From: Kineosporia babensis
GTDB lineage: Bacteria > Actinomycetota > Actinomycetes > Actinomycetales > Kineosporiaceae
NCBI RefSeq assembly: GCF_021129305.1
Contig: NZ_JAJOMB010000024.1
Location: forward strand, 1 to 64,000
DNA length: 64,000 bases
Direction: 5' to 3'
A model generated the notes under the pieces. It made no database searches. It worked only from the letters and a program-made list of their open reading frames with translations, and was not told the origin of the DNA. A program made the translations under genes and the position numbers. Shown in pieces: positions 1-64,000 of this stretch. Each line of letters begins with the position of its first letter. The first letter of the stretch is position 1.

Positions 1-1
1 C

Positions 2-2518
2 CGGTCCGCCTTCCTGTATCAGGACGGAGTGGTTCTGGCCTCCACCGTACGGGCCCTGGACACACTGGGGCTGCTGCACAATCCCACCTCCACAACATCT
101 TTCCCTGGTTCAGGCTACCTGCGGGTGGCCTGGAGAGCCCTGGCCAGTTCCGGATGGACGGAGGGCACTGACACTCCGAGCTGGACCGCCCGCGGCCGTT
201 TCGCGCTGCAGCACCGCGACCGCTACCGCTCGCTGGGCGAGTTCCTGTCCGGCTTCACCGCCACCGACAGCGAGGCCTGGGCCCGACCCTGGGATTCCGG
301 CACCCAGGAAGCCTTCAGCCGGCAGATCGACGAGCACACGCGCTGGCGTAACACCATGCCGGCCGGGCATCTCGTGGTGACCCACCTGGACGGCGCCCTG
401 CTGGTCCCGGCGCTGCTGTCGGCCCAGGCCCAGGACAAGCTGCGGCGCCCCGACGGCGACACCGCCCGCCTGCTCACGCTGGTGGGCTGGCTGGACGAGC
501 AAGGCGCCTGGAGCGCACAGGGCCGGGCCGGGCTGGACTTCGTGGATCACTTCGGGCTGGTCGGCTCCTACCTGCCGATGCTGGCCGCCCTGGAGGCCCT
601 GGGTCGCGGTGAGCGCGTGGTCAGCCCGGGCGGCCACGAGTGGCACTGCCATCGTGACCTCAACGTCCGCGCCAGCGGGGCCGCCCACCGACGCTACTTC
701 GCCGACGCCGACCCACTGATCCAAGAGGCATTTGCCGGCCCCCTACGTCCACGGTTCATCGCCGATATGGGCTGCGGAGACGGCAGCTGGCTGGCGCACC
801 TGCACGGATTGTTCGGCGACTCGATCCGCTACATCGGGGTGGACGCCAGCCCGGTGGCCCTGGAACGCGCCCGCGTGGTGCTCAAAGAGGCCGGGATCGA
901 GGATCCGCTGCTGCTGACCGGCGACATCACCGATCCCGGCTCCCTCAAGGAACTGCTGGCCGGGCACGGGCTGGCGATCGAGCAGGGCCTGCACATCCGC
1001 TCGTTCATCGACCACGACCGCACCTTCGTCGGCGAGCCGGAACCGTCCGGGCCGTCCGAAGCCGTGCCCGGCTGGGCCAGCGGCGCCTACGTGGGCCCGG
1101 ACGGGCGGGCGCTGAGCTCCACCGACGTGGAGACCGACCTGGTGCGGCACCTGCGCCGCTGGACCCCGCACGTGCGCGACTTCGGCCTGGTGGTGCTGGA
1201 GGCGCACTGCGTGGCCCCGGCCTTGGCCCGGCAGAACCTGGGCCGTCTGCACTCGCCGGCCTTCGACACCTATCACGGCCTCTCGCACCAGTATCCGGTC
1301 GAGCACGCCGCTTTTCTGCGCTGCGCCGCCCTGGCCGGGCTGCAGCAGACCGGGCACCAGGAGCGGCGCTACCCCTCCACCGGCCCGTTCGTGGCGGTCT
1401 CGATGAACCGGTTCGTCGTGCGAGGGCCGGCCCTCACCACCACCCGGCGGCCGGGACTCGGCCAGCACCAGTGGGTTCCGGCCGAGACCCTGGACCGTTC
1501 GGACGGCGAGCACCTGCACCGGCTGCTGTACTTCGACGGTGATCTCGCACGGCCGCGGGGCTGGGCCGCCGGCGCCACCGCGATCGTGGTGAACCAGGTG
1601 CTGGCCGCACTCGAGGCACGCACCGCCGTTGCCCAGGCCGGTGACGTGGTACGAGTCCTCGACTACGGCGCCGGAACCGGGTTCGCAGCCTTGGAGCTGC
1701 TGAAATCAGCCCTGGAAAAGGGAATTCCGCAGCTGCTGGCCGCCCGAGGCGCCTCGTTCGAGCTGCACCTGGTCGACATCCCCTCGTCCTGGTACGCCCG
1801 GGGGTACGACCTTCTGGCCGGCTTCCCGTGGACCCGCTTCCACTCGCTGACCGACACCCATGGCCGGTTCCGTTCCCTGTCCGAGGTCCTGGCCGGCCGG
1901 CAGGTCGACGCGGCGATGGCCAACATGGTCTTTCACCTGCTGCGGCCCGAGCCCATGGGCCGTGCAGCGAGCGCTCTCCAGGAGGTGCTGCGGCCCGACG
2001 GCCTGCTGTCGTGGAGCGCACCGGACCTGGGCCCGGCCTATCCCGGCTCGCTGCTCTTCCACGACCCGAACCGGATGCTGCGCGGGTACTGGCTGAACCT
2101 GCTGGAAGGGCGCGGCGGCTGGCCCGGCCCGGTGCCGGCCGCAGTTAAGCGGGCCCTGGAACTGGCGGCGGTGACCAATCAGGCCGATCGGGCCGCTGCC
2201 CAGCGCCGGGCCGACCGGCGGATTCTGCCCAGCCCGCAGACCGTTCAGGCGGTGTCGCGTTCTCTGGAGCCGGGTTTCGAGGGCGTGGTGCAGCGCCGCA
2301 CCTTCGAGCTCCTCGCCGAGGAGAGCCTGATGACCGCCCTGGTGCCGGCCAATCAGCGCGAGTACCTGGCCGAGGTCCAGGACCCGCAGGTGCGCACCGA
2401 GCTCGTCACTCACCTGCTGCACGAACGGGTGTTTCCGCAGTTGCGGCGGGGAAGCGCCTGGACCGGGCCGGGCCTGTGCATCGAGTGGAAGCTCGGACGT
2501 CACGTCCGCCGCGGCTGA
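2..2518 (+). CDS. Two-domain SAM methyltransferase (5' truncated)
   Basis: The frame is open from base 2, so the gene begins upstream of the window; the GTG at 29 is only the first start-like codon inside it. At least 838 residues are visible. There are two class I SAM-binding motifs: MGCGDGSW followed by YIGVDASP in the first third, and VLDYGAGTGF followed by LHLVDIP near residue 550, so two Rossmann methyltransferase units sit in one chain. The N-terminal part resembles the winged-helix/lid regions of large natural-product methyltransferases. The substrate is unknown. The next gene begins 29 bases downstream on the same strand, so it probably heads or belongs to the tailoring operon running to 4192. 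It could be a C- or O-methyltransferase; one domain may be non-catalytic. Confidence 0.7.
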   Translation, partial: RSAFLYQDGVVLASTVRALDTLGLLHNPTSTTSFPGSGYLRVAWRALASSGWTEGTDTPSWTARGRFALQHRDRYRSLGEFLSGFTATDSEAWARPWDSGTQEAFSRQIDEHTRWRNTMPAGHLVVTHLDGALLVPALLSAQAQDKLRRPDGDTARLLTLVGWLDEQGAWSAQGRAGLDFVDHFGLVGSYLPMLAALEALGRGERVVSPGGHEWHCHRDLNVRASGAAHRRYFADADPLIQEAFAGPLRPRFIADMGCGDGSWLAHLHGLFGDSIRYIGVDASPVALERARVVLKEAGIEDPLLLTGDITDPGSLKELLAGHGLAIEQGLHIRSFIDHDRTFVGEPEPSGPSEAVPGWASGAYVGPDGRALSSTDVETDLVRHLRRWTPHVRDFGLVVLEAHCVAPALARQNLGRLHSPAFDTYHGLSHQYPVEHAAFLRCAALAGLQQTGHQERRYPSTGPFVAVSMNRFVVRGPALTTTRRPGLGQHQWVPAETLDRSDGEHLHRLLYFDGDLARPRGWAAGATAIVVNQVLAALEARTAVAQAGDVVRVLDYGAGTGFAALELLKSALEKGIPQLLAARGASFELHLVDIPSSWYARGYDLLAGFPWTRFHSLTDTHGRFRSLSEVLAGRQVDAAMANMVFHLLRPEPMGRAASALQEVLRPDGLLSWSAPDLGPAYPGSLLFHDPNRMLRGYWLNLLEGRGGWPGPVPAAVKRALELAAVTNQADRAAAQRRADRRILPSPQTVQAVSRSLEPGFEGVVQRRTFELLAEESLMTALVPANQREYLAEVQDPQVRTELVTHLLHERVFPQLRRGSAWTGPGLCIEWKLGRHVRRG

Positions 2519-2547
2519 ATCACTGTTCACGAGGAATCGGAGCCGGG

Positions 2548-3273
2548 ATGTCATCACCACCGATCGCGCTGGTCACCGGGGCTAACAAGGGCATCGGGTT
2601 CGAGACCGCCCGCCAGCTCGCCCGGCGCGGAGTCCTGGTCCGGCTCGGTGCCCGTGACCAGGAACGAGGCCGGCAGGCGGTCAAGGCCTTGGCGCAGGAG
2701 GGAATCACTGCGCCGGCGCTGCGGCTGGACGTGACCGACGCCGAGAGCGTGCAGCAGGCCGCCGAGGAGATCGAACGCGAGCACGGTCGTCTCGACATCC
2801 TGGTCAACAACGCGGGGGTGGCCGGTTTCAGCCGGGCGCCGAGTCTGACCAGCTACGAGCAGATCCGCCAGGCCTACGAGACGAACGTCTTCGGGCTGGT
2901 CACGGTGACCAACGCGATGCTGCCGCTGCTGCGACGCTCGGCGGCCGGGCGGATCGTCAACCTCTCCAGCCACATGGGCTCCCTCACCCTGATGTCCGAC
3001 CCCGCGTCCCCGTTCGCCGAGGTCAACCTGCTGGCCTACCAGTCGTCCAAGGCCGCGGTGAACGCGATCACCCTGGCCTACGCGAAGGAACTCGAAGACG
3101 CCGGGATCAAGGTGAATGCGGCCAACCCCGGGGTGGTGGCCACCGACATGAACGGCCACCGGGGCCGCGGCACGCCGGCGCAGGGGGCCGCCGTCGTGGT
3201 GCGGCTGGCGATGCTCGGCCCGGAGGGCCCGACCGGGGCGGGCCTGGCCCAGGAAGGCACGGTGCCGTGGTGA
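2548..3273 (+). CDS. Short-chain dehydrogenase/reductase
   Basis: This 241-residue protein has the classical SDR layout: TGANKGIG cofactor loop near the N terminus, NNAGV after beta-4, catalytic Ser in LSSHMG and the YQSSK Tyr/Lys pair, then NPGVVATDM. It should be a cytoplasmic NAD(P)H-dependent ketone/alcohol oxidoreductase. ATG 2548 is chosen because the GGAG of GAATCGGAGCC lies just upstream and the protein then begins at the usual SDR beta-1; an in-frame upstream start at 2476 would run into the preceding gene. Context points to tailoring of the polyketide (quinone or ketone reduction), but the position acted on cannot be told. It lies between the two-domain methyltransferase and an NmrA-like reductase, all co-directional. 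Confidence 0.85.
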   Translation: MSSPPIALVTGANKGIGFETARQLARRGVLVRLGARDQERGRQAVKALAQEGITAPALRLDVTDAESVQQAAEEIEREHGRLDILVNNAGVAGFSRAPSLTSYEQIRQAYETNVFGLVTVTNAMLPLLRRSAAGRIVNLSSHMGSLTLMSDPASPFAEVNLLAYQSSKAAVNAITLAYAKELEDAGIKVNAANPGVVATDMNGHRGRGTPAQGAAVVVRLAMLGPEGPTGAGLAQEGTVPW

Positions 3274-3325
3274 GCACTGCACCGGATCACCTCAAGCGCA
3301 CACCAGCGCAGACGGAGGCAGCACA

Positions 3326-4192
3326 GTGACTGAGAACGGAACGATCCTGGTGCTCGGGGCCACGGGACGGCAAGGGGGTGCGGTGGCCCGCGAACTCCTG
3401 CGCCGCGGGTACGACGTGCGGGCTCTGGTGCGCAACCCGGACGCCGGGCCCGCCCAGGCCGTTCAGGCCGAAGGAGCGAGCCTGGTTCGCGGGGACTTCG
3501 AGGACGCTTCCTCCCTGCTGAGCGCGATGCAGGACTGCGCCGGGGTGTTCAGCGTGCAGACCTTCCGGGGCCCGGGCGGCGCGCAGGCCGAGGAACGCCA
3601 GGGCAAGGCCGTGGCCGATGCGGCGGCCAAGGCCGGGGTGGGGCACTTCGTGTACAGCTCGGTCGGGGGCGCCGAGCGTGACAGCGGCATCCCGCACTTC
3701 GAGAGCAAGTGGCGGATCGAGTGCCATATCGCCGAGATCCAGCTGCCGGCCACCGTTCTGCGGCCGGTGATGTTCCACGAGATCTTCGAGGAGATCGGTC
3801 CCCGGCCGGTGGACGGGCACCTGCAGCTGGGCCTGTGGATGCCCCCGGAACTGCCGGTCCAGATGATCGCGGTGGCGGACATCGCCAAGTTCGCGGCCGA
3901 CGCCTTCGACTCCCCCGGCACCTGGCTGGGACGGCAGGTGGAGATCGCCGGTGACGAACTGACCGGCCCGCAGATGGCCCAGGCGTTCGCCGCGGTCTGC
4001 GGCCGGCCGGTGAACTACGTCCCGCTCTCGATCGAGAAGCTGCGGATCGCTCGGGAAGACCTGGCCCGAATGTTCGACTGGTTCCAGGCCGACGGCTACC
4101 ACGCCGATCTGCCCGCCCTACGGAACCTGCGCAGCGACCTGATCCCGCTGCAGGCCTGGCTGGCCGAGCACTGGACCAGCCCGGGGCACTGA
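3326..4192 (+). CDS. NmrA-like NAD(P)-binding reductase
   Basis: The 288-residue protein starts with GTG behind GGAGG and carries VLGATGRQGG at the N terminus, the atypical glycine-rich loop of the NmrA/isoflavone-reductase group. YSSVGGAERDSGIPHFESKW matches the middle of that family. Members are either redox sensors or NADPH-dependent reductases. In a type II PKS cluster a reductase acting on a quinone or enone is plausible, as reported for some angucycline tailoring enzymes, but that is inference. It is the last gene of this plus-strand run and ends just before a strong bidirectional terminator. Confidence 0.75.
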   Translation: MTENGTILVLGATGRQGGAVARELLRRGYDVRALVRNPDAGPAQAVQAEGASLVRGDFEDASSLLSAMQDCAGVFSVQTFRGPGGAQAEERQGKAVADAAAKAGVGHFVYSSVGGAERDSGIPHFESKWRIECHIAEIQLPATVLRPVMFHEIFEEIGPRPVDGHLQLGLWMPPELPVQMIAVADIAKFAADAFDSPGTWLGRQVEIAGDELTGPQMAQAFAAVCGRPVNYVPLSIEKLRIAREDLARMFDWFQADGYHADLPALRNLRSDLIPLQAWLAEHWTSPGH

Positions 4193-4206
4193 ATCCGGCG
4201 CATAGA

Positions 4207-4246
4207 AAAGGCCCTTGGCGCTCTTCGCAGAGCGCCAAGGGCCTTT
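4207..4246. terminator. Bidirectional terminator hairpin
   Basis: An 18-bp perfect stem pairs 4207-4224 with 4229-4246 around a TCGC loop. The stem ends in AAA/TTT on both sides, so it can work as an intrinsic terminator in both directions. It sits between the convergent NmrA-like gene and the cyclase gene. Confidence 0.9.
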
Positions 4247-4253
4247 CTCATGC

Positions 4254-4577
4254 TCAGGGCTGCCAGTGGTAGAACCGGGAGGCCAGGGCGTCGGCCGGCG
4301 AGCGCCAGGTGGCCGGGTCGAAGGCCTCGATGAAGGGTTTGAGGTCGTCGCTGATCCGGACGAAGCGCGGGTCGGTGCGGGCCTGCTGGATCCGGTGGCC
4401 CCCGTCCTGTTCGGAGAAGTCCTGCAGGTGGAAGTACAGCCCCTGGTAGGTGAACAGTTCCCGGCGCCGGGTGCCCATCCGGTGCGGCAGGTCGCTGCGG
4501 TCGAAGTCGGCGAACAGCTGGGCCACGTCCTGCGCGGACTCCGGCCGCATCCGGCCCACGATCAGTGTGCTGTGCAT
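4254..4577 (-). CDS. TcmI-type polyketide cyclase
   Basis: This 107-residue protein belongs to the small dimeric alpha+beta-barrel cyclases of aromatic polyketide pathways (TcmI, JadI, LanL type). It begins MHSTLIVGRM, and YQGLYFHLQDF and the C-terminal W-RSP-DALASRFYHW segment are family hallmarks. Such enzymes close the later rings of the nascent polyketide; in angucycline pathways the homologue directs the third/fourth ring. ATG 4577 is preceded by AAGGGGAGTGAGC. It is transcribed together with the ketoreductase gene 38 bases upstream, a common pairing in type II PKS clusters. Confidence 0.92.
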   Translation of the reverse strand: MHSTLIVGRMRPESAQDVAQLFADFDRSDLPHRMGTRRRELFTYQGLYFHLQDFSEQDGGHRIQQARTDPRFVRISDDLKPFIEAFDPATWRSPADALASRFYHWQP

Positions 4578-4614
4578 GTGGCTCACTCCCCTTCGGGCCC
4601 GGCGGGTGCCGGGC

Positions 4615-5397
4615 TCAGTAGTTGCCCAGCCCGCCGCAGACGTTGATCGCCTGGGCCGTGACCGGGGCGGCGGCGTCGGTGACCAGATAGCCCACCATCC
4701 CGGCGACCTCCTCGGGTGTGGAGTAGCGGCCCAGCGGGATCTTGGCCTGGAAGCGTTCCAGGATCGCCTCTTCGGTGGTGGCGTAGTGGGCGGCGTAGCC
4801 CTGCCGCACCCGCTGGGCCATCGGGGTCTCCACATAGCCGGGGCAGACCGCGTTCACGGTGACCCCGGTCTTGGCCAGTTCCAGGCCGAGGGCCTTGGTG
4901 AAGCCGATCACCCCGTGCTTGGAGGCGGAGTACGGGGCGCCCAACGCCACGCCCTGCTTGCCACCGGTGGAGGCGATGTTGACGATCCGGCCCCATCCGC
5001 GCTCGGTCTGCCCGGCCTGGCGCAGCACCTCCCGGGTCACCCAGAACACGCTGTTGAGGTTGGTGGCCATCACGTCGGTCCACAGCTCGTCGGCGATCTC
5101 GGCGGTCACCCCGCCACCGCTGCGGCCGGCGTTGTTGACCAGCACGTCGATCTGCCCGTAGCGCTCGATCACCTGCGCCACCAGATCGGTGACCTGTTCC
5201 GGGCTGCGCACGTCCGCCGTCGCCCCGTCCGCGTCGTGGCCGTCGGCGCGCAGCTTGCCGACCGTCTCGGTGACCGCGTCCTGGCTGCGGGCGCAGATGA
5301 ACACCCGGAACCCGAGGCCACCGAGGGTCTCGGCCACCGCCAGGCCGATTCCGCTGGTCGCCCCGGTGACCAGCGCAACCCGTCCGTTGTCCGCCAT
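4615..5397 (-). CDS. Type II PKS ketoreductase (ActIII type)
   Basis: The 260-residue SDR shows VTGATSGIG, NNAGRSGGG, ASTGGKQG, YSASKHG and a C terminus reading VTAQAINVCGGLGNY, all characteristic of the C-9 ketoreductases of aromatic polyketide synthases (ActIII, JadE). It reduces the C-9 keto group of the ACP-bound poly-beta-ketone with NADPH before cyclisation and fixes first-ring regiochemistry. ATG 5397 has GGGAGGG seven bases upstream; an open frame continues to 5499 but lacks a ribosome binding site. The promoter region shared with the divergent O-methyltransferase contains two SARP-type heptamers. Confidence 0.95.
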   Translation of the reverse strand: MADNGRVALVTGATSGIGLAVAETLGGLGFRVFICARSQDAVTETVGKLRADGHDADGATADVRSPEQVTDLVAQVIERYGQIDVLVNNAGRSGGGVTAEIADELWTDVMATNLNSVFWVTREVLRQAGQTERGWGRIVNIASTGGKQGVALGAPYSASKHGVIGFTKALGLELAKTGVTVNAVCPGYVETPMAQRVRQGYAAHYATTEEAILERFQAKIPLGRYSTPEEVAGMVGYLVTDAAAPVTAQAINVCGGLGNY

Positions 5398-5457
5398 CGT
5401 GACCCTCCCGTCCGTAAGACACTTTCGCTGCATTCTGGCGGCCCGCCAGCATTCCGG

Positions 5458-5475
5458 CTCGAGCCGCACTCGATG
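5458..5475. promoter_or_regulatory. Putative SARP operator (two heptamers)
   Basis: CTCGAGC at 5458 and CTCGATG at 5469 are direct repeats offset by exactly 11 bp, the spacing bound by SARP activators. They lie between the divergent ketoreductase (start 5397) and O-methyltransferase (start 5598). The same motif and spacing occur at 27699 and 57728. The assignment to the SARP at 56216-57007 is inference. Confidence 0.55.
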
Positions 5476-5597
5476 CCGTTGCGGCACTGCGGCGTTCAAC
5501 CGTCACCCCGGTCCGGTTGAACGAGATGGGCGGTTGCAGAGGCAAATTGGACCGACCTAGGGTCGGCCCCAATGCCGCTGCCAACCAGGAGGCAATC

Positions 5598-6626
5598 GTG
5601 ACCGCGTCCCCGCAAGTTCGTGATCTGTCGGCGACCTACGCCCTGTTCGATCTCATCCAGGGGGCCGTGATCACCCAGGCCGTCTCGGTGGCGGCCAAGC
5701 TCGGGGTGGCCGACGTCCTGGCCCAGGGTCCGCTCTCGGCCGGCGAGATCGCCCAGCGGGTGGGCTCCGACCCGGAGGCCACCCACCGGCTGCTGCGTAC
5801 CCTCAGCGGCTACTCGGTGTTCAGCGCCCAGGACGACGGCCGCTTCGCCCTGACCCCGCTGGGCGAGTCGCTGCGGGAGGACGCCCCGGACTCCATGCGG
5901 GGCCTGGCCCTGCTCATGGGGCACCCGCTGATGTGGGAGGAATGGGCCCACCTGGGGACGTCGGTGCGCACCGGGGAGGCCAACCTCCCCAAGCTGCGGG
6001 GCATGGGTGCCTACGACTTCCTGATGGCCAATCCCGAGTACGCCGGCGAGTTCTTCCTGGGTATGCGCAGCATGTCGGAGTCCGAGACCGGCCCGGTGGT
6101 GGCCGCCTACGACTTCTCCCCCTACCGCACCGTGGTGGACGTGGTCGGCGGCCGCGGCACCCTTCTGGCCGGCATCCTGCAGCAGGCCCCGCAGGCCCAG
6201 GGCATCCTCTTCGACGCCGAGCGCTCCACCGGCGAGGCCCCCTCGGTGCTGGCGGCGGCCGGGGTGCAGGACCGGGCCACCATCCGCAACGGCACCTACT
6301 TCGACAAGCTGCCGGCCGGGGCCGACGTCTACGTGCTCAAGCACATCCTGCACGACTTCTCCGAGCAGGACTGCCTGCGGGTGCTGAGCAACGTGCGCGA
6401 GGCGATCGCCGACGGCGGCCGGATGCTGGTGATCGAGTACGTGCTGGACGATCCCAACCAGCACCACCCGGGCACCGTCATCGACCTGTGGCTGCTGCTG
6501 CTCCTGGGCGCCCAGGAGCGCACCCTGCAGCAGTACACCGACCTGTTCGCCAAGGCCGGGCTGAAGGTCACCGGCTGCACCCCCACCGGCTCACCGGTCT
6601 CGATCATCGAGGCCGTCGCGGTCTGA
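5598..6626 (+). CDS. SAM-dependent O-methyltransferase
   Basis: This 342-residue protein is of the plant-type/DnrK-TcmO family. It has an N-terminal dimerisation and winged-helix part (LGVADVLAQGPLSAGEIAQRV), a SAM loop VVDVVGGRGTLL near residue 180, and LKHILHDFSEQDC containing the usual catalytic-base His region. The motif is GGRGT where most relatives have GGGxG, a small deviation. GTG 5598 follows AACCAGGAGGCAATC; an in-frame ATG at 5517 has no ribosome binding site. It heads the plus-strand tailoring operon up to 12668 and probably methylates a phenol, although RdmB-like hydroxylases share this fold. Confidence 0.88.
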   Translation: MTASPQVRDLSATYALFDLIQGAVITQAVSVAAKLGVADVLAQGPLSAGEIAQRVGSDPEATHRLLRTLSGYSVFSAQDDGRFALTPLGESLREDAPDSMRGLALLMGHPLMWEEWAHLGTSVRTGEANLPKLRGMGAYDFLMANPEYAGEFFLGMRSMSESETGPVVAAYDFSPYRTVVDVVGGRGTLLAGILQQAPQAQGILFDAERSTGEAPSVLAAAGVQDRATIRNGTYFDKLPAGADVYVLKHILHDFSEQDCLRVLSNVREAIADGGRMLVIEYVLDDPNQHHPGTVIDLWLLLLLGAQERTLQQYTDLFAKAGLKVTGCTPTGSPVSIIEAVAV

Positions 6627-6684
6627 GCGCTCAAGAACCCAGTACTTCACCCATCCTGCCAACGACTCTCGTCAGGGACTGAGC

Positions 6685-8199
6685 ATGGACACAGACGTCA
6701 TCGTCATCGGCGCCGGGCCCACCGGGCTCATGCTGGCCACGGAGCTGCGACTGGGCGGCGCCGAGGTGACCGTGGTCGAACGGTTCACCGAACGCACCGA
6801 GCAGTCGCGGGGTCTGGGCTTCACCGCCCGGGCGGCCGAGCTCCTGCAGGCCCGGGGTCTCCTGGAACGGCTCGAGAACGTGGAGATCTCGCCGACCGGG
6901 CACTTCGGCGGGATCCCCCTGGACTTCTCGATCCTGGAAGGTTCGCACTTCGGGGTGCGGGGCGTTCCCCAGTTCAAGGTCGAGGAGATGCTCCAGGAGC
7001 GGGCTCTGGAGCTGGGGGTCCGGATCGAGCGCGGTCAGGAGCTCAGCTCGCTGGAGCAGGACGAGCACTCGGTCACCGCGGTGGTGCACGGCCCGGCCGG
7101 TCGGATCGAGTACCGGGCCGCCTACCTGGTCGGCTGCGACGGGGGCCGCAGCCTGGTGCGCAAGCTGGCCGGGTTCGAGTTCCCGGGCTCGGACGCCACC
7201 TGTGAGATGTACCTGGCCGACGTGAGCGGCTGCGAGATCAAGACCCGGATGATCGGCGAACTGCTGCCCAACGGCATGGTGATGGCCGGGCCCCTGGACT
7301 CCGGGTACTTCCGGATCATCGTCTGCGAGACCGGTAATCCCCCCGACCAGCAGCGGCAGGTCAGCTTCGGCGATGTCGCGGACGCCTGGCAGCGGCTGAC
7401 CGGCGACTCCATCCATCACGGGCAGGCCCGCTGGGTGAGCCGTTTCACCGACGCCACCCGCCAGGCCACGCAGTACCGGCGCAACCGGGTGCTGCTGGCC
7501 GGCGACTCGGCCCACATCCACCTGCCGGCCGGCGGGCAGGGTATGAGCATCGGCCTGCAGGACGCGGTGAACCTGGGCTGGAAGCTGGCCGCCACCGTCC
7601 GGGGCCGGGCTCCGCACTCGCTCCTGGACACCTACCACGACGAACGGCACCCGGTCGGTGAGCGGGTGCTGCGCAACACCCGGGCGCAGGGCCGCCTGAA
7701 CCTGGCCGGCAGCCCGGCCGAGCCGATCCGTTCGGTGGTGCGGGAACTGATGGCCCTGCCGGAGGTGGCCCGCCACCTGTCCGGCATGGTCAGCGGTTTC
7801 GACATCCGCTACCCGGTCGGCGCCTCGTCGCATCCGCTGGTGGGCCGGCGGATGCCCGATCGCCGGCTCGACCTGCGCGAGGGCACCGACCGGCCGGTGG
7901 CGCAGTACCTGCGCCCGGCCCGCGGCGTCCTGATCACCGCCGACTCCAGCGGCGCCACCAGCGCTACGGCCGCCGCCTGGGCCGACCGGGTGGACGTGGT
8001 CGAGGTGAACAAGGTGCCGGCCGGTCCCGAGGAGGGCTCGATCGTCACCGAGTCGCTGCTGCTGCGCCCCGACGGGTACGTCGCCTGGGCCGCGCCGGGA
8101 ACCGAGGACGACCTGACCACGGCGCTGGAGCGCTGGTTCGGCCCCGCCTCGGCGTCCGGCCTCGCGGCCGGCGAGCGCCCGCTGACCACCAGCCGCTGA
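6685..8199 (+). CDS. FAD-dependent monooxygenase (PgaE/JadH type)
   Basis: The 504-residue group A flavoprotein hydroxylase carries VIVIGAGPTGLMLA (FAD Rossmann loop), LVGCDGGRSLVRK (DG motif) and LLAGDSAHIHLPAGGQGMS (GD motif), and it keeps the C-terminal thioredoxin-like region. It resembles PgaE, UrdE and JadH, which hydroxylate angucyclines at C-12 or related positions using NADPH and O2. ATG 6685 has AGGGA upstream. It is one of three FAD hydroxylases in this operon; together with the AlpJ-like enzyme at 11925 this suggests the oxidative B-ring remodelling of kinamycin/gilvocarcin/jadomycin pathways. Confidence 0.92.
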   Translation: MDTDVIVIGAGPTGLMLATELRLGGAEVTVVERFTERTEQSRGLGFTARAAELLQARGLLERLENVEISPTGHFGGIPLDFSILEGSHFGVRGVPQFKVEEMLQERALELGVRIERGQELSSLEQDEHSVTAVVHGPAGRIEYRAAYLVGCDGGRSLVRKLAGFEFPGSDATCEMYLADVSGCEIKTRMIGELLPNGMVMAGPLDSGYFRIIVCETGNPPDQQRQVSFGDVADAWQRLTGDSIHHGQARWVSRFTDATRQATQYRRNRVLLAGDSAHIHLPAGGQGMSIGLQDAVNLGWKLAATVRGRAPHSLLDTYHDERHPVGERVLRNTRAQGRLNLAGSPAEPIRSVVRELMALPEVARHLSGMVSGFDIRYPVGASSHPLVGRRMPDRRLDLREGTDRPVAQYLRPARGVLITADSSGATSATAAAWADRVDVVEVNKVPAGPEEGSIVTESLLLRPDGYVAWAAPGTEDDLTTALERWFGPASASGLAAGERPLTTSR

Positions 8200-8224
8200 G
8201 CCGACGTCACCGGAGGAAGTCACC

Positions 8225-9184
8225 ATGACGACCAGAACCGTTCGTGAGACCGAGCATTCCGTCGAGGTGCAGGCGCCGGCCGACCAGGTGTACGCCCTGG
8301 TCGCCGACGTGAGTTCGTGGCCGCAGATCTTTCCGCCGACCATTCACGCCGAGAGCCTCAGCCGCCGCGGCGACACCGAGCAGATCCAGATCTGGGCGAC
8401 CGCCAACGGTGAGGCGAAGACCTGGACGTCCGAGCGGGTGCACGACCCCGCGGCGCTGAGTGTCTCGTTCCGGCAGCGCAAATCGCAGCATCCGGTCGGT
8501 GGCATGGGCGGGCGCTGGGTGGTCGAGCCGCTGTCGGACGCGCACTGCCGGGTGCGTCTGCTGCACGACTTCTTCGCCGCCGGCGACGACCCGGCCGACC
8601 TGGAGTGGATCAGCCAGGCGGTGGAGCGCAACAGCACCTCCGAACTGGGCGCGCTGAAGGCCGGGGCCGAAGCGAGTTCTGCAGGGCGGCTGTTCACCTT
8701 CGAGGACACGGTAACGGTGCAGGCCGGGGCCGAGGGGGTGTACGACTTCCTGAACGACGCCCAGCTGTGGTCGCAGCGGCTGCCGCACGTGGCCCGGGTC
8801 CGGCTCGAGGAGAACACCCCGGGCCTGCAGGTCCTGGAGATGGACACCTCCACCAAGGACGGGTCCACGCACACCACCCGCTCGATCCGGGTGTGCCGGC
8901 CGCACCGCAGCATTGTGTACAAGCAGATCGTCCTGCCGGCGTTGATGGACCTGCACACCGGTCGCTGGCTGATCACTCCCGCCGGGCCGGAGGAGGTACA
9001 GGTCAGCTCGCGCCACACGGTGCAGCTCAACCGGTCCCGGATCAGCGAGGTGCTGGGCCCGGACGCCACCGTCGAGAGCGCCCAGGCCATGGTGCGGCAG
9101 GCGCTCAGCGGCAACAGCATGACCACGCTGCACGCGGCCAAGGCGCACGCCCAGGCCCTGGCTCAGGCGCCGGCCGGCTCGTGA
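8225..9184 (+). CDS. Didomain aromatase/cyclase
   Basis: The 319-residue protein contains two consecutive START/Bet v1-like helix-grip domains, roughly residues 10-145 and 155-310; the first includes VSSWPQIFPPTIHAE, the second begins EDTVTVQAGAEGVYDFL. This tandem layout is that of ActVII/JadD-type bifunctional enzymes that cyclise and aromatise the first ring of C-9-reduced polyketides, which agrees with the ketoreductase at 4615. ATG 8225 follows GGAGGAAGTCACC. Its stop codon overlaps the GTG start of the next monooxygenase (GTGA), so the two are probably translationally coupled. Confidence 0.93.
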   Translation: MTTRTVRETEHSVEVQAPADQVYALVADVSSWPQIFPPTIHAESLSRRGDTEQIQIWATANGEAKTWTSERVHDPAALSVSFRQRKSQHPVGGMGGRWVVEPLSDAHCRVRLLHDFFAAGDDPADLEWISQAVERNSTSELGALKAGAEASSAGRLFTFEDTVTVQAGAEGVYDFLNDAQLWSQRLPHVARVRLEENTPGLQVLEMDTSTKDGSTHTTRSIRVCRPHRSIVYKQIVLPALMDLHTGRWLITPAGPEEVQVSSRHTVQLNRSRISEVLGPDATVESAQAMVRQALSGNSMTTLHAAKAHAQALAQAPAGS

Positions 9185-10386
9185 CCGCTGAGGTCGACGC
9201 CGCCCCGGTGGTGATCGTCGGGGCCGGGCCGGTGGGGCTGCTGCTGGCCTGCGAGCTGGCCCGGGCGGCGGTGCCGGTGCTCGTGCTGGAGCAACTCCAC
9301 GCCCCGATGCAGGAGTCACGGGCCAGTCAGCTGAGCACCCGCACCGCCGAGCTCCTGCACGAGCGCGGCTTCGGGCACCTGCTCGAGGAGGCCACGCGGG
9401 AGTCCCGGGGGCACTTCGCCGGGTTCCCGCTCGACCTGGGCGGTCTGGACTCACCCTTCGCCGGGAACTGGAAGATCGCGCAGTACCGCACCGAGGCCGT
9501 CCTGGCCCAGCGGGCCCAGGAACTGGGCGTGGTGATCGCCCGGGGCCGAACGCTGACCGGCCTGGAACAGCACTCCGATCACGTGCTGGCCCAGGTCCGC
9601 GAGCCCCAGGGGCACGAGCCGCAGGAACGGGTGCGGTCGGTGCGGGCCCGGTTCCTGATCGGGTGCGACGGCGCCGGCAGCACCGTCCGGCACCTGGGTG
9701 GGTTCCCGGTCTCGGCCACGGCCCCGACCCGGCGCCTGCTGCGGGCCGATCTCACCGGTATTTCCTTGCCGGAGCGAAGGTTCCAGCGTCTACCCAACGG
9801 TTTCGCCACCGCAGTGAGCCGGGACGGGGTCACTCGGGTGATGATGTACGCCGCCTCCCAGCCGCCGGTGGCCGAGGACGAGGGTTTCTACCGGGTGCCG
9901 GCGTTCGCGGAAGTGGTGCGCACCTGGCGCGAGGTCACCGGGGAGGACCTCACGCCGGCCCGGCCCTTGTGGCTCGACTCCTTCCACGACGGGTACGGCC
10001 AGGCCGACACCTACTGCCAGGGAAGGGTTTTCCTGGCCGGGGACGCGGCCCGCTGGCACATGCCGATCGGCGGGCAGGCCCTCAACGCGGGCCTGCAGGA
10101 CGCTGTGAATCTGGGCTCGAAACTGGCCGCGGTCAGCAACGGGCACGCCGACCCCGACGGGCTCGAGCGCTACCACCAGGAGCGCCATCGCGCCGGTGCG
10201 CACGTGCTGGCCCACGTGGCGGCCCAGGCACTGCTGCTGTTCGGCGACGCGCGGGTCGAGCCCTTGCGCGAACTGATGCGCGAGGTCCTGGCCCAGCCGC
10301 AGGCCCGGGCCCACCTGGAACGCACGGCAGGCAACCTCGACCAACTCTCAACCGTGGAAGGCAGGATGCAACATGCCAGAACTTGA
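9181..10386 (+). CDS. Short FAD monooxygenase lacking the C-terminal domain
   Basis: This 401-residue group A flavoprotein starts at GTG 9181, overlapping the previous stop by four bases. The FAD loop VVIVGAGPVGLLLA and DG motif LIGCDGAGSTVRH are intact. The third motif reads GDAARWHMPIGGQALNAG, where the usual GDAAH-H-P-GGQG has Arg for the first His and Ala for the Gly after GGQ. At 401 residues it is about 100 shorter than its neighbours and ends before the thioredoxin-like domain. It may act with a neighbour, as JadF/GilOI-type oxygenases do in the same pathway step, or be catalytically altered. The gene overlaps the next by 14 bases. Confidence 0.85.
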   Translation: MTAEVDAAPVVIVGAGPVGLLLACELARAAVPVLVLEQLHAPMQESRASQLSTRTAELLHERGFGHLLEEATRESRGHFAGFPLDLGGLDSPFAGNWKIAQYRTEAVLAQRAQELGVVIARGRTLTGLEQHSDHVLAQVREPQGHEPQERVRSVRARFLIGCDGAGSTVRHLGGFPVSATAPTRRLLRADLTGISLPERRFQRLPNGFATAVSRDGVTRVMMYAASQPPVAEDEGFYRVPAFAEVVRTWREVTGEDLTPARPLWLDSFHDGYGQADTYCQGRVFLAGDAARWHMPIGGQALNAGLQDAVNLGSKLAAVSNGHADPDGLERYHQERHRAGAHVLAHVAAQALLLFGDARVEPLRELMREVLAQPQARAHLERTAGNLDQLSTVEGRMQHART

Positions 10387-11899
10387 CGCCGATGTCATCG
10401 TCATCGGGGCCGGGCCCACCGGGCTCATGCTGGCCGGCGAACTGCGCCTGAACGGGGTGCAGGTCCTGGTGCTGGACCGGCTCGCCGAGCCGATGCAGCA
10501 GTCCCGGGCCCTGGGCTTCTCGGCCCGCACCATCGAGGAGTTCGACCAGCGCGGGCTGCTACCGCGCTTCGGCACGGTGGACACCATTCCGGTGGGCCAC
10601 TTCGGCGGCCTGCCCATCGACTTCCGGGTGCTGGAGGGCGGTTCCTACGGCGCCCGGGGCAAGCCGCAGTCCATGACCGAGGGCATCCTGGCCGGCTGGG
10701 CCGGTGGCCTGGGCGCCGAGGTCCGGCGCGAGCAGCAGGTCACCGGCCTGAGCCAGCCCGATGATCCGGCCGACCCGGTAGAGGTGCAGGTCGAAGGTCC
10801 CCAGGGCCCGCAGACCCTGCGCGCCCGGTACGTGGCCGGCTGCGACGGAGCCCGCAGCACCGTACGCCGGGCACTCGACATCCCCTTCCCCGGAACCGAC
10901 GCCACGATCGAGATGTGGTTCGCCGACGTGGCCGGGCTCCAGCTGCGTCCGCGCTTCTCCGGCGAGCGCGTGCCCGGCGGCATGGTCATGGTGCTGCCGA
11001 TGGGCCCGCAGGTCAGCCGGGTGGTGGTGTACGAACGCGGGGCCCGGCGGCGCACCGACGGGCCGCCCAGCTTCGAGGAGGTGGCTGCCTCGTGGAACCG
11101 GCTCACCGGTGAGGACATCAGCGCCGGCAAGCCGTTGTGGACCAGCTACACCACCGACGCCAGCCGGCAGGCCGAGCAGTACCGCAAGGGCCGCGCCTTC
11201 CTGCTCGGCGACGCCGCGCACATCCATCTGCCGGTGGGTGCCCAGGGCATGAGCGCCGGCATCGGCGACGCCGTGAACCTGGGCTGGAAACTGGCGGCCG
11301 TGCTGAAGGGCCAGGCCCCGGACGACCTGCTGGACACCTTCCACCAGGAACGCCACCCGGTCGGCGCCCGGATCCTGACCAACACCCTGGCCCAGCGCAC
11401 CCTGTACCTCAGCGGCGACGAGATGGACCCGCTGCGCGAGGTGATGGGCGAGCTGCTGGCCTACGAGAGCGTGCAGAAGCTGCTGGTCGGCATGGTGACC
11501 GGGCTGGACATCCGCTACGAGGTGGGCGGCCCGGAACACCCGCTGCTGGGCCGCCGGGTGCCGGACGCCCCGCTGGGTGCCTCTGCCGACGGCCCGGCCC
11601 GGGTGTTCGACCTGCTGCGTTCCGGGCAGGGCGTCCTGCTGAACCTGGGCGAGCCGGTCGCTGTAGCGGGTGGATGGTCCGGCCGGGTAAAGGTTCTCGA
11701 CCTTCCGGCCACCGAGATCGAAGGGCTGCCGGGAGTGCACCGGGTCCTGATCCGTCCCGACGGCTACATCGCCTGGGTGGCCGACGGCCCGCAGACCGAG
11801 GGCCTCGCCGAGGCCCTCACCCGGTGGTTCGGCGAGCCCGGTGCCGGCCTCCCGGACGCCGAACTGGTCACTGCCGCCTCCGCGTCCCCGATTCGCTGA
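10373..11899 (+). CDS. FAD-dependent monooxygenase (PgaE type)
   Basis: The 508-residue flavoprotein hydroxylase has VIVIGAGPTGLMLAGE, AGCDGARSTVRRALD and LLGDAAHIHLPVGAQGMSAG, and is full length with the C-terminal thioredoxin-like region. It resembles the neighbour at 6685 throughout (HFGGLPIDF, DTFHQERHPVG), so the two probably arose by duplication. Expected reaction: NADPH/O2-dependent hydroxylation of the benz[a]anthraquinone. ATG 10373 lies inside the end of the preceding gene with GGAAGGCAGG upstream. It precedes the ABM oxygenase in the same order of function as AlpK/AlpJ in kinamycin biosynthesis; which of the FAD enzymes is the AlpK counterpart cannot be decided by eye. Confidence 0.92.
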   Translation: MPELDADVIVIGAGPTGLMLAGELRLNGVQVLVLDRLAEPMQQSRALGFSARTIEEFDQRGLLPRFGTVDTIPVGHFGGLPIDFRVLEGGSYGARGKPQSMTEGILAGWAGGLGAEVRREQQVTGLSQPDDPADPVEVQVEGPQGPQTLRARYVAGCDGARSTVRRALDIPFPGTDATIEMWFADVAGLQLRPRFSGERVPGGMVMVLPMGPQVSRVVVYERGARRRTDGPPSFEEVAASWNRLTGEDISAGKPLWTSYTTDASRQAEQYRKGRAFLLGDAAHIHLPVGAQGMSAGIGDAVNLGWKLAAVLKGQAPDDLLDTFHQERHPVGARILTNTLAQRTLYLSGDEMDPLREVMGELLAYESVQKLLVGMVTGLDIRYEVGGPEHPLLGRRVPDAPLGASADGPARVFDLLRSGQGVLLNLGEPVAVAGGWSGRVKVLDLPATEIEGLPGVHRVLIRPDGYIAWVADGPQTEGLAEALTRWFGEPGAGLPDAELVTAASASPIR

Positions 11900-11924
11900 C
11901 CACTACGAGAGTTCGAGGAGAACG

Positions 11925-12668
11925 ATGCCTTTCATCGACCCGGAAGACGGCTACCTGACCGTCCTGAACCTGTTCAAGACCGATGCCCCCGAACGGGTGG
12001 ACCGGCTGGTGCGGGAGATGAGCTCGATCGTCGACAAGGCCGCCTTCCCCGGCTGGATCTCCAGCACCGTGCACCGGGGGCAGGACAAGATGGGCACGGC
12101 CAACTTCATCCAGTGGCGCGGCAAGCAGGACCTGGAGTCCCGCTACCAGGGTGACGAGTTCAAGCACCGCACCGTGCCGGTCTTCCACGAGATCACCACG
12201 TACGTCAGGCTGATGCAGACCGAGGTCGCGGCCAGCCAGCGCCACCCGTCGCTGGGCGGGGTCACCGAACTGTCACCCGATCGCGACGACTACACCGTCA
12301 TCGAGGTGCTGGGCGTCGAGCCGGCCCGCCAGGGCGAACTGATCGAGACCCTGCGCACGAGCCAGGACTGGCTGGTGGACGTGCCGGGGTACCGCTCGCA
12401 GACCGTCCTGCGCGGCATCCGGGCCCGCGGGATCGGCGAGGGCAGCGGAGATCTGCAGGCTGCCGGGCAGGACAACGACTTCGTGGTGGTGTACTCGCAG
12501 TGGGCCGACAAGGCGAGCTTCGACCGTCACCACCGCAGCGTTCCCGGTGAGTTCGAGATCGCCCGCCGCAGGAACCAGCAGCGCCGCAAGGCCCTGACCA
12601 CGAGCGTGGAGTGGAACACCTACCGCGTGGTGCACTCCCGCTCGGCCGAGCAGCCGGTCGCCTCGTGA
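11925..12668 (+). CDS. AlpJ/JadG/GilOII-type ring-opening oxygenase
   Basis: The 248-residue protein has two antibiotic biosynthesis monooxygenase (ABM) ferredoxin-like domains. It begins with FIDPEDGYLTVLNLFKTD, continues with GTANFIQWRG and ELSPDRDDYTVIEVLGV, and ends EWNTYRVVHSRSA. This pattern matches AlpJ, JadG and GilOII, which use reduced flavin and O2 to cleave the B ring of dehydrorabelomycin, leading to the benzofluorene core in kinamycin. ATG 11925 has GAGGAG four bases upstream. Finding this enzyme together with the hydrazine genes that follow is the main reason to call the product a diazofluorene-type compound. It ends the operon at a strong hairpin. Confidence 0.93.
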   Translation: MPFIDPEDGYLTVLNLFKTDAPERVDRLVREMSSIVDKAAFPGWISSTVHRGQDKMGTANFIQWRGKQDLESRYQGDEFKHRTVPVFHEITTYVRLMQTEVAASQRHPSLGGVTELSPDRDDYTVIEVLGVEPARQGELIETLRTSQDWLVDVPGYRSQTVLRGIRARGIGEGSGDLQAAGQDNDFVVVYSQWADKASFDRHHRSVPGEFEIARRRNQQRRKALTTSVEWNTYRVVHSRSAEQPVAS

Positions 12669-12690
12669 CCTGAGCTGACCCGATCAGCAC

Positions 12691-12731
12691 CGAAGACGGT
12701 GTCCCCTTGAATCCGGGGGACACCGTCTTCG
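12691..12731. terminator. Bidirectional terminator hairpin
   Basis: A 16-bp perfect stem pairs 12691-12706 with 12716-12731 around a nine-base loop. It lies between two convergent operons and is followed by GTTT on the plus side. Confidence 0.85.
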
Positions 12732-12735
12732 CGTT

Positions 12736-14664
12736 TCATCGGGTTCGAGGGTCCGGGCCGGCGATCTGGTCCCAATGCCACTGCGAGTCAAACGTCGAGA
12801 TCTCGATGTCCTCGCCCTGAGCCACCAGGTCCGCGCCCAGGCCGGTGGCCTGCGCCACGAACGCCGAGGTGCGATGCGCGGCCAGGAGATCGGCTTCCTC
12901 GAAGGCCGGGCCCTCGCAGCGCAGCAGCCGCAGGTCCACGAACCCGTTGAGCGGCCGGCCCAGCACCCGCACCGACTGCGGGCTGCGGATGCTGAAGCGC
13001 ACCTTGGCCGCCACGTGCCCGTGATGGTGCTGGTCGGAGTAGTGCGCGATGTCCGGGATCACCGGCGGCACGAAGTAGTCCCGCGCGGCGATCTCGGGCA
13101 CCTTGGGCAGATTGCCCACCAGGAAGTGCCAGGAGTTGTAGTGCATCCGGGCCGAGATCGCCCAGCTGGCGTCGGCCAGGTGGGCCGGTGAGTCACCGAA
13201 GTGGGCCAGGGCCTGGCGGGTGGGCACCACACAGCAGAAGAAGTTCGGGGTGTCCCAGGCCGCGATCGTGGGCCACTGCTCGTCCTTGAGCGCCTGCACC
13301 AGCCGGGTCAGCGAGCGCATCCCCCGGCTCATCGCCATGTCGGTCCGGAACACCTCGGAACTGGCCCGGACCGTCTCGTACACCAGCGATTCCAGGCCGG
13401 ACGGGTACTGCCCGTGCGGCCGGGCCAGCCACTGCGGCGCCTCGGCGAGCTGATGCTGCAGTTCCTCCAGCGTGCTGCCGGTCAGCGGCAGGTGCTGGGT
13501 GAGCCGGGCGCACAGTTCTGCCTCGCGCCGGCGCACCCCGGGCCCGGGGGCGTCGGCCACGCGTTCGATCTTGTGCATCAGCGGGCCGTGGATCTCGCGG
13601 TACAGCTGCACCCGGGTGACGAGGTGACGCCGGCGGGCGGCCAGGTCACCGGCCAGGGTGTCGAGATCGGTGACGGCGGTGCCGTTCGCGGCCGGCACCG
13701 GCGCGATCTCGGGGTCGGCGTCGTTGTAGCCCAGCCGGGTTCGTTCCAGCAGGTGAGCCACGTGGTCCAGGGACAGCTGGGTGCCGTTGGCCTCCTCGAT
13801 CCGGGCGAACCCGTTCGAGCGGATCAGCAGGTGCAGGCCGACCACCAGCAGGACGTCCTCGTCCGACCACACCGCCACCGGCACCTGCGACAGGCTGCTC
13901 AGGGCACAGTCGGGGTGCCCGGGCCACAGGGTCTTGCCGGTGAGGGTGTTGTGCTCGCGGAAGTTGGTGTACTGCCGGTCGCCGCTGTACAGCACGAACG
14001 GCGCCGTGCGCAGCGCCGCCTCCTTCAGCTGGTCGATGATCTGCTCGCGGGCCTCGTCGCCCTGGTTGTTCAGCCAGCCCCGGGCGTCCTGCACTCCGGC
14101 GGTGAAACGTACTGCCTGCTCCTGCATCCGGTCGCGGTAGGCGCTCACCTCCGCGCTCGTCCAGGGCACGCGGATCACCCCGCTGACCAGCTTGCCTGTG
14201 CGGGCCAGCGGCGCGGCCGAAGGTACCCGCACCAGCACCCGTCCACTGGTGTCCAGGGCGATCTCGCCCAGAAAACCGGGAGCCGACGTCTGGCCGGAGC
14301 CGGTCGCAACGGCCGGACGTGTACGGGACTGGTCCAGTCCCGGGTGCCAGGAGCGTCCGAACAGCACTTCTACGGCACCGGCCTGGGCCGGGCTGAGCGC
14401 ACGCAACTGGATGTCCGCCGGCACGTGGCCGTCCAGGGTCAGCAGCGACTCCAGCGCGTCGGACAGGTCGGCGGCGGCGAGCGCCGCCTGCCATGTGCGT
14501 TTCAGCAGGCTGGGGAACCCGGCGTCCTCGGGCACCAGGTAGTCGGGTTTGAGGGCGGCTCCGGCGCTCTGCCCCAGGCGGCTGGGCCGCCGGCTCTGCC
14601 GGGCCTTCCTCATCTGCTCGCGCCGGGAGGGCCCGGCCGCGTTCTGGCCGGTCGGCAGGCTCAC
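12736..14664 (-). CDS. Unrecognised 642-residue protein in the diazo cassette
   Basis: I do not recognise a family. The GTG start overlaps the ferredoxin stop (GTGA), so it is translationally coupled and very likely works with that ferredoxin. The N terminus is basic (SRREQMRKARQSRRPSRL). The middle is mainly helical, with VTRVQLYREIHGPLMHKIE. The C-terminal third has clustered potential metal or haem ligands: FFCCVVPTRQALAHF, MHYNSWHFLVGN and HYSDQHHHGHVAAKVRF (HHHGH at residues 546-550). No signal peptide or membrane segment is evident. Position and coupling suggest a redox step of N-N chemistry, for example hydrazine or hydrazide oxidation to the diazo group or N-N bond formation; this is inference only. 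Confidence 0.75.
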   Translation of the reverse strand: MSLPTGQNAAGPSRREQMRKARQSRRPSRLGQSAGAALKPDYLVPEDAGFPSLLKRTWQAALAAADLSDALESLLTLDGHVPADIQLRALSPAQAGAVEVLFGRSWHPGLDQSRTRPAVATGSGQTSAPGFLGEIALDTSGRVLVRVPSAAPLARTGKLVSGVIRVPWTSAEVSAYRDRMQEQAVRFTAGVQDARGWLNNQGDEAREQIIDQLKEAALRTAPFVLYSGDRQYTNFREHNTLTGKTLWPGHPDCALSSLSQVPVAVWSDEDVLLVVGLHLLIRSNGFARIEEANGTQLSLDHVAHLLERTRLGYNDADPEIAPVPAANGTAVTDLDTLAGDLAARRRHLVTRVQLYREIHGPLMHKIERVADAPGPGVRRREAELCARLTQHLPLTGSTLEELQHQLAEAPQWLARPHGQYPSGLESLVYETVRASSEVFRTDMAMSRGMRSLTRLVQALKDEQWPTIAAWDTPNFFCCVVPTRQALAHFGDSPAHLADASWAISARMHYNSWHFLVGNLPKVPEIAARDYFVPPVIPDIAHYSDQHHHGHVAAKVRFSIRSPQSVRVLGRPLNGFVDLRLLRCEGPAFEEADLLAAHRTSAFVAQATGLGADLVAQGEDIEISTFDSQWHWDQIAGPDPRTR

Positions 14665-15014
14665 TGGGCGGTTCCTTTCGCGGTCAGGCCGATGTGGTCC
14701 CACACCGGGGTTTCCGTGGCCTGCCAGTCCTCGTCCACGTAGATGCAGTCGACCGGGCAGACCAGCACGCAGGCCGGGCAGCCGGAGCACAGTTCCGGCA
14801 CGATCACCACGTCCAGGCCCCGGTCGAAGATCGCCCCGAACTCCGGTGGGCAGTTGCGCAGGCACAGGTCGCAGGTGATGCACTCGGACTTCTCGATCCG
14901 GCGCGGGGGTTTCTTCCAGTTCTCGTGCCGGGAGCGCTGGGCGATCCGCTCGTCCCGGCCGTTGTTCGCAGCGGGTTTGCGATCCTTCTGGTCCGTGGCC
15001 ACGTTCGGGTACAC
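14661..15014 (-). CDS. 2x[4Fe-4S] ferredoxin
   Basis: The 117-residue protein has two CxxCxxCxxxC clusters (Cys45, 48, 51, 55 and Cys76, 79, 82, 86), the second within CSGCPACVLVCPVDC, the layout of bacterial 2[4Fe-4S] ferredoxins. A 40-residue charged N-terminal extension rich in Lys/Arg/Asn precedes the clusters. It supplies low-potential electrons to a partner enzyme. The stop overlaps the start of the 642-residue protein, which is the obvious partner; the DUF3050-like protein encoded upstream is the alternative. GTG 15014 is the annotated start, but the ribosome binding site is weak, so a shorter form is possible. Confidence 0.93.
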   Translation of the reverse strand: MYPNVATDQKDRKPAANNGRDERIAQRSRHENWKKPPRRIEKSECITCDLCLRNCPPEFGAIFDRGLDVVIVPELCSGCPACVLVCPVDCIYVDEDWQATETPVWDHIGLTAKGTAQ

Positions 15015-15031
15015 CTCGCTTCGTGAGGGCT

Positions 15032-15058
15032 CCCCGGGTCCGCGGTGGGGACCCGGGG
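15032..15058 (-). other. Intra-operon stem-loop
   Basis: A 10-bp GC-only stem pairs 15032-15041 with 15049-15058, in the 61-base gap between the DUF3050-like gene and the ferredoxin gene. There is no U-tract, so partial attenuation or RNA processing is more likely than full termination. Confidence 0.5.
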
Positions 15059-15075
15059 CGCGCAGCGGTCGGATG

Positions 15076-15870
15076 TCAGTTCGAGCGCGCGAGGATCGCG
15101 CCGAGGATGCCGTCCCAGAACTTCTCCCGGGCGGCCAGGGCCTCGATCACCGTGTCCTGGCACTGGGCCCACTTGGCCTGGTCGTCGCCGCACAGGTCGG
15201 CCAGCATCTGCATGGCCATCGGGGTGTGCTCCTCGGCGTCCACCTGGATGTGGCGGCGCAGGTAGTCCACGAACGTGGACAGGTCGGCGTGCTCCTCCTT
15301 CAGCGCGGCGACCTGGTCGAACATGTCCGGGATCAGGTCCTCCCGGCCGAAGGCGAAGGCCGCGGCCTGGCAGTGCACCGGGTAGTCGTCGATGAAGGCC
15401 CAGGTCTGGTGGATGAACTCGGCCGAGGGCCGCGGTACCCCGGCCGCCTCGATCGCCGCGGGCACCGGCCGCCCGGCCCGCAGCAGGTCGATGAAGGCGT
15501 CGATCGAGGTGGTGTCCGCGCCGCACTGGCGCATGCCGTCCAGGTAGAGCTCGAAGTGGCTGATGAACCCGTTGCCGAGCTCGTCGCTCTCCTCGACCAG
15601 GGTGATGTCGTTGATCAGGCGCCGGCTGCCGGTGTGGCCGGTCGGCACCCAGGGCACCTCGACGCAGGTCAGGCTGCGCTGCAGCACCTTCAGCAGCGAC
15701 ATGAAGTCCCACACCGCGTAGGAGTGGTGCTCCATGAAGGTGACCACCGCCTCCTTGGTGTTGAGCTGCTGGTAGATCGGGTGGTTGACCACCTTCTGGC
15801 GGGCGGGCTCGATCGCCTCCTTGAGCTTCTCGATTCCCGGGTTCGTCTCGCCCCAGTCGTAGCGCGACAT
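15076..15870 (-). CDS. Haem-oxygenase-fold protein (DUF3050-like)
   Basis: This 264-residue all-helical protein resembles the DUF3050 / haem-oxygenase-like group, relatives of the diiron oxidases and oxygenases of that fold. Possible metal ligands sit on separate helices: [13 protein letters not shown] (Glu47, His48, His49), [20 protein letters not shown] in the middle, and [11 protein letters not shown] toward the C terminus. ATG 15870 follows GAGAGGAAGAAC. Located between the glutamine synthetase-like and ferredoxin genes in the nitrogen cassette, it could oxidise an amine, hydrazine or hydrazide nitrogen. Family membership is fairly secure; the reaction is inferred. Confidence 0.75.
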
Positions 15871-15905
15871 GTTCTTCCTCTCGTTGTTTCCAGCGGGGGG
15901 ATGGG

Positions 15906-17405
15906 TCAGAAGGCAGCGAAGTACTCGCGGTGCTCCCACTCGGTGACGTTCTGGGTGACCTCGCCGGGATCGAGACCTTCGGCGGTGCACCAGTTCTCGA
16001 ACCGCTCGGCCTCGCTCTCCTTGAGCTTGGTGAGGCAGGCCTGCAGGGGCGCGCCCAGCAGCGACCGCGCCGCCGGGCTCGTGCGGAAGTCCTCGAGCGC
16101 CTCGCGCAGAGACGTGGGCAGGGCCGGGTAGCCGGGCGCGAGGCCGGCTCCCCGGGCCAGGCCGTCCAGACCCGCGCTGAGCTGGGCGGCGATGGCCAGG
16201 TAGGGATTGGCGCAGGGCTCGGCTACCCGGTTCTCCAGGTGCCGGGCGGCCCCGGCGCCGGCCAGCCGCACCATGGCGCTGCGGTCTTCGGGGCTCCAGT
16301 TCACGGTGGTCGGCGACAGGGTGAACTGTGAGTCCATCCGGCGGTAGCCGTTGACCGTGGGCACCGACAGCAGGCACAGCTCCCGGGCCTGCGACAGCAG
16401 CCCGTCCAGGTAGCTGCGGCCCTCCTGCGAGAGAGGTTCGGGGCCGGCGCCGGCCAGGATGTTGCGTTGCTCCTTGGTGCTGGCCACGGACTGGTGCAGG
16501 TGCCAGCCGCTGGGGTCGAAGCTGTCCAGCCGGGGCAGGGTCATGAACGACGCGTGGTGACCGGTGCGGCGGCACGCCTGCTTGAGCTGGGTGCGCATCA
16601 GCAGCAGGGCGTCGGCAGCGTCCAGGGCCTGCAGCGGGTCCACGGTCATCTCGATCTGGCCGGGCCCCGACTCGTGCTCCATGGTCCGCAGCGGCAGTCC
16701 CAGACCCAGCAGCAGCATCCCCAGCGGGTCGACGACCTCGGCGACGGAGTCGTAGTGGCTGTCCAGGTTGAACTGGTAGCCCGAGTTCATCGCCTGCACC
16801 GCCGGGGCCGGGCCCTGCGCGCCGAAACCGTTGCCGGTGTTGGGTGGTGGCCCACCGGTCAGCCGGGTCAGGTGCCACTCCAGTTCCAGACCGATGACGG
16901 GTGACAGCTCGCGTCGCTCGTACGCCTGGCAGGTGCGGCGCAGGACCTGGCGGGCCGAGAGCGGGTGCGCCGTTCCGTCGCGCAGGAACTCGTCGCCCAG
17001 CACCCAGGCCGTGCGCGGTTCGCGGCCCGGCAGGATCTGGAACGTGGTGGGGTCGGGGACCAGGACGAAGTTGCCGGCCCCGCGCAGCTCGGCCACCCCG
17101 ACCCCGGAGTCGCTCAGGAAGTCCAGGGCCACCGCGTGGCCGGTGTCGAACAGGAACGGCCCGGCGCTGAAGTCCATGCCGTTGTGCAGGGCCCGGCGAA
17201 AGACCTGGGCCGGAACCGTCTTGGAGCGGGCCAGGCCGTGCGGGTCGCAGAAGGCCACCCGCACCAGGTCGACCTGGGCCAGTTCCACCTCCACCCGCGC
17301 GGCCGCGGCCCGCTGCCGTTCGTCCCAGAGCCCGAACTCGGCGACGAACGACGGGCGCCCGACGTCACCTCGCTCGCCCTGCACCGACCACGGTCTGGAC
17401 GTCAT
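15906..17405 (-). CDS. Glutamine synthetase-like hydrazide ligase (KinL type)
   Basis: The 499-residue protein carries the type I glutamine synthetase core: [12 protein letters not shown] (metal-binding Glu), [14 protein letters not shown] (Glu ligands), HLHQSVAS and the Asn/Arg-rich [10 protein letters not shown]. In kinamycin and fosfazinomycin pathways such an enzyme (KinL, FzmN) activates glutamate with ATP and joins it to acetylhydrazine/hydrazine, giving the glutamylhydrazide carrier. ATG 17405 is chosen for its GAGGAG eight bases upstream; it starts inside the tail of the amidase gene (41-base overlap). Neighbouring amidase, lyase and acetyltransferase genes support the hydrazine role over primary nitrogen assimilation. 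Confidence 0.88.
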
Positions 17406-18816
17406 CTCGTCGCTCCTCACAGGGGGAAGGGGGTGTCATCGGAAGCCCGAGTTCGGCCTCCACCAGGTAGGCCGCCGCCAGCACGCGGGAGTCCTCGCCG
17501 ACCCGCCCGGCCAGCTGCAGGCCCACCGGCAGCCGGTCGGCGCTCAGGCCCACCGGCACCGAGACGGCGGGCTGGCCGGTGAAGTTGAAGGGGTAGGTGG
17601 CCGGCGTCCAGGCCAGCCACTGCAGCGGGTCGTCGGCCAGGTGCGCCGGGGCAATGGCGTCGTGGGCGAACGGGCTCACCGGCACGGTGGGCATGGCCAG
17701 CAGGTCGTGCTCCTGCATGACCTGCTCCAGCTGGGCCCGCAGGTGCAGGCGGGTGGCTTCGGCCCGGATCACCGCACTCGCATCCAGGGTGCGCCCGTAG
17801 GCGGCCAGGGCCAGGCGGCCCGGATCGCCCAGCTCGTCCTCGCCCGAGGGGGTTTCGGCCGCCTCGCAGGCGGCCAGCAGGTCGACCAGGGCGCGGTACG
17901 GATCGGCGAAGGGAACCTCGATGCGTTTCACCTCGTATCCCAGGGCTTTCAGTACCTGCTCCGACTCCGCGCACCCTTCACGCACCTGGTCGCTGGTGCC
18001 GGGAAAGTCGATCCAGGCCACTCGCAGGGGGTGCGGGTCCAGCACCGGCTGCGGCGGGTGACTCCACGAGTCCGGGTCGCGGGGATCGGGGCCGGCCAGC
18101 ACCTCCATCAGGTCGATCGCGTCGGTGACCGTCCGGGTCAGCGGGCCCACGTGGGACAGCCGGTCGGCGCCGGCCGGCACGTAGGGGATCCGCCCGAACG
18201 ACGGCTTGAAGCCCACCACCCCGCAGAACGCCGCGGGGATGCGCACCGAACCGGCACCATCGGTACCCAGGGCCACATCGCAGAGGCCGGCCGAGACCGC
18301 CGCTGCCGCGCCCCCGCTGGATCCCCCGGCGGAAACGTTGCGGTTCCAGGGGTTTCGGGTGGGATCGGCGTGGGTGCTGACCGTGCTGGCGCTCCACCCG
18401 TGCTCGGAGGTGCGAGTCTTGCCCACCACGATCGCCCCGGCCGCCCGCAGCCGGGCCACCGCCGGGGCGTCCTCGGCCGGCCGGTGGTTGGGCCGCAGCG
18501 AACCGCGCCGGGTGGGCAGATCCTGCGTCTGGACAAGGTCTTTGACCGAGACGGTCACGCCGAGCAGAGGCCGGTGCCGCAGGGCTGCCTCGCCCAGTTG
18601 CGCCACCAGCCGGTCGGCCTCGGCGGCCTCGCGCAGCGCCGATTCGCCGGCGACCGACACGTAGGCGTTGAAGAGGTGGTCGTGCTCGCGGATGGCGTCC
18701 AGCGTGTGCTGGACGTGCGCGGCGATGCTGAACTCGCCGCGCAGCAGGGCCTGCCGCATCTGGCGCACGCTCCGGAAGGCCGGATCCTGTTGGGGTGCTG
18801 CAGCGATGACTGACAC
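17365..18816 (-). CDS. Amidase-signature hydrolase (KinK type)
   Basis: This 483-residue amidase-signature enzyme shows SVKDLVQT (Lys92), SAGGSSGGAAAA (cis-Ser 166/167) and LGTDGAGSVRIPA (nucleophile Ser190). The kinamycin/fosfazinomycin model has an amidase that hydrolyses a glutamylhydrazide or acetylhydrazide to release the hydrazine unit for transfer. The apparent start is GTG 18816, but AAGGG directly abuts it, so the true start is uncertain by a few codons. It heads the minus-strand nitrogen operon running to 12736, and faces the lyase gene across a 205-base divergent promoter region. Confidence 0.88.
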   Translation of the reverse strand: MSVIAAAPQQDPAFRSVRQMRQALLRGEFSIAAHVQHTLDAIREHDHLFNAYVSVAGESALREAAEADRLVAQLGEAALRHRPLLGVTVSVKDLVQTQDLPTRRGSLRPNHRPAEDAPAVARLRAAGAIVVGKTRTSEHGWSASTVSTHADPTRNPWNRNVSAGGSSGGAAAAVSAGLCDVALGTDGAGSVRIPAAFCGVVGFKPSFGRIPYVPAGADRLSHVGPLTRTVTDAIDLMEVLAGPDPRDPDSWSHPPQPVLDPHPLRVAWIDFPGTSDQVREGCAESEQVLKALGYEVKRIEVPFADPYRALVDLLAACEAAETPSGEDELGDPGRLALAAYGRTLDASAVIRAEATRLHLRAQLEQVMQEHDLLAMPTVPVSPFAHDAIAPAHLADDPLQWLAWTPATYPFNFTGQPAVSVPVGLSADRLPVGLQLAGRVGEDSRVLAAAYLVEAELGLPMTPPSPCEERRDDVQTVVGAGRAR

Positions 18817-19021
18817 CCCTTCACTAAAGACACCGCAGCGACCGGGGACAAGGCCCGCACCGAGGCCGGCCCTCCGGAAGAAGCAAGCTGGGAGAAAGCC
18901 TTTCGCCGGGCCTGTTCAACTGCGGCGCCGATCCGGACGAACATCGCCACCAGGCCGAGACATCCTGCGCCAGAGCAGTCTTCGATATGTTCCGCCGGGC
19001 CGGGCTCCCTATTCTGCCAGG

Positions 19022-20311
19022 ATGGTGATTTCCCGATACGCGCTGCCGGCCATGGCCGAGTTGTGGTCCGACCAGACCCGCCTGCGCACCTGGGTCCGGG
19101 TCGAGGTGCTGGCCACCCAGGCCCAGGGCCGCCTCGGCCGGGTGCCCCAGCCGGCCGTGGCCGAGATCTCCCGGGCCCCGGTACCCACCCCCGAACGGGT
19201 GCGCGAGCTGGAACGTGAGCGCGACCACGAGATCCTGGCCTTCCTCAGCGCCTTCTGCGAGCGCCTGCCCGAGGACTCGGCCCGCTGGGTGCACCTGGGC
19301 ATGACCAGCTACGACGTGGTCGACACGGCCCTGGGGCACACCCTGGCCCGTTCGGGCGACCTGGTGCTGCAGGCCGCCACCGGGCTGCGGGCCACGCTGG
19401 CCACCCGCGCCCAGGAGCACTGGAACACACTGTGCATCGGGCGTACTCACGGCATGCACGCCGAGCCCACCACGTTCGGCCACAAGCTGGCCGGCTTCGC
19501 CTTCGCCATCGATCGCTCGATCCACCGGCTGCGCGCGGCCCGGGCCGCCGTGGCGGTGGGCACGATCTCGGGTTCGGTCGGCACGTACTCGCTGATCGAC
19601 CCGTACGTGGAGCAGGAGGTGTGCCGGGAGCTCGGGCTGGGCGTCGAGCCGGCCCCCAGCCAGGTGGTGGCCCGCGACCGGCACGCCGAGATGGTGCTGG
19701 CCCTGGCCACTCTGGGCGCCTGCGTGGAGCAGATCGCCACCGAGATCCGGTTGCTGTCGCGCAGTGAGATCCGCGAGGTCGAGGAGCCCCGTCCGGGCCG
19801 TTACCAGGGCTCCAGCGCGATGCCGCACAAGCGGAATCCGACCGGCAGCGAGCGCCTGGTCGGCCTGGCCCGCCTGCTGCGGGGGCACGCCGGGGCCGTG
19901 CTGGAAGACGTTGCCCTGTGGCACGAACGGGACCTGTCGCACTCATCGGTGGAGCGGGTGGTCCTGCCCGACTCGATGATGCTGGCGCACTACCAGGTGC
20001 GCGCGGCCGACGACCTGGTGGCCGAGCTGCGGGTGGACACCGGGCGGATGCGCGCGGCGCTGGAGCAGGGCAACGGCCTGATCTACAGCTCGGCCGTGCT
20101 GGCCGAACTGCTCGAACGCGGGGTGGAACGCGAGGCGGCGTACCGGGGCGTGCAGGCCGCCGCCGACGGGGCCGCCCGCGGCGCCGAGAACTTCGAGGTG
20201 CTGCTGCGCCGTAGCGGTCTCGACGTCGGGAAGCTGCGGCCCGAGCGGTTTCTGGAGCATCATGATGTCGTCCTCAAACGATTGGAGATGCTGAGTCATG
20301 TGGCAGATTGA
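19022..20311 (+). CDS. Adenylosuccinate lyase-like enzyme (KinM type)
   Basis: The 429-residue fumarase/aspartase superfamily member carries the signature GSSAMPHKRNPTGSERL near residues 263-279 and the adenylosuccinate lyase-like beginning YALPAMAELWSDQTRL. A housekeeping purB is unlikely here. In the kinamycin/fosfazinomycin route the homologue eliminates fumarate from hydrazinosuccinate to give free hydrazine. ATG 19022 has no good ribosome binding site; TATTCT about eight bases upstream looks like a -10 box, so the transcript may be leaderless. It overlaps the acetyltransferase gene by 14 bases, which fits two successive steps. Confidence 0.9.
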   Translation: MVISRYALPAMAELWSDQTRLRTWVRVEVLATQAQGRLGRVPQPAVAEISRAPVPTPERVRELERERDHEILAFLSAFCERLPEDSARWVHLGMTSYDVVDTALGHTLARSGDLVLQAATGLRATLATRAQEHWNTLCIGRTHGMHAEPTTFGHKLAGFAFAIDRSIHRLRAARAAVAVGTISGSVGTYSLIDPYVEQEVCRELGLGVEPAPSQVVARDRHAEMVLALATLGACVEQIATEIRLLSRSEIREVEEPRPGRYQGSSAMPHKRNPTGSERLVGLARLLRGHAGAVLEDVALWHERDLSHSSVERVVLPDSMMLAHYQVRAADDLVAELRVDTGRMRAALEQGNGLIYSSAVLAELLERGVEREAAYRGVQAAADGAARGAENFEVLLRRSGLDVGKLRPERFLEHHDVVLKRLEMLSHVAD

Positions 20312-20696
20312 GCGTGAGCCCGGCCCCGGCCTCGACCTGCAGGAGGTACTGGAGGTCTACCGTTCCTCCGGGCTGGGCGAGCGGCGGCCGGTGGCCGACA
20401 CCGGCCGGATGGCGGCCATGGTGCGCAACGCCAACCTGGTGGTGACCTGCCGGATCGAGGGCCGGCTGGTGGGGCTGGCGCGCTGCGTGTCGGACTTCTC
20501 CTACGTCACCTACCTGTCCGACATCGCGGTGAGCGCCGATCAGCAGCGCACCGGCATCGGCCGGGCGCTGATCGAGGCGGTGCAGAAGGAGGCCCCGACG
20601 GCCAAGGTCGTGCTGCTGTCGGCGCCGGCCGCGGTGGAGTACTACCCGCACATCGGTTTCAGCCAGCACTCCTCGGCCTGGGTCCTCAATCCCTGA
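20298..20696 (+). CDS. GNAT N-acetyltransferase (KinN type)
   Basis: The 132-residue GNAT-fold acetyltransferase has ISVSADQQRTGIGRALI-like motif A (the visible core is VSADQQRTGIGRALIEAV, acetyl-CoA pyrophosphate loop) and a C-terminal YYPHIGF segment. In kinamycin/fosfazinomycin biosynthesis the matching enzyme acetylates hydrazine to acetylhydrazine, the portable N-N unit. The start lies inside the lyase gene, so translation is coupled. Its substrate assignment rests on the gene pair and on the ligase/amidase genes across the divergent promoter. Confidence 0.88.
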   Translation: MWQIEREPGPGLDLQEVLEVYRSSGLGERRPVADTGRMAAMVRNANLVVTCRIEGRLVGLARCVSDFSYVTYLSDIAVSADQQRTGIGRALIEAVQKEAPTAKVVLLSAPAAVEYYPHIGFSQHSSAWVLNP

Positions 20697-20710
20697 AACC
20701 GCTCGCGCTG

Positions 20711-20740
20711 GTTCGGGATCGCCCGAGGGCGGTCCCGAAC
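20711..20740. terminator. Hairpin between convergent genes
   Basis: A 14-bp stem with one G-U pair joins 20711-20724 and 20727-20740, with a two-base apparent loop that would open in RNA. It abuts the stop codon of the ABC exporter. No U-tract follows, so it is a probable rho-independent-like or mRNA 3'-end structure. Confidence 0.6.
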
Positions 20741-22527
20741 TAGTCGGCCTCCTGGGCCAGACGTTCCGCGCGCTGGTCGGCATCGCGCTTGACCAGCGCG
20801 GCGTAGTGGCCGCCCAGGCCCAGAAGCTGCTCGTGGGTGCCGCGTTCGACGATCCGGCCCTGGTCCAGCACCACGATCTCGTCGGCATTGATCACCGTGG
20901 AGAGCCGGTGGGCGATCGTCACCGTGGTGCGCCCGGCACTGGCCGCCTCGATGGCCTGCTGCACCGCCAGCTCGGTCTGGGTGTCCAGGGCGCTGGTGGC
21001 CTCGTCGAGCACCAGGACGGCCGGATCACGCAGCACGGCGCGGGCGATGGCCAGCCGCTGCTTCTCACCCCCGGAGAAGCGGTAGCCCCGCTCCCCCACC
21101 ACGGTCTCGTACCCGTCCGGCAAGGACTGCAGGTAGTCGTGGATGTGCGCAGTGCGGGCCGCAGCCTCCAGCTCCTCCTGGCTCGCCCCGGGCCGGGCGA
21201 ACCGCAGGTTCTCGGCAACCGAGGCGTTGAACAGGTAGGTCTCCTGGAAGACGGTGCCCACGGCGGCCGCGAGGGAGTCGAAGGACAGGTCCTTCACGTC
21301 GACCCCGTCGATACTCACCCGGCCCGAGGTGGCGTCGTACAGGCGTGGTATCAGGTAGCTCAGCGTCGTCTTGCCCGAGCCGGTCTCGCCCACGATGGCC
21401 AGGCTCCGGCCGGGCTCGACCGTCACATCGATCTCGCTGAGGGTGGGCCGGTGCGCCCCCGGGTAGGCGAAACTCACCGCCTCCAGCCGCAGCTCGCCCC
21501 GAACCCGCTCCAGCGAGACCGGGTTGCTGCTCTCGGCCACGTCCACCGGCAGGTCCAGGTACTCGAAGATCCGGCCGAACAGTTCCAGGGAGCTCTGGAT
21601 CTCCACCCCCACGTCCAGCAGCTGCACCGCCGGTCGCAGCAGGTTGGTCTGCAGGGTGGTGAAGGCGACCAGGGTGCCGATCGAGATCTGGTTCGGGCCG
21701 GCCCCGTTGGCCAGTCCGGCCACCCAGTAGATCACCGCCGGCATCGAGGCCATGATCACCCACACCGACGACTGGGTCCAGCGCCCGGCCATGTGCGAAC
21801 GCACCTCGAGATCGGACAGTTTCGCCGACTCGCGGTCCAGGTCGGCGGTCAGCGAGCGGGTGCGGCCCATGGTGTGGCCGAGCAGCACCCCGCTCACCGA
21901 CAGCGATTCCTGCACGGTGGAGCTGATCACGGCGAGCTGGCGCTGGCGCTCGCGGGTGATGTGCCGCCGCTCCTTGCCCACCCGGCGGCTGATCCAGACG
22001 AACAGCGGGAGCATCAGCAGCGAGGCGATGGTCAGCCGCCAGTCCAGCACCGCCATGGCCAGGACGGTGGCGGTGAAGATGGTCAGGTCCGAGACGATGG
22101 TGGACGCGGTGGTGGTCAGGGTGGCCTGCATCCCCCCGATGTCGTTGGCGATGCGCGACTGCACCTCGCCGGTGCGGGTGCGGGTGAAGAAGGCCAGCGA
22201 CATCCGCTGCAGGTGGGCGTACACGGCGGTGCGCAGGTCGTGCATCACCTGCTGGCCGATCCGGGTGGCCAGGTAGGTCTGCCAGACGTTGAACGAGCTG
22301 TTCACCACCGCCACCACGATCATGCCCAGGGCGAGCACGCTGAGCAGGCCGGTGCGCCCCTCGGGCAGCGCCACGTCCATGATCTCCCGGATCAGGAACG
22401 GGTTGATCAGGGTGACCAGGGTGGAGGCGACCACCAGCACCGCCACGAACGACAGGCGCCGGCGGTAGGCCCCGAACAGCCCGGCCACCCGGCGCAGCGA
22501 CACGTGATGGGGGTCAGCCGTACTCAT
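20740..22527 (-). CDS. ABC exporter, fused permease and ATPase
   Basis: This 595-residue half-transporter has six hydrophobic segments in the first 320 residues (e.g. LSFVAVLVVASTLVTLI, VVNSSFNVW) and an ATPase domain with GETGSGKTT near residue 380, signature FSGGEKQR near 485 and LVLDEATSALD near 507, then an H-loop in TIAHRL. It should homodimerise in the membrane and export the cytotoxic product, providing self-resistance. ATG 22527 follows AGGAGGTTCGG. It is the last gene of a minus-strand group that starts with the adenylating enzyme at 24502, and lies 34 bases after the small protein gene. Confidence 0.93.
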   Translation of the reverse strand: MSTADPHHVSLRRVAGLFGAYRRRLSFVAVLVVASTLVTLINPFLIREIMDVALPEGRTGLLSVLALGMIVVAVVNSSFNVWQTYLATRIGQQVMHDLRTAVYAHLQRMSLAFFTRTRTGEVQSRIANDIGGMQATLTTTASTIVSDLTIFTATVLAMAVLDWRLTIASLLMLPLFVWISRRVGKERRHITRERQRQLAVISSTVQESLSVSGVLLGHTMGRTRSLTADLDRESAKLSDLEVRSHMAGRWTQSSVWVIMASMPAVIYWVAGLANGAGPNQISIGTLVAFTTLQTNLLRPAVQLLDVGVEIQSSLELFGRIFEYLDLPVDVAESSNPVSLERVRGELRLEAVSFAYPGAHRPTLSEIDVTVEPGRSLAIVGETGSGKTTLSYLIPRLYDATSGRVSIDGVDVKDLSFDSLAAAVGTVFQETYLFNASVAENLRFARPGASQEELEAAARTAHIHDYLQSLPDGYETVVGERGYRFSGGEKQRLAIARAVLRDPAVLVLDEATSALDTQTELAVQQAIEAASAGRTTVTIAHRLSTVINADEIVVLDQGRIVERGTHEQLLGLGGHYAALVKRDADQRAERLAQEAD

Positions 22528-22561
22528 CCGAACCTCCTGCGCTCACTACCGCTCAGCCCGC

Positions 22562-22765
22562 TCAGCGCAGTCGCTCCAGCAGGGAGTTCCAGACCATCTG
22601 CTCGTGCTGGCTCAGTGCCGTCGGCGGTGGTGAGAGATCCGCCCCTTCGGGACGGGGCCAGAACTCCGGCGGTGGGCCCACCCACACGCAGGCCGACCCG
22701 ATCAGCCCGTTCATCACGAAGCGCCCGGTGCTGCGCAGCACCCGACGCAGCCGGGGGCTAGTCAT
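22562..22765 (-). CDS. Small protein, 67 residues, unknown
   Basis: The ATG at 22765 overlaps the Rieske stop codon by eight bases (ATGACTAG). The product is basic at the N terminus (PRLRRVLRSTGRF), has one moderately hydrophobic stretch (FVMNGLIGSACVWVG) and a Pro-rich middle, and ends SLLERLR. It resembles short proteins of unknown function found next to exporter genes in actinobacterial clusters (possibly the DUF6059 group, from memory). The overlaps on one side and the exporter 34 bases on the other favour a real, co-translated gene. Confidence 0.6.
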   Translation of the reverse strand: MTSPRLRRVLRSTGRFVMNGLIGSACVWVGPPPEFWPRPEGADLSPPPTALSQHEQMVWNSLLERLR

Positions 22766-23120
22766 GCGGGAGCGCCACCTCCACCTCACCCTGCACGACG
22801 CGCACCGGGTAGGTATCGATCGGCTTCTGCGCCGGCGGATTGGTGGCCGCGCCGGTCCGCAGATCGAAACACGATCCGTGCAGCCAGCATTCGATCACGC
22901 CACCGTACACCTCGCCCTCGGAGAGGGACACGTCCGCGTGCGAGCAGCGGTCGCTCACCGCGAACACCTCGTCCCCCTGGCGTACCACCGCAATGGTTCT
23001 GGAGCCGACCTGGAAGGGTCGCGGCCGCCCCGGGCGTAGTTCCCGCAACGAGCAGACCCGCACGAACGTGTCCGGCTGCGGGGCGGATCCGGTGACGGAG
23101 TGGTCTGCGGAATGCGTCAT
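22758..23120 (-). CDS. Rieske-type [2Fe-2S] ferredoxin
   Basis: The 120-residue protein has the Rieske cluster motif C59-S-H61 and C78-W-L-H81 within DRCSHAD and ECWLHGSCF, and is the length of free-standing dioxygenase-type ferredoxins (BphF-like). It passes electrons from a reductase to an oxygenase. No Rieske oxygenase alpha subunit or ferredoxin reductase is in the window, so its partner may be one of the non-haem enzymes here or lie outside. ATG 23120 follows GGAGAGTGAT. It is 23 bases downstream of the adenylating enzyme gene. Confidence 0.92.
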   Translation of the reverse strand: MTHSADHSVTGSAPQPDTFVRVCSLRELRPGRPRPFQVGSRTIAVVRQGDEVFAVSDRCSHADVSLSEGEVYGGVIECWLHGSCFDLRTGAATNPPAQKPIDTYPVRVVQGEVEVALPHD

Positions 23121-23143
23121 ATCACTCTCCGAAAGGTGCTCGA

Positions 23144-24502
23144 TCAGGGGGTGGCGGCCGACAGCCGGCCGGCCTCGCGCAGGTCGTGCACCCGCCGGGC
23201 CTTGGAGACGGCGCGTTCCAGGGTGTTGGGCGCCAGGATCTCCACGTCGAAGTGAATGTTGGTCTCCAGCTTGAGCTTGCGCCGCACCCGCCCGGCCAGG
23301 TCCTCGCGCAGGGCGGGCGTGTCCGCGGGCCAGGACGGGTCGTGCTCCACCCGTACCAGCGCCCGGTCCAGGCTCTGCTGCCGCTCCAGCACGATCACGA
23401 ACTCCACCCCGGTACCCGGCACCTCCAGCAGCACCCGCTGCACCTGGCTGGGGTAGACGTTGGCGCCCCGGATGATCAGCATGTCGTCCAGGCGCCCGTA
23501 GATGCCCTGCGGCAGGCGCGGGTAGCTCCGGCCGCAGGAGCACGGCTCGTAGGTCATGTGGGACTCGTCGCCGGAGTAGAACCGGATCATCGGCTGGGAG
23601 TCGCGGTGCAGATGGGTGTACACGACGCCGCCGCTGACCCCTTCGGCCGCCGGCACCGAAGAGTCGTTCTTGTCCACGATCTCGGTCCACACCTCGTCCT
23701 GCAGCACGTGCACCCCGGCCCCGGCCGAGCACTCCACGTTGGTCGCCCAGGGCGTCATCTCCGAGGTCGTGGCCATGTCCCGCACGTCGATCCCCCACCC
23801 GTCGGCCAGGACCCGGCGGGTGGCCGGGATCGCCGCACCGGGCTCCCCGATGAAGATGCCCAGGCGCAGCGGTGATCGCGTGGTGTCGTAGCCCAGGGTG
23901 CGGGCCACCTCCAGCATGTGCAGCGCATAGGTCGGCGTGGTCACCAGCACGGTGCTGCCCACCCGGTACATCAGCTCGATCTGCCGCTCGGTCTCCCCGG
24001 CGCCGATCGGGAAGGCCCCGGCGCCCACTCTCTGGCACCCCAGCAGAGCGCCCCACCCGCCCATGAACAGGCTGAACACCGTGGCCAGTTGCGCGGTGTC
24101 CTGCGGGCCCACACCGGCGACGGCGAACGCGCGGCCCATCACCTGAGCGGTGTGTTCCCAGTCGGCGGCGGAGAAGGCGTAGAGCGTGGGCTTGCCGGTG
24201 GTGCCCGACGATCCGTGCACGCGTACCACCTGGTCGCGGTCCACGCCCAGGTAGGAGCCGAACGGCGGGTGCAGCACCTGGTCGTCGCGCAGCATGGCCT
24301 TGGTGATCACCGGCACCCGGGCGGTGAAGTCGGCCAGCGAGCGCACCTGCTCGGGGCGGAAGCCGTGGGCGTCGTAGTGCTGCCGGTAGAAGGGCAGGTT
24401 CTCGTAGACGTAGTGCAACTGCTGCTGCACCCGCTCCAGCACCCGGGCCTCACGTTCTGCCCGCGGCATCCTCTCGAGCCTGCCGACCTCGCCCTGGACC
24501 AT
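23144..24502 (-). CDS. PaaK-like adenylate-forming ligase
   Basis: The 452-residue ANL enzyme of the phenylacetate-CoA ligase branch begins with LHYVYENLPFYRQHYD and has the P-loop VHGSSGTTGKPTLYAFS, the TSEMTPWA region, and GRLDDMLIIRGANVYPSQV, the hinge and C-terminal lid motif. It activates an aryl or small organic acid as AMP ester and usually transfers it to CoA. ATG 24502 has GGGAG four bases upstream. No benzoate-type substrate is obvious in the pathway; it could activate a carboxylate exposed by ring opening or an acid coupled to the hydrazine. It forms a likely operon with the Rieske, small protein and exporter genes. Confidence 0.85.
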   Translation of the reverse strand: MVQGEVGRLERMPRAEREARVLERVQQQLHYVYENLPFYRQHYDAHGFRPEQVRSLADFTARVPVITKAMLRDDQVLHPPFGSYLGVDRDQVVRVHGSSGTTGKPTLYAFSAADWEHTAQVMGRAFAVAGVGPQDTAQLATVFSLFMGGWGALLGCQRVGAGAFPIGAGETERQIELMYRVGSTVLVTTPTYALHMLEVARTLGYDTTRSPLRLGIFIGEPGAAIPATRRVLADGWGIDVRDMATTSEMTPWATNVECSAGAGVHVLQDEVWTEIVDKNDSSVPAAEGVSGGVVYTHLHRDSQPMIRFYSGDESHMTYEPCSCGRSYPRLPQGIYGRLDDMLIIRGANVYPSQVQRVLLEVPGTGVEFVIVLERQQSLDRALVRVEHDPSWPADTPALREDLAGRVRRKLKLETNIHFDVEILAPNTLERAVSKARRVHDLREAGRLSAATP

Positions 24503-24669
24503 GTCGCTCCCGCCGTCTGCCGGTGTCGCCTGGGGCGCCCGGGCCGGGTCTCCGTCTGCCGGCGTCAGCCTGGTGCAGCCGGCTGGAGGTCCGCTCGAGC
24601 CGCAGTGGTCGCCAAGGTGGTCAGGATCTGAGAAGCGACCCGCGCGAGCGCGCCTCTAGCGTTGACGGT

Positions 24670-25080
24670 ATGGAGATCACCATCCACCAGAGCTTCCTGC
24701 CGCACCTCGACGCGGACGCCTCACTCGTCTTCTACCGGGACATACTCGGCTTCGAGGTACGTAACGACGTCGGCTACGACGACATGCGCTGGATCACCGT
24801 CGGCCCGGCCGGCCAGCCGGACACCTCGCTGGTGCTGCAGCCCCCGATGGCCGATCCGGGGATCACCGAGGCCGAGCGCACCATGGTCACCGAGATGATG
24901 CTCAAGGGCACCTTCGCCGGGATCAACCTGGCCACCAGCGACCTGGACGGTACGTTCGAGCGGCTGCAGGGCCAGGACGTGGAGGTGGTCCAGGAGCCCA
25001 TCGACCAGCCGTACGGGGTGCGTGACTTCGCGCTGCGCGACCCGGCCGGCAACCTCATCCGTTTCCAGCAGATCGCCTGA
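24670..25080 (+). CDS. VOC-family protein
   Basis: The 136-residue single glyoxalase/bleomycin-resistance (VOC) unit pair starts ITIHQSFLPHLDADASLVFY and ends YGVRDFALRDPAGNLIRF. VOC proteins either bind and sequester toxic metabolites or do metal-dependent chemistry. A close relative of the same length lies at 59165-59575. There is no clear ribosome binding site before ATG 24670, so it may be translated from a leaderless or short-leader transcript. It is followed 26 bases later by another, two-unit VOC gene, suggesting a resistance or sequestration pair. Confidence 0.85.
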   Translation: MEITIHQSFLPHLDADASLVFYRDILGFEVRNDVGYDDMRWITVGPAGQPDTSLVLQPPMADPGITEAERTMVTEMMLKGTFAGINLATSDLDGTFERLQGQDVEVVQEPIDQPYGVRDFALRDPAGNLIRFQQIA

Positions 25081-25105
25081 ACCGTCTCGTGTAAGGAGTT
25101 CCACC

Positions 25106-25903
25106 ATGACTTTCGCCCTTGATGTCCTCGACCTGGCCGTCCCCGAGGTCGCCACCGCGGAGAACTTCTACAAGGCCACGTTCGCCCCGCAGGCCACCGA
25201 GCAGGGCGAGTCCGTGGACCTCGACCTGCACGGCACGGCGCAGGTGGGCCTGCACCAGAGCGACGCCCTGGCCGCCACGGTGGGCACCCCGGCCACCACC
25301 GACGGGTTCCGTGGTTTCGTCATCTCGTACGTGCTCAAGCAGCCGACCGAGGTGCAGACCCTGGTCGAGGCCGCCCGGCAGCAGGGCGCCACGGTGCTCA
25401 AGCCGCCGAAGAAGTCGCTGTTCGCCGGGTTCTCCGCGGTGTACCGCACCCCGGACGGCTCGATCTGGAAGCTCGCCGCCCCGCACCGCAAGGACGACGG
25501 CCCGGCCCAGAACCCGCCGGTACCCACCGAGGTCGGCGCGCTGCTGGGGGTGCAGGACACCAAGGCCTCCAAGGCGTTCTACGAGGCCCTCGGCATGAAG
25601 GTCGACCGCGACTACGGCGACAAGTACATCGACTTCCACGTCGAGGAGGGCCGGTGCCGCCTGGCCCTGATGCCCCGCAAGACCCTGGCCAAGGACGCCG
25701 GTGTGGAAGAGAGCGGTTCCGGCTTCCACCACAGCGTGTTCACGTACCGGGCCGACTCGCGCGAGGAGGCCGACCTGCTCCTGAGCGCCGCCGCGTCCTC
25801 GGGCGGAAAGGTCGCCGTCCCGGCCGCAGAGGACGAGAACGGCACCTACCGGGGTGCTTTCAGTGACCCGGACGGCAACCTCTGGAACGTCACGGTCAAG
25901 TAG
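25106..25903 (+). CDS. Two-module VOC-family protein
   Basis: This 265-residue protein consists of two VOC modules: residues 1-128 (FALDVLDLAVPEVATAENFY to GSIWKLAAPH) and 140-265 (EVGALLGVQDTKASKAFYEA to DPDGNLWNVTVK). The arrangement is that of dimeric glyoxalase-fold resistance proteins fused into one chain. ATG 25106 has TAAGGAG upstream. Next to the shorter VOC gene, and facing the secreted hydrolase gene convergently, it probably belongs to self-protection, though a catalytic role cannot be excluded. Confidence 0.85.
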   Translation: MTFALDVLDLAVPEVATAENFYKATFAPQATEQGESVDLDLHGTAQVGLHQSDALAATVGTPATTDGFRGFVISYVLKQPTEVQTLVEAARQQGATVLKPPKKSLFAGFSAVYRTPDGSIWKLAAPHRKDDGPAQNPPVPTEVGALLGVQDTKASKAFYEALGMKVDRDYGDKYIDFHVEEGRCRLALMPRKTLAKDAGVEESGSGFHHSVFTYRADSREEADLLLSAAASSGGKVAVPAAEDENGTYRGAFSDPDGNLWNVTVK

Positions 25904-25996
25904 AGGACGACGGACGCTCTCGTGCGGGGGTTCCCGGAACCACTGGTGCAGTCCAGGGTTCCCCCGCACGCGCGCCCACCGTCCTCTGCTCTGGAA

Positions 25997-27568
25997 TCAG
26001 CCGGCCGCGGGAACCGGAGCGGGACTGGCCGCACAGGAGGCGTCCGCTCCCCGCTTGGCCGTCGGCCGGGAACCGTCCTTCAGGTAGTTGCTCACGTAGG
26101 CGTTCATGCACGCGTTGGCGTTACCGGTCAGCGACGAACCGTGGAAGTTCCCGTCCCGCTCCAGCACGAAACGGGAGTTCGGGAAACGCGCATGGGCATC
26201 CAGCGCGCCCTGCACCGGCATCGCCCCGTCGTTCTCCGGCTGCAGCATCAGGATGTTCACCCCGGAGTGCCCCACCTTCTGCGGCTGGCCGGCCGGCACC
26301 GGCCAGAACGCACAGGGCGCGTTGTACCAGCCGTTGGCCCAGGTCATGAACGTGTTGCCCTGCCGCTGCTGACGCTGCAGGTCGGTGCGCCAGCGAGACC
26401 AGTCGCGAGGCCAGGCCGCGTCACTGCACTGCACCGAGGTGTACATCGCGTAGGTGTTCATCGCCGGGAACTCGCGCTGCTCGGCGTAATTGGCCCGCAG
26501 CCCGCTCGGGTCGCCGCGCAGCACCCAGTCGGCCAGCACCTGGGCGTGCGGGATCCAGGCGTAGGTGCGGTAGGCATTCACCAGGAAGATGTCGCTGTAC
26601 TCGGCCGGGCCGATCCGGCCGTCGATCGGCGCCTCGGCGAGGGCGTTCAGGCCCTTGTGGTAGTTCTTCTCGACCGCGGCCTGCGTGGTGCCCAGCCCGT
26701 ACACCGAGTGGTATTTCGCGATCCAGGCGAAGAACTCCCCGGCCCGCTTCTCGAAGGCCACGTTCTGCTTGAGCATGTTCTCGTAGCCCACGCCGTCGGG
26801 CGCCGCCACGGTGTCCAGCACCATCCGGCGCACCCGGTCCGGGAACATCGAGGCGTACACCTCACCGAGGTACGTGCCGTAGGAGAAGCCCAGGTAGTTC
26901 AGGGTTTTCTGGCCCAGGGCGGCCCGGATCAGGTCCATGTCCCGGGCGGTGTCCTTGGTGTTGAGGTACTTCAGGGTGTTGCCGTACTTGTCGCCGCAGC
27001 TGTCCGCGTACTTGCGGGCCTCCCGGAGCCACTTCTTCTCCTCGGCGACCGTGCGGGGAACGTAGTCGGGCCGGGCCGAACCCGGGGAAAGGTAGTCCGG
27101 TGAACAGGTCACCGACGGCTCGCTCGCCCCGACCCCCCGCGGGTCGAACCCGATCCAGTCGTAGGTGGCCCCGACCGAGACCGGCAAACCCACCGACCCG
27201 TTGGCGAACCGGGTGGGCAGGTCACGCCCGAAGCTGCCCGGCCACTGCCCCCGGTTGAGCAGCACGATGCCCTGGTACTGCGCCTGCGGCACGGTGTGTT
27301 TCGCCCGGGTGAGCGCCAGCGTGATGGTGCCCCGGGAAGGCCGGGAGTGATCGAGCGGCACGTCCAGCGAACCGCATTCCAGACCGGCCAGTGCTCCCCC
27401 GACGATCGGGTCGTCCGCCGGGCACGGCGACCACGAGATCGCCGACGGGGCGGCACTCGGCGCCCCCCGCTCGACGATGTCCGCAACGGCCGGCCCGGGA
27501 ACCAGTGGCCCGGCCAGTCCGGCCGCGGCCACTGTCGCCAGGACAGCCGCCATCAAGGATCTTTTCAC
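25997..27568 (-). CDS. Secreted TAP-like alpha/beta hydrolase
   Basis: The 523-residue protein starts with a Sec signal peptide (KRSLMAAVLATVAAAGLAG and an AVAD cleavage region). The alpha/beta-hydrolase core has DWIGFDPRGVGAS (oxyanion region) and YLGFSYGTYLG with the nucleophile Ser near residue 228. The C-terminal part, with MLQPENDGAMP (Asp) and DGNFHGSSL (His), matches the TAP/SlpD C-terminal family of tripeptidyl aminopeptidase-like enzymes. Such enzymes are exported and remove peptides or acyl groups. Similar hydrolases occur in kinamycin-type clusters. It starts at GTG 27568, divergent from the starter ACP gene, with three SARP heptamers between. Confidence 0.88.
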   Translation of the reverse strand: MKRSLMAAVLATVAAAGLAGPLVPGPAVADIVERGAPSAAPSAISWSPCPADDPIVGGALAGLECGSLDVPLDHSRPSRGTITLALTRAKHTVPQAQYQGIVLLNRGQWPGSFGRDLPTRFANGSVGLPVSVGATYDWIGFDPRGVGASEPSVTCSPDYLSPGSARPDYVPRTVAEEKKWLREARKYADSCGDKYGNTLKYLNTKDTARDMDLIRAALGQKTLNYLGFSYGTYLGEVYASMFPDRVRRMVLDTVAAPDGVGYENMLKQNVAFEKRAGEFFAWIAKYHSVYGLGTTQAAVEKNYHKGLNALAEAPIDGRIGPAEYSDIFLVNAYRTYAWIPHAQVLADWVLRGDPSGLRANYAEQREFPAMNTYAMYTSVQCSDAAWPRDWSRWRTDLQRQQRQGNTFMTWANGWYNAPCAFWPVPAGQPQKVGHSGVNILMLQPENDGAMPVQGALDAHARFPNSRFVLERDGNFHGSSLTGNANACMNAYVSNYLKDGSRPTAKRGADASCAASPAPVPAAG

Positions 27569-27698
27569 GAGAACCCCCTGCGTGCGGGCCGTTTGACCAG
27601 CCCGTTCCTGAATGTGCGGCGAAGCTACCACGGAGTTCGGCGCTCGCTCAGGCAAGTCGCCGATCCTTCATCGGTGCAGGTCACGGCCTCCACCACGG

Positions 27699-27727
27699 CT
27701 CGAGTCGCTCTCGAGCGCCGCTCGAGT
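27699..27727. promoter_or_regulatory. SARP operator, three 11-bp-spaced heptamers
   Basis: CTCGAGT at 27699, CTCGAGC at 27710 and CTCGAGT at 27721 form a perfect 11-bp-period direct repeat, the strongest SARP-type site in the window. It lies between the divergent secreted hydrolase (start 27568) and the starter ACP (start 27844). TTACCA at 27741 is a possible -10 element for the plus-strand transcript. Confidence 0.75.
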
Positions 27728-27843
27728 GAGAGAGCTTTCGTTACCACGGTTTCCGCCGGGGTTCGACCCGCCCTGTAGAGGCGGACGGCAGGCTCACGGA
27801 TCAGGCGGTGGCCGGTTCCTCGCTGCGGACAGGAGAGCAGACG

Positions 27844-28095
27844 GTGCAGAAGATCTCGCTGGCAATGCTGGAGGACATCATGCGTGAGCATGCCTGGGCC
27901 GGTGACTGGCCCTCGTTCGAGCAGGCCCAGGACAGCTCGTTCGAGGATCTCGGCTACGACTCCCTGGCCCGGATGGAGACCCACACGCGGCTGCGCCGTC
28001 AGTTCAACGTCACCATCGAGGAGGACGACTTCGACCGGGTCGCCACCCCGCGCACCCTGGTCGATTTCGTGAACTCGCACCACAGCGTCACCTGA
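27844..28095 (+). CDS. Acyl carrier protein, starter-unit ACP
   Basis: The 83-residue ACP has the phosphopantetheine site LGYDSLARME (Ser40). It is separate from the polyketide ACP at 32610. It starts at GTG 27844 behind CAGGAGAGCAG. It lies tail-to-tail with the LnmK-like acyltransferase/decarboxylase. In lomaiviticin biosynthesis an LnmK homologue loads methylmalonyl onto a dedicated ACP and decarboxylates it to propionyl-ACP, so this is the likely propionyl (starter) carrier. A role as carrier for another acid, for instance from the adenylating enzyme at 23144, is less likely but possible. Confidence 0.88.
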   Translation: MQKISLAMLEDIMREHAWAGDWPSFEQAQDSSFEDLGYDSLARMETHTRLRRQFNVTIEEDDFDRVATPRTLVDFVNSHHSVT

Positions 28096-28117
28096 ATCTC
28101 GTTCTGCCACAAAGACA

Positions 28118-28150
28118 GCGGCCCACCGGATCTCATGTCCGGTGGGCCGC
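28118..28150. terminator. Bidirectional hairpin
   Basis: A 13-bp perfect stem pairs 28118-28130 with 28138-28150 around TCTCATG. It separates the convergent ACP and LnmK-like genes. Confidence 0.75.
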
Positions 28151-28165
28151 CGTCGTGCGGGGTGT

Positions 28166-29212
28166 TCAGCAGGGAGTGGGGTGCTGCAGCCGCTGGCGGG
28201 CCACCGCCAGGAGATCACCGTCGGCGCGCCGCACGGCCACGTCCACCACGTCCGTACCGTCGGTGTCGCTGAACGTGCTGATCTGCACGCCCAGGACGTC
28301 CTCGGCGTTGGCGTTGGCGATGAAACACAGCTGCCGGTCCAGCACCCGGCGGCTCAGGAACGCGCTGGCCGGCCGCTGCAGGCTGCGCCACAGGCTCAGC
28401 ACCGCCCAGTCGACGATCGAGAAGTACGAGGCGAAGTACAGCAGTCCCACCCCGTTGAGGTCCCGGCTGGCGTTGACCTGGTAGTCCAGGTTCAGGGTGG
28501 CCCGGGCCGGCGGCTCCGCCTCGGTGCGGAAGCCGACGTTGCGCCGGGCCGAGGCCCAGGTCCGCCGGGGCGTGTGGCGGTCCGGCACCACCGGCAGGTG
28601 CGCCGTGCGAAAGCCCGCCGGGGTGGCCGGGCGAAGGCCGTGATTGGTGCCGTGCCCGGAACGCTGGATCCACCGGTTGAAGTTCTCCACGTGGATGGTC
28701 TGCGGGGCCCGGTAGCCGAAGAAGCTCTCCACGTCGTCGGCACTGCCGTCCGGCTCGGCCGGCGACGACGATGACGCCAAGGTGGCCCGGTGCACCGTCA
28801 GCAGGGAGTCACCACCGCTGGACATCACCTTGGAACGCACCCGCAGCCGGTCGCCGAAGGTCAGGTCCTCCGCGCACAGGCCGGTCGCCGACCGGACCCG
28901 GAAATAGGCGAACGACAGGTACACCGGGTTGCCCTCGTCGTCCACCGCCGTGTACGGGTCGATCCCGCAGGCCGAACCCACCGCGTCCCAGGTCCAGTCG
29001 CCCAGCTGCCCGACGAACAGCGAGTTGTTGCCGCACATCGCCGGGGTGATCAGCTCGACCCGTTCCAGCCATCCGCGCTCCCCCCGGCGCAGCGCCGGCC
29101 GGCCCACCGGGGTGAACGCGTCCGGCCGGATGAACACCTCCGGCCCCGCGCCGCCCCGGGTGCCCGGCGGATCCGTTCGTTCCTGCGTGATCTGCCCAGT
29201 CCCATGCGCCAT
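28166..29212 (-). CDS. LnmK-like acyltransferase/decarboxylase
   Basis: The 348-residue protein matches the LnmK/Pnap_2097-type double-hotdog family; LITPAMCGNNSLFVGQLGDW and the DPYTAVDDEGNPVYLSFAYF block are typical. LnmK takes methylmalonyl-CoA, self-acylates, decarboxylates and hands propionyl to an ACP. A homologue (Lom62) was shown to make the propionyl starter of lomaiviticin. ATG 29212 is chosen because GAGAGGGCAGCAG precedes it; in-frame codons to 29278 have no ribosome binding site. The convergent ACP gene is its expected partner. Confidence 0.82.
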   Translation of the reverse strand: MAHGTGQITQERTDPPGTRGGAGPEVFIRPDAFTPVGRPALRRGERGWLERVELITPAMCGNNSLFVGQLGDWTWDAVGSACGIDPYTAVDDEGNPVYLSFAYFRVRSATGLCAEDLTFGDRLRVRSKVMSSGGDSLLTVHRATLASSSSPAEPDGSADDVESFFGYRAPQTIHVENFNRWIQRSGHGTNHGLRPATPAGFRTAHLPVVPDRHTPRRTWASARRNVGFRTEAEPPARATLNLDYQVNASRDLNGVGLLYFASYFSIVDWAVLSLWRSLQRPASAFLSRRVLDRQLCFIANANAEDVLGVQISTFSDTDGTDVVDVAVRRADGDLLAVARQRLQHPTPC

Positions 29213-29360
29213 TCTGCTGCCCTCTCGTGGATGCGGTGCTTTCCGCAACGTGGCAGCCGGCGCCCCAGTCTGACTCAAGGGAAACTCCGCCGGTGGTCGA
29301 ACCCGCAGGTCCGCAGGAGCGGCAGGGACGCGCTCGGACGTCCCTGCCGCCCGGTGACAC

Positions 29361-29828
29361 TCAGCTCCAGGAGTCCACCGGAGCCTGGCGCACCGTGGTG
29401 TTCAGCCGGTTGAAGAAGTTGGCGGTGGCCACGTGCAGGATGATCGCCGCCAGCTGCTTCTCGTCGAAGTGGTCCGCGACGGCGTCCCAGATCTCCTCGC
29501 TCACCGAGCCCGGGTTGTCGGCCAGCCGGGTCATCGCCTCGGCCAGCGCCAGGGCGGCCCGCTCGGCGTCGTCGAAGAGCGGTGACTCCGCCCAGCCGGG
29601 CAGCGCCAGCATCCGCTCGGTGCTCAGCCCCACCTTGGCGGCGTTCTGCACACCGGTGTGGATACAGGCCGTGCACCCGTTGATCTGGCTGGCCCGCAGA
29701 TGCACCAGCTCCAGCGTCTGCTCCGGCACCCCACCGGAGTGGATGGCCGCCATCAGGTGCCCCACCCCCTGGTACGTCTCCGGCAACAGGGCCGCCGGGT
29801 TGCTCATCCGCTGCTTCAGTTCACTCAC
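29361..29828 (-). CDS. AhpD-like carboxymuconolactone decarboxylase family protein
   Basis: The 155-residue all-helical protein contains the redox motif C-T-A-C-I-H-T-G within INGCTACIHTGVQNA, preceded by the usual EQTLELVHLRASQ. This is the AhpD-like branch of the CMD family, which acts as an alkylhydroperoxidase with a CxxC dithiol. It may protect the cell against redox cycling or peroxides from the quinone product. GTG 29828 follows AGGAGAGAACGC. It is divergently transcribed from the KSalpha gene across 246 bases. Confidence 0.88.
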   Translation of the reverse strand: MSELKQRMSNPAALLPETYQGVGHLMAAIHSGGVPEQTLELVHLRASQINGCTACIHTGVQNAAKVGLSTERMLALPGWAESPLFDDAERAALALAEAMTRLADNPGSVSEEIWDAVADHFDEKQLAAIILHVATANFFNRLNTTVRQAPVDSWS

Positions 29829-30074
29829 GCGTTCTCTCCTGACGAGTTCGGTTCAACGGGTCATCCGGTCTGACGTACGGGGCGGGCCGGAGGTAACACG
29901 GGCCCGGGCCGTTCCCGCACCGGAGAGAACCGATCCTTCCGCTGACCTTCGAGTAACCCTCCACCCGCGGAACGCAGGCTCGGGACGAAAATCGTTCACC
30001 GGCTTGGGGGTCAGGCGTCTTGGACCGGTCACGGATGTTAGGGCGAGTGCCGCGGACAGCGGGCAGGTGTTCCG

Positions 30075-31346
30075 ATGGCTGAGCGGACGGCGGTCATCAC
30101 CGGCCTGGGTGTGGTCGCACCGGGTGGGACAGGAAGCAAGGCGTTCTGGGAGACCGTCACCTCGGGGCGCACGGCCACCCGGGCGATCACGGCGTTCGAT
30201 GCCACGGGCTTTCGCTCCCGGATCGCTGCGGAGGTGGACTTCGCTGCGGCTGAGGCCGAACTGTCGGCCCGGGAACTGCGGCGGCTGGACCGGGCAGCGC
30301 AGTTCGCGCTGGTCGCCACCCGCGAGGCGATGAGCGACAGCGCGATCGCCCCCGGGCAGGTGGATCCGCACCGCACCGGCGTGAGCCTGGGCACCGCCGT
30401 GGGCTCGACCTGCAACCTCGAGTCCGAGTACCTGGTGATGAGCGACAACGGCCGCGAGTGGCTGCTGGACCACCGCTACGCCAGCCCGCACCTGTACGAC
30501 TACTACATGCCCGGCTCGATGGCCGGCGAACTGGCCTGGGAGGCCGACGCGCAGGGCCCGGTGGCGGCGATCTCGGCCGGCTGTACCTCCGGCCTGGACG
30601 CGGTCGGTCACGCGGTCGACCTGATCGAGGAGGGTGCGGCCGACGTGATGATCACCGGCGGTACCGACGCCCCGGTCTCACCGATCACCGTGGCCTGTTT
30701 CGACGCGATCAAGGCGACCTCCTCCAGCAATGACGACGCCACGCACGCCCTGCGCCCGTTCGACCGCAACCGCAACGGGTTCGTGCTCGGCGAGGGGGCG
30801 GCCGTGATGGTGCTGGAGTCCGAGGCCCACGCCCGGGCCCGGGGAGCCCGGATCTACGCCCGGATCAGCGGTTTCGCCTCCCGCACCAACGCCTACCACA
30901 TGACCGGGCTGAAGGCCGACGGCACCGAGATGGCCGCGGCGATCACCGCCGCGCTGCGCCACAGCGGTCTTTCGGCCACCGACCTGGACTACGTGTGCGC
31001 CCACGGCACCGCCACCCGGCAGAACGACCGGCACGAGACCGCCGCCCTGAAGAAGTCGCTGGGGGCGCACGCCTACGCCACGCCGGTGAGCTCGATCAAG
31101 TCGATGATCGGGCACTCGCTGGGGGCCGTCGGCGCCATCGAGATCGCGGCCTGCGCCCTGGCGATCGAGCAGGGCGTGATCCCGCCGACCGCCAACCTGC
31201 ACGATCCCGACCCCGAGCTGGACCTCGACTACGTGCCGCTGCAGGCCCGCCGCCAGCCCCTGGACGCGGTGCTGAACATCGGCAGCGGATTCGGCGGTTT
31301 CCAGAGCGCCATGATCCTGACCCGTCCCGGAGCCGGAGAGCCGTGA
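30075..31346 (+). CDS. Type II PKS ketosynthase alpha
   Basis: The 423-residue KSalpha has the catalytic triad: Cys170 in ISAGCTSGLD, His310 in VCAHGTATRQND and His347 in MIGHSLGAVG. With the following CLF it forms the heterodimer that elongates the starter with malonyl-ACP. ATG 30075 begins the minimal PKS operon; the 246-base divergent region upstream contains AGGTG near the start, but no SARP-type repeat that I can see. The stop codon overlaps the CLF start. Confidence 0.97.
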   Translation: MAERTAVITGLGVVAPGGTGSKAFWETVTSGRTATRAITAFDATGFRSRIAAEVDFAAAEAELSARELRRLDRAAQFALVATREAMSDSAIAPGQVDPHRTGVSLGTAVGSTCNLESEYLVMSDNGREWLLDHRYASPHLYDYYMPGSMAGELAWEADAQGPVAAISAGCTSGLDAVGHAVDLIEEGAADVMITGGTDAPVSPITVACFDAIKATSSSNDDATHALRPFDRNRNGFVLGEGAAVMVLESEAHARARGARIYARISGFASRTNAYHMTGLKADGTEMAAAITAALRHSGLSATDLDYVCAHGTATRQNDRHETAALKKSLGAHAYATPVSSIKSMIGHSLGAVGAIEIAACALAIEQGVIPPTANLHDPDPELDLDYVPLQARRQPLDAVLNIGSGFGGFQSAMILTRPGAGEP

Positions 31347-32575
31347 GCATGAGCACCCAAGCCCCCAGCGCCGTCGTCACCGGGATCGGGGTGGCTGCCC
31401 CCAACGGCCTGGGCACCGAGGACTTCTGGGCCGCCACCCTGCAGGGCCGCTCCGGGATCCGGGCCGTGGAACGCTTCGACACCAGCGGCTACCCGGCCCG
31501 GCTGGGCGGTGAGCTGCCCGATTTCGACCCGGCCGAGCACCTGCCCGGGCGGCTGATCCCGCAGACCGACCGGATGACCCAGATCGCGCTCACCGCCGCG
31601 GCCTGGGCGATGGACGACTGCCGCCTCGCCGAGGACACCTACGACACCGACGAGATGGGGGTGGCCACCTCCAGCTCGTTCGGCGGTTTCGAGTTCGGTC
31701 AGCGCGAACTGGACAAGCTGTGGTCCGAGGGCCCGGAGCACGTCAGCGTCTACATGTCCTTCGCCTGGTTCTACGCGGTGAACACCGGGCAGATCTCGAT
31801 CCGTCAGGATCTGCGCGGACCGGCCGGTGTGGTGGTGGCCGACCAGGCCGGCGGTCTGGACGCCCTCGCCCAGGCCCGGCGCAGCATCCGCAAAGGGTCC
31901 CGGCTGATCGTCTCCGGCGGGGTGGACAGTTCCTTCTGCCCCTACGGCTGGGTCTCGCGGATGAGCGACGGCGGCCTCAGCCCGGGTGCCGATCCGGACA
32001 GCGCCTACCTGCCGTTCGACGAGCGGGCCAGCGGCTACGTACCCGGGGAGGGCGGCAGCATCCTGGTGGTCGAGGATGCCGACACCGCCCGGGCCCGCGG
32101 TGCCCATGTCTACGGCGAGATCGCCGGTTACAGCGCGACTTTTGATGCGGCGGCGCACCGCGGCGGCGTCCCCGGGCTGCGGCGCGCCGTGCAGAACGCC
32201 CTGCGCGACGCGGGTGAGCCGGCCGAGCAGATCGGGGTGGTGTTCGCCGACGGCTCGGGCGACCTGGCCCAGGACGAGGCCGAGGCGGCGGTGATCCGCG
32301 AGGTCTTCGGGCCCGGGCGGGTGCCGGTGACGATCCCGAAGACGATGACCGGGCGGATGAGTTCCGGAGCGGCTCCCACCGACCTGGCGTGTGCGCTGCT
32401 GGCCATGCGCGAACGGCTGATCCCGCCGACCATCAACGTCCGGCCCGGTTCCGCCCCTGGCCTCGACCTGGTGATCGACCGACCGCGCCCCTGGGAGCCC
32501 CGGGCCGCCCTGGTGATCGCCCGCGGCCGAGGTGGTTTCAACTCGGCCATGGTGCTGCGGCCGGCCCGAGCCTGA
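31343..32575 (+). CDS. Type II PKS chain length factor (KSbeta)
   Basis: The 410-residue CLF starts at GTG 31343 (GTGA overlap with KSalpha) or ATG 31349. The active-site Cys is replaced by Gln in VVVADQAGGLD, the hallmark of CLF, which decarboxylates malonyl-ACP and sets chain length. Chain length cannot be read directly; cyclase and oxygenase context points to a decaketide-type angucycline, possibly with propionyl start. Confidence 0.96.
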   Translation: MSMSTQAPSAVVTGIGVAAPNGLGTEDFWAATLQGRSGIRAVERFDTSGYPARLGGELPDFDPAEHLPGRLIPQTDRMTQIALTAAAWAMDDCRLAEDTYDTDEMGVATSSSFGGFEFGQRELDKLWSEGPEHVSVYMSFAWFYAVNTGQISIRQDLRGPAGVVVADQAGGLDALAQARRSIRKGSRLIVSGGVDSSFCPYGWVSRMSDGGLSPGADPDSAYLPFDERASGYVPGEGGSILVVEDADTARARGAHVYGEIAGYSATFDAAAHRGGVPGLRRAVQNALRDAGEPAEQIGVVFADGSGDLAQDEAEAAVIREVFGPGRVPVTIPKTMTGRMSSGAAPTDLACALLAMRERLIPPTINVRPGSAPGLDLVIDRPRPWEPRAALVIARGRGGFNSAMVLRPARA

Positions 32576-32609
32576 CCACCCGGTTACCCGAAGCAGAAGG
32601 AGAACGCCG

Positions 32610-32867
32610 ATGAGCACACCGATCACCCTGACCGACCTGGAAGACATCATGCGCCGCTGCGCGGGTGAGGACGAGACCACCTCACCGCTGGAGCAGGGAC
32701 CGCACGAGCCCTTCGACGAACTCGGGTACGACTCGCTGGCCCTGCTGGAGACCCTGAACCACATCCAGCGCGACTACGGGGTGCAGATCTCGGACGACGA
32801 ACTGGACTCGGCCAAGACCCCCCGGCAGCTGCTCGACCTGGTCAACCGCCGGCTCGGCGTGGCCTGA
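32610..32867 (+). CDS. Acyl carrier protein of the minimal PKS
   Basis: The 85-residue ACP carries LGYDSLALLE with phosphopantetheine Ser42. ATG 32610 is preceded by GAAGGAGAACGCCG. It lies directly after KSalpha/CLF in the canonical order, so it is the elongation ACP. It shares LEDIMR and the carrier core with the starter ACP but differs elsewhere, consistent with separate roles. Confidence 0.95.
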   Translation: MSTPITLTDLEDIMRRCAGEDETTSPLEQGPHEPFDELGYDSLALLETLNHIQRDYGVQISDDELDSAKTPRQLLDLVNRRLGVA

Positions 32868-32869
32868 GC

Positions 32870-33865
32870 GTGATCGCCTCACCGCCCCGGCGGGCGGCTC
32901 TGCTGATGCCGGGTCAGGGCGCCCAGTACCCGGGGATGGGTACCGGGCTCTACCGCCGCCTGGAGCCGTTCCGCACAGCGCTCGACGAGGTGTTCGACGC
33001 CCTGGGGCCCGCGGGAACGGCGCTGCGCGAGGACTGGCTCAGCGCTGCCCCGCGGATCCCCAGCGACGACGCGCGCAGTTCTCAGCCGCTGCTGTTCGCG
33101 CTGGACTACGCGCTGGGCCGGGTGCTGCTGGAGCTGGGCCTGCAGCCGGTGTACGCCCTCGGCCACAGCGTGGGGGAACTGTCGGCGGCCGCGCTGGCCG
33201 GGGTCTTCGACCTGCGCGACGCCCTGGCCATCCTGCAGCAACGGGTGGCGGCGGTGGGATCGGCCCCGGCGGGTGGCATGGTCGCGGTGGCCGCCACCCG
33301 CTCCGAGATCGAGCCGCGGCTCATCCCGGGCGTGGATGTAGCGGCCGTGAACGCACCCCGTCAGGTCGTGCTCGCCGGGCCTCGGGAACCGCTGCAGGCC
33401 ATGGTCCAGGCGCTTCGCGAGGACGGGTTCACCTGCGCGCCGGTGCCCTCGCAGGCACCGTTCCACAGCACCGCACTGCGGCCCCTGGCCGATGCGGCGC
33501 TCCCGCTGCTGAAGTCGATTCCGGTGCACCCCGCGCAGCTGAGCATCTTCTCGGGTTACACCACCCAGCCGCTGGGCCCGGAGCAGACCGAGGACCCGTC
33601 CTACTGGGCCGCGCAACCCGTGGACCCGGTGCTGTTCTGGCCCGCCCTCAGTAATCTCAGCGAGCACGAGCCCGACGTTCTGATCGAGTGCGGTCCGGGC
33701 ACCAGCCTGATCACGCACGCCCGGCGACTGCCCGCGGTCCGGAACGGCCGCTGCGCCGTGGTGTCGCTGCTGGGCCCGCCGCGCAACGGCCCGGGCGCCG
33801 AGTTCGACCACTTCAGCGCGGCCATCACCGCCCTAGTCCCAGGGCAGGACTACATCGGCGGGTGA
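32870..33865 (+). CDS. Malonyl-CoA:ACP transacylase
   Basis: The 331-residue FabD-fold acyltransferase has LLMPGQGAQYPGMG, the nucleophile Ser100 in ALGHSVGELSAAAL, AVNAPRQVVLAG and the PFHSTALRP His region. It begins at GTG 32870, two bases after the ACP stop. A dedicated transacylase is unusual in type II PKS clusters, which mostly borrow FabD from primary metabolism; it likely feeds malonyl to the elongation ACP. Its 3' end overlaps the convergent glycosyltransferase gene by 33 bases. Confidence 0.93.
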   Translation: MIASPPRRAALLMPGQGAQYPGMGTGLYRRLEPFRTALDEVFDALGPAGTALREDWLSAAPRIPSDDARSSQPLLFALDYALGRVLLELGLQPVYALGHSVGELSAAALAGVFDLRDALAILQQRVAAVGSAPAGGMVAVAATRSEIEPRLIPGVDVAAVNAPRQVVLAGPREPLQAMVQALREDGFTCAPVPSQAPFHSTALRPLADAALPLLKSIPVHPAQLSIFSGYTTQPLGPEQTEDPSYWAAQPVDPVLFWPALSNLSEHEPDVLIECGPGTSLITHARRLPAVRNGRCAVVSLLGPPRNGPGAEFDHFSAAITALVPGQDYIGG

Positions 33866-34933
33866 GGCCAGGGCAGCGTTCTCCTGAGCCAGGGCCCGGG
33901 CCCGCTGCGCAAAACCGTCCTCGTGCAGGATCTTCAGGCTGCTGGCGGCCAGCGCCGACACCGGTTCGTGCTGCGCATCGGCCGGCACCGTCAGGGCTGC
34001 CCCGAAGTCGGTCAGCGCCTCGGCGATCGCCTGGGTGTGCATGTTCGGGGGCACGATCACCTGGGGCACCCCGGCTTCCAGCAAAGTCATCGACGTAGTG
34101 GCGCCGCCGTGGTGGATCGCCAGGTCACAGGCGTGCGCGACCACATCCAGCGGGATCCAGCCCACCTGCACATGCGGCCCCATCGACGGGCCCAGCTCCT
34201 GGGCCACCGCCTGGGTCGCCGCGATCAGCACGTCCATGCCCTCGCTCACCAGCACGGCGGCCAGGTCGCGGGTGGCCTCGGCACTCAGCATCCGAAAGTG
34301 CGTGCCCGAGGTGATCAGGACGCGCGGGCGCGATCCTCGCCGGGCGTACATCCAGGGCTCCAGGCGGCGCTGCGGGTTGCGCGGCACCCAGCGCATCAGC
34401 TGGGCGTCGGGAAAACCCTTGCTGCGCAGGGATGGCGGGCTGGTCTCGATGAACTGGTCAGGCTGCGGGAGCTCGCCCAGTCCCCCGTGCTGCAGGCCCT
34501 GGGCGGCGCCGCTGTCGATGTCCTCCAGCGGGATGCGGAAGTACTCGGCGTGGCGGGTGTAGGGCACCCCCCTTTGGCGGGCGAGCAGGCCGGCGCCGTA
34601 GCTCATCGACCCGCCCACCACCCGGTCCGGTGGCCAGTCCTGAGCCAGCTGCAGCAGGGCTTCCCGGCCGGCGCCGGCCATCCGGGCGAAGGCTCGCCCG
34701 ACCCGTACCTGATTCTCGCGCGCATCCTGCGGTGCCGGGCCGGGTTCCATGAAGTGCCGGATCGCCTGCGGCATGATCGCGACGGCCGGGATCTCGAGGT
34801 TCTCGACGAAGCCGATCAGGGGCTCGTTGGCCGCCATCACGACCTGGTGGCCGGCGTTGCGGGCCGCCGCCACCAGCGGGGCCATGGCGTAGACGGTGAC
34901 CTGGCTGCCGGTGGCCACGAACAGGATCCTCAT
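33833..34933 (-). CDS. Glycosyltransferase, GT1 (DesVII/EryCIII type)
   Basis: The 366-residue GT-B enzyme begins MRILFVATGSQ and has the donor-binding signature AIHHGGATTSMTLLEAGVPQVIVPP-like segment (core HHGGATTSMTLLEAGVPQ) of natural-product glycosyltransferases. It transfers a TDP-deoxysugar to the aglycone. ATG 34933 has AAAGGG upstream. It is the only glycosyltransferase in the window, so either it serves both sugar types or others lie outside. It is the last gene of an operon with RmlA and a methyltransferase. Confidence 0.93.
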   Translation of the reverse strand: MRILFVATGSQVTVYAMAPLVAAARNAGHQVVMAANEPLIGFVENLEIPAVAIMPQAIRHFMEPGPAPQDARENQVRVGRAFARMAGAGREALLQLAQDWPPDRVVGGSMSYGAGLLARQRGVPYTRHAEYFRIPLEDIDSGAAQGLQHGGLGELPQPDQFIETSPPSLRSKGFPDAQLMRWVPRNPQRRLEPWMYARRGSRPRVLITSGTHFRMLSAEATRDLAAVLVSEGMDVLIAATQAVAQELGPSMGPHVQVGWIPLDVVAHACDLAIHHGGATTSMTLLEAGVPQVIVPPNMHTQAIAEALTDFGAALTVPADAQHEPVSALAASSLKILHEDGFAQRARALAQENAALASPADVVLPWD

Positions 34934-34965
34934 GCGCTGCAACCCTTTTCCGCAAGGGCCCGGCC

Positions 34966-35832
34966 TCAGGCCTGGGCGACGTCCATGATGTACTGCCCGT
35001 AGGGCGACTTGGCCAGGCGGGCGCCCAGGCTGAAACACTCGTCCTGGTCGATGTAGCCCATCCGCCAGGCGATCTCCTCCAGGCAGGCGATCCGCACGCC
35101 CTGGCGCTGGTGCAGCACCTGCACGTACTGCCCGGCCTGCATCAGGGCGTCGTGGGTGCCTGTGTCCAGCCAGACGAAACCCCGCCCCAGCTGTACCAGG
35201 CGGGCCCGGCCCTGCTCCAGGTACACGCGGTTGACGTCGGTGATCTCCAGTTCACCACGCTCGGAAGGCCGCAGCCCCCGGGCGATCTCCAGCACCTGGT
35301 TGTCGTAGTAGTACAGCCCGGTGACCGCCAGGTTGGAGCGGGGCTTGAGCGGTTTCTCCTCGAGCGAGACCAGGTTGCCGAACTCGTCCACCTCGCCCAC
35401 GCCGTAGCGCTCCGGATCGCGCACCGGATGCCCGAACAGCACACAGCCCTGCACGTCACGGGCCAGCGACTGCAGCAGGCCGGCGAACCCGGCGCCGTGA
35501 AAGATGTTGTCCCCCAGGATCAGGGCCACCGAGTCGTCACCCACGTGGTCGGCCGAGACCAGGAACGCGTCGGCCAGGCCGCGCGGGTGCTCCTGCTGCG
35601 CGTAGCTCAGCCGCAGCCCCAGCGACGAGCCGTCGCCCAGCAGGCCCTCGAAGGTGGCCCGGTCGCGCGGCGCGGTGATGATCTGGATGTCGGTGATCCC
35701 GGCCAGCATCAGCACCGACAGCGGGTAGTGGATCATCGGCTTGTCGTACACCGGCAGCAGCTGTTTCGACAGCGCGAGGGTGACCGGGTGCAGCCGGGTG
35801 CCGTGGCCCCCGGCCAGGATGATCCCCTTCAC
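34966..35832 (-). CDS. rmlA: Glucose-1-phosphate thymidylyltransferase
   Basis: The 288-residue nucleotidyltransferase shows GIILAGGHGTRLHPVT, KQLLPVYDKPMIHYPLS and the LGDNIFHG loop, with the usual RmlA length. It makes dTDP-glucose, the entry point for the deoxysugars. GTG 35832 overlaps the methyltransferase stop (GTGA), so the two are coupled. Confidence 0.96.
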   Translation of the reverse strand: MKGIILAGGHGTRLHPVTLALSKQLLPVYDKPMIHYPLSVLMLAGITDIQIITAPRDRATFEGLLGDGSSLGLRLSYAQQEHPRGLADAFLVSADHVGDDSVALILGDNIFHGAGFAGLLQSLARDVQGCVLFGHPVRDPERYGVGEVDEFGNLVSLEEKPLKPRSNLAVTGLYYYDNQVLEIARGLRPSERGELEITDVNRVYLEQGRARLVQLGRGFVWLDTGTHDALMQAGQYVQVLHQRQGVRIACLEEIAWRMGYIDQDECFSLGARLAKSPYGQYIMDVAQA

Positions 35833-36824
35833 GACTGCGGGGTGGCCTCGACCACGAAGCGCCCCCGGGCGTTCTCCCCCGAGGCGGTGACCTTCAGCCC
35901 GGCGGCCGCGGCCATCGCCGTGAACTGGGTGAAGTTCCTGGTCCGGCCGCCGTTGAGGACCATCAGCAGCAGCCCGGCCCGGCTGGCGGCGGCACCGGCC
36001 GAGACGCCTCCGACCACCACCACCCGGCCGTTCGGGGCAGCGGCCTCGGCGCAGCCGCGCAGCAGTTGTGTGGCCGGCTCGTCGGACCAGTCGAGCAGCA
36101 CGCGGGCCAGCAGGTACACGTCGCCGCCGGGCGGCAGCGGGTCGAAGAAACTCTGCCCGCTCACCTGCACCCGGTCGGCCACTCCGGCGGCCTCGAAGAT
36201 CTCGCCGGAGCGCTCGACCGTGCGCGGCAGGTCCACCAGGGTGCCCTGCACGTGGGGGTGCGCCTTGAGGATCTCGGCGAGCATCCCCCCGGTCCCACCA
36301 CCGACGTCCACCACGCGCCGCACCGAACTCCAGTCGTCGTGCAGCAGCACGTCCGGGTCCGGCACTCCCGCACCCTCGTACCCCATCAGGGAGTCGTAAC
36401 TGGCGGCGAGCTGAGGGTTCGCCTCCAGATCCTCCCAGAACGGACGTCCGTAAACGGTTTCGTAGGTCGGCTTTCCGGTACGGACGGCGGACAGCAGTCC
36501 GCTCCAGGCCCCGGCGATCCGGCCGCCGTGGCCATCGAGGTCAAAACCCCGCAGCGGGCCGGGTTCCAGCAGCACCCGCGCCGCCTCGTTCAGCCGGAAG
36601 CGTCCCTCACCGGGTTCCTCGAAGACCCCCTGACCGACCAGGTGCCGCAGCACCCGCGCCAGCGACTCGGCGTCACTGCCGGTCTTGGTGGCGAGCTCGC
36701 CGACCTCCTCGATCCCGCCGGCCATCTGCTCGGCGACGCCCAGCGTGGCCACCACGCGCAGGCTCCAGGGAGTTGCCAGGTCGCTCAACGCTGCGACATT
36801 CGCCTTGCCCGGCATGTCCGGCAC
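35829..36824 (-). CDS. SAM-dependent O-methyltransferase
   Basis: The 331-residue DnrK/TcmO-family methyltransferase has VVDVGGGTGGMLAEIL (SAM loop) and a winged-helix N terminus (LATPWSLRVVATLGVAEQM). GTG 36824 has GGAGG six bases upstream; ATG 36815 is an alternative. Its position with RmlA and the glycosyltransferase might mean a sugar hydroxyl, but the family usually methylates phenols of aromatic polyketides. The promoter carries an element shared with that of the 2,3-dehydratase (see 36913-36932). Confidence 0.88.
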   Translation of the reverse strand: MPDMPGKANVAALSDLATPWSLRVVATLGVAEQMAGGIEEVGELATKTGSDAESLARVLRHLVGQGVFEEPGEGRFRLNEAARVLLEPGPLRGFDLDGHGGRIAGAWSGLLSAVRTGKPTYETVYGRPFWEDLEANPQLAASYDSLMGYEGAGVPDPDVLLHDDWSSVRRVVDVGGGTGGMLAEILKAHPHVQGTLVDLPRTVERSGEIFEAAGVADRVQVSGQSFFDPLPPGGDVYLLARVLLDWSDEPATQLLRGCAEAAAPNGRVVVVGGVSAGAAASRAGLLLMVLNGGRTRNFTQFTAMAAAAGLKVTASGENARGRFVVEATPQS

Positions 36825-36912
36825 GGACTACCTCCACACTCAGAGTTCGGTCTGGTCTGGCGTCGGATGCTGACCCCCGCCACGACTCGAAGGCTAGCCA
36901 GGCCACATCCTC

Positions 36913-36932
36913 CCGGCACCTTCGACATTGCC
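36913..36932 (-). promoter_or_regulatory. Shared sugar-operon element, copy 1
   Basis: On the minus strand this reads GGCAATGTCGAAGGTGCCGG, 89 bases before the methyltransferase start. An almost identical 20-mer (one mismatch) precedes the 2,3-dehydratase at 41929. In both copies ATGTCG or TTGTCG is followed after 17 bases by TGGCCT or TGGCCC, so it may be a promoter plus overlapping operator. Confidence 0.5.
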
Positions 36933-37044
36933 TGCGGTAGAAGCCTTCTTGCGGCGGGCAACCTGGAAGAAGACTTCCCGCCCTGGCCCGTACCAGGATG
37001 TCGCCCGGAAGGCTGCGGCGCCGGCCGGAGGAAGGGAGCTGCGC

Positions 37045-38043
37045 TTGTCCGGGTCCACGGACTTGCACGTCAGGCTCGGACGCACCGGACTGCTGGTGAG
37101 CCGGCTGGGCCTGGGAACCGTGAACTTCGGCGGCCGTCTCGACGAGGCGCAGGCCCACCGCCTGCTCGATCACGCCCACGAGCGGGGCATCAACCTCGTG
37201 GACACCGCGAGCGTGTACGGCTGGCGGGTGTACAAGGGCTGGACCGAAGAGGTGATCGGGCGCTGGGCCGCCCGCGGGTCCCGCCGCGACGACGTGATCG
37301 TCTCGACCAAGGTCGGCCTGCCGATGAGCGATGTGCCGAACGACTCGGGGCTGTCGCTGCGCAACATCGTGCGGTCCTGCGAGGCCTCGCTGCGGCGGCT
37401 GCAGACCGACTGGATCGACCTGTTCCAGATCCACCACGTCGACCGCAGCGTCGCCTGGGACGAGATCTGGCAGGCCATGGAGCTTCTCGTCCAGCAGGGC
37501 AAGGTCCGCTACGTCGGGTCCTCCAACTGCGCGGGCTGGGACCTGGCGGCCGCTCAGGAGAGCGCGCGCCGACGCGGGGTGACCTCGCTGGCCTCGGAGC
37601 AGTGCCTGTACAACCTGGCCACCCGCGAGCCCGAACTGGAGATCCTGCCCGCGGCCGAGGCCTACGGCATCGGGGTGCTGGTCTGGTCGCCCCTGCACAG
37701 CGGGCTGCTCTCCGGAGTGCTGGCCAAGCAGGCCGCGGGCGAGGCGGTGAAGTCCGCCCAGGGTCGTTCGGCAAGCGCCCTGGCGCAGCACCGGGACCAG
37801 ATCGCCGAGTACGAGAAGGTGTGCCACGAAGCCGGACGGCCGCCGGCCCAGGCCGGGCTGGCCTGGGTGCTGTCGCGGCCTGAAGTGAGCGGCGCCATCA
37901 TCGGGCCGCGCACCACCGAGCACATCGACGATGCACTGCGGGCCTGGCAAGAACCCCTGAGCGAAGACCTGGCAAGTCAGCTGGAATCGCTGTTCCCGGC
38001 TCCCGGACGCGGTTTTCCCGCTCCGGACGCCTGGATCGGCTGA
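37045..38043 (+). CDS. Aldo/keto reductase, deoxysugar type
   Basis: The 332-residue AKR has GTVNFGG, the catalytic Asp/Tyr in LVDTASVYGW, Lys in VSTKVG and His in FQIHHVD. It belongs to the branch used as NDP-hexose 3-ketoreductase or 2,3-enoyl reductase (EryBII, TylCII, UrdT relatives). I chose TTG 37045 because AAGGGAG lies five bases upstream and the product then starts at the normal AKR beginning (LHVRLGRTGLLVSRLGLG); upstream in-frame ATG 36928 would encode an unrelated tail. It forms a plus-strand sugar operon to 40464. Confidence 0.87.
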   Translation: MSGSTDLHVRLGRTGLLVSRLGLGTVNFGGRLDEAQAHRLLDHAHERGINLVDTASVYGWRVYKGWTEEVIGRWAARGSRRDDVIVSTKVGLPMSDVPNDSGLSLRNIVRSCEASLRRLQTDWIDLFQIHHVDRSVAWDEIWQAMELLVQQGKVRYVGSSNCAGWDLAAAQESARRRGVTSLASEQCLYNLATREPELEILPAAEAYGIGVLVWSPLHSGLLSGVLAKQAAGEAVKSAQGRSASALAQHRDQIAEYEKVCHEAGRPPAQAGLAWVLSRPEVSGAIIGPRTTEHIDDALRAWQEPLSEDLASQLESLFPAPGRGFPAPDAWIG

Positions 38044-38064
38044 GGCCACCGGAGGGAGAGCAGG

Positions 38065-38850
38065 ATGACCGAGAGCCCCACCAGCCCTAGGTACACCGAT
38101 CCGCTGATCGTCCCGCACGAGTCGACGGCCGAGCGGGAGTCGCGCGAGCAGCTCACCGAACTGCTGCGCGAGAGCCCGGTCCCGCCGGAGTACCTGATCG
38201 ACAACCTGCCCGTCTACCTGCGCCGGGGCCAGCTCAGCGACCTGCTGACGATGGACGCGCTGTACCGGCAGGTGCGCGAGGTGCCCGGGGTGATCATGGA
38301 GTTCGGGGTGCTGCACGGCCGTCATCTGGCCGCGTTCACCGCGCTGCGGGGCATCTACGAGCCGCAGAACTCCCTGCGCCGGATCATCGGTTTCGACACC
38401 TTCACCGGTTTCCCCGACATCAACCGGGTGGACGAGGTGAGCCCCAGCGCCGTGGTGGGCCGTTTCCGCACCAGCGAGGAGTACCCGCAGCATCTGCGCG
38501 AGGTGCTGCGCGCCCACGAACTGGGTGAGCATCTGGGCCACGTGCAGCGCAGCTTCGTCGTGCAGGGTGACGTGCGCGAGAGCGTGCCGCGCTACCTGGA
38601 GGAGAACCCGCACACCGTGATCGCCTTGGCCTACTTCGACCTGGACCTGTACGAGCCCACCCGCGACGTGCTGCGGATGATCACGCCGTACCTGGCCAAG
38701 GGCTCGATCGTGGCCTTCGACGAACTGGCGCACCCCAAGTGGCCGGGCGAGACGGCCGCCCTGCGCGAGGTGCTGGACCTGTCGCAGGTGCGGCTGGAGA
38801 AGATCGACGGACGCGAGCCCCCGGTGATCTACCTGCGCTGGAACTCCTGA
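38065..38850 (+). CDS. TylF/MycF-type sugar O-methyltransferase
   Basis: This 261-residue SAM methyltransferase resembles the TylF/MycF/CmcI family: EFGVLHGRHLAAFTAL (SAM loop), IIGFDTFTGFP and the metal-binding ALAYFDLDLYEPTRDVL. Members methylate deoxysugar hydroxyls with Mg2+. Here it could make the 3-O-methyl of an oleandrose-like 2,6-dideoxyhexose, in keeping with the dehydratase and reductases nearby. ATG 38065 follows GGAGGGAGAGCAGG. Confidence 0.82.
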   Translation: MTESPTSPRYTDPLIVPHESTAERESREQLTELLRESPVPPEYLIDNLPVYLRRGQLSDLLTMDALYRQVREVPGVIMEFGVLHGRHLAAFTALRGIYEPQNSLRRIIGFDTFTGFPDINRVDEVSPSAVVGRFRTSEEYPQHLREVLRAHELGEHLGHVQRSFVVQGDVRESVPRYLEENPHTVIALAYFDLDLYEPTRDVLRMITPYLAKGSIVAFDELAHPKWPGETAALREVLDLSQVRLEKIDGREPPVIYLRWNS

Positions 38851-38890
38851 TGGGCAGCCCTGCGAAGAGCCAGAAGAGTGAGGGGTACTG

Positions 38891-39484
38891 ATGCGGTTCA
38901 CCGAGATGTCGATCGCCGGGGCCTACCGGGTCGATCCGGAGCCGTTCCCTGACCGCCGGGGCACCTTCTTCGAGGCGGTCAAGAGCAGCGACCTACGGGC
39001 CGCCAGCGGCTGGGACCTGATCGTGCGGCAGGTGAACTTCTCGGTCTCGCGCAAGAACACCCTGCGCGGCATCCACGGCACGACGGTACCGCCCGGGCAG
39101 GGCAAGTTCGTAACCTGTGTGCGGGGCCGGGCGCTGGACATCGCGGTCGACATCCGCCTGGGCTCGCCCACGTTCGGGCAGTACGAGGTCACCGAGCAGA
39201 GCGCCGGGTCGGGTACCGCAGTGTTCCTGCCGGACGGGATCGGGCACGCCTTCCTAGCCCTGAGCGACGACACCTCGATGTGCTACCTCTGCTCGGCCGA
39301 GTACGTGCCGGGCACGATGATCGAGATCGACGCGCTGGACCCGGAACTTGCCCTTCCCTGGGGTCTGACCCAGGAGCCGATCCGTTCGGACAAGGACGCG
39401 GCGGCCCCCACGCTGGCCCAGGTCGCCGCCAGTGGTCGCCTGCCCACGTTCGAGCAGTGCCCGCCGGTCCCGGTCCGGGCATGA
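38891..39484 (+). CDS. dTDP-4-keto-6-deoxyhexose 3,5-epimerase family (EvaD/OleL type)
   Basis: The 197-residue RmlC-fold cupin begins with MSIAGAYRVDPEPFPDRRGTF and carries NTLRGIHG (catalytic His), KFVTCVRGRALDIAVDIRLG and the PDGIGHAFLAL segment. Epimerises C-5 (and/or C-3) of the 4-keto sugar toward an L-sugar. The LRGIHG form fits the antibiotic-pathway branch rather than RmlC (LRGLHYQ). Ends with an ATGA overlap with the next gene. Confidence 0.92.
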   Translation: MRFTEMSIAGAYRVDPEPFPDRRGTFFEAVKSSDLRAASGWDLIVRQVNFSVSRKNTLRGIHGTTVPPGQGKFVTCVRGRALDIAVDIRLGSPTFGQYEVTEQSAGSGTAVFLPDGIGHAFLALSDDTSMCYLCSAEYVPGTMIEIDALDPELALPWGLTQEPIRSDKDAAAPTLAQVAASGRLPTFEQCPPVPVRA

Positions 39485-40464
39485 GCGCCCCGGCCGTTCG
39501 GGTCGGGGTGCTCGGGTGCGCGAGCATTGCGTTGCGGCGGATGCTGCCGGCCATGCAGGAGACCAGGCAGATCGAGATCGTGGCGGTGGCCAGCCGGGAC
39601 GCCGACCGGGCGGTGCAGTTCGCCACCCGGTTCGGCTGCGCGGGCGTGGTCGGCTACGACGCCCTTCTGGCCCGCGACGATGTGGAGGCCGTCTACATCC
39701 CGCTGCCCTCGGGTCTGCACGCGCACTGGGCGGCACGGGCCCTGGCGGCCGGCAAGCATGTGCTGTCGGAGAAGCCGCTGACCGGCGAGCAGGCCGTCGC
39801 CGAGCAGCTGGTGCAGCAGGCCCGGTCGCAGAACCTGCGGCTGACCGAGAACTTCATGTTCCTGCACCACCACCAGCACCGGGCGGTGCGGGACCTGCTG
39901 GCCGCCGGAAGGATCGGCCGGCTGCAGGTCTTCAGCGCCAGCTTCGGCATCCCGCAGCTGCCGGCGCAGGACGTGCGCTACAACCCGTCCCTGGGCGGCG
40001 GTGCGCTGCTGGACGTGGGCGTGTACCCGCTGCGGGCGGCCTCGTACTTCCTGGGCGGCTCGCTGCAGGTACTCGGGGCGGTCCTGCGCCGCGACCCGGT
40101 CACCGGAGTCGACGTGGCCGGGCACGTGCTGCTCACCACGCCCGAAGGGATCAGCGCCGAGCTGTCTTTCGGGTTCGAGCACGCATACCGTTCGGGCTAC
40201 AGCCTGTGGGGCAGCAGCGGCCGGCTGAGCCTGGATCGCGCCTTCACCCCTCCCCCGGATCTGAAACCCGTGATCCGGCTGGAGCAACCGGCCCAGACCG
40301 AAGAGCTGACCTTGGAACCGGACCACCAGTTCCGCAACATCGCGCAGTCTTTCGCGGCCTCGGTCCGGCAGGGAACAGATCCGGACGGCTGTGGTGAGGA
40401 CCTGATCGCGCAGGCGCGGTTGATCGAGCAGGTCCAACGGCAAGCCCAGATGGTAGACGCCTGA
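39481..40464 (+). CDS. NDP-hexose 3-ketoreductase, Gfo/Idh/MocA family
   Basis: This 327-residue oxidoreductase has RVGVLGCASIALR (NADP loop), the EKPLTGEQ lysine motif and GGGALLDVGVYPLRA, like OleW, UrdS-partner and EryBII-independent 3-ketoreductases. It acts on the unstable 3,4-diketo sugar made by the 2,3-dehydratase, giving the 2-deoxy-3-hydroxy sugar. ATG 39481 overlaps the epimerase stop. The dehydratase is encoded convergently just beyond the hairpin at 40465. Confidence 0.9.
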   Translation: MSAPAVRVGVLGCASIALRRMLPAMQETRQIEIVAVASRDADRAVQFATRFGCAGVVGYDALLARDDVEAVYIPLPSGLHAHWAARALAAGKHVLSEKPLTGEQAVAEQLVQQARSQNLRLTENFMFLHHHQHRAVRDLLAAGRIGRLQVFSASFGIPQLPAQDVRYNPSLGGGALLDVGVYPLRAASYFLGGSLQVLGAVLRRDPVTGVDVAGHVLLTTPEGISAELSFGFEHAYRSGYSLWGSSGRLSLDRAFTPPPDLKPVIRLEQPAQTEELTLEPDHQFRNIAQSFAASVRQGTDPDGCGEDLIAQARLIEQVQRQAQMVDA

Positions 40465-40492
40465 GGCACCGGTGCTTTTCGGCACCGGTGCC
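40465..40492. terminator. Bidirectional terminator hairpin
   Basis: An 11-bp perfect stem pairs 40465-40475 with 40482-40492 around TTTTCG, between the convergent ketoreductase and dehydratase genes. Confidence 0.8.
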
Positions 40493-40504
40493 GTCCCCTC
40501 GGGT

Positions 40505-41863
40505 CTACCTCAGAACCGACAGCAGCGATCGGGCCTGCACATTGACGTAGCGGCTGTGCCCGGCTAGCAGGCTCAGCTGCGCCGGTGTGACCCAGCGATA
40601 CCCCGGCGGGGCCTGGGCCGGCGTGCTCGACTCGTCGGTCTCGACGATGAGGTAGCGACTTTCGGCGTTCAGGAAGCGTCCGCCCTCTTCGGAGTGCATC
40701 GCCGAGTACCGAATCCGCCCGGCGTCCGGGTTCTCGAAAAGATCCAGAAAGCGAGGACGTTCGGACGCCGGCAGACGGGTGTAGTTGGCTGGGACGCACT
40801 GCACCGTGGGCCCCAGTTCGGCGGTGTCCAGAAATCCGCCCTCAGCCCGCGCGTTCACCAGCACGTGGCCCACCCCGCCGAAGCTGCGCCAGGCGAAGCC
40901 GACCACGCCCGGGGCCACCGGCTCGATCAGCGGCTGGCTCCAGCCGGCCACCTCACGCCCGGCTCCCTCCACCGCCACGGCCACCACCCGGAAGAACCGG
41001 TGGTCGCCCCGATGGATGCTGTGCGAGTCCCGCAGCCACCCCTCGATCCCGTCCAGGGGCCGCAGGTGTGCGTCCAGGGTGAGCCGGCTGCGTTCTCCGG
41101 TGAACCACGACATCACCTCGGTGTCGGAGGAGAGCGCCTGCTGCCCGTCGACCCCCAGCGGGGCACTGGCCAGCACGGTGCGAGCGTCCATGTTCACCAC
41201 GTTGTCCTGCTGCAGCAGGGCTTTCAGCTGACCCAGGGTGAACCAGCCGAAATCCTCACCCAGCAAGGGGACGTCCCCGCTCACCTCGACGATCAGGTTG
41301 CGGTTGCGCTTGCGGTAGAACCAGGAGCCGTGTTCGGACTGCAGCACGTCGGTGATCACCTGGTGCGGCCCGGCCTGCAGGAAGTGCTCCAGATAGCGCA
41401 CGTTCGTGCCGCCGTGCGCCTTGGTGTAGTTGCTGCGGGTGGCCTGGACGGTGGGCGAGAGCTGCACCAGGTTGGGGTTGCCGGGCTCCATCTTGGCCTG
41501 CATCAGGAAGTGCAGCACCCCGTCGAACTCCTTGGCCAGGATGCCCAGGATGCCGATCTCCGGCTGCACGATGATGGGCTGCTGCCACGAGGACTGCGGG
41601 CCGCGCACGTCCAGGCCCTCGACGGTGAAGAACCGGCCGCTGTGGTGCCGGAGGTTCGAGCTGCCGGGCTCGAACGACCACTGGTCGAGCTCGGCGAAGG
41701 GAATCCGGCGGACCTGGGCACCGACCGCCCTGCGGCGGGCCTCGAGCCAGGCGGGCACCTGCTCGCTCGGCATCCCGATCCCCTCGCCGGCCCGGGCCGA
41801 TCGGGCCAGGCGGTCACCGACGGCCCGGCCGGAGCGGGGCTTGAGCACAGTGGGCGTGGTCAC
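40505..41863 (-). CDS. NDP-hexose 2,3-dehydratase
   Basis: The 452-residue protein consists of two homologous halves, as in EvaA/OleV/TylX3: HHSGRFFTVEGLDVRG with QPIIVQPEIGILGIL in the first and HRGDHRFFRVVAVAVEG with QPLIEPVAPGVVGFA in the second. It removes the C-2 hydroxyl of dTDP-4-keto-6-deoxyglucose. GTG 41863 lacks a close ribosome binding site; ATG 41773, with GAGGGG six bases upstream, may be the true start and would drop a basic 30-residue tail. Confidence 0.94.
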   Translation of the reverse strand: MTTPTVLKPRSGRAVGDRLARSARAGEGIGMPSEQVPAWLEARRRAVGAQVRRIPFAELDQWSFEPGSSNLRHHSGRFFTVEGLDVRGPQSSWQQPIIVQPEIGILGILAKEFDGVLHFLMQAKMEPGNPNLVQLSPTVQATRSNYTKAHGGTNVRYLEHFLQAGPHQVITDVLQSEHGSWFYRKRNRNLIVEVSGDVPLLGEDFGWFTLGQLKALLQQDNVVNMDARTVLASAPLGVDGQQALSSDTEVMSWFTGERSRLTLDAHLRPLDGIEGWLRDSHSIHRGDHRFFRVVAVAVEGAGREVAGWSQPLIEPVAPGVVGFAWRSFGGVGHVLVNARAEGGFLDTAELGPTVQCVPANYTRLPASERPRFLDLFENPDAGRIRYSAMHSEEGGRFLNAESRYLIVETDESSTPAQAPPGYRWVTPAQLSLLAGHSRYVNVQARSLLSVLR

Positions 41864-41928
41864 GGTCGATCAGCGCTCCGTTCCGGTCGGCGGCAGGTCA
41901 CTCCCATCCTGAGGCGGGCCAGCCGCGA

Positions 41929-41948
41929 CCGGCACCTTCGACAATGCC
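41929..41948 (-). promoter_or_regulatory. Shared sugar-operon element, copy 2
   Basis: On the minus strand it reads GGCATTGTCGAAGGTGCCGG, 66 bases before the 2,3-dehydratase start, differing by one base from the copy at 36913. In both cases AGGTTGC precedes it by 30-40 bases on the same strand. Confidence 0.5.
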
Positions 41949-41949
41949 C

Positions 41950-41988
41950 AGGTTGCGCCGGAGGCAATACTTTTCAGTGCCGCAACCT
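41950..41988 (-). terminator. Inverted repeat after the peptide operon
   Basis: AGGTTGCG (41950-41957) and CGCAACCT (41981-41988) can form an 8-bp stem directly behind the stop codon of the PNPOx-like gene. It may end the minus-strand operon that begins at 51727, or be part of the dehydratase promoter. Confidence 0.45.
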
Positions 41989-42443
41989 CACGGAAGCCAG
42001 GCTCCGTCGCGCATCAGGTCCCGGCCGGCGATCTCGTTCACCTCACGCCAGGCCTGGATCCGCTGAGGACGGATGTGGAAGAACGGGTAGGGCTCCTTCT
42101 GCGCCCGGGGGTCGAACCCGGCCTTGGCCGCGAACGCGTCCCCCACAGCCTTGGTGGGCCCAGGAGCCGGCAGCGCCCGCACCACCCCGTCGACCATCAC
42201 CACGTCCCGCACCTGCCCCACTCCCAGCCGCACCCGGCCGTTGGCCAGCAGATTCCGGCCGGTGACGGAGTTGCGGGGAGTCGAGACCAGGAAACCGGCA
42301 CCGTCCCAGAAGAAGGACAGCGGGATCAGGTAGGGCCCGTGCGTGGCGTCCGAGGAGGCCACCCACAGGTCGATCTCGTTCTCGAACTTGGCCAAGGTGT
42401 CCTTCACCCGCTGGTCGTGCTCACGGGGTGGGGCCTGACTCAT
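41988..42443 (-). CDS. PNPOx-like split-barrel flavoprotein
   Basis: The 151-residue protein has the split beta-barrel of the pyridoxamine-phosphate oxidase / F420-dependent reductase group: DLWVASSDATHGPYLIPLSFFW, RNLLANGRVRLGVGQVRDVVMVDG and a C-terminal FFHIRPQRIQAWREVNE. Cofactor could be FMN or F420; the family covers oxidases, reductases and quinone-reducing proteins. The start overlaps the aldolase stop (TAATG), so it is translated as the last cistron of the peptide operon. Its role there is unknown. Confidence 0.78.
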   Translation of the reverse strand: MSQAPPREHDQRVKDTLAKFENEIDLWVASSDATHGPYLIPLSFFWDGAGFLVSTPRNSVTGRNLLANGRVRLGVGQVRDVVMVDGVVRALPAPGPTKAVGDAFAAKAGFDPRAQKEPYPFFHIRPQRIQAWREVNEIAGRDLMRDGAWLP

Positions 42444-43507
42444 TATGCCTCCGTAACTCCGCTCGTCTGGGCCACCGACCGCAGTGCCTGCGCGGCCCGG
42501 CGTACGCTCTCGACTCCGTGCGAGCGGTGCAGCACGAAACGTACGTACCCGGTGGGAAGGGACAGTACGCGAACGCCGTGCTCACTCAGCCGAGCGCTGC
42601 ACTCCGGGGAGGTCAGGCCCGCGAGTCGCACCATGACCAGGTTCGTGGGATGCCGCGAGCGCAGCACCTGGGCCCCGGGTACGTGGCTGACCTCGGCCCG
42701 CAGCTGGGCGGCGGTGGCGTGGTCCACGGCCAGGTCGGGCAGGCGGCCCAGGGCCCGCAGAGCCGGCGCGGCCAGAACCCCGCTTTGGTGCATCGTGCCG
42801 CCCAGCCAGGCCCGGAGCCGTCGGGCCTGCTCGACGAATTCCTCGCTCCCGCACAGCAGGGCCCCGGCCGGAGCGCCCAGCCCTTTGGACAGCGCGAAGG
42901 TGACGCTGTCGGCCGGCCCGGCCAACGCGGCGGGTGGGCAGCCGAGCGCCACTGCAGCGTTGGACAGGCGGGCGCCGTCCAGGTGCAGGTGGGCGCTGTG
43001 TTCGTGCACCTGCTCGGCCAGGGCCTGTGTCTGTTCCAGGGTGATGGCGTTGCCGGCGTGCATCATCGCGGTGTTCTCCAGACCGACCACCGTGGGCCGA
43101 CCCGCGTCCTTACGCAATTGCTTTTGCAGGTGTTCCTGGTCGGGCACCCCGTCCTCGTCCTGCTCGCAGGTCTGCAGGTCGATGCCGCCGAAGCTCTGCA
43201 GCCCCTCGGCTTCGAGGAAGCCCATGTGGCTGTGCTCCCCGACGATGGCCCGGGGCGCCCGATCGCCCGCACCGTTGCTCGCGTGGGTACGTACGGCGAG
43301 GAGGTTGGCCATCGTGGCGGTGGGGGTCAGGAGTGCCTTCTGCGTGCCGAGCAACTCCGCTCCGGCCGTCTCCAGGCGGATGACGGTGGGGTCGTCTCCG
43401 TAGACGTCGTCGCCGACCTGAGCGGAGGCCATGGCCGAGCGCATCGCCGGGTCGGGCAGGGTTCGGGTGTCGCTGCGAAAGTCCAGGCAGGGCGGCGAAT
43501 CGGCCAT
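42443..43507 (-). CDS. Threonine aldolase-like PLP enzyme
   Basis: The 354-residue fold type I PLP enzyme of the low-specificity threonine aldolase family has DFRSDTRTLPDPAMRSAM, the HLHLDGARLSNA Asp/His region and the PLP Lys in VTFALSKGLGAP. It would cleave or form beta-hydroxy-alpha-amino acids (glycine plus aldehyde). With an aldehyde dehydrogenase gene beside it, an aldehyde-generating or aldehyde-consuming pair is suggested. ATG 43507 is three bases after the dehydrogenase stop. Confidence 0.9.
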   Translation of the reverse strand: MADSPPCLDFRSDTRTLPDPAMRSAMASAQVGDDVYGDDPTVIRLETAGAELLGTQKALLTPTATMANLLAVRTHASNGAGDRAPRAIVGEHSHMGFLEAEGLQSFGGIDLQTCEQDEDGVPDQEHLQKQLRKDAGRPTVVGLENTAMMHAGNAITLEQTQALAEQVHEHSAHLHLDGARLSNAAVALGCPPAALAGPADSVTFALSKGLGAPAGALLCGSEEFVEQARRLRAWLGGTMHQSGVLAAPALRALGRLPDLAVDHATAAQLRAEVSHVPGAQVLRSRHPTNLVMVRLAGLTSPECSARLSEHGVRVLSLPTGYVRFVLHRSHGVESVRRAAQALRSVAQTSGVTEA

Positions 43508-43510
43508 TGC

Positions 43511-44923
43511 TCAGCCGCCCGGCCGGTGGGCCACCCACACGGCCCGGGCCCGGGTGTAGCCCTCGACCGCGTGCAGGCCCAGTTCTCGCCCGTAGCCGGA
43601 CTGGCCCAGCCCGGACACGCTGACGCTCTCCTCGGTGTCTCCCCAGGTGTTGGCCCACACCAGGCCGGCCCGGAACGCTCGCACGAATCGTTCCACCCGT
43701 TCGGTGTCGGTGCTCCAGACCGAGGCGGACAGGCCGTAGGCGGTGTCGTGGGCCAGGTTCAGGGCCTGGGCCTCGCTGGTGAAGGTGGCCACCGACAGCA
43801 CCGGGGCGAAGATCTCCTCCCGCCAGGCGCGTGCCGAGGTCGGCACGTGGTCCACGATCACCGGGTTGACGAAGAAGCCACCGTCCAGCTCGTGCCGAAC
43901 CCCCGTCGCGGATGCGGGCAGCACGATGCGCGCTCCCGACGCCTCGGCCTCCTCGACGATCTCGGCCGTGCGCTCGAGGGCGGCTTGCGTGATCAACGGA
44001 CCCAGGTCGGTCTCCGCGTCGCGCGGCCGCCCGGGCCGTAGGGCGCCGGCAAGTTCGGCCACCCGGGTCACGAACTGCTCGTGGATCGGCTCCTCGACCA
44101 CCAGACGCGTCCCGGCCACGCACATCTGCCCGGTGTTGCCGGTGAAGGCGTTCACCACCGCGCGGGCGGCGCCCTCCAGGTCGGCGTCTGCGAAGACCAC
44201 CACCGGGCTCTTGCCGCCCAGTTCCAGCGACACGGGTTTGATCGCCTCGGCGCAGCGGTGGGCGACTTCCCGGCCGGCTCTGGTCGATCCGGTGAAGGAG
44301 ACCATGTCGGTACCCGGGTGGTCGCACAGAGCCTGCGCGACCTCGGTGCCGCCGTAGACGGCACTCAGCACGTCCGGGGGCAGCACCGTCTCGGCCCTCT
44401 CGACCAGCCGATGGATCGACAAGGGCGTCTCCGGAGCCGGTTTGACCACCACAGTGTTGCCGTAGGCCAGGGCGGCAGCGAGCTTCCAGGTGGCAAGGAG
44501 CAGGGGGTAGTTGTTCGGGCAGATGGCCGCCACCACGCCGACCGGCACGCGGTCGGAGTACACGCGCATCCCGGGGCCGGCGGGGTGGGTCTGCCCCTGG
44601 GGGTACAGACTCGCCGCGGCGAACCAGTCGAGGACCCGCACCGCGAAGTCCACCTCGCCGAACGCCCGGGCCGTGGGCTTGCCGGTGTTGCTCTGCTCCA
44701 GCTCGGCGAAGGACACCCGCTCGGCCCGCACCAGATCGGCGAGTGCCCGCAGCCGGTCGTGCCGCTGGGTGGGCGTGGTCCGGCTCCACGTGTCTTCGTA
44801 GGCCGCCCGGGCGCGCTTGAGCGTCTCGTCGACACCCGCCGCCGTGGTGTCGGGCAGGTGCTCCACCACGCTGCCGGTAGCCGGATCGAGCACCGCCCGG
44901 GCCTGCTGCTGCGAGCGCGTCAC
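43511..44923 (-). CDS. Aldehyde dehydrogenase
   Basis: The 470-residue NAD(P)-dependent aldehyde dehydrogenase has PNNYPLLLATWK, FTGSTRAGREVA, the catalytic Glu in SLELGGKSPVVVF and Cys in NTGQMCVAGTRL. It resembles betaine/amino-aldehyde dehydrogenases. GTG 44923 overlaps the stop of the asparagine synthetase fusion (GTGA). Substrate is not evident; the product of the aldolase-like enzyme or an oxidised peptide-derived aldehyde is possible. Confidence 0.93.
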   Translation of the reverse strand: MTRSQQQARAVLDPATGSVVEHLPDTTAAGVDETLKRARAAYEDTWSRTTPTQRHDRLRALADLVRAERVSFAELEQSNTGKPTARAFGEVDFAVRVLDWFAAASLYPQGQTHPAGPGMRVYSDRVPVGVVAAICPNNYPLLLATWKLAAALAYGNTVVVKPAPETPLSIHRLVERAETVLPPDVLSAVYGGTEVAQALCDHPGTDMVSFTGSTRAGREVAHRCAEAIKPVSLELGGKSPVVVFADADLEGAARAVVNAFTGNTGQMCVAGTRLVVEEPIHEQFVTRVAELAGALRPGRPRDAETDLGPLITQAALERTAEIVEEAEASGARIVLPASATGVRHELDGGFFVNPVIVDHVPTSARAWREEIFAPVLSVATFTSEAQALNLAHDTAYGLSASVWSTDTERVERFVRAFRAGLVWANTWGDTEESVSVSGLGQSGYGRELGLHAVEGYTRARAVWVAHRPGG

Positions 44924-47808
44924 GCCAGGACCTCCTCGTGACCGGCCAGCCGCAACGCACTGTCGAGGCGGCCCACCGTCTCGGCGAAACCGTCGCGCCC
45001 GAGACCGGCACCCGCGCTCGCGAGCAGCCGCAGGTCGTACCCGTCCGGGTGCCGCCACACCGCTTCGCAGGCGCCGAAGTCGCGGTCCACGTAGCCCAGA
45101 TGCACGGTGCGCCCGCCGATCTGGGCCACCTCGCGATGCGCCGGGTGCTTCTCGGGCCGGGGCGGGAACTGCAGCCGTCCGGCGCCGGTGCGCTGCAGCA
45201 GCAGCCGCAGCTCGGCGCCGGTGTCGCTGAGGTACACGATCTCGAGTTCGCGAGCGCCCCCGGCGTCGCCGAAGGTTGCCGCGCTCTGCACCCGGAACCC
45301 GCCCACCGACGTCGGCAGGCCCTGACCGGAGACGAACCGGGGCACCTGGGCCGTGGCCACCCACTCACCCTCGTGCGAGCGTCCTTTGCGTTCCATCACG
45401 AACACGCCGGTCGGCACCGACACCATGTCCACCGGGTAGCGGGCCCAGTAGCTGAGCTCGTGGAACGGGGTGGCCAGGACCCGGGCCGGTACCGGCTCCT
45501 GCGCCGGGCGCAGGCCCGCGAACAGCTCGCGGATCTCGTCGTCGCCGAAACTGCCTTTCAGGACGGACATCTCCACGGTGGTGCGGGCCATGCGGGCGCC
45601 GGCTCCCGGGTGGCCCAGGTAGTCGGTGCCCAGCCACACGACGCGTCCCTCACCGATCGGTACGGCCCGGGTGGGGCTGCCCCACAGGCAGGGGTGGTCC
45701 ACGGCCGGGAAGGCCCAGTCGTACAGGAACTGCTTCAGCCGCAGCCGTCGGCCGCCGCCGCTGATCTCGGTGCGGTAGGCACTGGGGTTGGCGGCGCTCC
45801 ACGGCGTGCGGCCGGCGGTGTGCTCGGTCCGCCCGGGCGGTGCCTCCCGCCGCAGGGTGCCGATCACCTCGTTGCACCCGTCCGGCAGCGAAGTCGGTTG
45901 CCAGAGAACGAAGTTGCACCATTCCTGAGCCTCGGCCTCGGGCATCCGGGCCGGCTGAGGGTCCATCTCCTGGGCATCGGTGAGCGTGTTCCACTGCCAG
46001 GTGGGGTGGCTGGCGGTCATCAGGCCTCCTGCGGCGGGGTGGGTGGTGGGCCGGGCCAGGTCGGCGAGCCAGGCGGAACTGGAGGCGAGGAACATCCACT
46101 CCCCCACGCCCAGGCGCCGGCGCAGCTGGGCGGGCAGGGGCGGCAGGCCGAACGGCATCCCCAGCTCGTCGGCCTGCTGCGCGAGCAGGTCCAGGTAGCG
46201 CGGATCGGTCGGCGAGGGAAAGCCCTGCTTGGGGCGGGCGCGCACCGAGGCGGGCAGCAGGTCGTCCAGGGCCGACTTCAGCAGGTCCTTGTGGCTTCCC
46301 GGCTGCTGCGAGTACTTCAGGTGCTCGGGGGCACGGAAGGCCAGCTCGGCCAGCGTGACGTCCTGGAACACCGGCCGGTCCTCCAGCGTGAAGCTGCTGG
46401 ACGTGGCGTCCACCATGTCGTTGACGTAGACCAGGAAGCGTCGCAGCAGGTGATGGCGGCCGCGCTTGAGCGGGTCGAGGGCCGGCAGCGAACGGTACTC
46501 GGCCAGCACCCGCTCCCAGACCTGCTCGTGCACCTCGCCCAGGTTCACGTCGAGCTGCCGGGCCAGCCAGCCGATCAGCTGGGCCCACACCGGGCGCTCG
46601 CGCGCGTGCAGGTGGTGGGTGAGGTAGTGCCGGGCGTGCAGGTGCGTGGGGGCGGCCGGGTCGACGATCGGGAAGTAGCCACCGTCCTGGTAGCCCCACA
46701 GTTCGTCGGCTCCGTGCCCGGAGTACACGACGACGTTCCCGTCGGCGCTGATGCTGCGGTAGAGCTGGTACATGGCCAGTTCGGCGCCGTGCAGCAGCGG
46801 GCGCATCAGCCGGCCGGGCAGCACGCTCACCAGGTCGGCGGCGGTGCGGCGGTCCAGGTCGCAGACGGTCAGCGGGGTGTCCAGGAGCTCGGCGACCTCC
46901 TGGGCGTGCCGCGCGTCCTCGCCCGAGCCGCCGATGCCATCCTGGTAGCGCACCACGTAGGCCTGTACCGGTTCCCCGGCCGCGCGCAGGCCCGCCAGCA
47001 CCGCCGTACTGTCCACGCCGCCGCTGAGCACGGCCGCCCGGGGCACGTCGGCCGCCCGGCGTTCCTGCAGGGCATGGTCGAAGGCCGCGCGGATCTCCTC
47101 GGCGCCGACCGGGGTGTCCTGTGGCTCGATGCTCCAGAACCGTCGTGTGTGCAGGCGGGGCGCGGTGATGCTGAGGTACTGGGCCGGGGGAAGAACCCGG
47201 ACGTCGCGCAGCCAGCTGTGCTCGTCGGCGGCGTCCATCCGCACCCAGGAGCGCAGCACGAACTCGGCGGGGTCGACCTCGGCGCCGACCAGACCGGTGC
47301 TGAGCAGGGCCTGGGGTTCGGAGGCGAACAGGATGCCGCCCTCGGTGTGGCTGTAGACCAGCGGCTTGACCCCGAAGTGGTCGCGGGCCAGCACCACCTG
47401 CCCGGTGACGGTGTCGTGCCAGGCCAGCGCGAACATGCCGGACAGCGCGCGCAGCGCCGCGGCCGGATCGGCCGAGCCGTGGATCTGCTGCAGCACGAAC
47501 TCGGTGTCTCCCGGGCTGCGCGGCGACCACTGCGGCGCCCGGGGATCGCGCGAGGAGTACACCTCCCCGTTGTGCACCAGCACCGTGCGCCCGTCGGGCG
47601 AGGTCATCGGCTGGTCTCCGGCCGGACTGCGATCCCGCACCGCCAGGCGCACGCTGGTCAGCATCACGCCGGCGTCGGCACTGACGTACGGGCTGGTGCT
47701 GCCCTCACCCCGGTGGGCCATGGCCGCGTTCATCCCCCGGCCCAGCGCCTGCAACCAGGACCGGTCGTGGGGGCCCTGCAGGCTCACGAAGCCGGCTATC
47801 CCGCACAT
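44920..47808 (-). CDS. Asparagine synthetase-like protein fused to an unknown domain
   Basis: This 962-residue single reading frame starts at ATG 47808 inside the esterase gene. Residues 1-590 are AsnB-like: Cys2 nucleophile in MCGIAGF, glutaminase ARDHFGVKPL, and the ATP-pyrophosphatase loop AVLSGGVDSTAV at 261-268, with YSGHGADELWGY. From Met597 onward (366 residues) there is an unrecognised domain rich in Trp/Tyr (TWQWNTLTDAQEM, WCNFVLWQPTSLPDGCNEV, LYDWAFPAVDHPCLW). Met597 (ATG 46020) has a perfect AGGAGG five bases upstream but no stop codon separates the two parts, so a fusion plus a free C-terminal product are both possible. It likely amidates or forms an amide/lactam on a carboxylate; substrate unknown. 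Confidence 0.85.
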   Translation of the reverse strand: MCGIAGFVSLQGPHDRSWLQALGRGMNAAMAHRGEGSTSPYVSADAGVMLTSVRLAVRDRSPAGDQPMTSPDGRTVLVHNGEVYSSRDPRAPQWSPRSPGDTEFVLQQIHGSADPAAALRALSGMFALAWHDTVTGQVVLARDHFGVKPLVYSHTEGGILFASEPQALLSTGLVGAEVDPAEFVLRSWVRMDAADEHSWLRDVRVLPPAQYLSITAPRLHTRRFWSIEPQDTPVGAEEIRAAFDHALQERRAADVPRAAVLSGGVDSTAVLAGLRAAGEPVQAYVVRYQDGIGGSGEDARHAQEVAELLDTPLTVCDLDRRTAADLVSVLPGRLMRPLLHGAELAMYQLYRSISADGNVVVYSGHGADELWGYQDGGYFPIVDPAAPTHLHARHYLTHHLHARERPVWAQLIGWLARQLDVNLGEVHEQVWERVLAEYRSLPALDPLKRGRHHLLRRFLVYVNDMVDATSSSFTLEDRPVFQDVTLAELAFRAPEHLKYSQQPGSHKDLLKSALDDLLPASVRARPKQGFPSPTDPRYLDLLAQQADELGMPFGLPPLPAQLRRRLGVGEWMFLASSSAWLADLARPTTHPAAGGLMTASHPTWQWNTLTDAQEMDPQPARMPEAEAQEWCNFVLWQPTSLPDGCNEVIGTLRREAPPGRTEHTAGRTPWSAANPSAYRTEISGGGRRLRLKQFLYDWAFPAVDHPCLWGSPTRAVPIGEGRVVWLGTDYLGHPGAGARMARTTVEMSVLKGSFGDDEIRELFAGLRPAQEPVPARVLATPFHELSYWARYPVDMVSVPTGVFVMERKGRSHEGEWVATAQVPRFVSGQGLPTSVGGFRVQSAATFGDAGGARELEIVYLSDTGAELRLLLQRTGAGRLQFPPRPEKHPAHREVAQIGGRTVHLGYVDRDFGACEAVWRHPDGYDLRLLASAGAGLGRDGFAETVGRLDSALRLAGHEEVLA
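46005..46020 (-). promoter_or_regulatory. Internal ribosome binding site and start within the AsnB fusion
   Basis: On the minus strand GCAGGAGGCCTG immediately precedes ATG 46020, in frame with the upstream AsnB part. It is the strongest Shine-Dalgarno in this operon, and it would yield a separate 366-residue protein. Confidence 0.6.
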
Positions 47809-48809
47809 GCCAGCGGTTCCGGATGCTGCGGCCAGATCTCCTTCAGCGCCGCCAGGGCCTCCACGACGACATGCTCGATGCCGTGGTGGCCGCCGGCGTG
47901 CTCGCGGTAGCGGTGCGGCAGCCCGTGCTGCTCCAGGGTGGCGTGCAGAGCCCGGGCGCCCCAGTGCATCCCGTACTCGTCGCGCTGCCCGACATCGATG
48001 TGCAGCAGCGCCAGCGACGACAGGGCGTGCACGTGGTCGGCGACCATCCGCACCGGGTCGTGCCGCAGCCACTGCTGCCAGACCTCGTCGCGGAAACGGC
48101 CGGTGACCGGATCGCAGACGAACGCCTGCCCGGCCGTCAGCCCGGCCCGGGAGGAGTAACACACGCCCATCGCCACCAGGCTCATCGCCACCATGAAGGA
48201 CGCGTCGTGCGGGCCGCTCTCGCGCTGCGCCAGCAGGTGCTCCAGCCCGCCGGCCGCGCCCAGGTGGTCCAGCACCGACGGCAGCAGCGGCAGGTAGCAG
48301 TGCTCGAACCCGGCGTCCGGCGAGTGCGCCAGCACCGAGCCGAACAGCGGTGACGTCATGCCCGCGATCAGCGCCCCGTACCCGCCGCTGGACTTCCCGG
48401 CGACCGCCCGGGCCCGCCAGCCGGGCACGGTGGCGAACCGGTGGTCCACCACGTCGACCACCTCGGCCAGGTACTGCGCGTAGGCCCCGCAGCCGGGTGA
48501 GTCGATGTACTGCGAGCCGCCGAAGGCGGTGGTGCAGTCGGGCACCACCAGCAGGGCGGCCGGGACGCTTCCCTCGAGCATCGCCTGGTGCAGCCGCCGG
48601 ATCGGGGCGGAGCCGAAGGCGTAGGGACGGGTGGCCAGGGTGGGGCGGGCCCCGAACCCGCTGAGCCAGTAGACGACCGGGTAGCTGCGGGACTCGTCGT
48701 AGCCCGGCGGCAGGTGGACCTCGACGGTGCGCCGGAACGGATCGCCCAGCGGGTTGTGGCGCAGGCACTCGCTCTCGTGCTCCACCAGCAGCATCTCGCC
48801 GGCGCTCAC
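47796..48809 (-). CDS. Esterase D / enterochelin esterase-like hydrolase
   Basis: The 337-residue alpha/beta hydrolase carries VEVHLPPGYDESRSYPVVYW, the nucleophile elbow AGKSSGGYGAL, an Asp in LLHIDVGQRDEYG and the catalytic His in AGGHHGIEH, the Fes/EstD layout. It probably hydrolyses an ester or transfers an acyl group. GTG 48809 overlaps the stop of the metallo-beta-lactamase-fold gene (GTGA), and its end overlaps the AsnB start by 13 bases. No signal peptide is seen, so it acts in the cytoplasm. Confidence 0.88.
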   Translation of the reverse strand: MSAGEMLLVEHESECLRHNPLGDPFRRTVEVHLPPGYDESRSYPVVYWLSGFGARPTLATRPYAFGSAPIRRLHQAMLEGSVPAALLVVPDCTTAFGGSQYIDSPGCGAYAQYLAEVVDVVDHRFATVPGWRARAVAGKSSGGYGALIAGMTSPLFGSVLAHSPDAGFEHCYLPLLPSVLDHLGAAGGLEHLLAQRESGPHDASFMVAMSLVAMGVCYSSRAGLTAGQAFVCDPVTGRFRDEVWQQWLRHDPVRMVADHVHALSSLALLHIDVGQRDEYGMHWGARALHATLEQHGLPHRYREHAGGHHGIEHVVVEALAALKEIWPQHPEPLACAG

Positions 48810-50209
48810 CGTCCGGCGGCCTTCAGGAAGCGCTGCACGTGACGGGTGTAGTGGGCCGGGTGGTGGAAGACGGCCGAGAGCAGGTTGCTGTCGCTGGCCC
48901 AGAGGGTGAACGAACTGCCGTAGAGCAGCTCGTCGTGCAGCAGGGCTTCCAGGGTGCTGGCCGCGATCTCGGTCCAGCTCTCGGTGCCGGTGAGGTGTTC
49001 GCGGGCGGGACCGGACCCGCAGCGGGTGATCCGCGCGGCCACCGGATCCAGCAGGAAGGACGTCTGTTCCCCGTCGTCCTCGTACAGCGAGATCACGTGG
49101 CCGCCGGCCCCGGCGTCCAGGGCGCGGTACCAGAAGTCGGTGGCCACCAGGCGTTGCAGCAGGTCGGCCAGCAGGTCCTCGGCGCCGCGGGACTGCCGGC
49201 CCACCCGGTCGACGGCGGGGTCGAAGGCCGGTACCTCGATCTGCGGGTCCAGAGCCACCTCGGCGTAGACCTTCTCGAAGTCGTAGGCCTGCGGGCCGAC
49301 CGGCCCGTCAACCCGTTCCACGCTTCCCGGGCCCACCTGAAGAACCTGCCCCGGCCCCCACAGCAGTCCCTCGCGCTGCAGTTCCTGCAGCCGTTGCCGG
49401 GCCTCGACCGGCGTGAACGGGAACATCGCGTGGTTGCACCAGTCGTACTCCGGGCCGGTCTCCGCGCTCACCCGCCACCCGAAAGACGAGGGGATGGTGA
49501 CGGCGGCCGGGATCGCCTGCACGTACCGCTCGAACGTGGCCTGGGCCCGGGCCCGCACCGCCTCCGCGTCGCCCACCGGCCGCCGCTCGGTGAGCACCCC
49601 CGGCGGAGACACGCTGTGGGCGGGCAGGAACAGCGCGTCCACCCGCGGGGCGTCGGGCTGGGCGAACGCCTGCACCGTGCTCTCGTGCAGGATCGAGTCG
49701 CCGCACAGCAGCACACTGGCCTCGGGGGTGCTGACCAGCACGCTCATCTCGGGGAAGGGCACCGCGGAGGGAAACGTCCGCAGGGTGGCCCCTTCCAGTA
49801 CGACGGTCTCGCCCGGGCGGACCGGCCGCAGCTGCTCGAAGCCGAACCGGCGCAGGGTCCAGGCGATGGCCTGGTGGCCGAGCCCGGAGGCGGTCAGCCG
49901 TGGGGGCAGCGCACCCGTCGGGTAGATGCAGGTGATGTCGGCGGTACGGTGCGGGCTGTCGTCGAAGTCGACCTCGCTGTCCTCCCCCAGCCGCAGCAGG
50001 GAGGGGAAATGGTGGTGGTCGAAGTGGTGGTGGCTGAAGACCACGTGGTCCACCCCACCCTCCAGCACCTCGTCCACCAGCGGGGCGGGCAGCGCCGGAT
50101 GGTGCTCCCAGAACCGGTCCAGGCGCTGGGTGAGCCAGGGATCGAAAAGGATGCGCTCGTGGCCGGTCTCGACCAGCACCGCGGCGTGCCCCAGCGACGT
50201 CAGGCGCAT
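48806..50209 (-). CDS. Metallo-beta-lactamase-fold hydrolase with extra C-terminal domain
   Basis: Of 467 residues, about the first 250 form an MBL fold of the UlaG/NAPE-PLD-like type: LTSLGHAAVLVETG, the di-zinc motif H60-x-H62-x-D64-H65 in VFSHHHFDHHHFP, LLCGDSILHES and LFLPAHSVSP. The C-terminal 200 residues, which start after about VDRVGRQSRGAED, are not recognised (DFWYRALDAGAGGHVISLYEDD). ATG 50209 overlaps the preceding stop (TGATG). It could hydrolyse a phosphoester, lactone or amide, or be an oxygen-dependent diiron enzyme, since the fold serves both. Confidence 0.85.
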   Translation of the reverse strand: MRLTSLGHAAVLVETGHERILFDPWLTQRLDRFWEHHPALPAPLVDEVLEGGVDHVVFSHHHFDHHHFPSLLRLGEDSEVDFDDSPHRTADITCIYPTGALPPRLTASGLGHQAIAWTLRRFGFEQLRPVRPGETVVLEGATLRTFPSAVPFPEMSVLVSTPEASVLLCGDSILHESTVQAFAQPDAPRVDALFLPAHSVSPPGVLTERRPVGDAEAVRARAQATFERYVQAIPAAVTIPSSFGWRVSAETGPEYDWCNHAMFPFTPVEARQRLQELQREGLLWGPGQVLQVGPGSVERVDGPVGPQAYDFEKVYAEVALDPQIEVPAFDPAVDRVGRQSRGAEDLLADLLQRLVATDFWYRALDAGAGGHVISLYEDDGEQTSFLLDPVAARITRCGSGPAREHLTGTESWTEIAASTLEALLHDELLYGSSFTLWASDSNLLSAVFHHPAHYTRHVQRFLKAAGR

Positions 50210-51576
50210 CAGTCCCTCACCTCGTAGACACAGCGGAATCCGACCTCGTTGTGCCGGTCGGTGATCAGGTCCTTGCCGCGGTAGAACGTGGTCAGGCAGG
50301 TCTGCGGGGAGGTCCAGGTCCCGCCGCGCAGCACGTGGAAGGCGTCCTTGCGGTTCATGAACTCCAGCGGGTGACGTCCGCGGAAGAACGGGTCCATGTC
50401 CTGGCCGGTGTAGAAGTTGGTCCGGGTGAGTTCCCAGACGTTGCCGGACATCTGCAGCGCGCCGTACGGGCTGGCCCCCTCGGGCAGCGCGTCGGCCGGC
50501 AGCACCGGCCGGGCGGGGACGCTGTCGGAGGTGATGGTCACCAGCAGGCCCTCCAGCTCTTCCAGGTCCGAGACCTCGCGGCCGAAGGAGCGCTCGACGT
50601 AGTTGACCCGGGCCGGGTCCCAGTCCTCGCCCCACGGGAAGCGGCGGCCGTCCGGGCCGCGGGCCGCCTTCTCCCACTGCACCTCGCTGGGCAGACGCCC
50701 GCCGGCCCAGTTCGCGAAGGCCCAGGCGTCGTACCAGTCGATCCCGACCACCGGCGCCTGGTCGGCGTTGAAGCGCGGGTCGTGCCCGTGCACCGGCCGG
50801 TGGGAGCGCTCGAGCGGCTGGTCCGGATGATCGAACTCACCGCTGCCGTCGACCTCTTCGAGGAACTGGCGGTAGCGGGCGTTGGTGACCGTGGTCCGGT
50901 CGATCAGGAAGGCCGCCACGTCCACGATCCGTGAGCCCTCGTCCTGGGTCATCCGGAACGGGCCGGGATCGACACCGTCCGCACCGATCACCGCCGGCCC
51001 CTGCGGCACCAGCACCGTGTCGCCGAAGCGGGGCGCCCGGGTGCGGGCTCGTTCCAGCTGCTCGCGCATCCCGGAGAAGTACTCGTCCTCCAGCCGGCGC
51101 AGCTCCTGCGGGTCGCGGGTGCCGAACACGGCGATCAGGGCCTGCTTGGTCAGGGCCGCCCCGCAACCGACCGGTTTGCGGGTGAAGTCGGGCCGGGTGA
51201 AGTTGCTGGGCCAGCCGGAGATCCGGATCAGGTCCGGCACGGCCACCCGGATCCGGTACTGGGAGATGGTTTTCAGCGCGGTGAAGGCCACCCAGTCCAC
51301 GGTGTCGTGGGTGCCCGCGGCGATCGCCTCCTGAGCCCGCGCGTCGGCGGCGTGGTGCTCGGCCAGCAGACGCACCGCCGCCGCTCGCACCGGCCACTGC
51401 GGATGCGCCACCACCAGCGAGCGCAGCAGCTCCAGCCCGGCCGGACCGGAGGCCTGGCGGCGCCCGAGCTCGATCACCGCCTGGATCGAGGCCCAGTAAC
51501 GCTCGTCGTGGGAGTCGTCGATCTGCAGCAGTTCGGCGGGGATCTCGCCGGCCGGGGCCACCCGGTGTCCAACCAC
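50209..51576 (-). CDS. HEAT-repeat plus FGE-sulfatase (SUMF1/EgtB/PvdO) protein
   Basis: This 455-residue protein has an N-terminal helical HEAT-like part (ASIQAVIELGRR, WPVRAAAVRLLAEH, WVAFTALKTISQY, up to about 140) and a C-terminal formylglycine-generating-enzyme fold: FLIDRTTVTNARYRQFL, GIDWYDAWAFANWAGGRLPSEVQWEKAARGP-like core, MSGNVWELT and NEVGFRCVYE. Relatives oxidise Cys in peptides (FGE), form C-S bonds (EgtB) or mature the pyoverdine chromophore (PvdO). GTG 51576 is preferred: AAGGAG lies six bases upstream, while ATG 51582 abuts it. The gene follows the 19-residue peptide gene, suggesting that peptide as substrate. Confidence 0.87.
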   Translation of the reverse strand: MVGHRVAPAGEIPAELLQIDDSHDERYWASIQAVIELGRRQASGPAGLELLRSLVVAHPQWPVRAAAVRLLAEHHAADARAQEAIAAGTHDTVDWVAFTALKTISQYRIRVAVPDLIRISGWPSNFTRPDFTRKPVGCGAALTKQALIAVFGTRDPQELRRLEDEYFSGMREQLERARTRAPRFGDTVLVPQGPAVIGADGVDPGPFRMTQDEGSRIVDVAAFLIDRTTVTNARYRQFLEEVDGSGEFDHPDQPLERSHRPVHGHDPRFNADQAPVVGIDWYDAWAFANWAGGRLPSEVQWEKAARGPDGRRFPWGEDWDPARVNYVERSFGREVSDLEELEGLLVTITSDSVPARPVLPADALPEGASPYGALQMSGNVWELTRTNFYTGQDMDPFFRGRHPLEFMNRKDAFHVLRGGTWTSPQTCLTTFYRGKDLITDRHNEVGFRCVYEVRD

Positions 51577-51598
51577 GCGCATCTCCTTCGTCCGGGCA

Positions 51599-51631
51599 CC
51601 GCCCGCACGGAGTTCACCTCCGCACGGGCGG
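51599..51631 (-). terminator. Stem-loop after the short peptide gene
   Basis: A 14-bp stem (two G-U pairs in the minus-strand RNA) pairs 51599-51612 with 51618-51631 around a five-base loop, 37 bases after the peptide stop and just before the HEAT-FGE gene. Such attenuators are common behind RiPP precursor genes, where they raise precursor over enzyme levels; a trp-like attenuator is the alternative. Confidence 0.6.
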
Positions 51632-51667
51632 CACTGTTCAGTCACATCGGTCGCGCGGACCGGCGAA

Positions 51668-51727
51668 CTACCACTTGGTGGTGTCCTGGTCCTCGTCCCG
51701 CGTGTCCATGAAGTCGCCGTCAGACAT
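51668..51727 (-). CDS. 19-residue peptide, candidate precursor or leader peptide
   Basis: The full product is MSDGDFMDTRDEDQDTTKW. ATG 51727 has GGAAGGAG nine bases upstream, one of the best ribosome binding sites in the window, which argues for true translation. It is the first cistron of the minus-strand operon ending at 41988. It is strongly acidic (seven Asp/Glu in the last 15), has two Thr, a Lys and a C-terminal Trp, and no Cys, Ser after position 2, or hydrophobic leader. Candidates: a RiPP/peptide-scaffold substrate for the FGE, PhyH, AsnB-like and ATP-grasp enzymes, a carrier like the acidic-tailed amino-group carriers, or a regulatory leader. No recognised family. Confidence 0.6.
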   Translation of the reverse strand: MSDGDFMDTRDEDQDTTKW

Positions 51728-51893
51728 GTTCGATCACTCCTTCCCGTGGAGGTGACAGATGTGAGCCGACCGGCACACAGAGCGAGAGCTTAAGCAGCGC
51801 AACCCGGTTGCGGCAACGGTACGAGATGAACGCCCGAGCGGGTACTTTCGTTCAGGAACCGCGACCCGCACCGGCGAGCCAGGGAGATTCCGG
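51728..51893. promoter_or_regulatory. Divergent promoter region, peptide operon / PhyH
   Basis: 166 bases separate the peptide start (minus) and the PhyH start (plus), so both promoters must lie here. The content is noticeably less GC-rich around GAGCTTAAGCAG and GGTACTTTCGTTCAG. No 11-bp TCGAG repeat of the SARP type is visible, in contrast to the polyketide promoters, suggesting different control. Confidence 0.45.
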
Positions 51894-52682
51894 ATGAGCA
51901 TCGACACATCGGCCGATCTGCGCGGGAGCATGATCCGAGACGGATTCGCCGCTCTGCCGGGCCTGCTCGGACTCGCGCACCTGCAGCAGCTGCGGGCCGC
52001 GGTCGGTGAACTGCAGGCCCGGGCCGGCACGCTCACCGCCTCCAGCGACGACTTCGTGCTGGAGGCCGCCGGGATCGGGGGCTGGGCCGCCTGGCAGCAG
52101 GACCAGCCGCCCCTGGCCGGTGTGCTGCGCTCGGCCAGCCGAATCCACCAGCACGTGACCGCATTCGACGACATCCAGCAGTCGCTGGGCTTGGCCGAGG
52201 GCCCGGTCGCGGCGGTGGCCGGTACACCGGGCCGGCTGGTCAACGCATTTCTGTGGGCCAAACCCCCGCTGGTGGGTTCGGAGAAGCCGTGGCACCAGGA
52301 CATGGCCTTCGCTCCAACCGGTTTCGACCTGGACACCAGCAGCGTCCTGACCGTGTGGATCGCCGTGGAACCGGCGACCACGCGCAACGGCTGCCTGCAG
52401 TTCATCCCCGGCTCACACCGTAAGGGCCTGCTGCCGCACGTCGGCGATCCGGAGCGCGGGCCTGGTCAGCCGGCGGCGCAGCAGGCGGTCGAGCCGCACG
52501 TCGAACTTGAGGGCACGGCCGTTCAGGACCAGGCGCTTTCGCTGCCCCTGGCCCCGGGCTCAGCGGTGCTGTTCGACGGTATGGTGCTGCACCGATCAGC
52601 CCCCAACCTCACCGCCTCCGAACCACGTACCGCGGTCAGTTTCGTGTATCAGGTGCCGCGCCCGGCCTGGACCAGGGCGTAG
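51894..52682 (+). CDS. PhyH-type Fe(II)/2-oxoglutarate dioxygenase
   Basis: The 262-residue protein of the phytanoyl-CoA dioxygenase family has the facial triad H134-x-D136 in KPWHQDMAFAP and a distal His in DGMVLHRSAPNLT (about 229), with CLQFIPGSHRKG in between. It hydroxylates, desaturates or halogen-independently oxidises a small molecule or amino acid residue with 2-oxoglutarate and O2. ATG 51894 follows CAGGGAGATTCCGG. It is divergent from the peptide operon and its 3' end overlaps the ATP-grasp gene by 34 bases, so it likely belongs to the same pathway. Confidence 0.9.
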   Translation: MSIDTSADLRGSMIRDGFAALPGLLGLAHLQQLRAAVGELQARAGTLTASSDDFVLEAAGIGGWAAWQQDQPPLAGVLRSASRIHQHVTAFDDIQQSLGLAEGPVAAVAGTPGRLVNAFLWAKPPLVGSEKPWHQDMAFAPTGFDLDTSSVLTVWIAVEPATTRNGCLQFIPGSHRKGLLPHVGDPERGPGQPAAQQAVEPHVELEGTAVQDQALSLPLAPGSAVLFDGMVLHRSAPNLTASEPRTAVSFVYQVPRPAWTRA

Positions 52683-53953
52683 AACGCCCGGCCGTCGAGG
52701 TGCCGGATGGTGTTCAGATCCCGCTCCACCACCGACCGCAGCGGATGTACCAGTGTGACCAGCACCGGAAAGGTCAGGTCGTTCACCGTCACCGACAGAC
52801 GACCGCCCGGCTCGACCAAGAGGGCCAGCGCGTGAAAGCTCTCCAGAGAACGGATCTCGTCCAGTCCCTGGTACTCCCGCAGGGTCCCTTCCACCGGCGA
52901 GACCATCCCGGCGATGGCGCAGTGGCGCTGCAGGGCGTAGCCGGTGCCGACCCGCTGCCGAAACCGCTCCGGGTCCGTGTAGGCGTCGACCGTCCATTCC
53001 AGCTGCGACTCCCCGATGCCGAGACCAGCCGTGGCCGGGATACCCCCACCGGCGATCCGGGCCCCGATCTCCACCAGGCACGGACCCTCGGGCGTGAGCC
53101 TGACCTCCAGGTGAGCCGGTCCGTGCTGGATCCCCATCGCGTCCAGCACCTCGAAAGCGTATTTCTCCAGCGCCGGTACGACCTGGTCGGGCGAGGGCAC
53201 CAGCACCAGCGCGTCGCACAGGTCCACGATCCCGTTGGCGCTGATCCGGTCGGTGCGCCAGACGTCGCACACCTGGTGCCGGCCGTCCCGACTGACGGTG
53301 TTGACCATGTACTCGGTGCCGGACAGGTATTCCTGGGCCACCACCGCACGATTGGGCTGCGCGAAAACGTCGAGTTCACCGATCAGTCCTCGGTACGCGG
53401 CCACCGACTCCTCGGGCGAGTCACAAAAGTGCACACCCTGGCTGCCCGAGCTGCGCAGCGGCTTGATCACCACCCGCCCACCGAGCCGCCGGTGCCACAT
53501 CTCCAGTTCCTGGGCGTCGGTGACCCGCAACTGCCGGCCCGCATGCACTCCCGCTGCATGCAAGGTCTGCACCATGAGGTACTTGTCCCGCCGGGCAGCG
53601 CTCAGCGCCGTGCCGTTGCCGGGTAACCCCAGCGAATCGGCCAGCAGATCAGCGAACTCGACGCCGACCTCTCCGCCGGGCACCACCGCCACCGGCGCGA
53701 ACGCCCGCACGGCGGCCACCGTCGCGGCCACGTCGCCCTCGTGCTGGATGTCGGCCACGAAGTCGCTGGCCACCGGCAGGGCGGACCGGTACACCGGGGG
53801 CACCCCGATCGTGGACTGCACCCGCACGCAGTCGAACCCTCGTTGCCGAAAAGCCAGGACAAGCGATCGGACGGCCGCATAGGCATCCACCACGACCACA
53901 CACGGACGGTCCCCGGTAGCGTCAGGCATACGAGCAACATAAGCGACCGGCAC
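52649..53953 (-). CDS. ATP-grasp carboxylate-amine ligase
   Basis: The 434-residue ATP-grasp enzyme resembles L-amino-acid ligases (BacD type): an N-terminal Rossmann-like part with PGGEVGVEFADLLADSLGLPGNG, the DKYLMVQTLHAAGV central start, VIKPLRSSGSQGVHF, VVAQEYLSGTEYMVNTV and the Mg-binding LEVRLTPEGPCLVEIGARIAGGG. It activates a carboxylate as acyl phosphate and joins it to an amine. GTG 53953 follows CGAAAGGACCG; ATG 53929 is an alternative. It is not of the RimK/MdnC type used on graspetides. Convergent overlap with the PhyH gene suggests shared function. Confidence 0.88.
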   Translation of the reverse strand: MPVAYVARMPDATGDRPCVVVVDAYAAVRSLVLAFRQRGFDCVRVQSTIGVPPVYRSALPVASDFVADIQHEGDVAATVAAVRAFAPVAVVPGGEVGVEFADLLADSLGLPGNGTALSAARRDKYLMVQTLHAAGVHAGRQLRVTDAQELEMWHRRLGGRVVIKPLRSSGSQGVHFCDSPEESVAAYRGLIGELDVFAQPNRAVVAQEYLSGTEYMVNTVSRDGRHQVCDVWRTDRISANGIVDLCDALVLVPSPDQVVPALEKYAFEVLDAMGIQHGPAHLEVRLTPEGPCLVEIGARIAGGGIPATAGLGIGESQLEWTVDAYTDPERFRQRVGTGYALQRHCAIAGMVSPVEGTLREYQGLDEIRSLESFHALALLVEPGGRLSVTVNDLTFPVLVTLVHPLRSVVERDLNTIRHLDGRAFYALVQAGRGT

Positions 53954-54044
53954 CGGTCCTTTCGAGTGCTCGGTGACGGCGGCCTGAACTCAGGCCGCCC
54001 GCAGCCCCTTCCGCGAACCCGTGCCCTCGCAGAAACCGGATGCC

Positions 54045-55244
54045 ATGACCTCACTTGTCACCCCGCTGCAGCGCTCGCCGTATCTCGTTCCCCTGCTGCT
54101 CTTCAGCAACACCAGCGGAAGTTTCCTGGTGCTGGTCGCCCTTTCCACGCAGGTCGGCTCGGACACCGGCTCCGGGCTGCTGGCCGGCGCCGTGCTCAGT
54201 GCCCCCTGGCTGCCGGCCCTGCTCCTGGCCCGCCCGCTGCAGCGACTGCTGACCCAGCACTCGGCCCGCCGGCTGATCCGCACGGCCGAGATCTGCAGCC
54301 TGGCCCTCACCCTGGCCGCGATCGCGCTGCCCGGCCCCGCCCTCGTCGTCGGCGCCACCACTGCGCTGCTGGTACGCGGCTTCTGCGAGGCCGTCACCCG
54401 CTCCGGCACCTCGGTCCTGCTGCGCCTGGTCACCGACCCCGGCCGGCTCAACCGGGCCAACACCCTCGCCGAGATCGGCCGCCTCACCGGAACCAGCGTC
54501 GGGGCCGCCCTGGTCGGCCCGGCCGGCACAGTGCTGTCCCTGCGTGGGCTGCTGGTGCTCAACGCCGCCACCCTGCTCACTTCGGCTCTGCTGGCCCGGG
54601 CCCTGCCCGAACCCGGGCCGGCCGTCGAACCGGCCACCGACCAGGCTCCGGAGGATCGCCTGAGCCCGCTCATCCACAACCCGGTGCTGCTGGCCCTGTT
54701 CGCCCGGTTCTCACTGGTGGCCCTCTGGCAGGGTTTTCACACCATCGCGGTCACCGTGATCCCGTTGCAGGTGCTCCACGGCGACGAGCGACTGGTCGGG
54801 ATCTTCGTCGCGCTGTCCTCCCTGGCGATCTTCGCCGGTTCGCTGGGTGCGCTGCCGGTGCAGAAATACCTGGGCCGACTGCCCTCCGCCACCTGGCTCC
54901 TGCTGCCGTTGCCACCGCTGGTGGGAGCCGTCCTGATCGCCCGGACCGTCCCGTCCCTGCTGTTGTACGCCGTGTTTCTGGTGCTGTTCGAGGTCGCCTA
55001 CGTCTACTTCAACAACCGCCTGCTGGCGGCCGCGACGCCGGAGGAGATCCCTACCGTCGTCACCGTGCGAGCCACCGCCATGCCCCTGGCCGTGGTCACC
55101 GCGATCGTGGGGGTGGGCGCGGTGAGCGACCTGGCCGGGCCGACGTCCGCGGTACTGCTCGTGGTGGCGTGCACGGTGCTGGTATCCGCTGTCAGTGGAT
55201 CGGAAACCGCTCCCGGACGGCTGCTGTCACGTGGATCCCGCTGA
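54045..55244 (+). CDS. Major facilitator superfamily transporter
   Basis: The 399-residue membrane protein (from ATG 54045; an in-frame GTG at 54021 adds eight residues) has about eleven or twelve hydrophobic segments, e.g. YLVPLLLFSNTSGSFLVLVA, LALTLAAIALPGPALVVGA, WLLLPLPPLVGAVLIA. It resembles MFS efflux proteins of actinobacterial clusters (MdtH/EntS-like). It probably exports the metabolite of the adjacent peptide/ATP-grasp genes or the polyketide. It is divergent from the ATP-grasp gene with only about 90 bases between. Confidence 0.87.
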   Translation: MTSLVTPLQRSPYLVPLLLFSNTSGSFLVLVALSTQVGSDTGSGLLAGAVLSAPWLPALLLARPLQRLLTQHSARRLIRTAEICSLALTLAAIALPGPALVVGATTALLVRGFCEAVTRSGTSVLLRLVTDPGRLNRANTLAEIGRLTGTSVGAALVGPAGTVLSLRGLLVLNAATLLTSALLARALPEPGPAVEPATDQAPEDRLSPLIHNPVLLALFARFSLVALWQGFHTIAVTVIPLQVLHGDERLVGIFVALSSLAIFAGSLGALPVQKYLGRLPSATWLLLPLPPLVGAVLIARTVPSLLLYAVFLVLFEVAYVYFNNRLLAAATPEEIPTVVTVRATAMPLAVVTAIVGVGAVSDLAGPTSAVLLVVACTVLVSAVSGSETAPGRLLSRGSR

Positions 55245-55291
55245 CGGGACCCACGTCGTTCAAGTGTTACTGACTCGTCAGTCGAACGCGC

Positions 55292-56098
55292 TCAACCGTC
55301 CACGACGTCGCGCAGAGCCTCCGCCGGGGTGGCCACCGGGCACCCGTCGCCGCTGAGCCGGCTGGGCCGGGGAACCAGGTCCGGCAGGGCCAGCAGCACC
55401 GGCGAGTCCAGCAGATGACGCCGCCGCATCCGCACGGCCGTACTCGTCACCCCCTCGGCACTCACCCGAACCCGAATCAGCCCGCTGCGCAGCACCTCAC
55501 ACCCGTCCTGCTGCTGATCACCGGCGAACGTGGCCGCCGTCGCGACGGCGAGCACGTACCAGGTGCCCACCGGCACCTGCGCCAGCTCGTAACAGCAGGG
55601 ACGACCATGAGGGACGTCCACCAGGACTGCGGCGCCGACCGGATGCTGCAGCAGCGGGCTGGGAAACGCCCCGACCAGGGCGCGGGCGTTACCCAGTCCG
55701 GCCGGGAGACTGATGGTTCCCGCGATCGTCCCCGCCGGCGTGCTCGGGGCGGTCACCGAGGGCGGGCCGAACGCCTTGGCGTTCGCCATCCGCCGGAAGC
55801 GCCCCGGGGAGACCCCGACACTGGCGGAGAAGTAGTTGGTGAAGGAGCCCAGGCTGTTGTAGCCGACCGCGAAAGCTACGTCGGTGACCCGGATCGAGCT
55901 CTCCAGAAGCATCCGCTTGGCCTCGGCCACCCGCACCGCGGCCAGGTAGCGCCCCGGGGTGATGCCGACCGTGTCCCGGAAGAGCCGGGCGAAGTAGAAG
56001 CGGCTCAGTCCGGCGCTGTCGGCCAGTTCCTCCAGCGACAGCGCCTCGCCGTACCGCCGCCACATGCACTCGACGGCCTTCTCCACCGCGCTGTCCAT
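55292..56098 (-). CDS. AraC-family regulator with C-terminal sensory domain
   Basis: The 268-residue protein has the AraC double helix-turn-helix at the N terminus (LSLEELADSAGLSRFYFARLFRD and VTDVAFAVGYNSLGSFTNYFSASVGVSPGRFRR-like, about residues 20-105) and a 150-residue C-terminal part that may bind a ligand (FPSPLLQHPVGAAVLVDVP). ATG 56098 has GAGG six bases upstream. HTH-first order is the reverse of classical AraC. It lies next to the SARP gene and likely controls resistance or export genes. Confidence 0.9.
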   Translation of the reverse strand: MDSAVEKAVECMWRRYGEALSLEELADSAGLSRFYFARLFRDTVGITPGRYLAAVRVAEAKRMLLESSIRVTDVAFAVGYNSLGSFTNYFSASVGVSPGRFRRMANAKAFGPPSVTAPSTPAGTIAGTISLPAGLGNARALVGAFPSPLLQHPVGAAVLVDVPHGRPCCYELAQVPVGTWYVLAVATAATFAGDQQQDGCEVLRSGLIRVRVSAEGVTSTAVRMRRRHLLDSPVLLALPDLVPRPSRLSGDGCPVATPAEALRDVVDG

Positions 56099-56215
56099 CT
56101 GCCACCTCACTGCCTAGACCGGGATTCCAGTCTGACCCGCCGATGTCGTGGCCAGCTCAAGCCGGGCTCGGTGGCTCGCTCCAGCGTTGGTCGAAATCCT
56201 TTTCCGGGAAAGACT

Positions 56216-57007
56216 TCAGGAGACCAGCGTCGGGTCACCGGACAGGATGGCCGCCTGCAGCCGCTGCACCCGCGGGCCCGGCTCGACCCCCAGTTCACGG
56301 TTCAGTTCCGAGCGCAGGCGGTGAAAGGCCTGCAGCGCCCGCCCGACGTGACCGGCCCGGCTGAGCGCGGTCATCAGGAAGGCGCACAGGTTCTCGTTCA
56401 TCGGGCTCTTGGCCGTGAGCAGGGTCAGCTCGCCCAGCAGGTCGGCGTGCCGGCCCAGCGCCAGGTCCGCCTCGATCCGCCGCTCCAGCGCCCCCAGGCG
56501 GTGCTCCTCCAGAGAGGCGGCCTCGATCTGCAGCACCCGCCCCATCCGCACGTCCACCAGGACCGGCCCGCGCCACATGTCCAGCGCCCGGGTGTACTCC
56601 AGCGACGCGCGCCGGTAGTCGCCCTCCTCCGACGCCGCCCGCCCCGCCCGCACCCCCTGGTCGAACACCTCGACGTCGGTCTGGCACATCGCTCCTTCCA
56701 GCAGGTACCCGTTGTGGCGGGTGCTGAGGATCTGCCGGGCCCCCGGACGCCCCGAACTCGCCTCGGCCAGGGCGTTGCGCAACTGCAGGATGTAGGTCTG
56801 CAGGGTGGTGGAGTAACTGCGCGGCGGCCGTTCGGCCCACAACTCCTCGACCAGGGTCGGAACGGTCACGACGCGCCCCATGTTCACGGCCAGCACGGCC
56901 AGCACCTGTCGTTGCTTGGGGGCGCTGGGGGTGACCGGTCTGCCGTCGAGACGAAGGGCCAGAGGGCCGAGCAGATCCACGCTGAGCGGCCTGACTTCCC
57001 GGTGCAT
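56216..57007 (-). CDS. SARP-family pathway activator
   Basis: The 263-residue protein has the OmpR-like winged helix (LLGPLALRLDGRPVTPSAPKQR to TLQTYILQLRNAL, about residues 8-95) and a bacterial transcriptional activation (BTAD) domain of TPR-like helices (EVFDQGVRAGRAA to ELGVEPGPRVQRLQAAIL). It has neither the ATPase nor the long C-terminal part of large SARPs. SARPs recognise heptamer direct repeats 11 bp apart, which are found at 5458, 27699 and 57728, so it is the likely activator of the polyketide operons. ATG 57007 follows AGGGGGAATTACG. Confidence 0.94.
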   Translation of the reverse strand: MHREVRPLSVDLLGPLALRLDGRPVTPSAPKQRQVLAVLAVNMGRVVTVPTLVEELWAERPPRSYSTTLQTYILQLRNALAEASSGRPGARQILSTRHNGYLLEGAMCQTDVEVFDQGVRAGRAASEEGDYRRASLEYTRALDMWRGPVLVDVRMGRVLQIEAASLEEHRLGALERRIEADLALGRHADLLGELTLLTAKSPMNENLCAFLMTALSRAGHVGRALQAFHRLRSELNRELGVEPGPRVQRLQAAILSGDPTLVS

Positions 57008-57810
57008 TCGTAATTCCCCCTGATCAATGGCGAATCCGTCCCACTGAGGATGCATCGGGGCGGCACAAATATCTAGGGACTAAGCCGCTTTCGGCAGAAT
57101 TCTCATCTGCGGGAGGCGGCCCGGGCCTCGAACACCTGATCGGGCAGTATTTTCCGGCTTCCGCGGCTGATTCTTCTCGTCCGGGCGGCGTGTCCGGCAA
57201 CCACGGCCGGGATGATCTTCGAGGACCGCGGGACAAAGTCGATACCCGCCACCTTGCCATGACATCGTGGCCCTGATAACGTCGGCGGCTTGGTTAACGG
57301 CCTGCTAATAAGGTTTAGGGCCGTCTTTCTCCGCAGATCCCGCACGGCCACCGGCCGGAGCCCGGAAAAGCCCACCCCAGATACGGTATCTGCGGAGATG
57401 GCGTGACACATCCGCAGGTCCGGCGGGCCTTTCGGGCACCGGGCGGGCGGCACCGGAACGAGGTCGGCCACTCCCCCGACCGGTTCGCCGCGTCCAGCCG
57501 AACCGTCAAATTGACGTTATTCCCGGTAACTCGAAGCCGAACATGATTCGACGCCTATTGATGAACCCGGCCGCCCCTTTACCAGTTCGCGACCCACCGT
57601 CAGAACCATTCTTTTCTCCCACCGTCCGATTGAACCGCAGGAATACTTCGGGAGATTGAACAATTCTTCGGCCGAGATCAAGCAATTCTGTTGACCGGCC
57701 GGTGGAGAATGCCCGCGGCGGCCGGGATACGAGCGCCTCTCGAGCGCCGGTCCACCACGATCCCCCAGCTTTGCGTCGCGAACCCACCGGCTTTGTGCGA
57801 GGAGCAGATG
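57008..57810. promoter_or_regulatory. Intergenic regulatory region
   Basis: About 800 bases without a convincing gene separate the SARP (minus) and the hydrolase (plus) genes. It is richer in A+T than the coding DNA, e.g. TTGGTTAACGGCCTGCTAATAAGG near 57290 and AAATTGACGTTATTCC near 57508, and may hold the SARP promoter, a long 5' UTR and the heptamers at 57728. I see no RNA gene or repeat family in it. Confidence 0.5.
57728..57745. promoter_or_regulatory. Putative SARP operator (two heptamers)
   Basis: TACGAGC at 57728 and CTCGAGC at 57739 are offset by 11 bp and each is followed by GCC, so the repeat extends to nine bases. It lies 66 bases before the hydrolase start at 57811. Confidence 0.6.
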
Positions 57811-58587
57811 ATGCGGAAAGTAGTTTCGCGCGACGGGACGACGATCGCTTATGACGCGATCGGGGAAGGCCCCCCGATCGTTCTGCTGAACGGCAGTTTC
57901 CGCGACCACACCATTTTCGACGCCCTGGTCCCGGAGATCGCCCCGCACTGCACCGTCTACGTCTACGACCGGCGCGGACGGGGCGAGAGCGGCGACGCGC
58001 CCACCTACACCGTGGACCGCGAGATCGAGGACCTGCAGGCGGTGATCGACGAGGCCGGAGGCCAGGCCGTGGTCTTCGCCGGCTCCTCCGGAGCCAACCT
58101 GGCGCTGCGGGCCGCGGTCGCCGGCACCACCATCACCAAGCTCGCCCTGCACGAGCCGTACTTCCGCGTCGAGGGCTTCCCCCAGCCGCCCGCCGACTTC
58201 GCGCAGCAGCTCGACGCCCTGCTGGCCGCCGGCCGGCCGGGTGCGGCGGCCGAGTACTTCCTGGCCGAACTGGTGGGCTTCTCCCCGGAGCTGATCGCCG
58301 AGTGGCGCAACGGTCCGCTGTGGGCCACCAACGAGGCCAACGCCCACACCCTGCCCTACGACACCGCCGTCTGCGGCGACTTCAAGGTGCCGGTGCAGGC
58401 CCTGGCCGGCTACCGCACCCCCGCCCTGGTGCTCAACAGCGACAACACCAGCGACTGGCTGCGCGCTGCCGCCGTCGCCACCGCAAAGGCCCTGCCCAGC
58501 GGCTGGGGCCTGCAGCTGCCCGGCTCCTGGCACCGGATCCAGACCGACATCCTGGGCCGGGTCCTGGTCGGGTTCGCCACCACCTAG
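57811..58587 (+). CDS. Alpha/beta hydrolase
   Basis: The 258-residue soluble hydrolase has IVLLNGSFRDHTIF, the nucleophile elbow FAGSSGANLAL and a C-terminal His in GSWHRIQTD. It belongs to the small alpha/beta-hydrolase group of actinobacteria with thioesterase- or epoxide-hydrolase-like members. ATG 57811 (or 57808) follows GAGGAGCAG. It has SARP heptamers in its promoter, so it is probably a pathway enzyme, e.g. an epoxide or ester hydrolase such as Alp1U in kinamycin biosynthesis, though that link is only inferred. Confidence 0.83.
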   Translation: MRKVVSRDGTTIAYDAIGEGPPIVLLNGSFRDHTIFDALVPEIAPHCTVYVYDRRGRGESGDAPTYTVDREIEDLQAVIDEAGGQAVVFAGSSGANLALRAAVAGTTITKLALHEPYFRVEGFPQPPADFAQQLDALLAAGRPGAAAEYFLAELVGFSPELIAEWRNGPLWATNEANAHTLPYDTAVCGDFKVPVQALAGYRTPALVLNSDNTSDWLRAAAVATAKALPSGWGLQLPGSWHRIQTDILGRVLVGFATT

Positions 58588-58735
58588 ACCCTCAGTTCGG
58601 CGATCACGCAGGTCCTGCGTGCTCAAGCCAAAGGTGCATGATCACGGCCGGTTCGGGCGACAGGCGCACCGGCCGGCTCCTGGAACGGGATCCGGCCCGG
58701 ACCGCACGGCTGCGGTGCTGTGGGAGGATGGCCCG

Positions 58736-59155
58736 GTGAGAGTGGATGACCTGGTTCGGCTCCGGCGTGCCCGCGATCAGATCGACCGCGACTACGCCCA
58801 GCCCCTCGACGTCACCATCCTCGCCCGCACGGCGCTGATGTCACCGGGCCACTTCTCCCGCAGCTTCCGCTCGGCGTTCGGCGAGACGCCCTACAGCTAC
58901 CTGATGACCAGGCGGATCGAGCGGGCCAAGGCGCTGCTGCGCAAGGGCGACCTGAGCGTCACCGAGGTCTGCTTCGCCGTCGGCTGTACCTCGCTGGGCT
59001 CCTTCAGTTCCCGTTTCACCGACCTGGTCGGGGAAAGCCCCAGCGCCTACCGGGCCCGCCCGCACGCCCATGCCGCCCCGATTCCGGCCTGCATCGTCAA
59101 GATCCGTACGCGACCGGTCAGGAATGGAGAAGCGAAGCTCCCCAGCCGTCCGTAG
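58736..59155 (+). CDS. Small AraC-family regulator
   Basis: The 139-residue protein is little more than the AraC DNA-binding domain: PLDVTILARTALMSPGHFSRSF and VTEVCFAVGCTSLGSFSSRF, with a short basic tail. GTG 58736 has GGGAGG eight bases upstream. It ends nine bases before the VOC gene, so the two form a regulator/VOC pair; such pairs often respond to toxic electrophiles. Confidence 0.88.
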   Translation: MRVDDLVRLRRARDQIDRDYAQPLDVTILARTALMSPGHFSRSFRSAFGETPYSYLMTRRIERAKALLRKGDLSVTEVCFAVGCTSLGSFSSRFTDLVGESPSAYRARPHAHAAPIPACIVKIRTRPVRNGEAKLPSRP

Positions 59156-59164
59156 GCTTCCAGC

Positions 59165-59575
59165 ATGAAGATCACGCTCTCTCAGTGCTTCCTCTCGGTC
59201 GAGGACCCGGACAAGGCGATTGAGTTCTACCGTGACACCCTCGGCTTCGAGGTCCGCAACGACGTCGCCTTCGAGGGGATGCGGTGGATCACCGTCGGCT
59301 CCCCCGACCAGCCCGACGTGGACATCGTGCTCGAACCCCCGGTGGCCAACCCCGACGCCTCGCCCACCGACCGTGAGGCGATGGCCGGCCTGATGGCCAA
59401 GGGGCTGCTCAGCGGGGTCATCTTCGGCACCGACAACTGCGACGCCACCTTCGAGCGCATCCGTGAGGCCGGCGCCGAGGTCATGCAGGAGCCGGTCGAC
59501 CAGCCCTACGGCGTGCGCGACTGCGCCTTCCGCGATCCGTCCGGCAACATGCTGAGGTTCACCCAGCCCCAGTAG
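59165..59575 (+). CDS. VOC-family protein, paralogue of the one at 24670
   Basis: The 136-residue protein shares length and motifs with that encoded at 24670-25080 (FYRD-LGFEVRNDV, MRWITVG, QPYGVRD-A-RDP-GN). It lies nine bases after an AraC gene. It is probably a self-resistance or detoxification protein; a housekeeping regulator/VOC pair of the same type is common in actinomycetes, so this one may be the ancestral copy and the other a recruited duplicate. Confidence 0.87.
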   Translation: MKITLSQCFLSVEDPDKAIEFYRDTLGFEVRNDVAFEGMRWITVGSPDQPDVDIVLEPPVANPDASPTDREAMAGLMAKGLLSGVIFGTDNCDATFERIREAGAEVMQEPVDQPYGVRDCAFRDPSGNMLRFTQPQ

Positions 59576-59837
59576 CGTCCGGCCCGCCGGGCCGGCAGTT
59601 CCCGAAAACTTCACAGCCGGCTCCCCCGCGACCACATGGGTGCGGGGGCCGGCCACCCCTTGCCTTCTTCAGGTCCGACCGCGCATCCGCGAGGACTTCC
59701 CGAAAGCACCTGACCGACTGCTCTTTCCGATCTCGGTTCTGCGGCCGGATGTTTCGTGCTGCCCGGATCCGCTCGCAGAACCTGCTCCTTCAGAACCTTT
59801 TTCCGGTGGGAACCACATCTCCAGAGGATGGGAATCG

Positions 59838-60782
59838 ATGATCGAGGCCAAGAACCTGACCAAACGATACGGCGACAAGATCGCGGTGCAGGACCTGTCC
59901 TTCACCGTGAAACCCGGTGTGGTGACCGGGTTCCTGGGCGCCAACGGCGCCGGGAAGTCGACCACCATGCGGCTGCTGCTGGGCCTGGACCGCGCGGACG
60001 AGGGCGCGTCCAGCATCGACGGCCGGCGCTACCAGGACCTGGAGCGTCCGCTGAGCACGGTCGGGGCCCTGCTGGAGGCCCGCGCCGTGCACACCGGCCG
60101 CAGCGCCTACAGCCACCTGCTGTGCCTGGCCCAGACCCAGGGGATCGGTAAAAAGCGCGTCGAGGAAGTGCTTTCGACGGTCGGCCTGCAGGACGTGGCC
60201 AAGAAGCGCGCGGGCGGTTTCTCCCTGGGCATGGGCCAGCGCCTGGGCCTGGCCGCGGCGTTGCTCGGCGATCCGGCAGTGCTGATCCTGGACGAGCCGG
60301 TGAACGGCCTGGACCCGGAGGGCATCCTCTGGATCCGTAACCTGATGAAACAGCTGGCCGCCGAGGGGCGAACGGTTTTTGTCTCCAGTCACCTGATGAA
60401 CGAGATGGCGGTGACGGCCGAACATCTCATCGTGATTGGCCGCGGCCGGCTGATGGCCGACTGCTCCACCCAGGAATTCATCGACCGCGCGCGGAAAGAC
60501 GCCGTCCTGGTGCAGAGTCCCGATGCCGATGCATTGGCTCAGGCAATTGCACGTGCAGGCGGGGTGGTCACTCCGAACGGCACCCAGGAACTCATCGTCG
60601 CCGACCTGGACGCCGCGAGGATCGGTGAGATCGCCGCCCAGGAAGGGCTGGTTCTGCACGGGGTCACCACTCAGCGCGGATCGCTGGAGGAGGCCTTTAT
60701 GGAATTGACCCGGGAAAGCGTCGAATACAGCGCGGACACCGGTAAGGGCACGAACTCGAAGGTCACCGGAGGCAGCAAATGA
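59838..60782 (+). CDS. ABC transporter ATPase subunit
   Basis: The 314-residue DrrA-type ATPase has FLGANGAGKSTTM (Walker A), FSLGMGQRLGLAAAL (signature), LILDEPVNGLDPEG (Walker B) and an H-loop in VSSHLM. ATG 59838 follows AGAGGATGGGAATCG. It powers the permease encoded immediately downstream (ATGA overlap). Typical role: drug export or lipid/peptide transport. Confidence 0.95.
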   Translation: MIEAKNLTKRYGDKIAVQDLSFTVKPGVVTGFLGANGAGKSTTMRLLLGLDRADEGASSIDGRRYQDLERPLSTVGALLEARAVHTGRSAYSHLLCLAQTQGIGKKRVEEVLSTVGLQDVAKKRAGGFSLGMGQRLGLAAALLGDPAVLILDEPVNGLDPEGILWIRNLMKQLAAEGRTVFVSSHLMNEMAVTAEHLIVIGRGRLMADCSTQEFIDRARKDAVLVQSPDADALAQAIARAGGVVTPNGTQELIVADLDAARIGEIAAQEGLVLHGVTTQRGSLEEAFMELTRESVEYSADTGKGTNSKVTGGSK

Positions 60783-61606
60783 CCGCCACCACCGTCGGGC
60801 GCACGACGGGCACCGCCGGCCGCGTCAGCTTCGTCAACCTGCTGCAGTCGGAGTGGACCAAGATCCGCACCGTCCGTTCCACCGTGTGGTCGCTCGTGCT
60901 GTTGCTGGCCCTGTTCCTCGGCCTGACCGCGATCCTGGTCAGCCTGACCGTGGCCACCTGGGACGACACCGACGCCGAGACCCAGGCGCTGATCGTGGAC
61001 GACCCGGCCGCGGTCATCCTCGGCAGCGGCTTCCTGGTCGCCCAGCTGGCCGTCTGCGTGCTCGGCGTGATGGTGATCGCCTCGGAGTACTCCACCGGCA
61101 TGATCCGGGCCAGCCTGCTGGCGGTGCCGCGGCGGGTACCGATGCTGGCCGCCAAGGCCACCGTGCTCTTCGTCCTGTGCCTGGGCGTGAGCCTGGTCAG
61201 CGCGTTCGGCTCGTTCTTCATCGGGGCCCCGATCCTCGAGGAGAAGGCCCCCGTGGCCCTCGGCGATCCCGGTGTGCTGCGGGTGGTGATCGGCACCGCC
61301 CTGTACCTGGCCGTGCTGTCGGTCCTGGCCCTGGCGGTGGGTGCGCTGGTGCGGCACACCGCGGCCGGCATCACCGGGATCATCGGCTTCGTCCTGGTGC
61401 TGGCTCCGCTGGTGCAGCTGATCCCCGGCAAGTTCGGCGAGTACGCCCACGCCTACCTCCCCACCGAGGCGGGCATCCTGATCGGCCAGACCCAGCAGGG
61501 CAGCGACGACCTGCTCTCGCCGTGGCAGGGCTTCGGGGTCATGTGCCTGTGGACCGTCGCGCTGCTGGCCGTGGCCGGCTATCTGCTCAAGCGCCGCGAC
61601 GCGTGA
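60779..61606 (+). CDS. ABC-2-type permease subunit
   Basis: The 275-residue membrane protein has six hydrophobic segments (WSLVLLLALFLGLTAILVSL, FLVAQLAVCVLGVMVIA, VLFVLCLGVSLVSAFGSFF, LYLAVLSVLALAVGALV, GIIGFVLVLAPLVQLI, LWTVALLAVAGYLL). With the preceding ATPase it forms an exporter resembling actinobacterial resistance/export pairs. It ends just before a run of three inverted repeats. Confidence 0.93.
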   Translation: MTATTVGRTTGTAGRVSFVNLLQSEWTKIRTVRSTVWSLVLLLALFLGLTAILVSLTVATWDDTDAETQALIVDDPAAVILGSGFLVAQLAVCVLGVMVIASEYSTGMIRASLLAVPRRVPMLAAKATVLFVLCLGVSLVSAFGSFFIGAPILEEKAPVALGDPGVLRVVIGTALYLAVLSVLALAVGALVRHTAAGITGIIGFVLVLAPLVQLIPGKFGEYAHAYLPTEAGILIGQTQQGSDDLLSPWQGFGVMCLWTVALLAVAGYLLKRRDA

Positions 61607-61627
61607 GCTGAACAGCGCCCCTCAGAC

Positions 61628-61668
61628 GCGCCCGTGGTGTTCGCTTCCCCCCTCCGCACCACGGGCGC
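61628..61668. terminator. Hairpin 1 downstream of the ABC pair
   Basis: A 12-bp perfect stem pairs 61628-61639 with 61657-61668 and encloses a 17-base loop rich in C. Confidence 0.6.
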
Positions 61669-61670
61669 TG

Positions 61671-61723
61671 GGTGCGCGTTCGCTGCTACCGTTCCGGGCG
61701 ATCCGGCGGCACGAACGCGCACC
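61671..61723. repeat. Inverted repeat 2
   Basis: GGTGCGCGTTCG at 61671-61682 pairs with CGAACGCGCACC at 61712-61723, spaced by 29 bases. It sits between two stronger hairpins. Confidence 0.6.
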
Positions 61724-61742
61724 CGATCCAGACACGACCAGG

Positions 61743-61774
61743 GCCCCGTGACCGGAACGATCCGGTCACGGGGC
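61743..61774. terminator. Hairpin 3, strong bidirectional terminator
   Basis: A 14-bp perfect stem pairs 61743-61756 with 61761-61774 around ACGA, between the convergent ABC permease and dTDP-glucose 4,6-dehydratase genes. Confidence 0.8.
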
Positions 61775-61802
61775 TCTGGGCAGCTGCAGACGACCCGTGC
61801 GC

Positions 61803-62762
61803 CTACCCGATGCTCCCCCACGAGCCGTGCTCGCGATACCAGCCCACCACGTCCGTCAATCCTTGATCGAACGTCCACCGGGCCTGGTACCCCAGTTCCG
61901 CCCGGGCCTTGCTGTCGTCCAGGGCGTACCGCCGGTCGTGCCCCTTGCGGTCGGGCACGAAGTCCACCGACGCCCAGTCGGCCCCGCACAGCTGCACCAG
62001 CCGCTCGGTGAGCTCGCGATTGCTGAGTTCGCAACCGCCACCGAGGTTGTACACCTCGCCCTCCCGTCCCTGGGTCAGCGCCAACTGCACGCCGCGACAG
62101 TGATCGTCCACGTGCAGCCACTCGCGCACGTTGCGCCCGTCGCCGTACAACGGCACCCGCTGCCCGTTCAGCAACCGGGTGACGAAGTGCGGAATCACCT
62201 TTTCCACGTGCTGATACGGGCCGTAGTTGTTGGAGCACCGGGTCACCACCACCGGAAGCCGGTGCGAGCGGTGGTACGCCCGCGCCATCAGGTCCGCCGA
62301 CGCCTTCGAGGCCGAGTAGGGCGAATTCGGCTCCAGCGGGCTGTTCTCGGTCCAGGCACCCTCGGCGATGCTGCCGTACACCTCGTCGGTGGAGATCTGC
62401 ACGATCTTCGGGACCGACCGCTGCAGAGCACATTCCAGCAGGTTCTGGGTGCCCAGCACGTTGGTGTGGATGAACGGCGCCGCATCCTCCAGCGAGCGGT
62501 CCACGTGGCTCTCGGCCGCGAAGTGCACCACCGCATCGTGTCCGGGCAGCACGTCCATCATCAGGCCGGCGTCGCCGATGTCGCCCTTGACCAACGTCAG
62601 CCGCTGGTCGCCGAGCGGAAGGTTCTCCTCGCTGGCGGCATAGGTCAGCTTGTCCACGACGGTCACGTCGCAGTCCTGGTATCCGGGGTAGGCCCCGGCC
62701 AGCAGACTGCGCACGTAGTGGGAGCCCACGAACCCCGCTCCACCGGTCACCAGGATTCTCAT
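61803..62762 (-). CDS. rmlB: dTDP-glucose 4,6-dehydratase
   Basis: The 319-residue extended SDR has the NAD loop VTGGAGFVGSHYV, HFAAESHVDRS, the TDEVYG catalytic Asp/Glu pair, YSASKASAD and RCSNNYGPYQ, all RmlB signatures. It turns dTDP-glucose (from RmlA at 34966) into dTDP-4-keto-6-deoxyglucose, the branch point for both the 2-deoxysugar and 4-aminosugar routes. It is divergent from the aminotransferase gene. Confidence 0.96.
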   Translation of the reverse strand: MRILVTGGAGFVGSHYVRSLLAGAYPGYQDCDVTVVDKLTYAASEENLPLGDQRLTLVKGDIGDAGLMMDVLPGHDAVVHFAAESHVDRSLEDAAPFIHTNVLGTQNLLECALQRSVPKIVQISTDEVYGSIAEGAWTENSPLEPNSPYSASKASADLMARAYHRSHRLPVVVTRCSNNYGPYQHVEKVIPHFVTRLLNGQRVPLYGDGRNVREWLHVDDHCRGVQLALTQGREGEVYNLGGGCELSNRELTERLVQLCGADWASVDFVPDRKGHDRRYALDDSKARAELGYQARWTFDQGLTDVVGWYREHGSWGSIG

Positions 62763-63035
62763 GCTTGATCAACCACCCAGAAAGAACGACGGACGCCGGC
62801 GGGGCACCGGCACGTCCAGGCCCTCGCCCCGGCTCACTGTGCCCGCCCTCGGCCGGTGTCCGGTGGAAGGGGACTAGGGCAGCGCTCGGGAGTGCTCTGA
62901 AGGCCGCTGCTGCAGCGAGGAGGTCCCCAGCCGATCTCAACCGGAGCGCGAGGCGCCTGGGGAACGCTCCTGTGCCGAGGCGCCGTGACGATGCGACGCG
63001 CTTGCCTCACTCCCCCAGCGCTCCGGAGGTCGTGT

Positions 63036-64000
63036 GTGAAGCACCAGGTCAATGACCTCGCCATGTTCGGCGGATCCAGCGTTTTCGCGCAGCCGCTGTT
63101 CGTAGGACGCCCGAGCGTCGGTGATCGTTCCCGGTTCTTCGAGCGCCTGAGCCAGGTGCTCGACCGGCAGTGGCTCACCAACAACGGCCCCCTGGTACGG
63201 GAGTTCGAGGGCCGCATCGCCGAGGTGGCGGGGGTGGAGCACTGCGTGGCGGTGTGCAACGCCACGGCCGCCCTGCAGTTGCTGCACCGGGCCCTGGGGG
63301 TGCGCGGCGAGATCATCATGCCCTCGATGACCTACGTCGCCACCGCGCACTCGGCCCGGATGGCGGGCCTGACCCCAGTGTTCTGCGATGTGGATCCGCT
63401 GACCGGCTGCCTGGACCCGGCGGCCGTCGAGAGCGCGCTCAGCGAGCGCACTTCGGCCGTTCTGGGAGTGCACCTGTGGGGCCAGCCGTGTGCTGTCGAG
63501 GATCTGACGAAGGTGGCCGACCGGCACCGTCTGACCCTGACGTTCGATGCCGCGCACGCTCTGGGGTGCACCGAGCAGGGTCGTCCGATCGGTGGTTTCG
63601 GTGAGGCCGAGGTGTTCAGCTTTCACGCCACCAAGGTGGTCAACAGTTTCGAGGGTGGGGCGGTCGTCACCGGCAATGCCGCTCTGGCCGACGAACTGCG
63701 GGCGCTGCGGGCCTTCGGCGCCGCGGACGGGGCGATCCGGTCGGTCGGTACCAACGCCAAGCTGAGCGAGGCCGGCGCTGCGATGGGCCTGACCTCGCTG
63801 GAGGCCTTCCCGGCCACGGTGCGGCACAATCGCGCCAATCTGAAGGCCTACCGCACCGAACTGGACGCGCTGCCCGGGGTGCGGGTTCTGCCCTTCGACG
63901 AGAGCGCGAGCGCCAACTGCCAGTACGCCGTGGCCCTGATCGACGCGGAGGTCACCGGAGTCCACCGTGACCTGCTGGTGCGGGCTCTGGCGGCGGAGAA
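63036..64000 (+). CDS. DegT/DnrJ/EryC1 sugar aminotransferase (3' truncated)
   Basis: 321 codons are visible; the frame runs off the window. GTG 63036 is chosen for GGAGG six bases upstream; the next in-frame start is ATG 63063. Motifs: NNGPLVREFEGRI, CNATAALQLLHRAL, DAAHALGC and PLP Lys in FSFHATKVVNSFEGGAVV. The HATK-x-x-NSFEGG form resembles DesI/VioA-type enzymes that aminate C-4 of dTDP-4-keto-6-deoxyglucose. A 4-amino sugar would fit the pyrrolosamine of lomaiviticin. Confidence 0.9.
   Translation, partial: MKHQVNDLAMFGGSSVFAQPLFVGRPSVGDRSRFFERLSQVLDRQWLTNNGPLVREFEGRIAEVAGVEHCVAVCNATAALQLLHRALGVRGEIIMPSMTYVATAHSARMAGLTPVFCDVDPLTGCLDPAAVESALSERTSAVLGVHLWGQPCAVEDLTKVADRHRLTLTFDAAHALGCTEQGRPIGGFGEAEVFSFHATKVVNSFEGGAVVTGNAALADELRALRAFGAADGAIRSVGTNAKLSEAGAAMGLTSLEAFPATVRHNRANLKAYRTELDALPGVRVLPFDESASANCQYAVALIDAEVTGVHRDLLVRALAAE

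Follow-up and report, generated by a model that had tools for sequence, protein, structure and literature searches.

The precursors of PQQ and mycofactocin, PqqA and MftA, are peptides of about 20–30 residues with invariant C-terminal residues, their genes head the operons, and PqqB is an MBL-fold protein. In the pearlins (BhaA, AmmA), small scaffold peptides associated with PEARL ligases, a C-terminal Trp is the site of the chemistry; BhaC1 recognizes a 20-residue peptide and oxidizes its C-terminal Trp, with a helical-repeat (TPR) contact seen in an AlphaFold model (PMC9850906). The kinamycin, fosfazinomycin and lomaiviticin pathways have a hydrazine cassette (PMC12154649, PMC6133997), and FzmA, an AsnB homologue, hydrolyzes gamma-glutamylhydrazine and has been suggested to pass hydrazine on to a carboxylate (PMC6133997). 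Here, we compare these systems with a locus from Kineosporia babensis (contig NZ_JAJOMB010000024.1, positions 1 to 64,000; this whole stretch of 64,000 nucleotides is called the window). A preliminary description of the window had proposed that a very short minus-strand frame encodes a peptide and opens an operon of enzymes. Its reading of the peptide gene and of the ribosome site ahead of it agrees with the sequence and translation, the 60-bp frame translating exactly to the peptide below followed by a stop:

51668-51727, (-) strand: peptide gene of 19 codons plus stop, read as 51727-51668, translation MSDGDFMDTRDEDQDTTKW; found in 17/17 operons and subjected to the coding test below
51737-51744, (-) strand: Shine-Dalgarno sequence of the peptide gene, read as 51744-51737, GGAAGGAG; a purine-rich site is present in 17/17 operons

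The peptide has no match in NCBIfam, and the PLSDB gene tables of the two Streptomyces plasmids described next, which are incomplete, list no gene at its site. When plasmid records were searched by tblastn with the MBL-fold protein of the operon, two Streptomyces linear plasmids with the complete gene order were recovered. Scanning one genome per species with an alignment of the FGE-like protein yielded 11 more operons at 73–75% identity (10 from Streptomyces and one from Thermomonospora catenispora), after which identity fell to 36% or less. A DNA pattern built on the invariant residues of the peptide matched six times in 393 Streptomyces genomes, three of these matches being new (G609, G641 and G705), and once, at the already known case, in 345 genomes of the Thermomonospora order. 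The reversed pattern, used as the control, had no match in either set, and the pattern itself was found in no other gene context among the 738 genomes. The resulting set of 17 operons thus comprises the window, the two plasmids, 10 other Streptomyces contigs, Thermomonospora and the three further Streptomyces genomes. In all 17, the 19-codon gene lies directly upstream of the HEAT-FGE gene, with no indels, and its position is the operon start and never elsewhere. The proposal that it is a conserved, translated-looking first cistron holds for the whole set; loss of the short frame from homologous operons, named beforehand as the outcome that would count against it, was seen in 0 of the 17.

We then asked how the peptide varies. 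The 17 operons contain 13 distinct nucleotide sequences that encode 10 distinct peptides, each of 19 residues, with the consensus M[ST][DE]xxF[IM]xTR[DE]xxx[ED]xxKW-stop. M1, F6, T9, R10, K18 and W19 are invariant, and the C-terminal KW whose recurrence had been suggested as a check is retained in 17/17. Amino-acid conservation extends over the full length of the peptide and includes residues 6, 9 and 10 in its N-terminal part. Variation is concentrated at third codon positions, with 9, 8 and 14 of 18 columns variable at positions 1, 2 and 3, respectively. Mean pairwise amino-acid identity is 12.71/18, compared to 10.20 (sd 0.14) for a null in which equal numbers of nucleotide changes were placed at random; none of 500 replicates reached the observed value, and 33% of the null sequences gained an internal stop. 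Pooled pN/pS for the first 14 sequences is about 0.5, a weak figure with so few sites, and the coding argument therefore rests on the indel-free length and the null test. Drift without coding conservation, the other outcome named in advance, is not what these data look like. Judged by such comparisons, the frame at 51727-51668 on the (-) strand is a genuine coding gene.

Downstream of the peptide gene lie the operon enzymes, and on its other side their neighbors:

50209-51582, (-) strand: protein with HEAT repeats and an FGE-sulfatase fold (Pfam PF03781, 6e-43; HEAT_2 below threshold); 70–76% identity in relatives
48806-50209, (-) strand: MBL-fold protein with HxHxDH and about 250 aa of extra C-terminal region (Pfam; conserved residues)
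47796-48809, (-) strand: PF00756 esterase-fold hydrolase with GxSxG (Pfam; conserved residues)
46012-47808, (-) strand: AsnB-like glutamine-dependent synthetase
about 44920-46020, (-) strand: 365-aa protein, fused in frame to AsnB in the window only (no Pfam or PDB family)
43511-44920, (-) strand: aldehyde dehydrogenase (PF00171, 7e-146)
42443-43507, (-) strand: GntG-family PLP-dependent aldolase (NF041359, 285 bits, cut-off 230)
41988-42443, (-) strand: PNPOx-like FMN/F420 protein (PF01243)
51894-52682, (+) strand: PhyH-type Fe/2-oxoglutarate oxygenase, divergent from the operon (PF05721, 1e-31; HxD retained)
52649-53953, (-) strand: ATP-grasp amide ligase (PRK07206/DdaF-like); an ATP-grasp gene adjoins 17/17 operons
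54021-55244, (+) strand: MFS transporter, adjoining 15/17 operons

The gene list and order given by the preliminary description stand for the HEAT-FGE, MBL, esterase, AsnB-like, aldehyde dehydrogenase and PNPOx genes, as does the placing of PhyH and ATP-grasp beside the operon; its AsnB fusion proved peculiar to the window, and its aldolase-like enzyme belongs to the GntG family. The AsnB-like and 365-aa proteins are separate genes in different frames in 16/16 other operons and a single ORF (44920-47808) in the window, which may be either a natural fusion or an indel. An AF2 prediction of the 365-aa protein (pLDDT 66, no confident fold match) is a low-confidence model in which a unit of beta-sheet plus helix may have been duplicated within the protein. 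Genes that travel together with the peptide gene are those for the FGE, MBL, esterase, AsnB, 365-aa, GntG, PNPOx and ATP-grasp proteins, with PNPOx off the contig end in one case. In the G609 operon (5861-8350 of its contig), no aldehyde dehydrogenase gene stands between those for the 365-aa protein and GntG, and G705 has no PhyH near the operon; these two enzymes are therefore dispensable or replaceable. The ATP-grasp ligases of G641 and G705, where the operon lies away from the polyketide cluster, are just 34% identical to those of the other operons.

The AsnB-like enzyme retains the glutaminase Cys2 and the ATP loop SGGVDS. Its nearest solved relative is the hydroxyamidotransferase 7ylz (7.6e-33), with E. 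coli AsnB behind at 8e-20. With both glutaminase and synthetase motifs, and with this family closest among solved structures, it resembles in sequence the N-X amidotransferases (TsnB9/7ylz, FzmA). Formylglycine-generating enzymes have paired active-site cysteines in a C-terminal motif. In the HEAT-FGE protein, the motif RGGTxTSPxxCLTTFYRG contains one Cys in 17/17, as compared among the 17 homologues, and the nearest PDB matches are EgtB and CalU17. Its AF2 model (pLDDT 39) is too poor for judging peptide binding.

How does this locus compare with the peptide systems introduced above? As in the pearlins, a small peptide has a C-terminal Trp as the putative site of chemistry, here deduced from the genes, and a modifying enzyme has a helical-repeat recognition domain, TPR in BhaC1 and HEAT here. 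Unlike in the pearlins, the Trp is encoded rather than PEARL-added, and the enzyme set is different. We also considered a strongly acidic peptide paired with a basic HEAT domain, as for BhaA and BhaC1, and found no clear sign of it: the net charge of the peptide is mildly acidic across relatives (-1 to -5), and the HEAT region is near neutral. A PEARL/LanB gene (PF04738) is absent genome-wide in G641 and G404 and is found on other contigs only in the genome of the window. Since G641 and G404 have no LanB/PEARL gene, the peptide is not a pearlin and no PEARL-type gene is needed, in keeping with the preliminary description, which saw no PEARL enzyme in the window. The likeness to PqqA and MftA is of another kind, namely a short peptide, invariant at its C-terminal residues, whose gene opens an operon that also encodes an MBL-fold protein. 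However, the enzymes here are FGE-like, AsnB-like and GntG proteins, and Pfam and NCBIfam scans of the operon genes recognized neither a radical SAM enzyme nor a PqqD/MftB-like RRE, so this is not a PQQ or mycofactocin operon. In the literature that we searched, which left most subscription papers outside, we found no published description of the peptide operon or its enzyme set.

The preliminary description had overlooked that the operon sits in a type II polyketide cluster. The window encodes a ketosynthase, chain-length factor, ACP, cyclases, FAD monooxygenases and an LnmK-like starter enzyme, and it also carries deoxysugar genes. KinI, KinJ, KinL, PurB-like and GNAT genes occur together in it, in two parts recognized by synteny:

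12736-17420, (-) strand: hydrazine cassette part 1, with KinJ-like heme protein, KinI-like ferredoxin and KinL-like glutamine-synthetase homologue
18968-20696, (+) strand: hydrazine cassette part 2, with PurB-like lyase and GNAT

The Kin names follow from gene type, mutual homology and synteny with the published cassette rather than from alignment to reference Kin sequences. The same gene types as in the kin, fzm and lom clusters thus occur in the cluster or genome of the peptide operon, whereas the operon itself is an extra module, and the kin, fzm and lom accounts that we consulted describe none. Cassette genes are present in 17/17 operon genomes; a KinL homologue was found in 13/13 genomes or plasmids compared in the first round, and KinJ in the 3/3 added genomes (G609, G641, G705). 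In nine cases, operon and cassette lie on the same contig, and five drafts are not resolvable for linkage. In at least three cases, the two are not closely linked: they are about 300 kb apart in G641 and 1.7 Mb apart in G705, and in G397 about 146 kb separate the operon from the end of its 7.16-Mb contig, with the cassette on another contig. As KinJ occurs in 21/393 Streptomyces, the chance of finding it in both single-contig unlinked genomes is about 0.003, a guide rather than a test because the genomes are related.

Conversely, 16 Streptomyces genomes have KinJ but not the peptide; these also lack the MBL gene, with generic 75-residue matches alone. Several of the KinJ-positive, operon-less Streptomyces have a ketosynthase of the same subfamily (83–91%) beside KinJ, some of them on megabase contigs. 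As other cassette-bearing Streptomyces do without operon and peptide, the operon is an accessory module; judged from this distribution, neither the core polyketide nor the N-N bond requires it. For the same reason, we rejected the idea that the operon supplies nitrite or hydrazine to the cassette. One apparent absence is of a different sort: the cassette of G501 is 84–94% identical to that of a Streptomyces NBC_00525 plasmid, and its contig stops exactly where the operon would begin, and so the lack of the operon there may be an assembly gap and not a true absence. In G641, the KinJ match falls into two pieces inside one open frame, suggesting an insertion or a divergent stretch.

Two genetic hallmarks of a RiPP-type precursor are present, a ribosomally encoded peptide gene under coding selection in 17/17 operons and a linked enzyme set that travels with it. 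Because the gene is kept in 17/17, always ahead of the same enzyme genes, in relatives with the hydrazine pathway, we think that the 19-mer is probably made by the ribosome as a scaffold or precursor, with its invariant C-terminal Trp as the residue on which the operon enzymes act. Further support comes from the enzyme core, which accompanies the peptide even where the operon is remote from the polyketide cluster (G641, G705), from the lack of the operon in KinJ-positive genomes without the peptide, and from the conserved hairpin described below. For the chemistry, we draw on the hydroxyamidotransferase nearest to the AsnB-like enzyme and on the precedents of FzmA and BhaC1; the order and substrates of the steps are our inference. 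The HEAT repeats of HEAT-FGE would bind the N-terminal two thirds of the peptide (F6, T9, R10) and present Lys-Trp; the AsnB-like enzyme would activate a carboxylate, in the simplest case that of Trp19, and transfer nitrogen to it, with either glutamine or the gamma-glutamylhydrazine that KinL is expected to make as the donor. Oxidation of the C-terminal residue could fall to PhyH and the FGE-like protein, and release of the small product to the MBL-fold and esterase hydrolases. The GntG aldolase and aldehyde dehydrogenase might process the freed beta-hydroxy amino acid, which the ATP-grasp enzyme would couple to an acceptor, be it the aromatic polyketide or something else. The whole operon would then serve hydrazine-type aromatic polyketide pathways as an accessory module for tailoring. 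Against the scaffold or precursor reading, no RRE or dedicated peptidase was recognized in the operon, the peptide is just mildly acidic, and its fixed place at the operon start is also what a cis-acting leader would require. Moreover, Kin clusters without the operon exist, and the operon chemistry is thus unneeded for the core product.

In a special case of this reading, the AsnB homologue would move hydrazine from gamma-glutamylhydrazine to the Trp19 carboxylate, and the peptide hydrazide would later deliver the N-N group. The cassette genes in 17/17 genomes, the N-O amidotransferase as closest solved AsnB relative and the precedent of FzmA (PMC6133997) are all consistent with such a carrier. 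Yet in kinamycin biosynthesis AlpH installs glutamylhydrazine directly and no peptide takes part (PMC10477347), many cassette clusters do without the operon, and AsnB could use plain ammonia; we regard the carrier as rather unlikely. With similar reserve, we raise the possibility that the encoded C-terminal Lys-Trp is a platform where an AsnB-type transferase places the cassette-made N-N unit, by which ribosomal peptide and type II polyketide pathways would meet in one product.

A peptide gene so placed could also act in cis. Very short peptide genes directly before an operon, with a hairpin after, are characteristic of leaders such as TnaC and ErmCL, and a conserved hairpin separates the peptide stop from the gene that follows:

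51596-51634, (-) strand: GC-rich hairpin between peptide stop and FGE gene, without a U-tract, present in all relatives

Translation of the 19-mer, with stalling at the terminal Trp or stop, would then gate passage through the hairpin into the operon, and the peptide would not be a substrate. The fixed site directly 5' of the first enzyme gene in 17/17, the single Trp codon adjoining the stop, and a length that fits entirely within the ribosome exit tunnel, such that the sequence could be conserved for stalling, are what this account would expect. The hairpin has a stability of about -28 to -42 kcal/mol across relatives. Two plasmid rows were left out of structure prediction. Its core pairs are retained almost throughout, and two positions of the stem each have one double-changed sequence (C-G to T-A; T-A to C-G), along with several G-U exchanges. 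However, Rfam has no family match at the leader, the distance from stop to hairpin differs between relatives, and the hairpin, 3' of the peptide stop and 5' of the FGE ribosome site, leaves that site unobstructed. Pairing of the peptide coding region with the hairpin arms is weak (-8 to -16 kcal/mol) and not conserved, which rules out a conserved anti-hairpin; accordingly, the mutually exclusive hairpins of transcription attenuation were not found in the leader coding region. No known stalling motif is present, conservation extends to N-terminal residues 6, 9 and 10, and no Trp genes are under the control of the putative leader. The missing Rfam match, the lack of competing pairing and the conservation of the whole peptide together weaken the regulatory-leader alternative of the preliminary description, and we consider it unlikely. 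A plausible role for the hairpin is that of a message-stabilizing or partial-stop element favoring peptide over enzyme: it might impede transcription or shield the message on its 5' side, giving more peptide than enzyme.

The peptide might instead be a small accessory subunit, an unmodified partner or chaperone that stabilizes one operon enzyme. It is small, conserved and co-transcribed with a fixed enzyme set, but it has just 19 residues, six positions of which are invariant, and an invariant C-terminal residue would be unusual for a helper peptide; to our knowledge, no enzyme subunit of this size exists in these enzyme families, and we view this role as quite improbable. That the frame is a chance ORF in a conserved intergenic region, as its short length and its first sighting in one sequence might have suggested, is refuted by 17/17 conservation without indels, the third-position bias and a null that never reached the observed identity.

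A scaffold or precursor role for the 19-mer would mean a further class of ribosomal-peptide chemistry, one that relies on FGE-like, AsnB-like and GntG enzymes and uses neither PEARL nor radical SAM; should the peptide prove to be a nascent-chain sensor, we would be dealing with an unusual regulatory leader in an antibiotic cluster. The pathway has been overlooked so far, as genes of 19 codons tend to be passed over by annotation pipelines and cluster finders report just the type II polyketide cluster. The operon marks a subset of hydrazine/diazo aromatic polyketide clusters that is expected to yield a product with an extra moiety.

Some minor features of these loci deserve mention. Near the operon, the sequences suggest an enolase-superfamily epimerase-like gene in G705 and a DUF1611-like gene in G641. 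Lomaiviticin has a propionyl-type starter, and in the window, from a genome outside Streptomyces, the LnmK-like enzyme, ketosynthase, ACP and acyltransferase at 28166-33865 suggest a starter of this type. We set aside a TAP-like hydrolase (25997-27655) as a leader peptidase; it may be a counterpart of epoxide hydrolases, likened by description rather than by sequence to the alpha/beta hydrolases Alp1U and Lom6 (PMC4506494).
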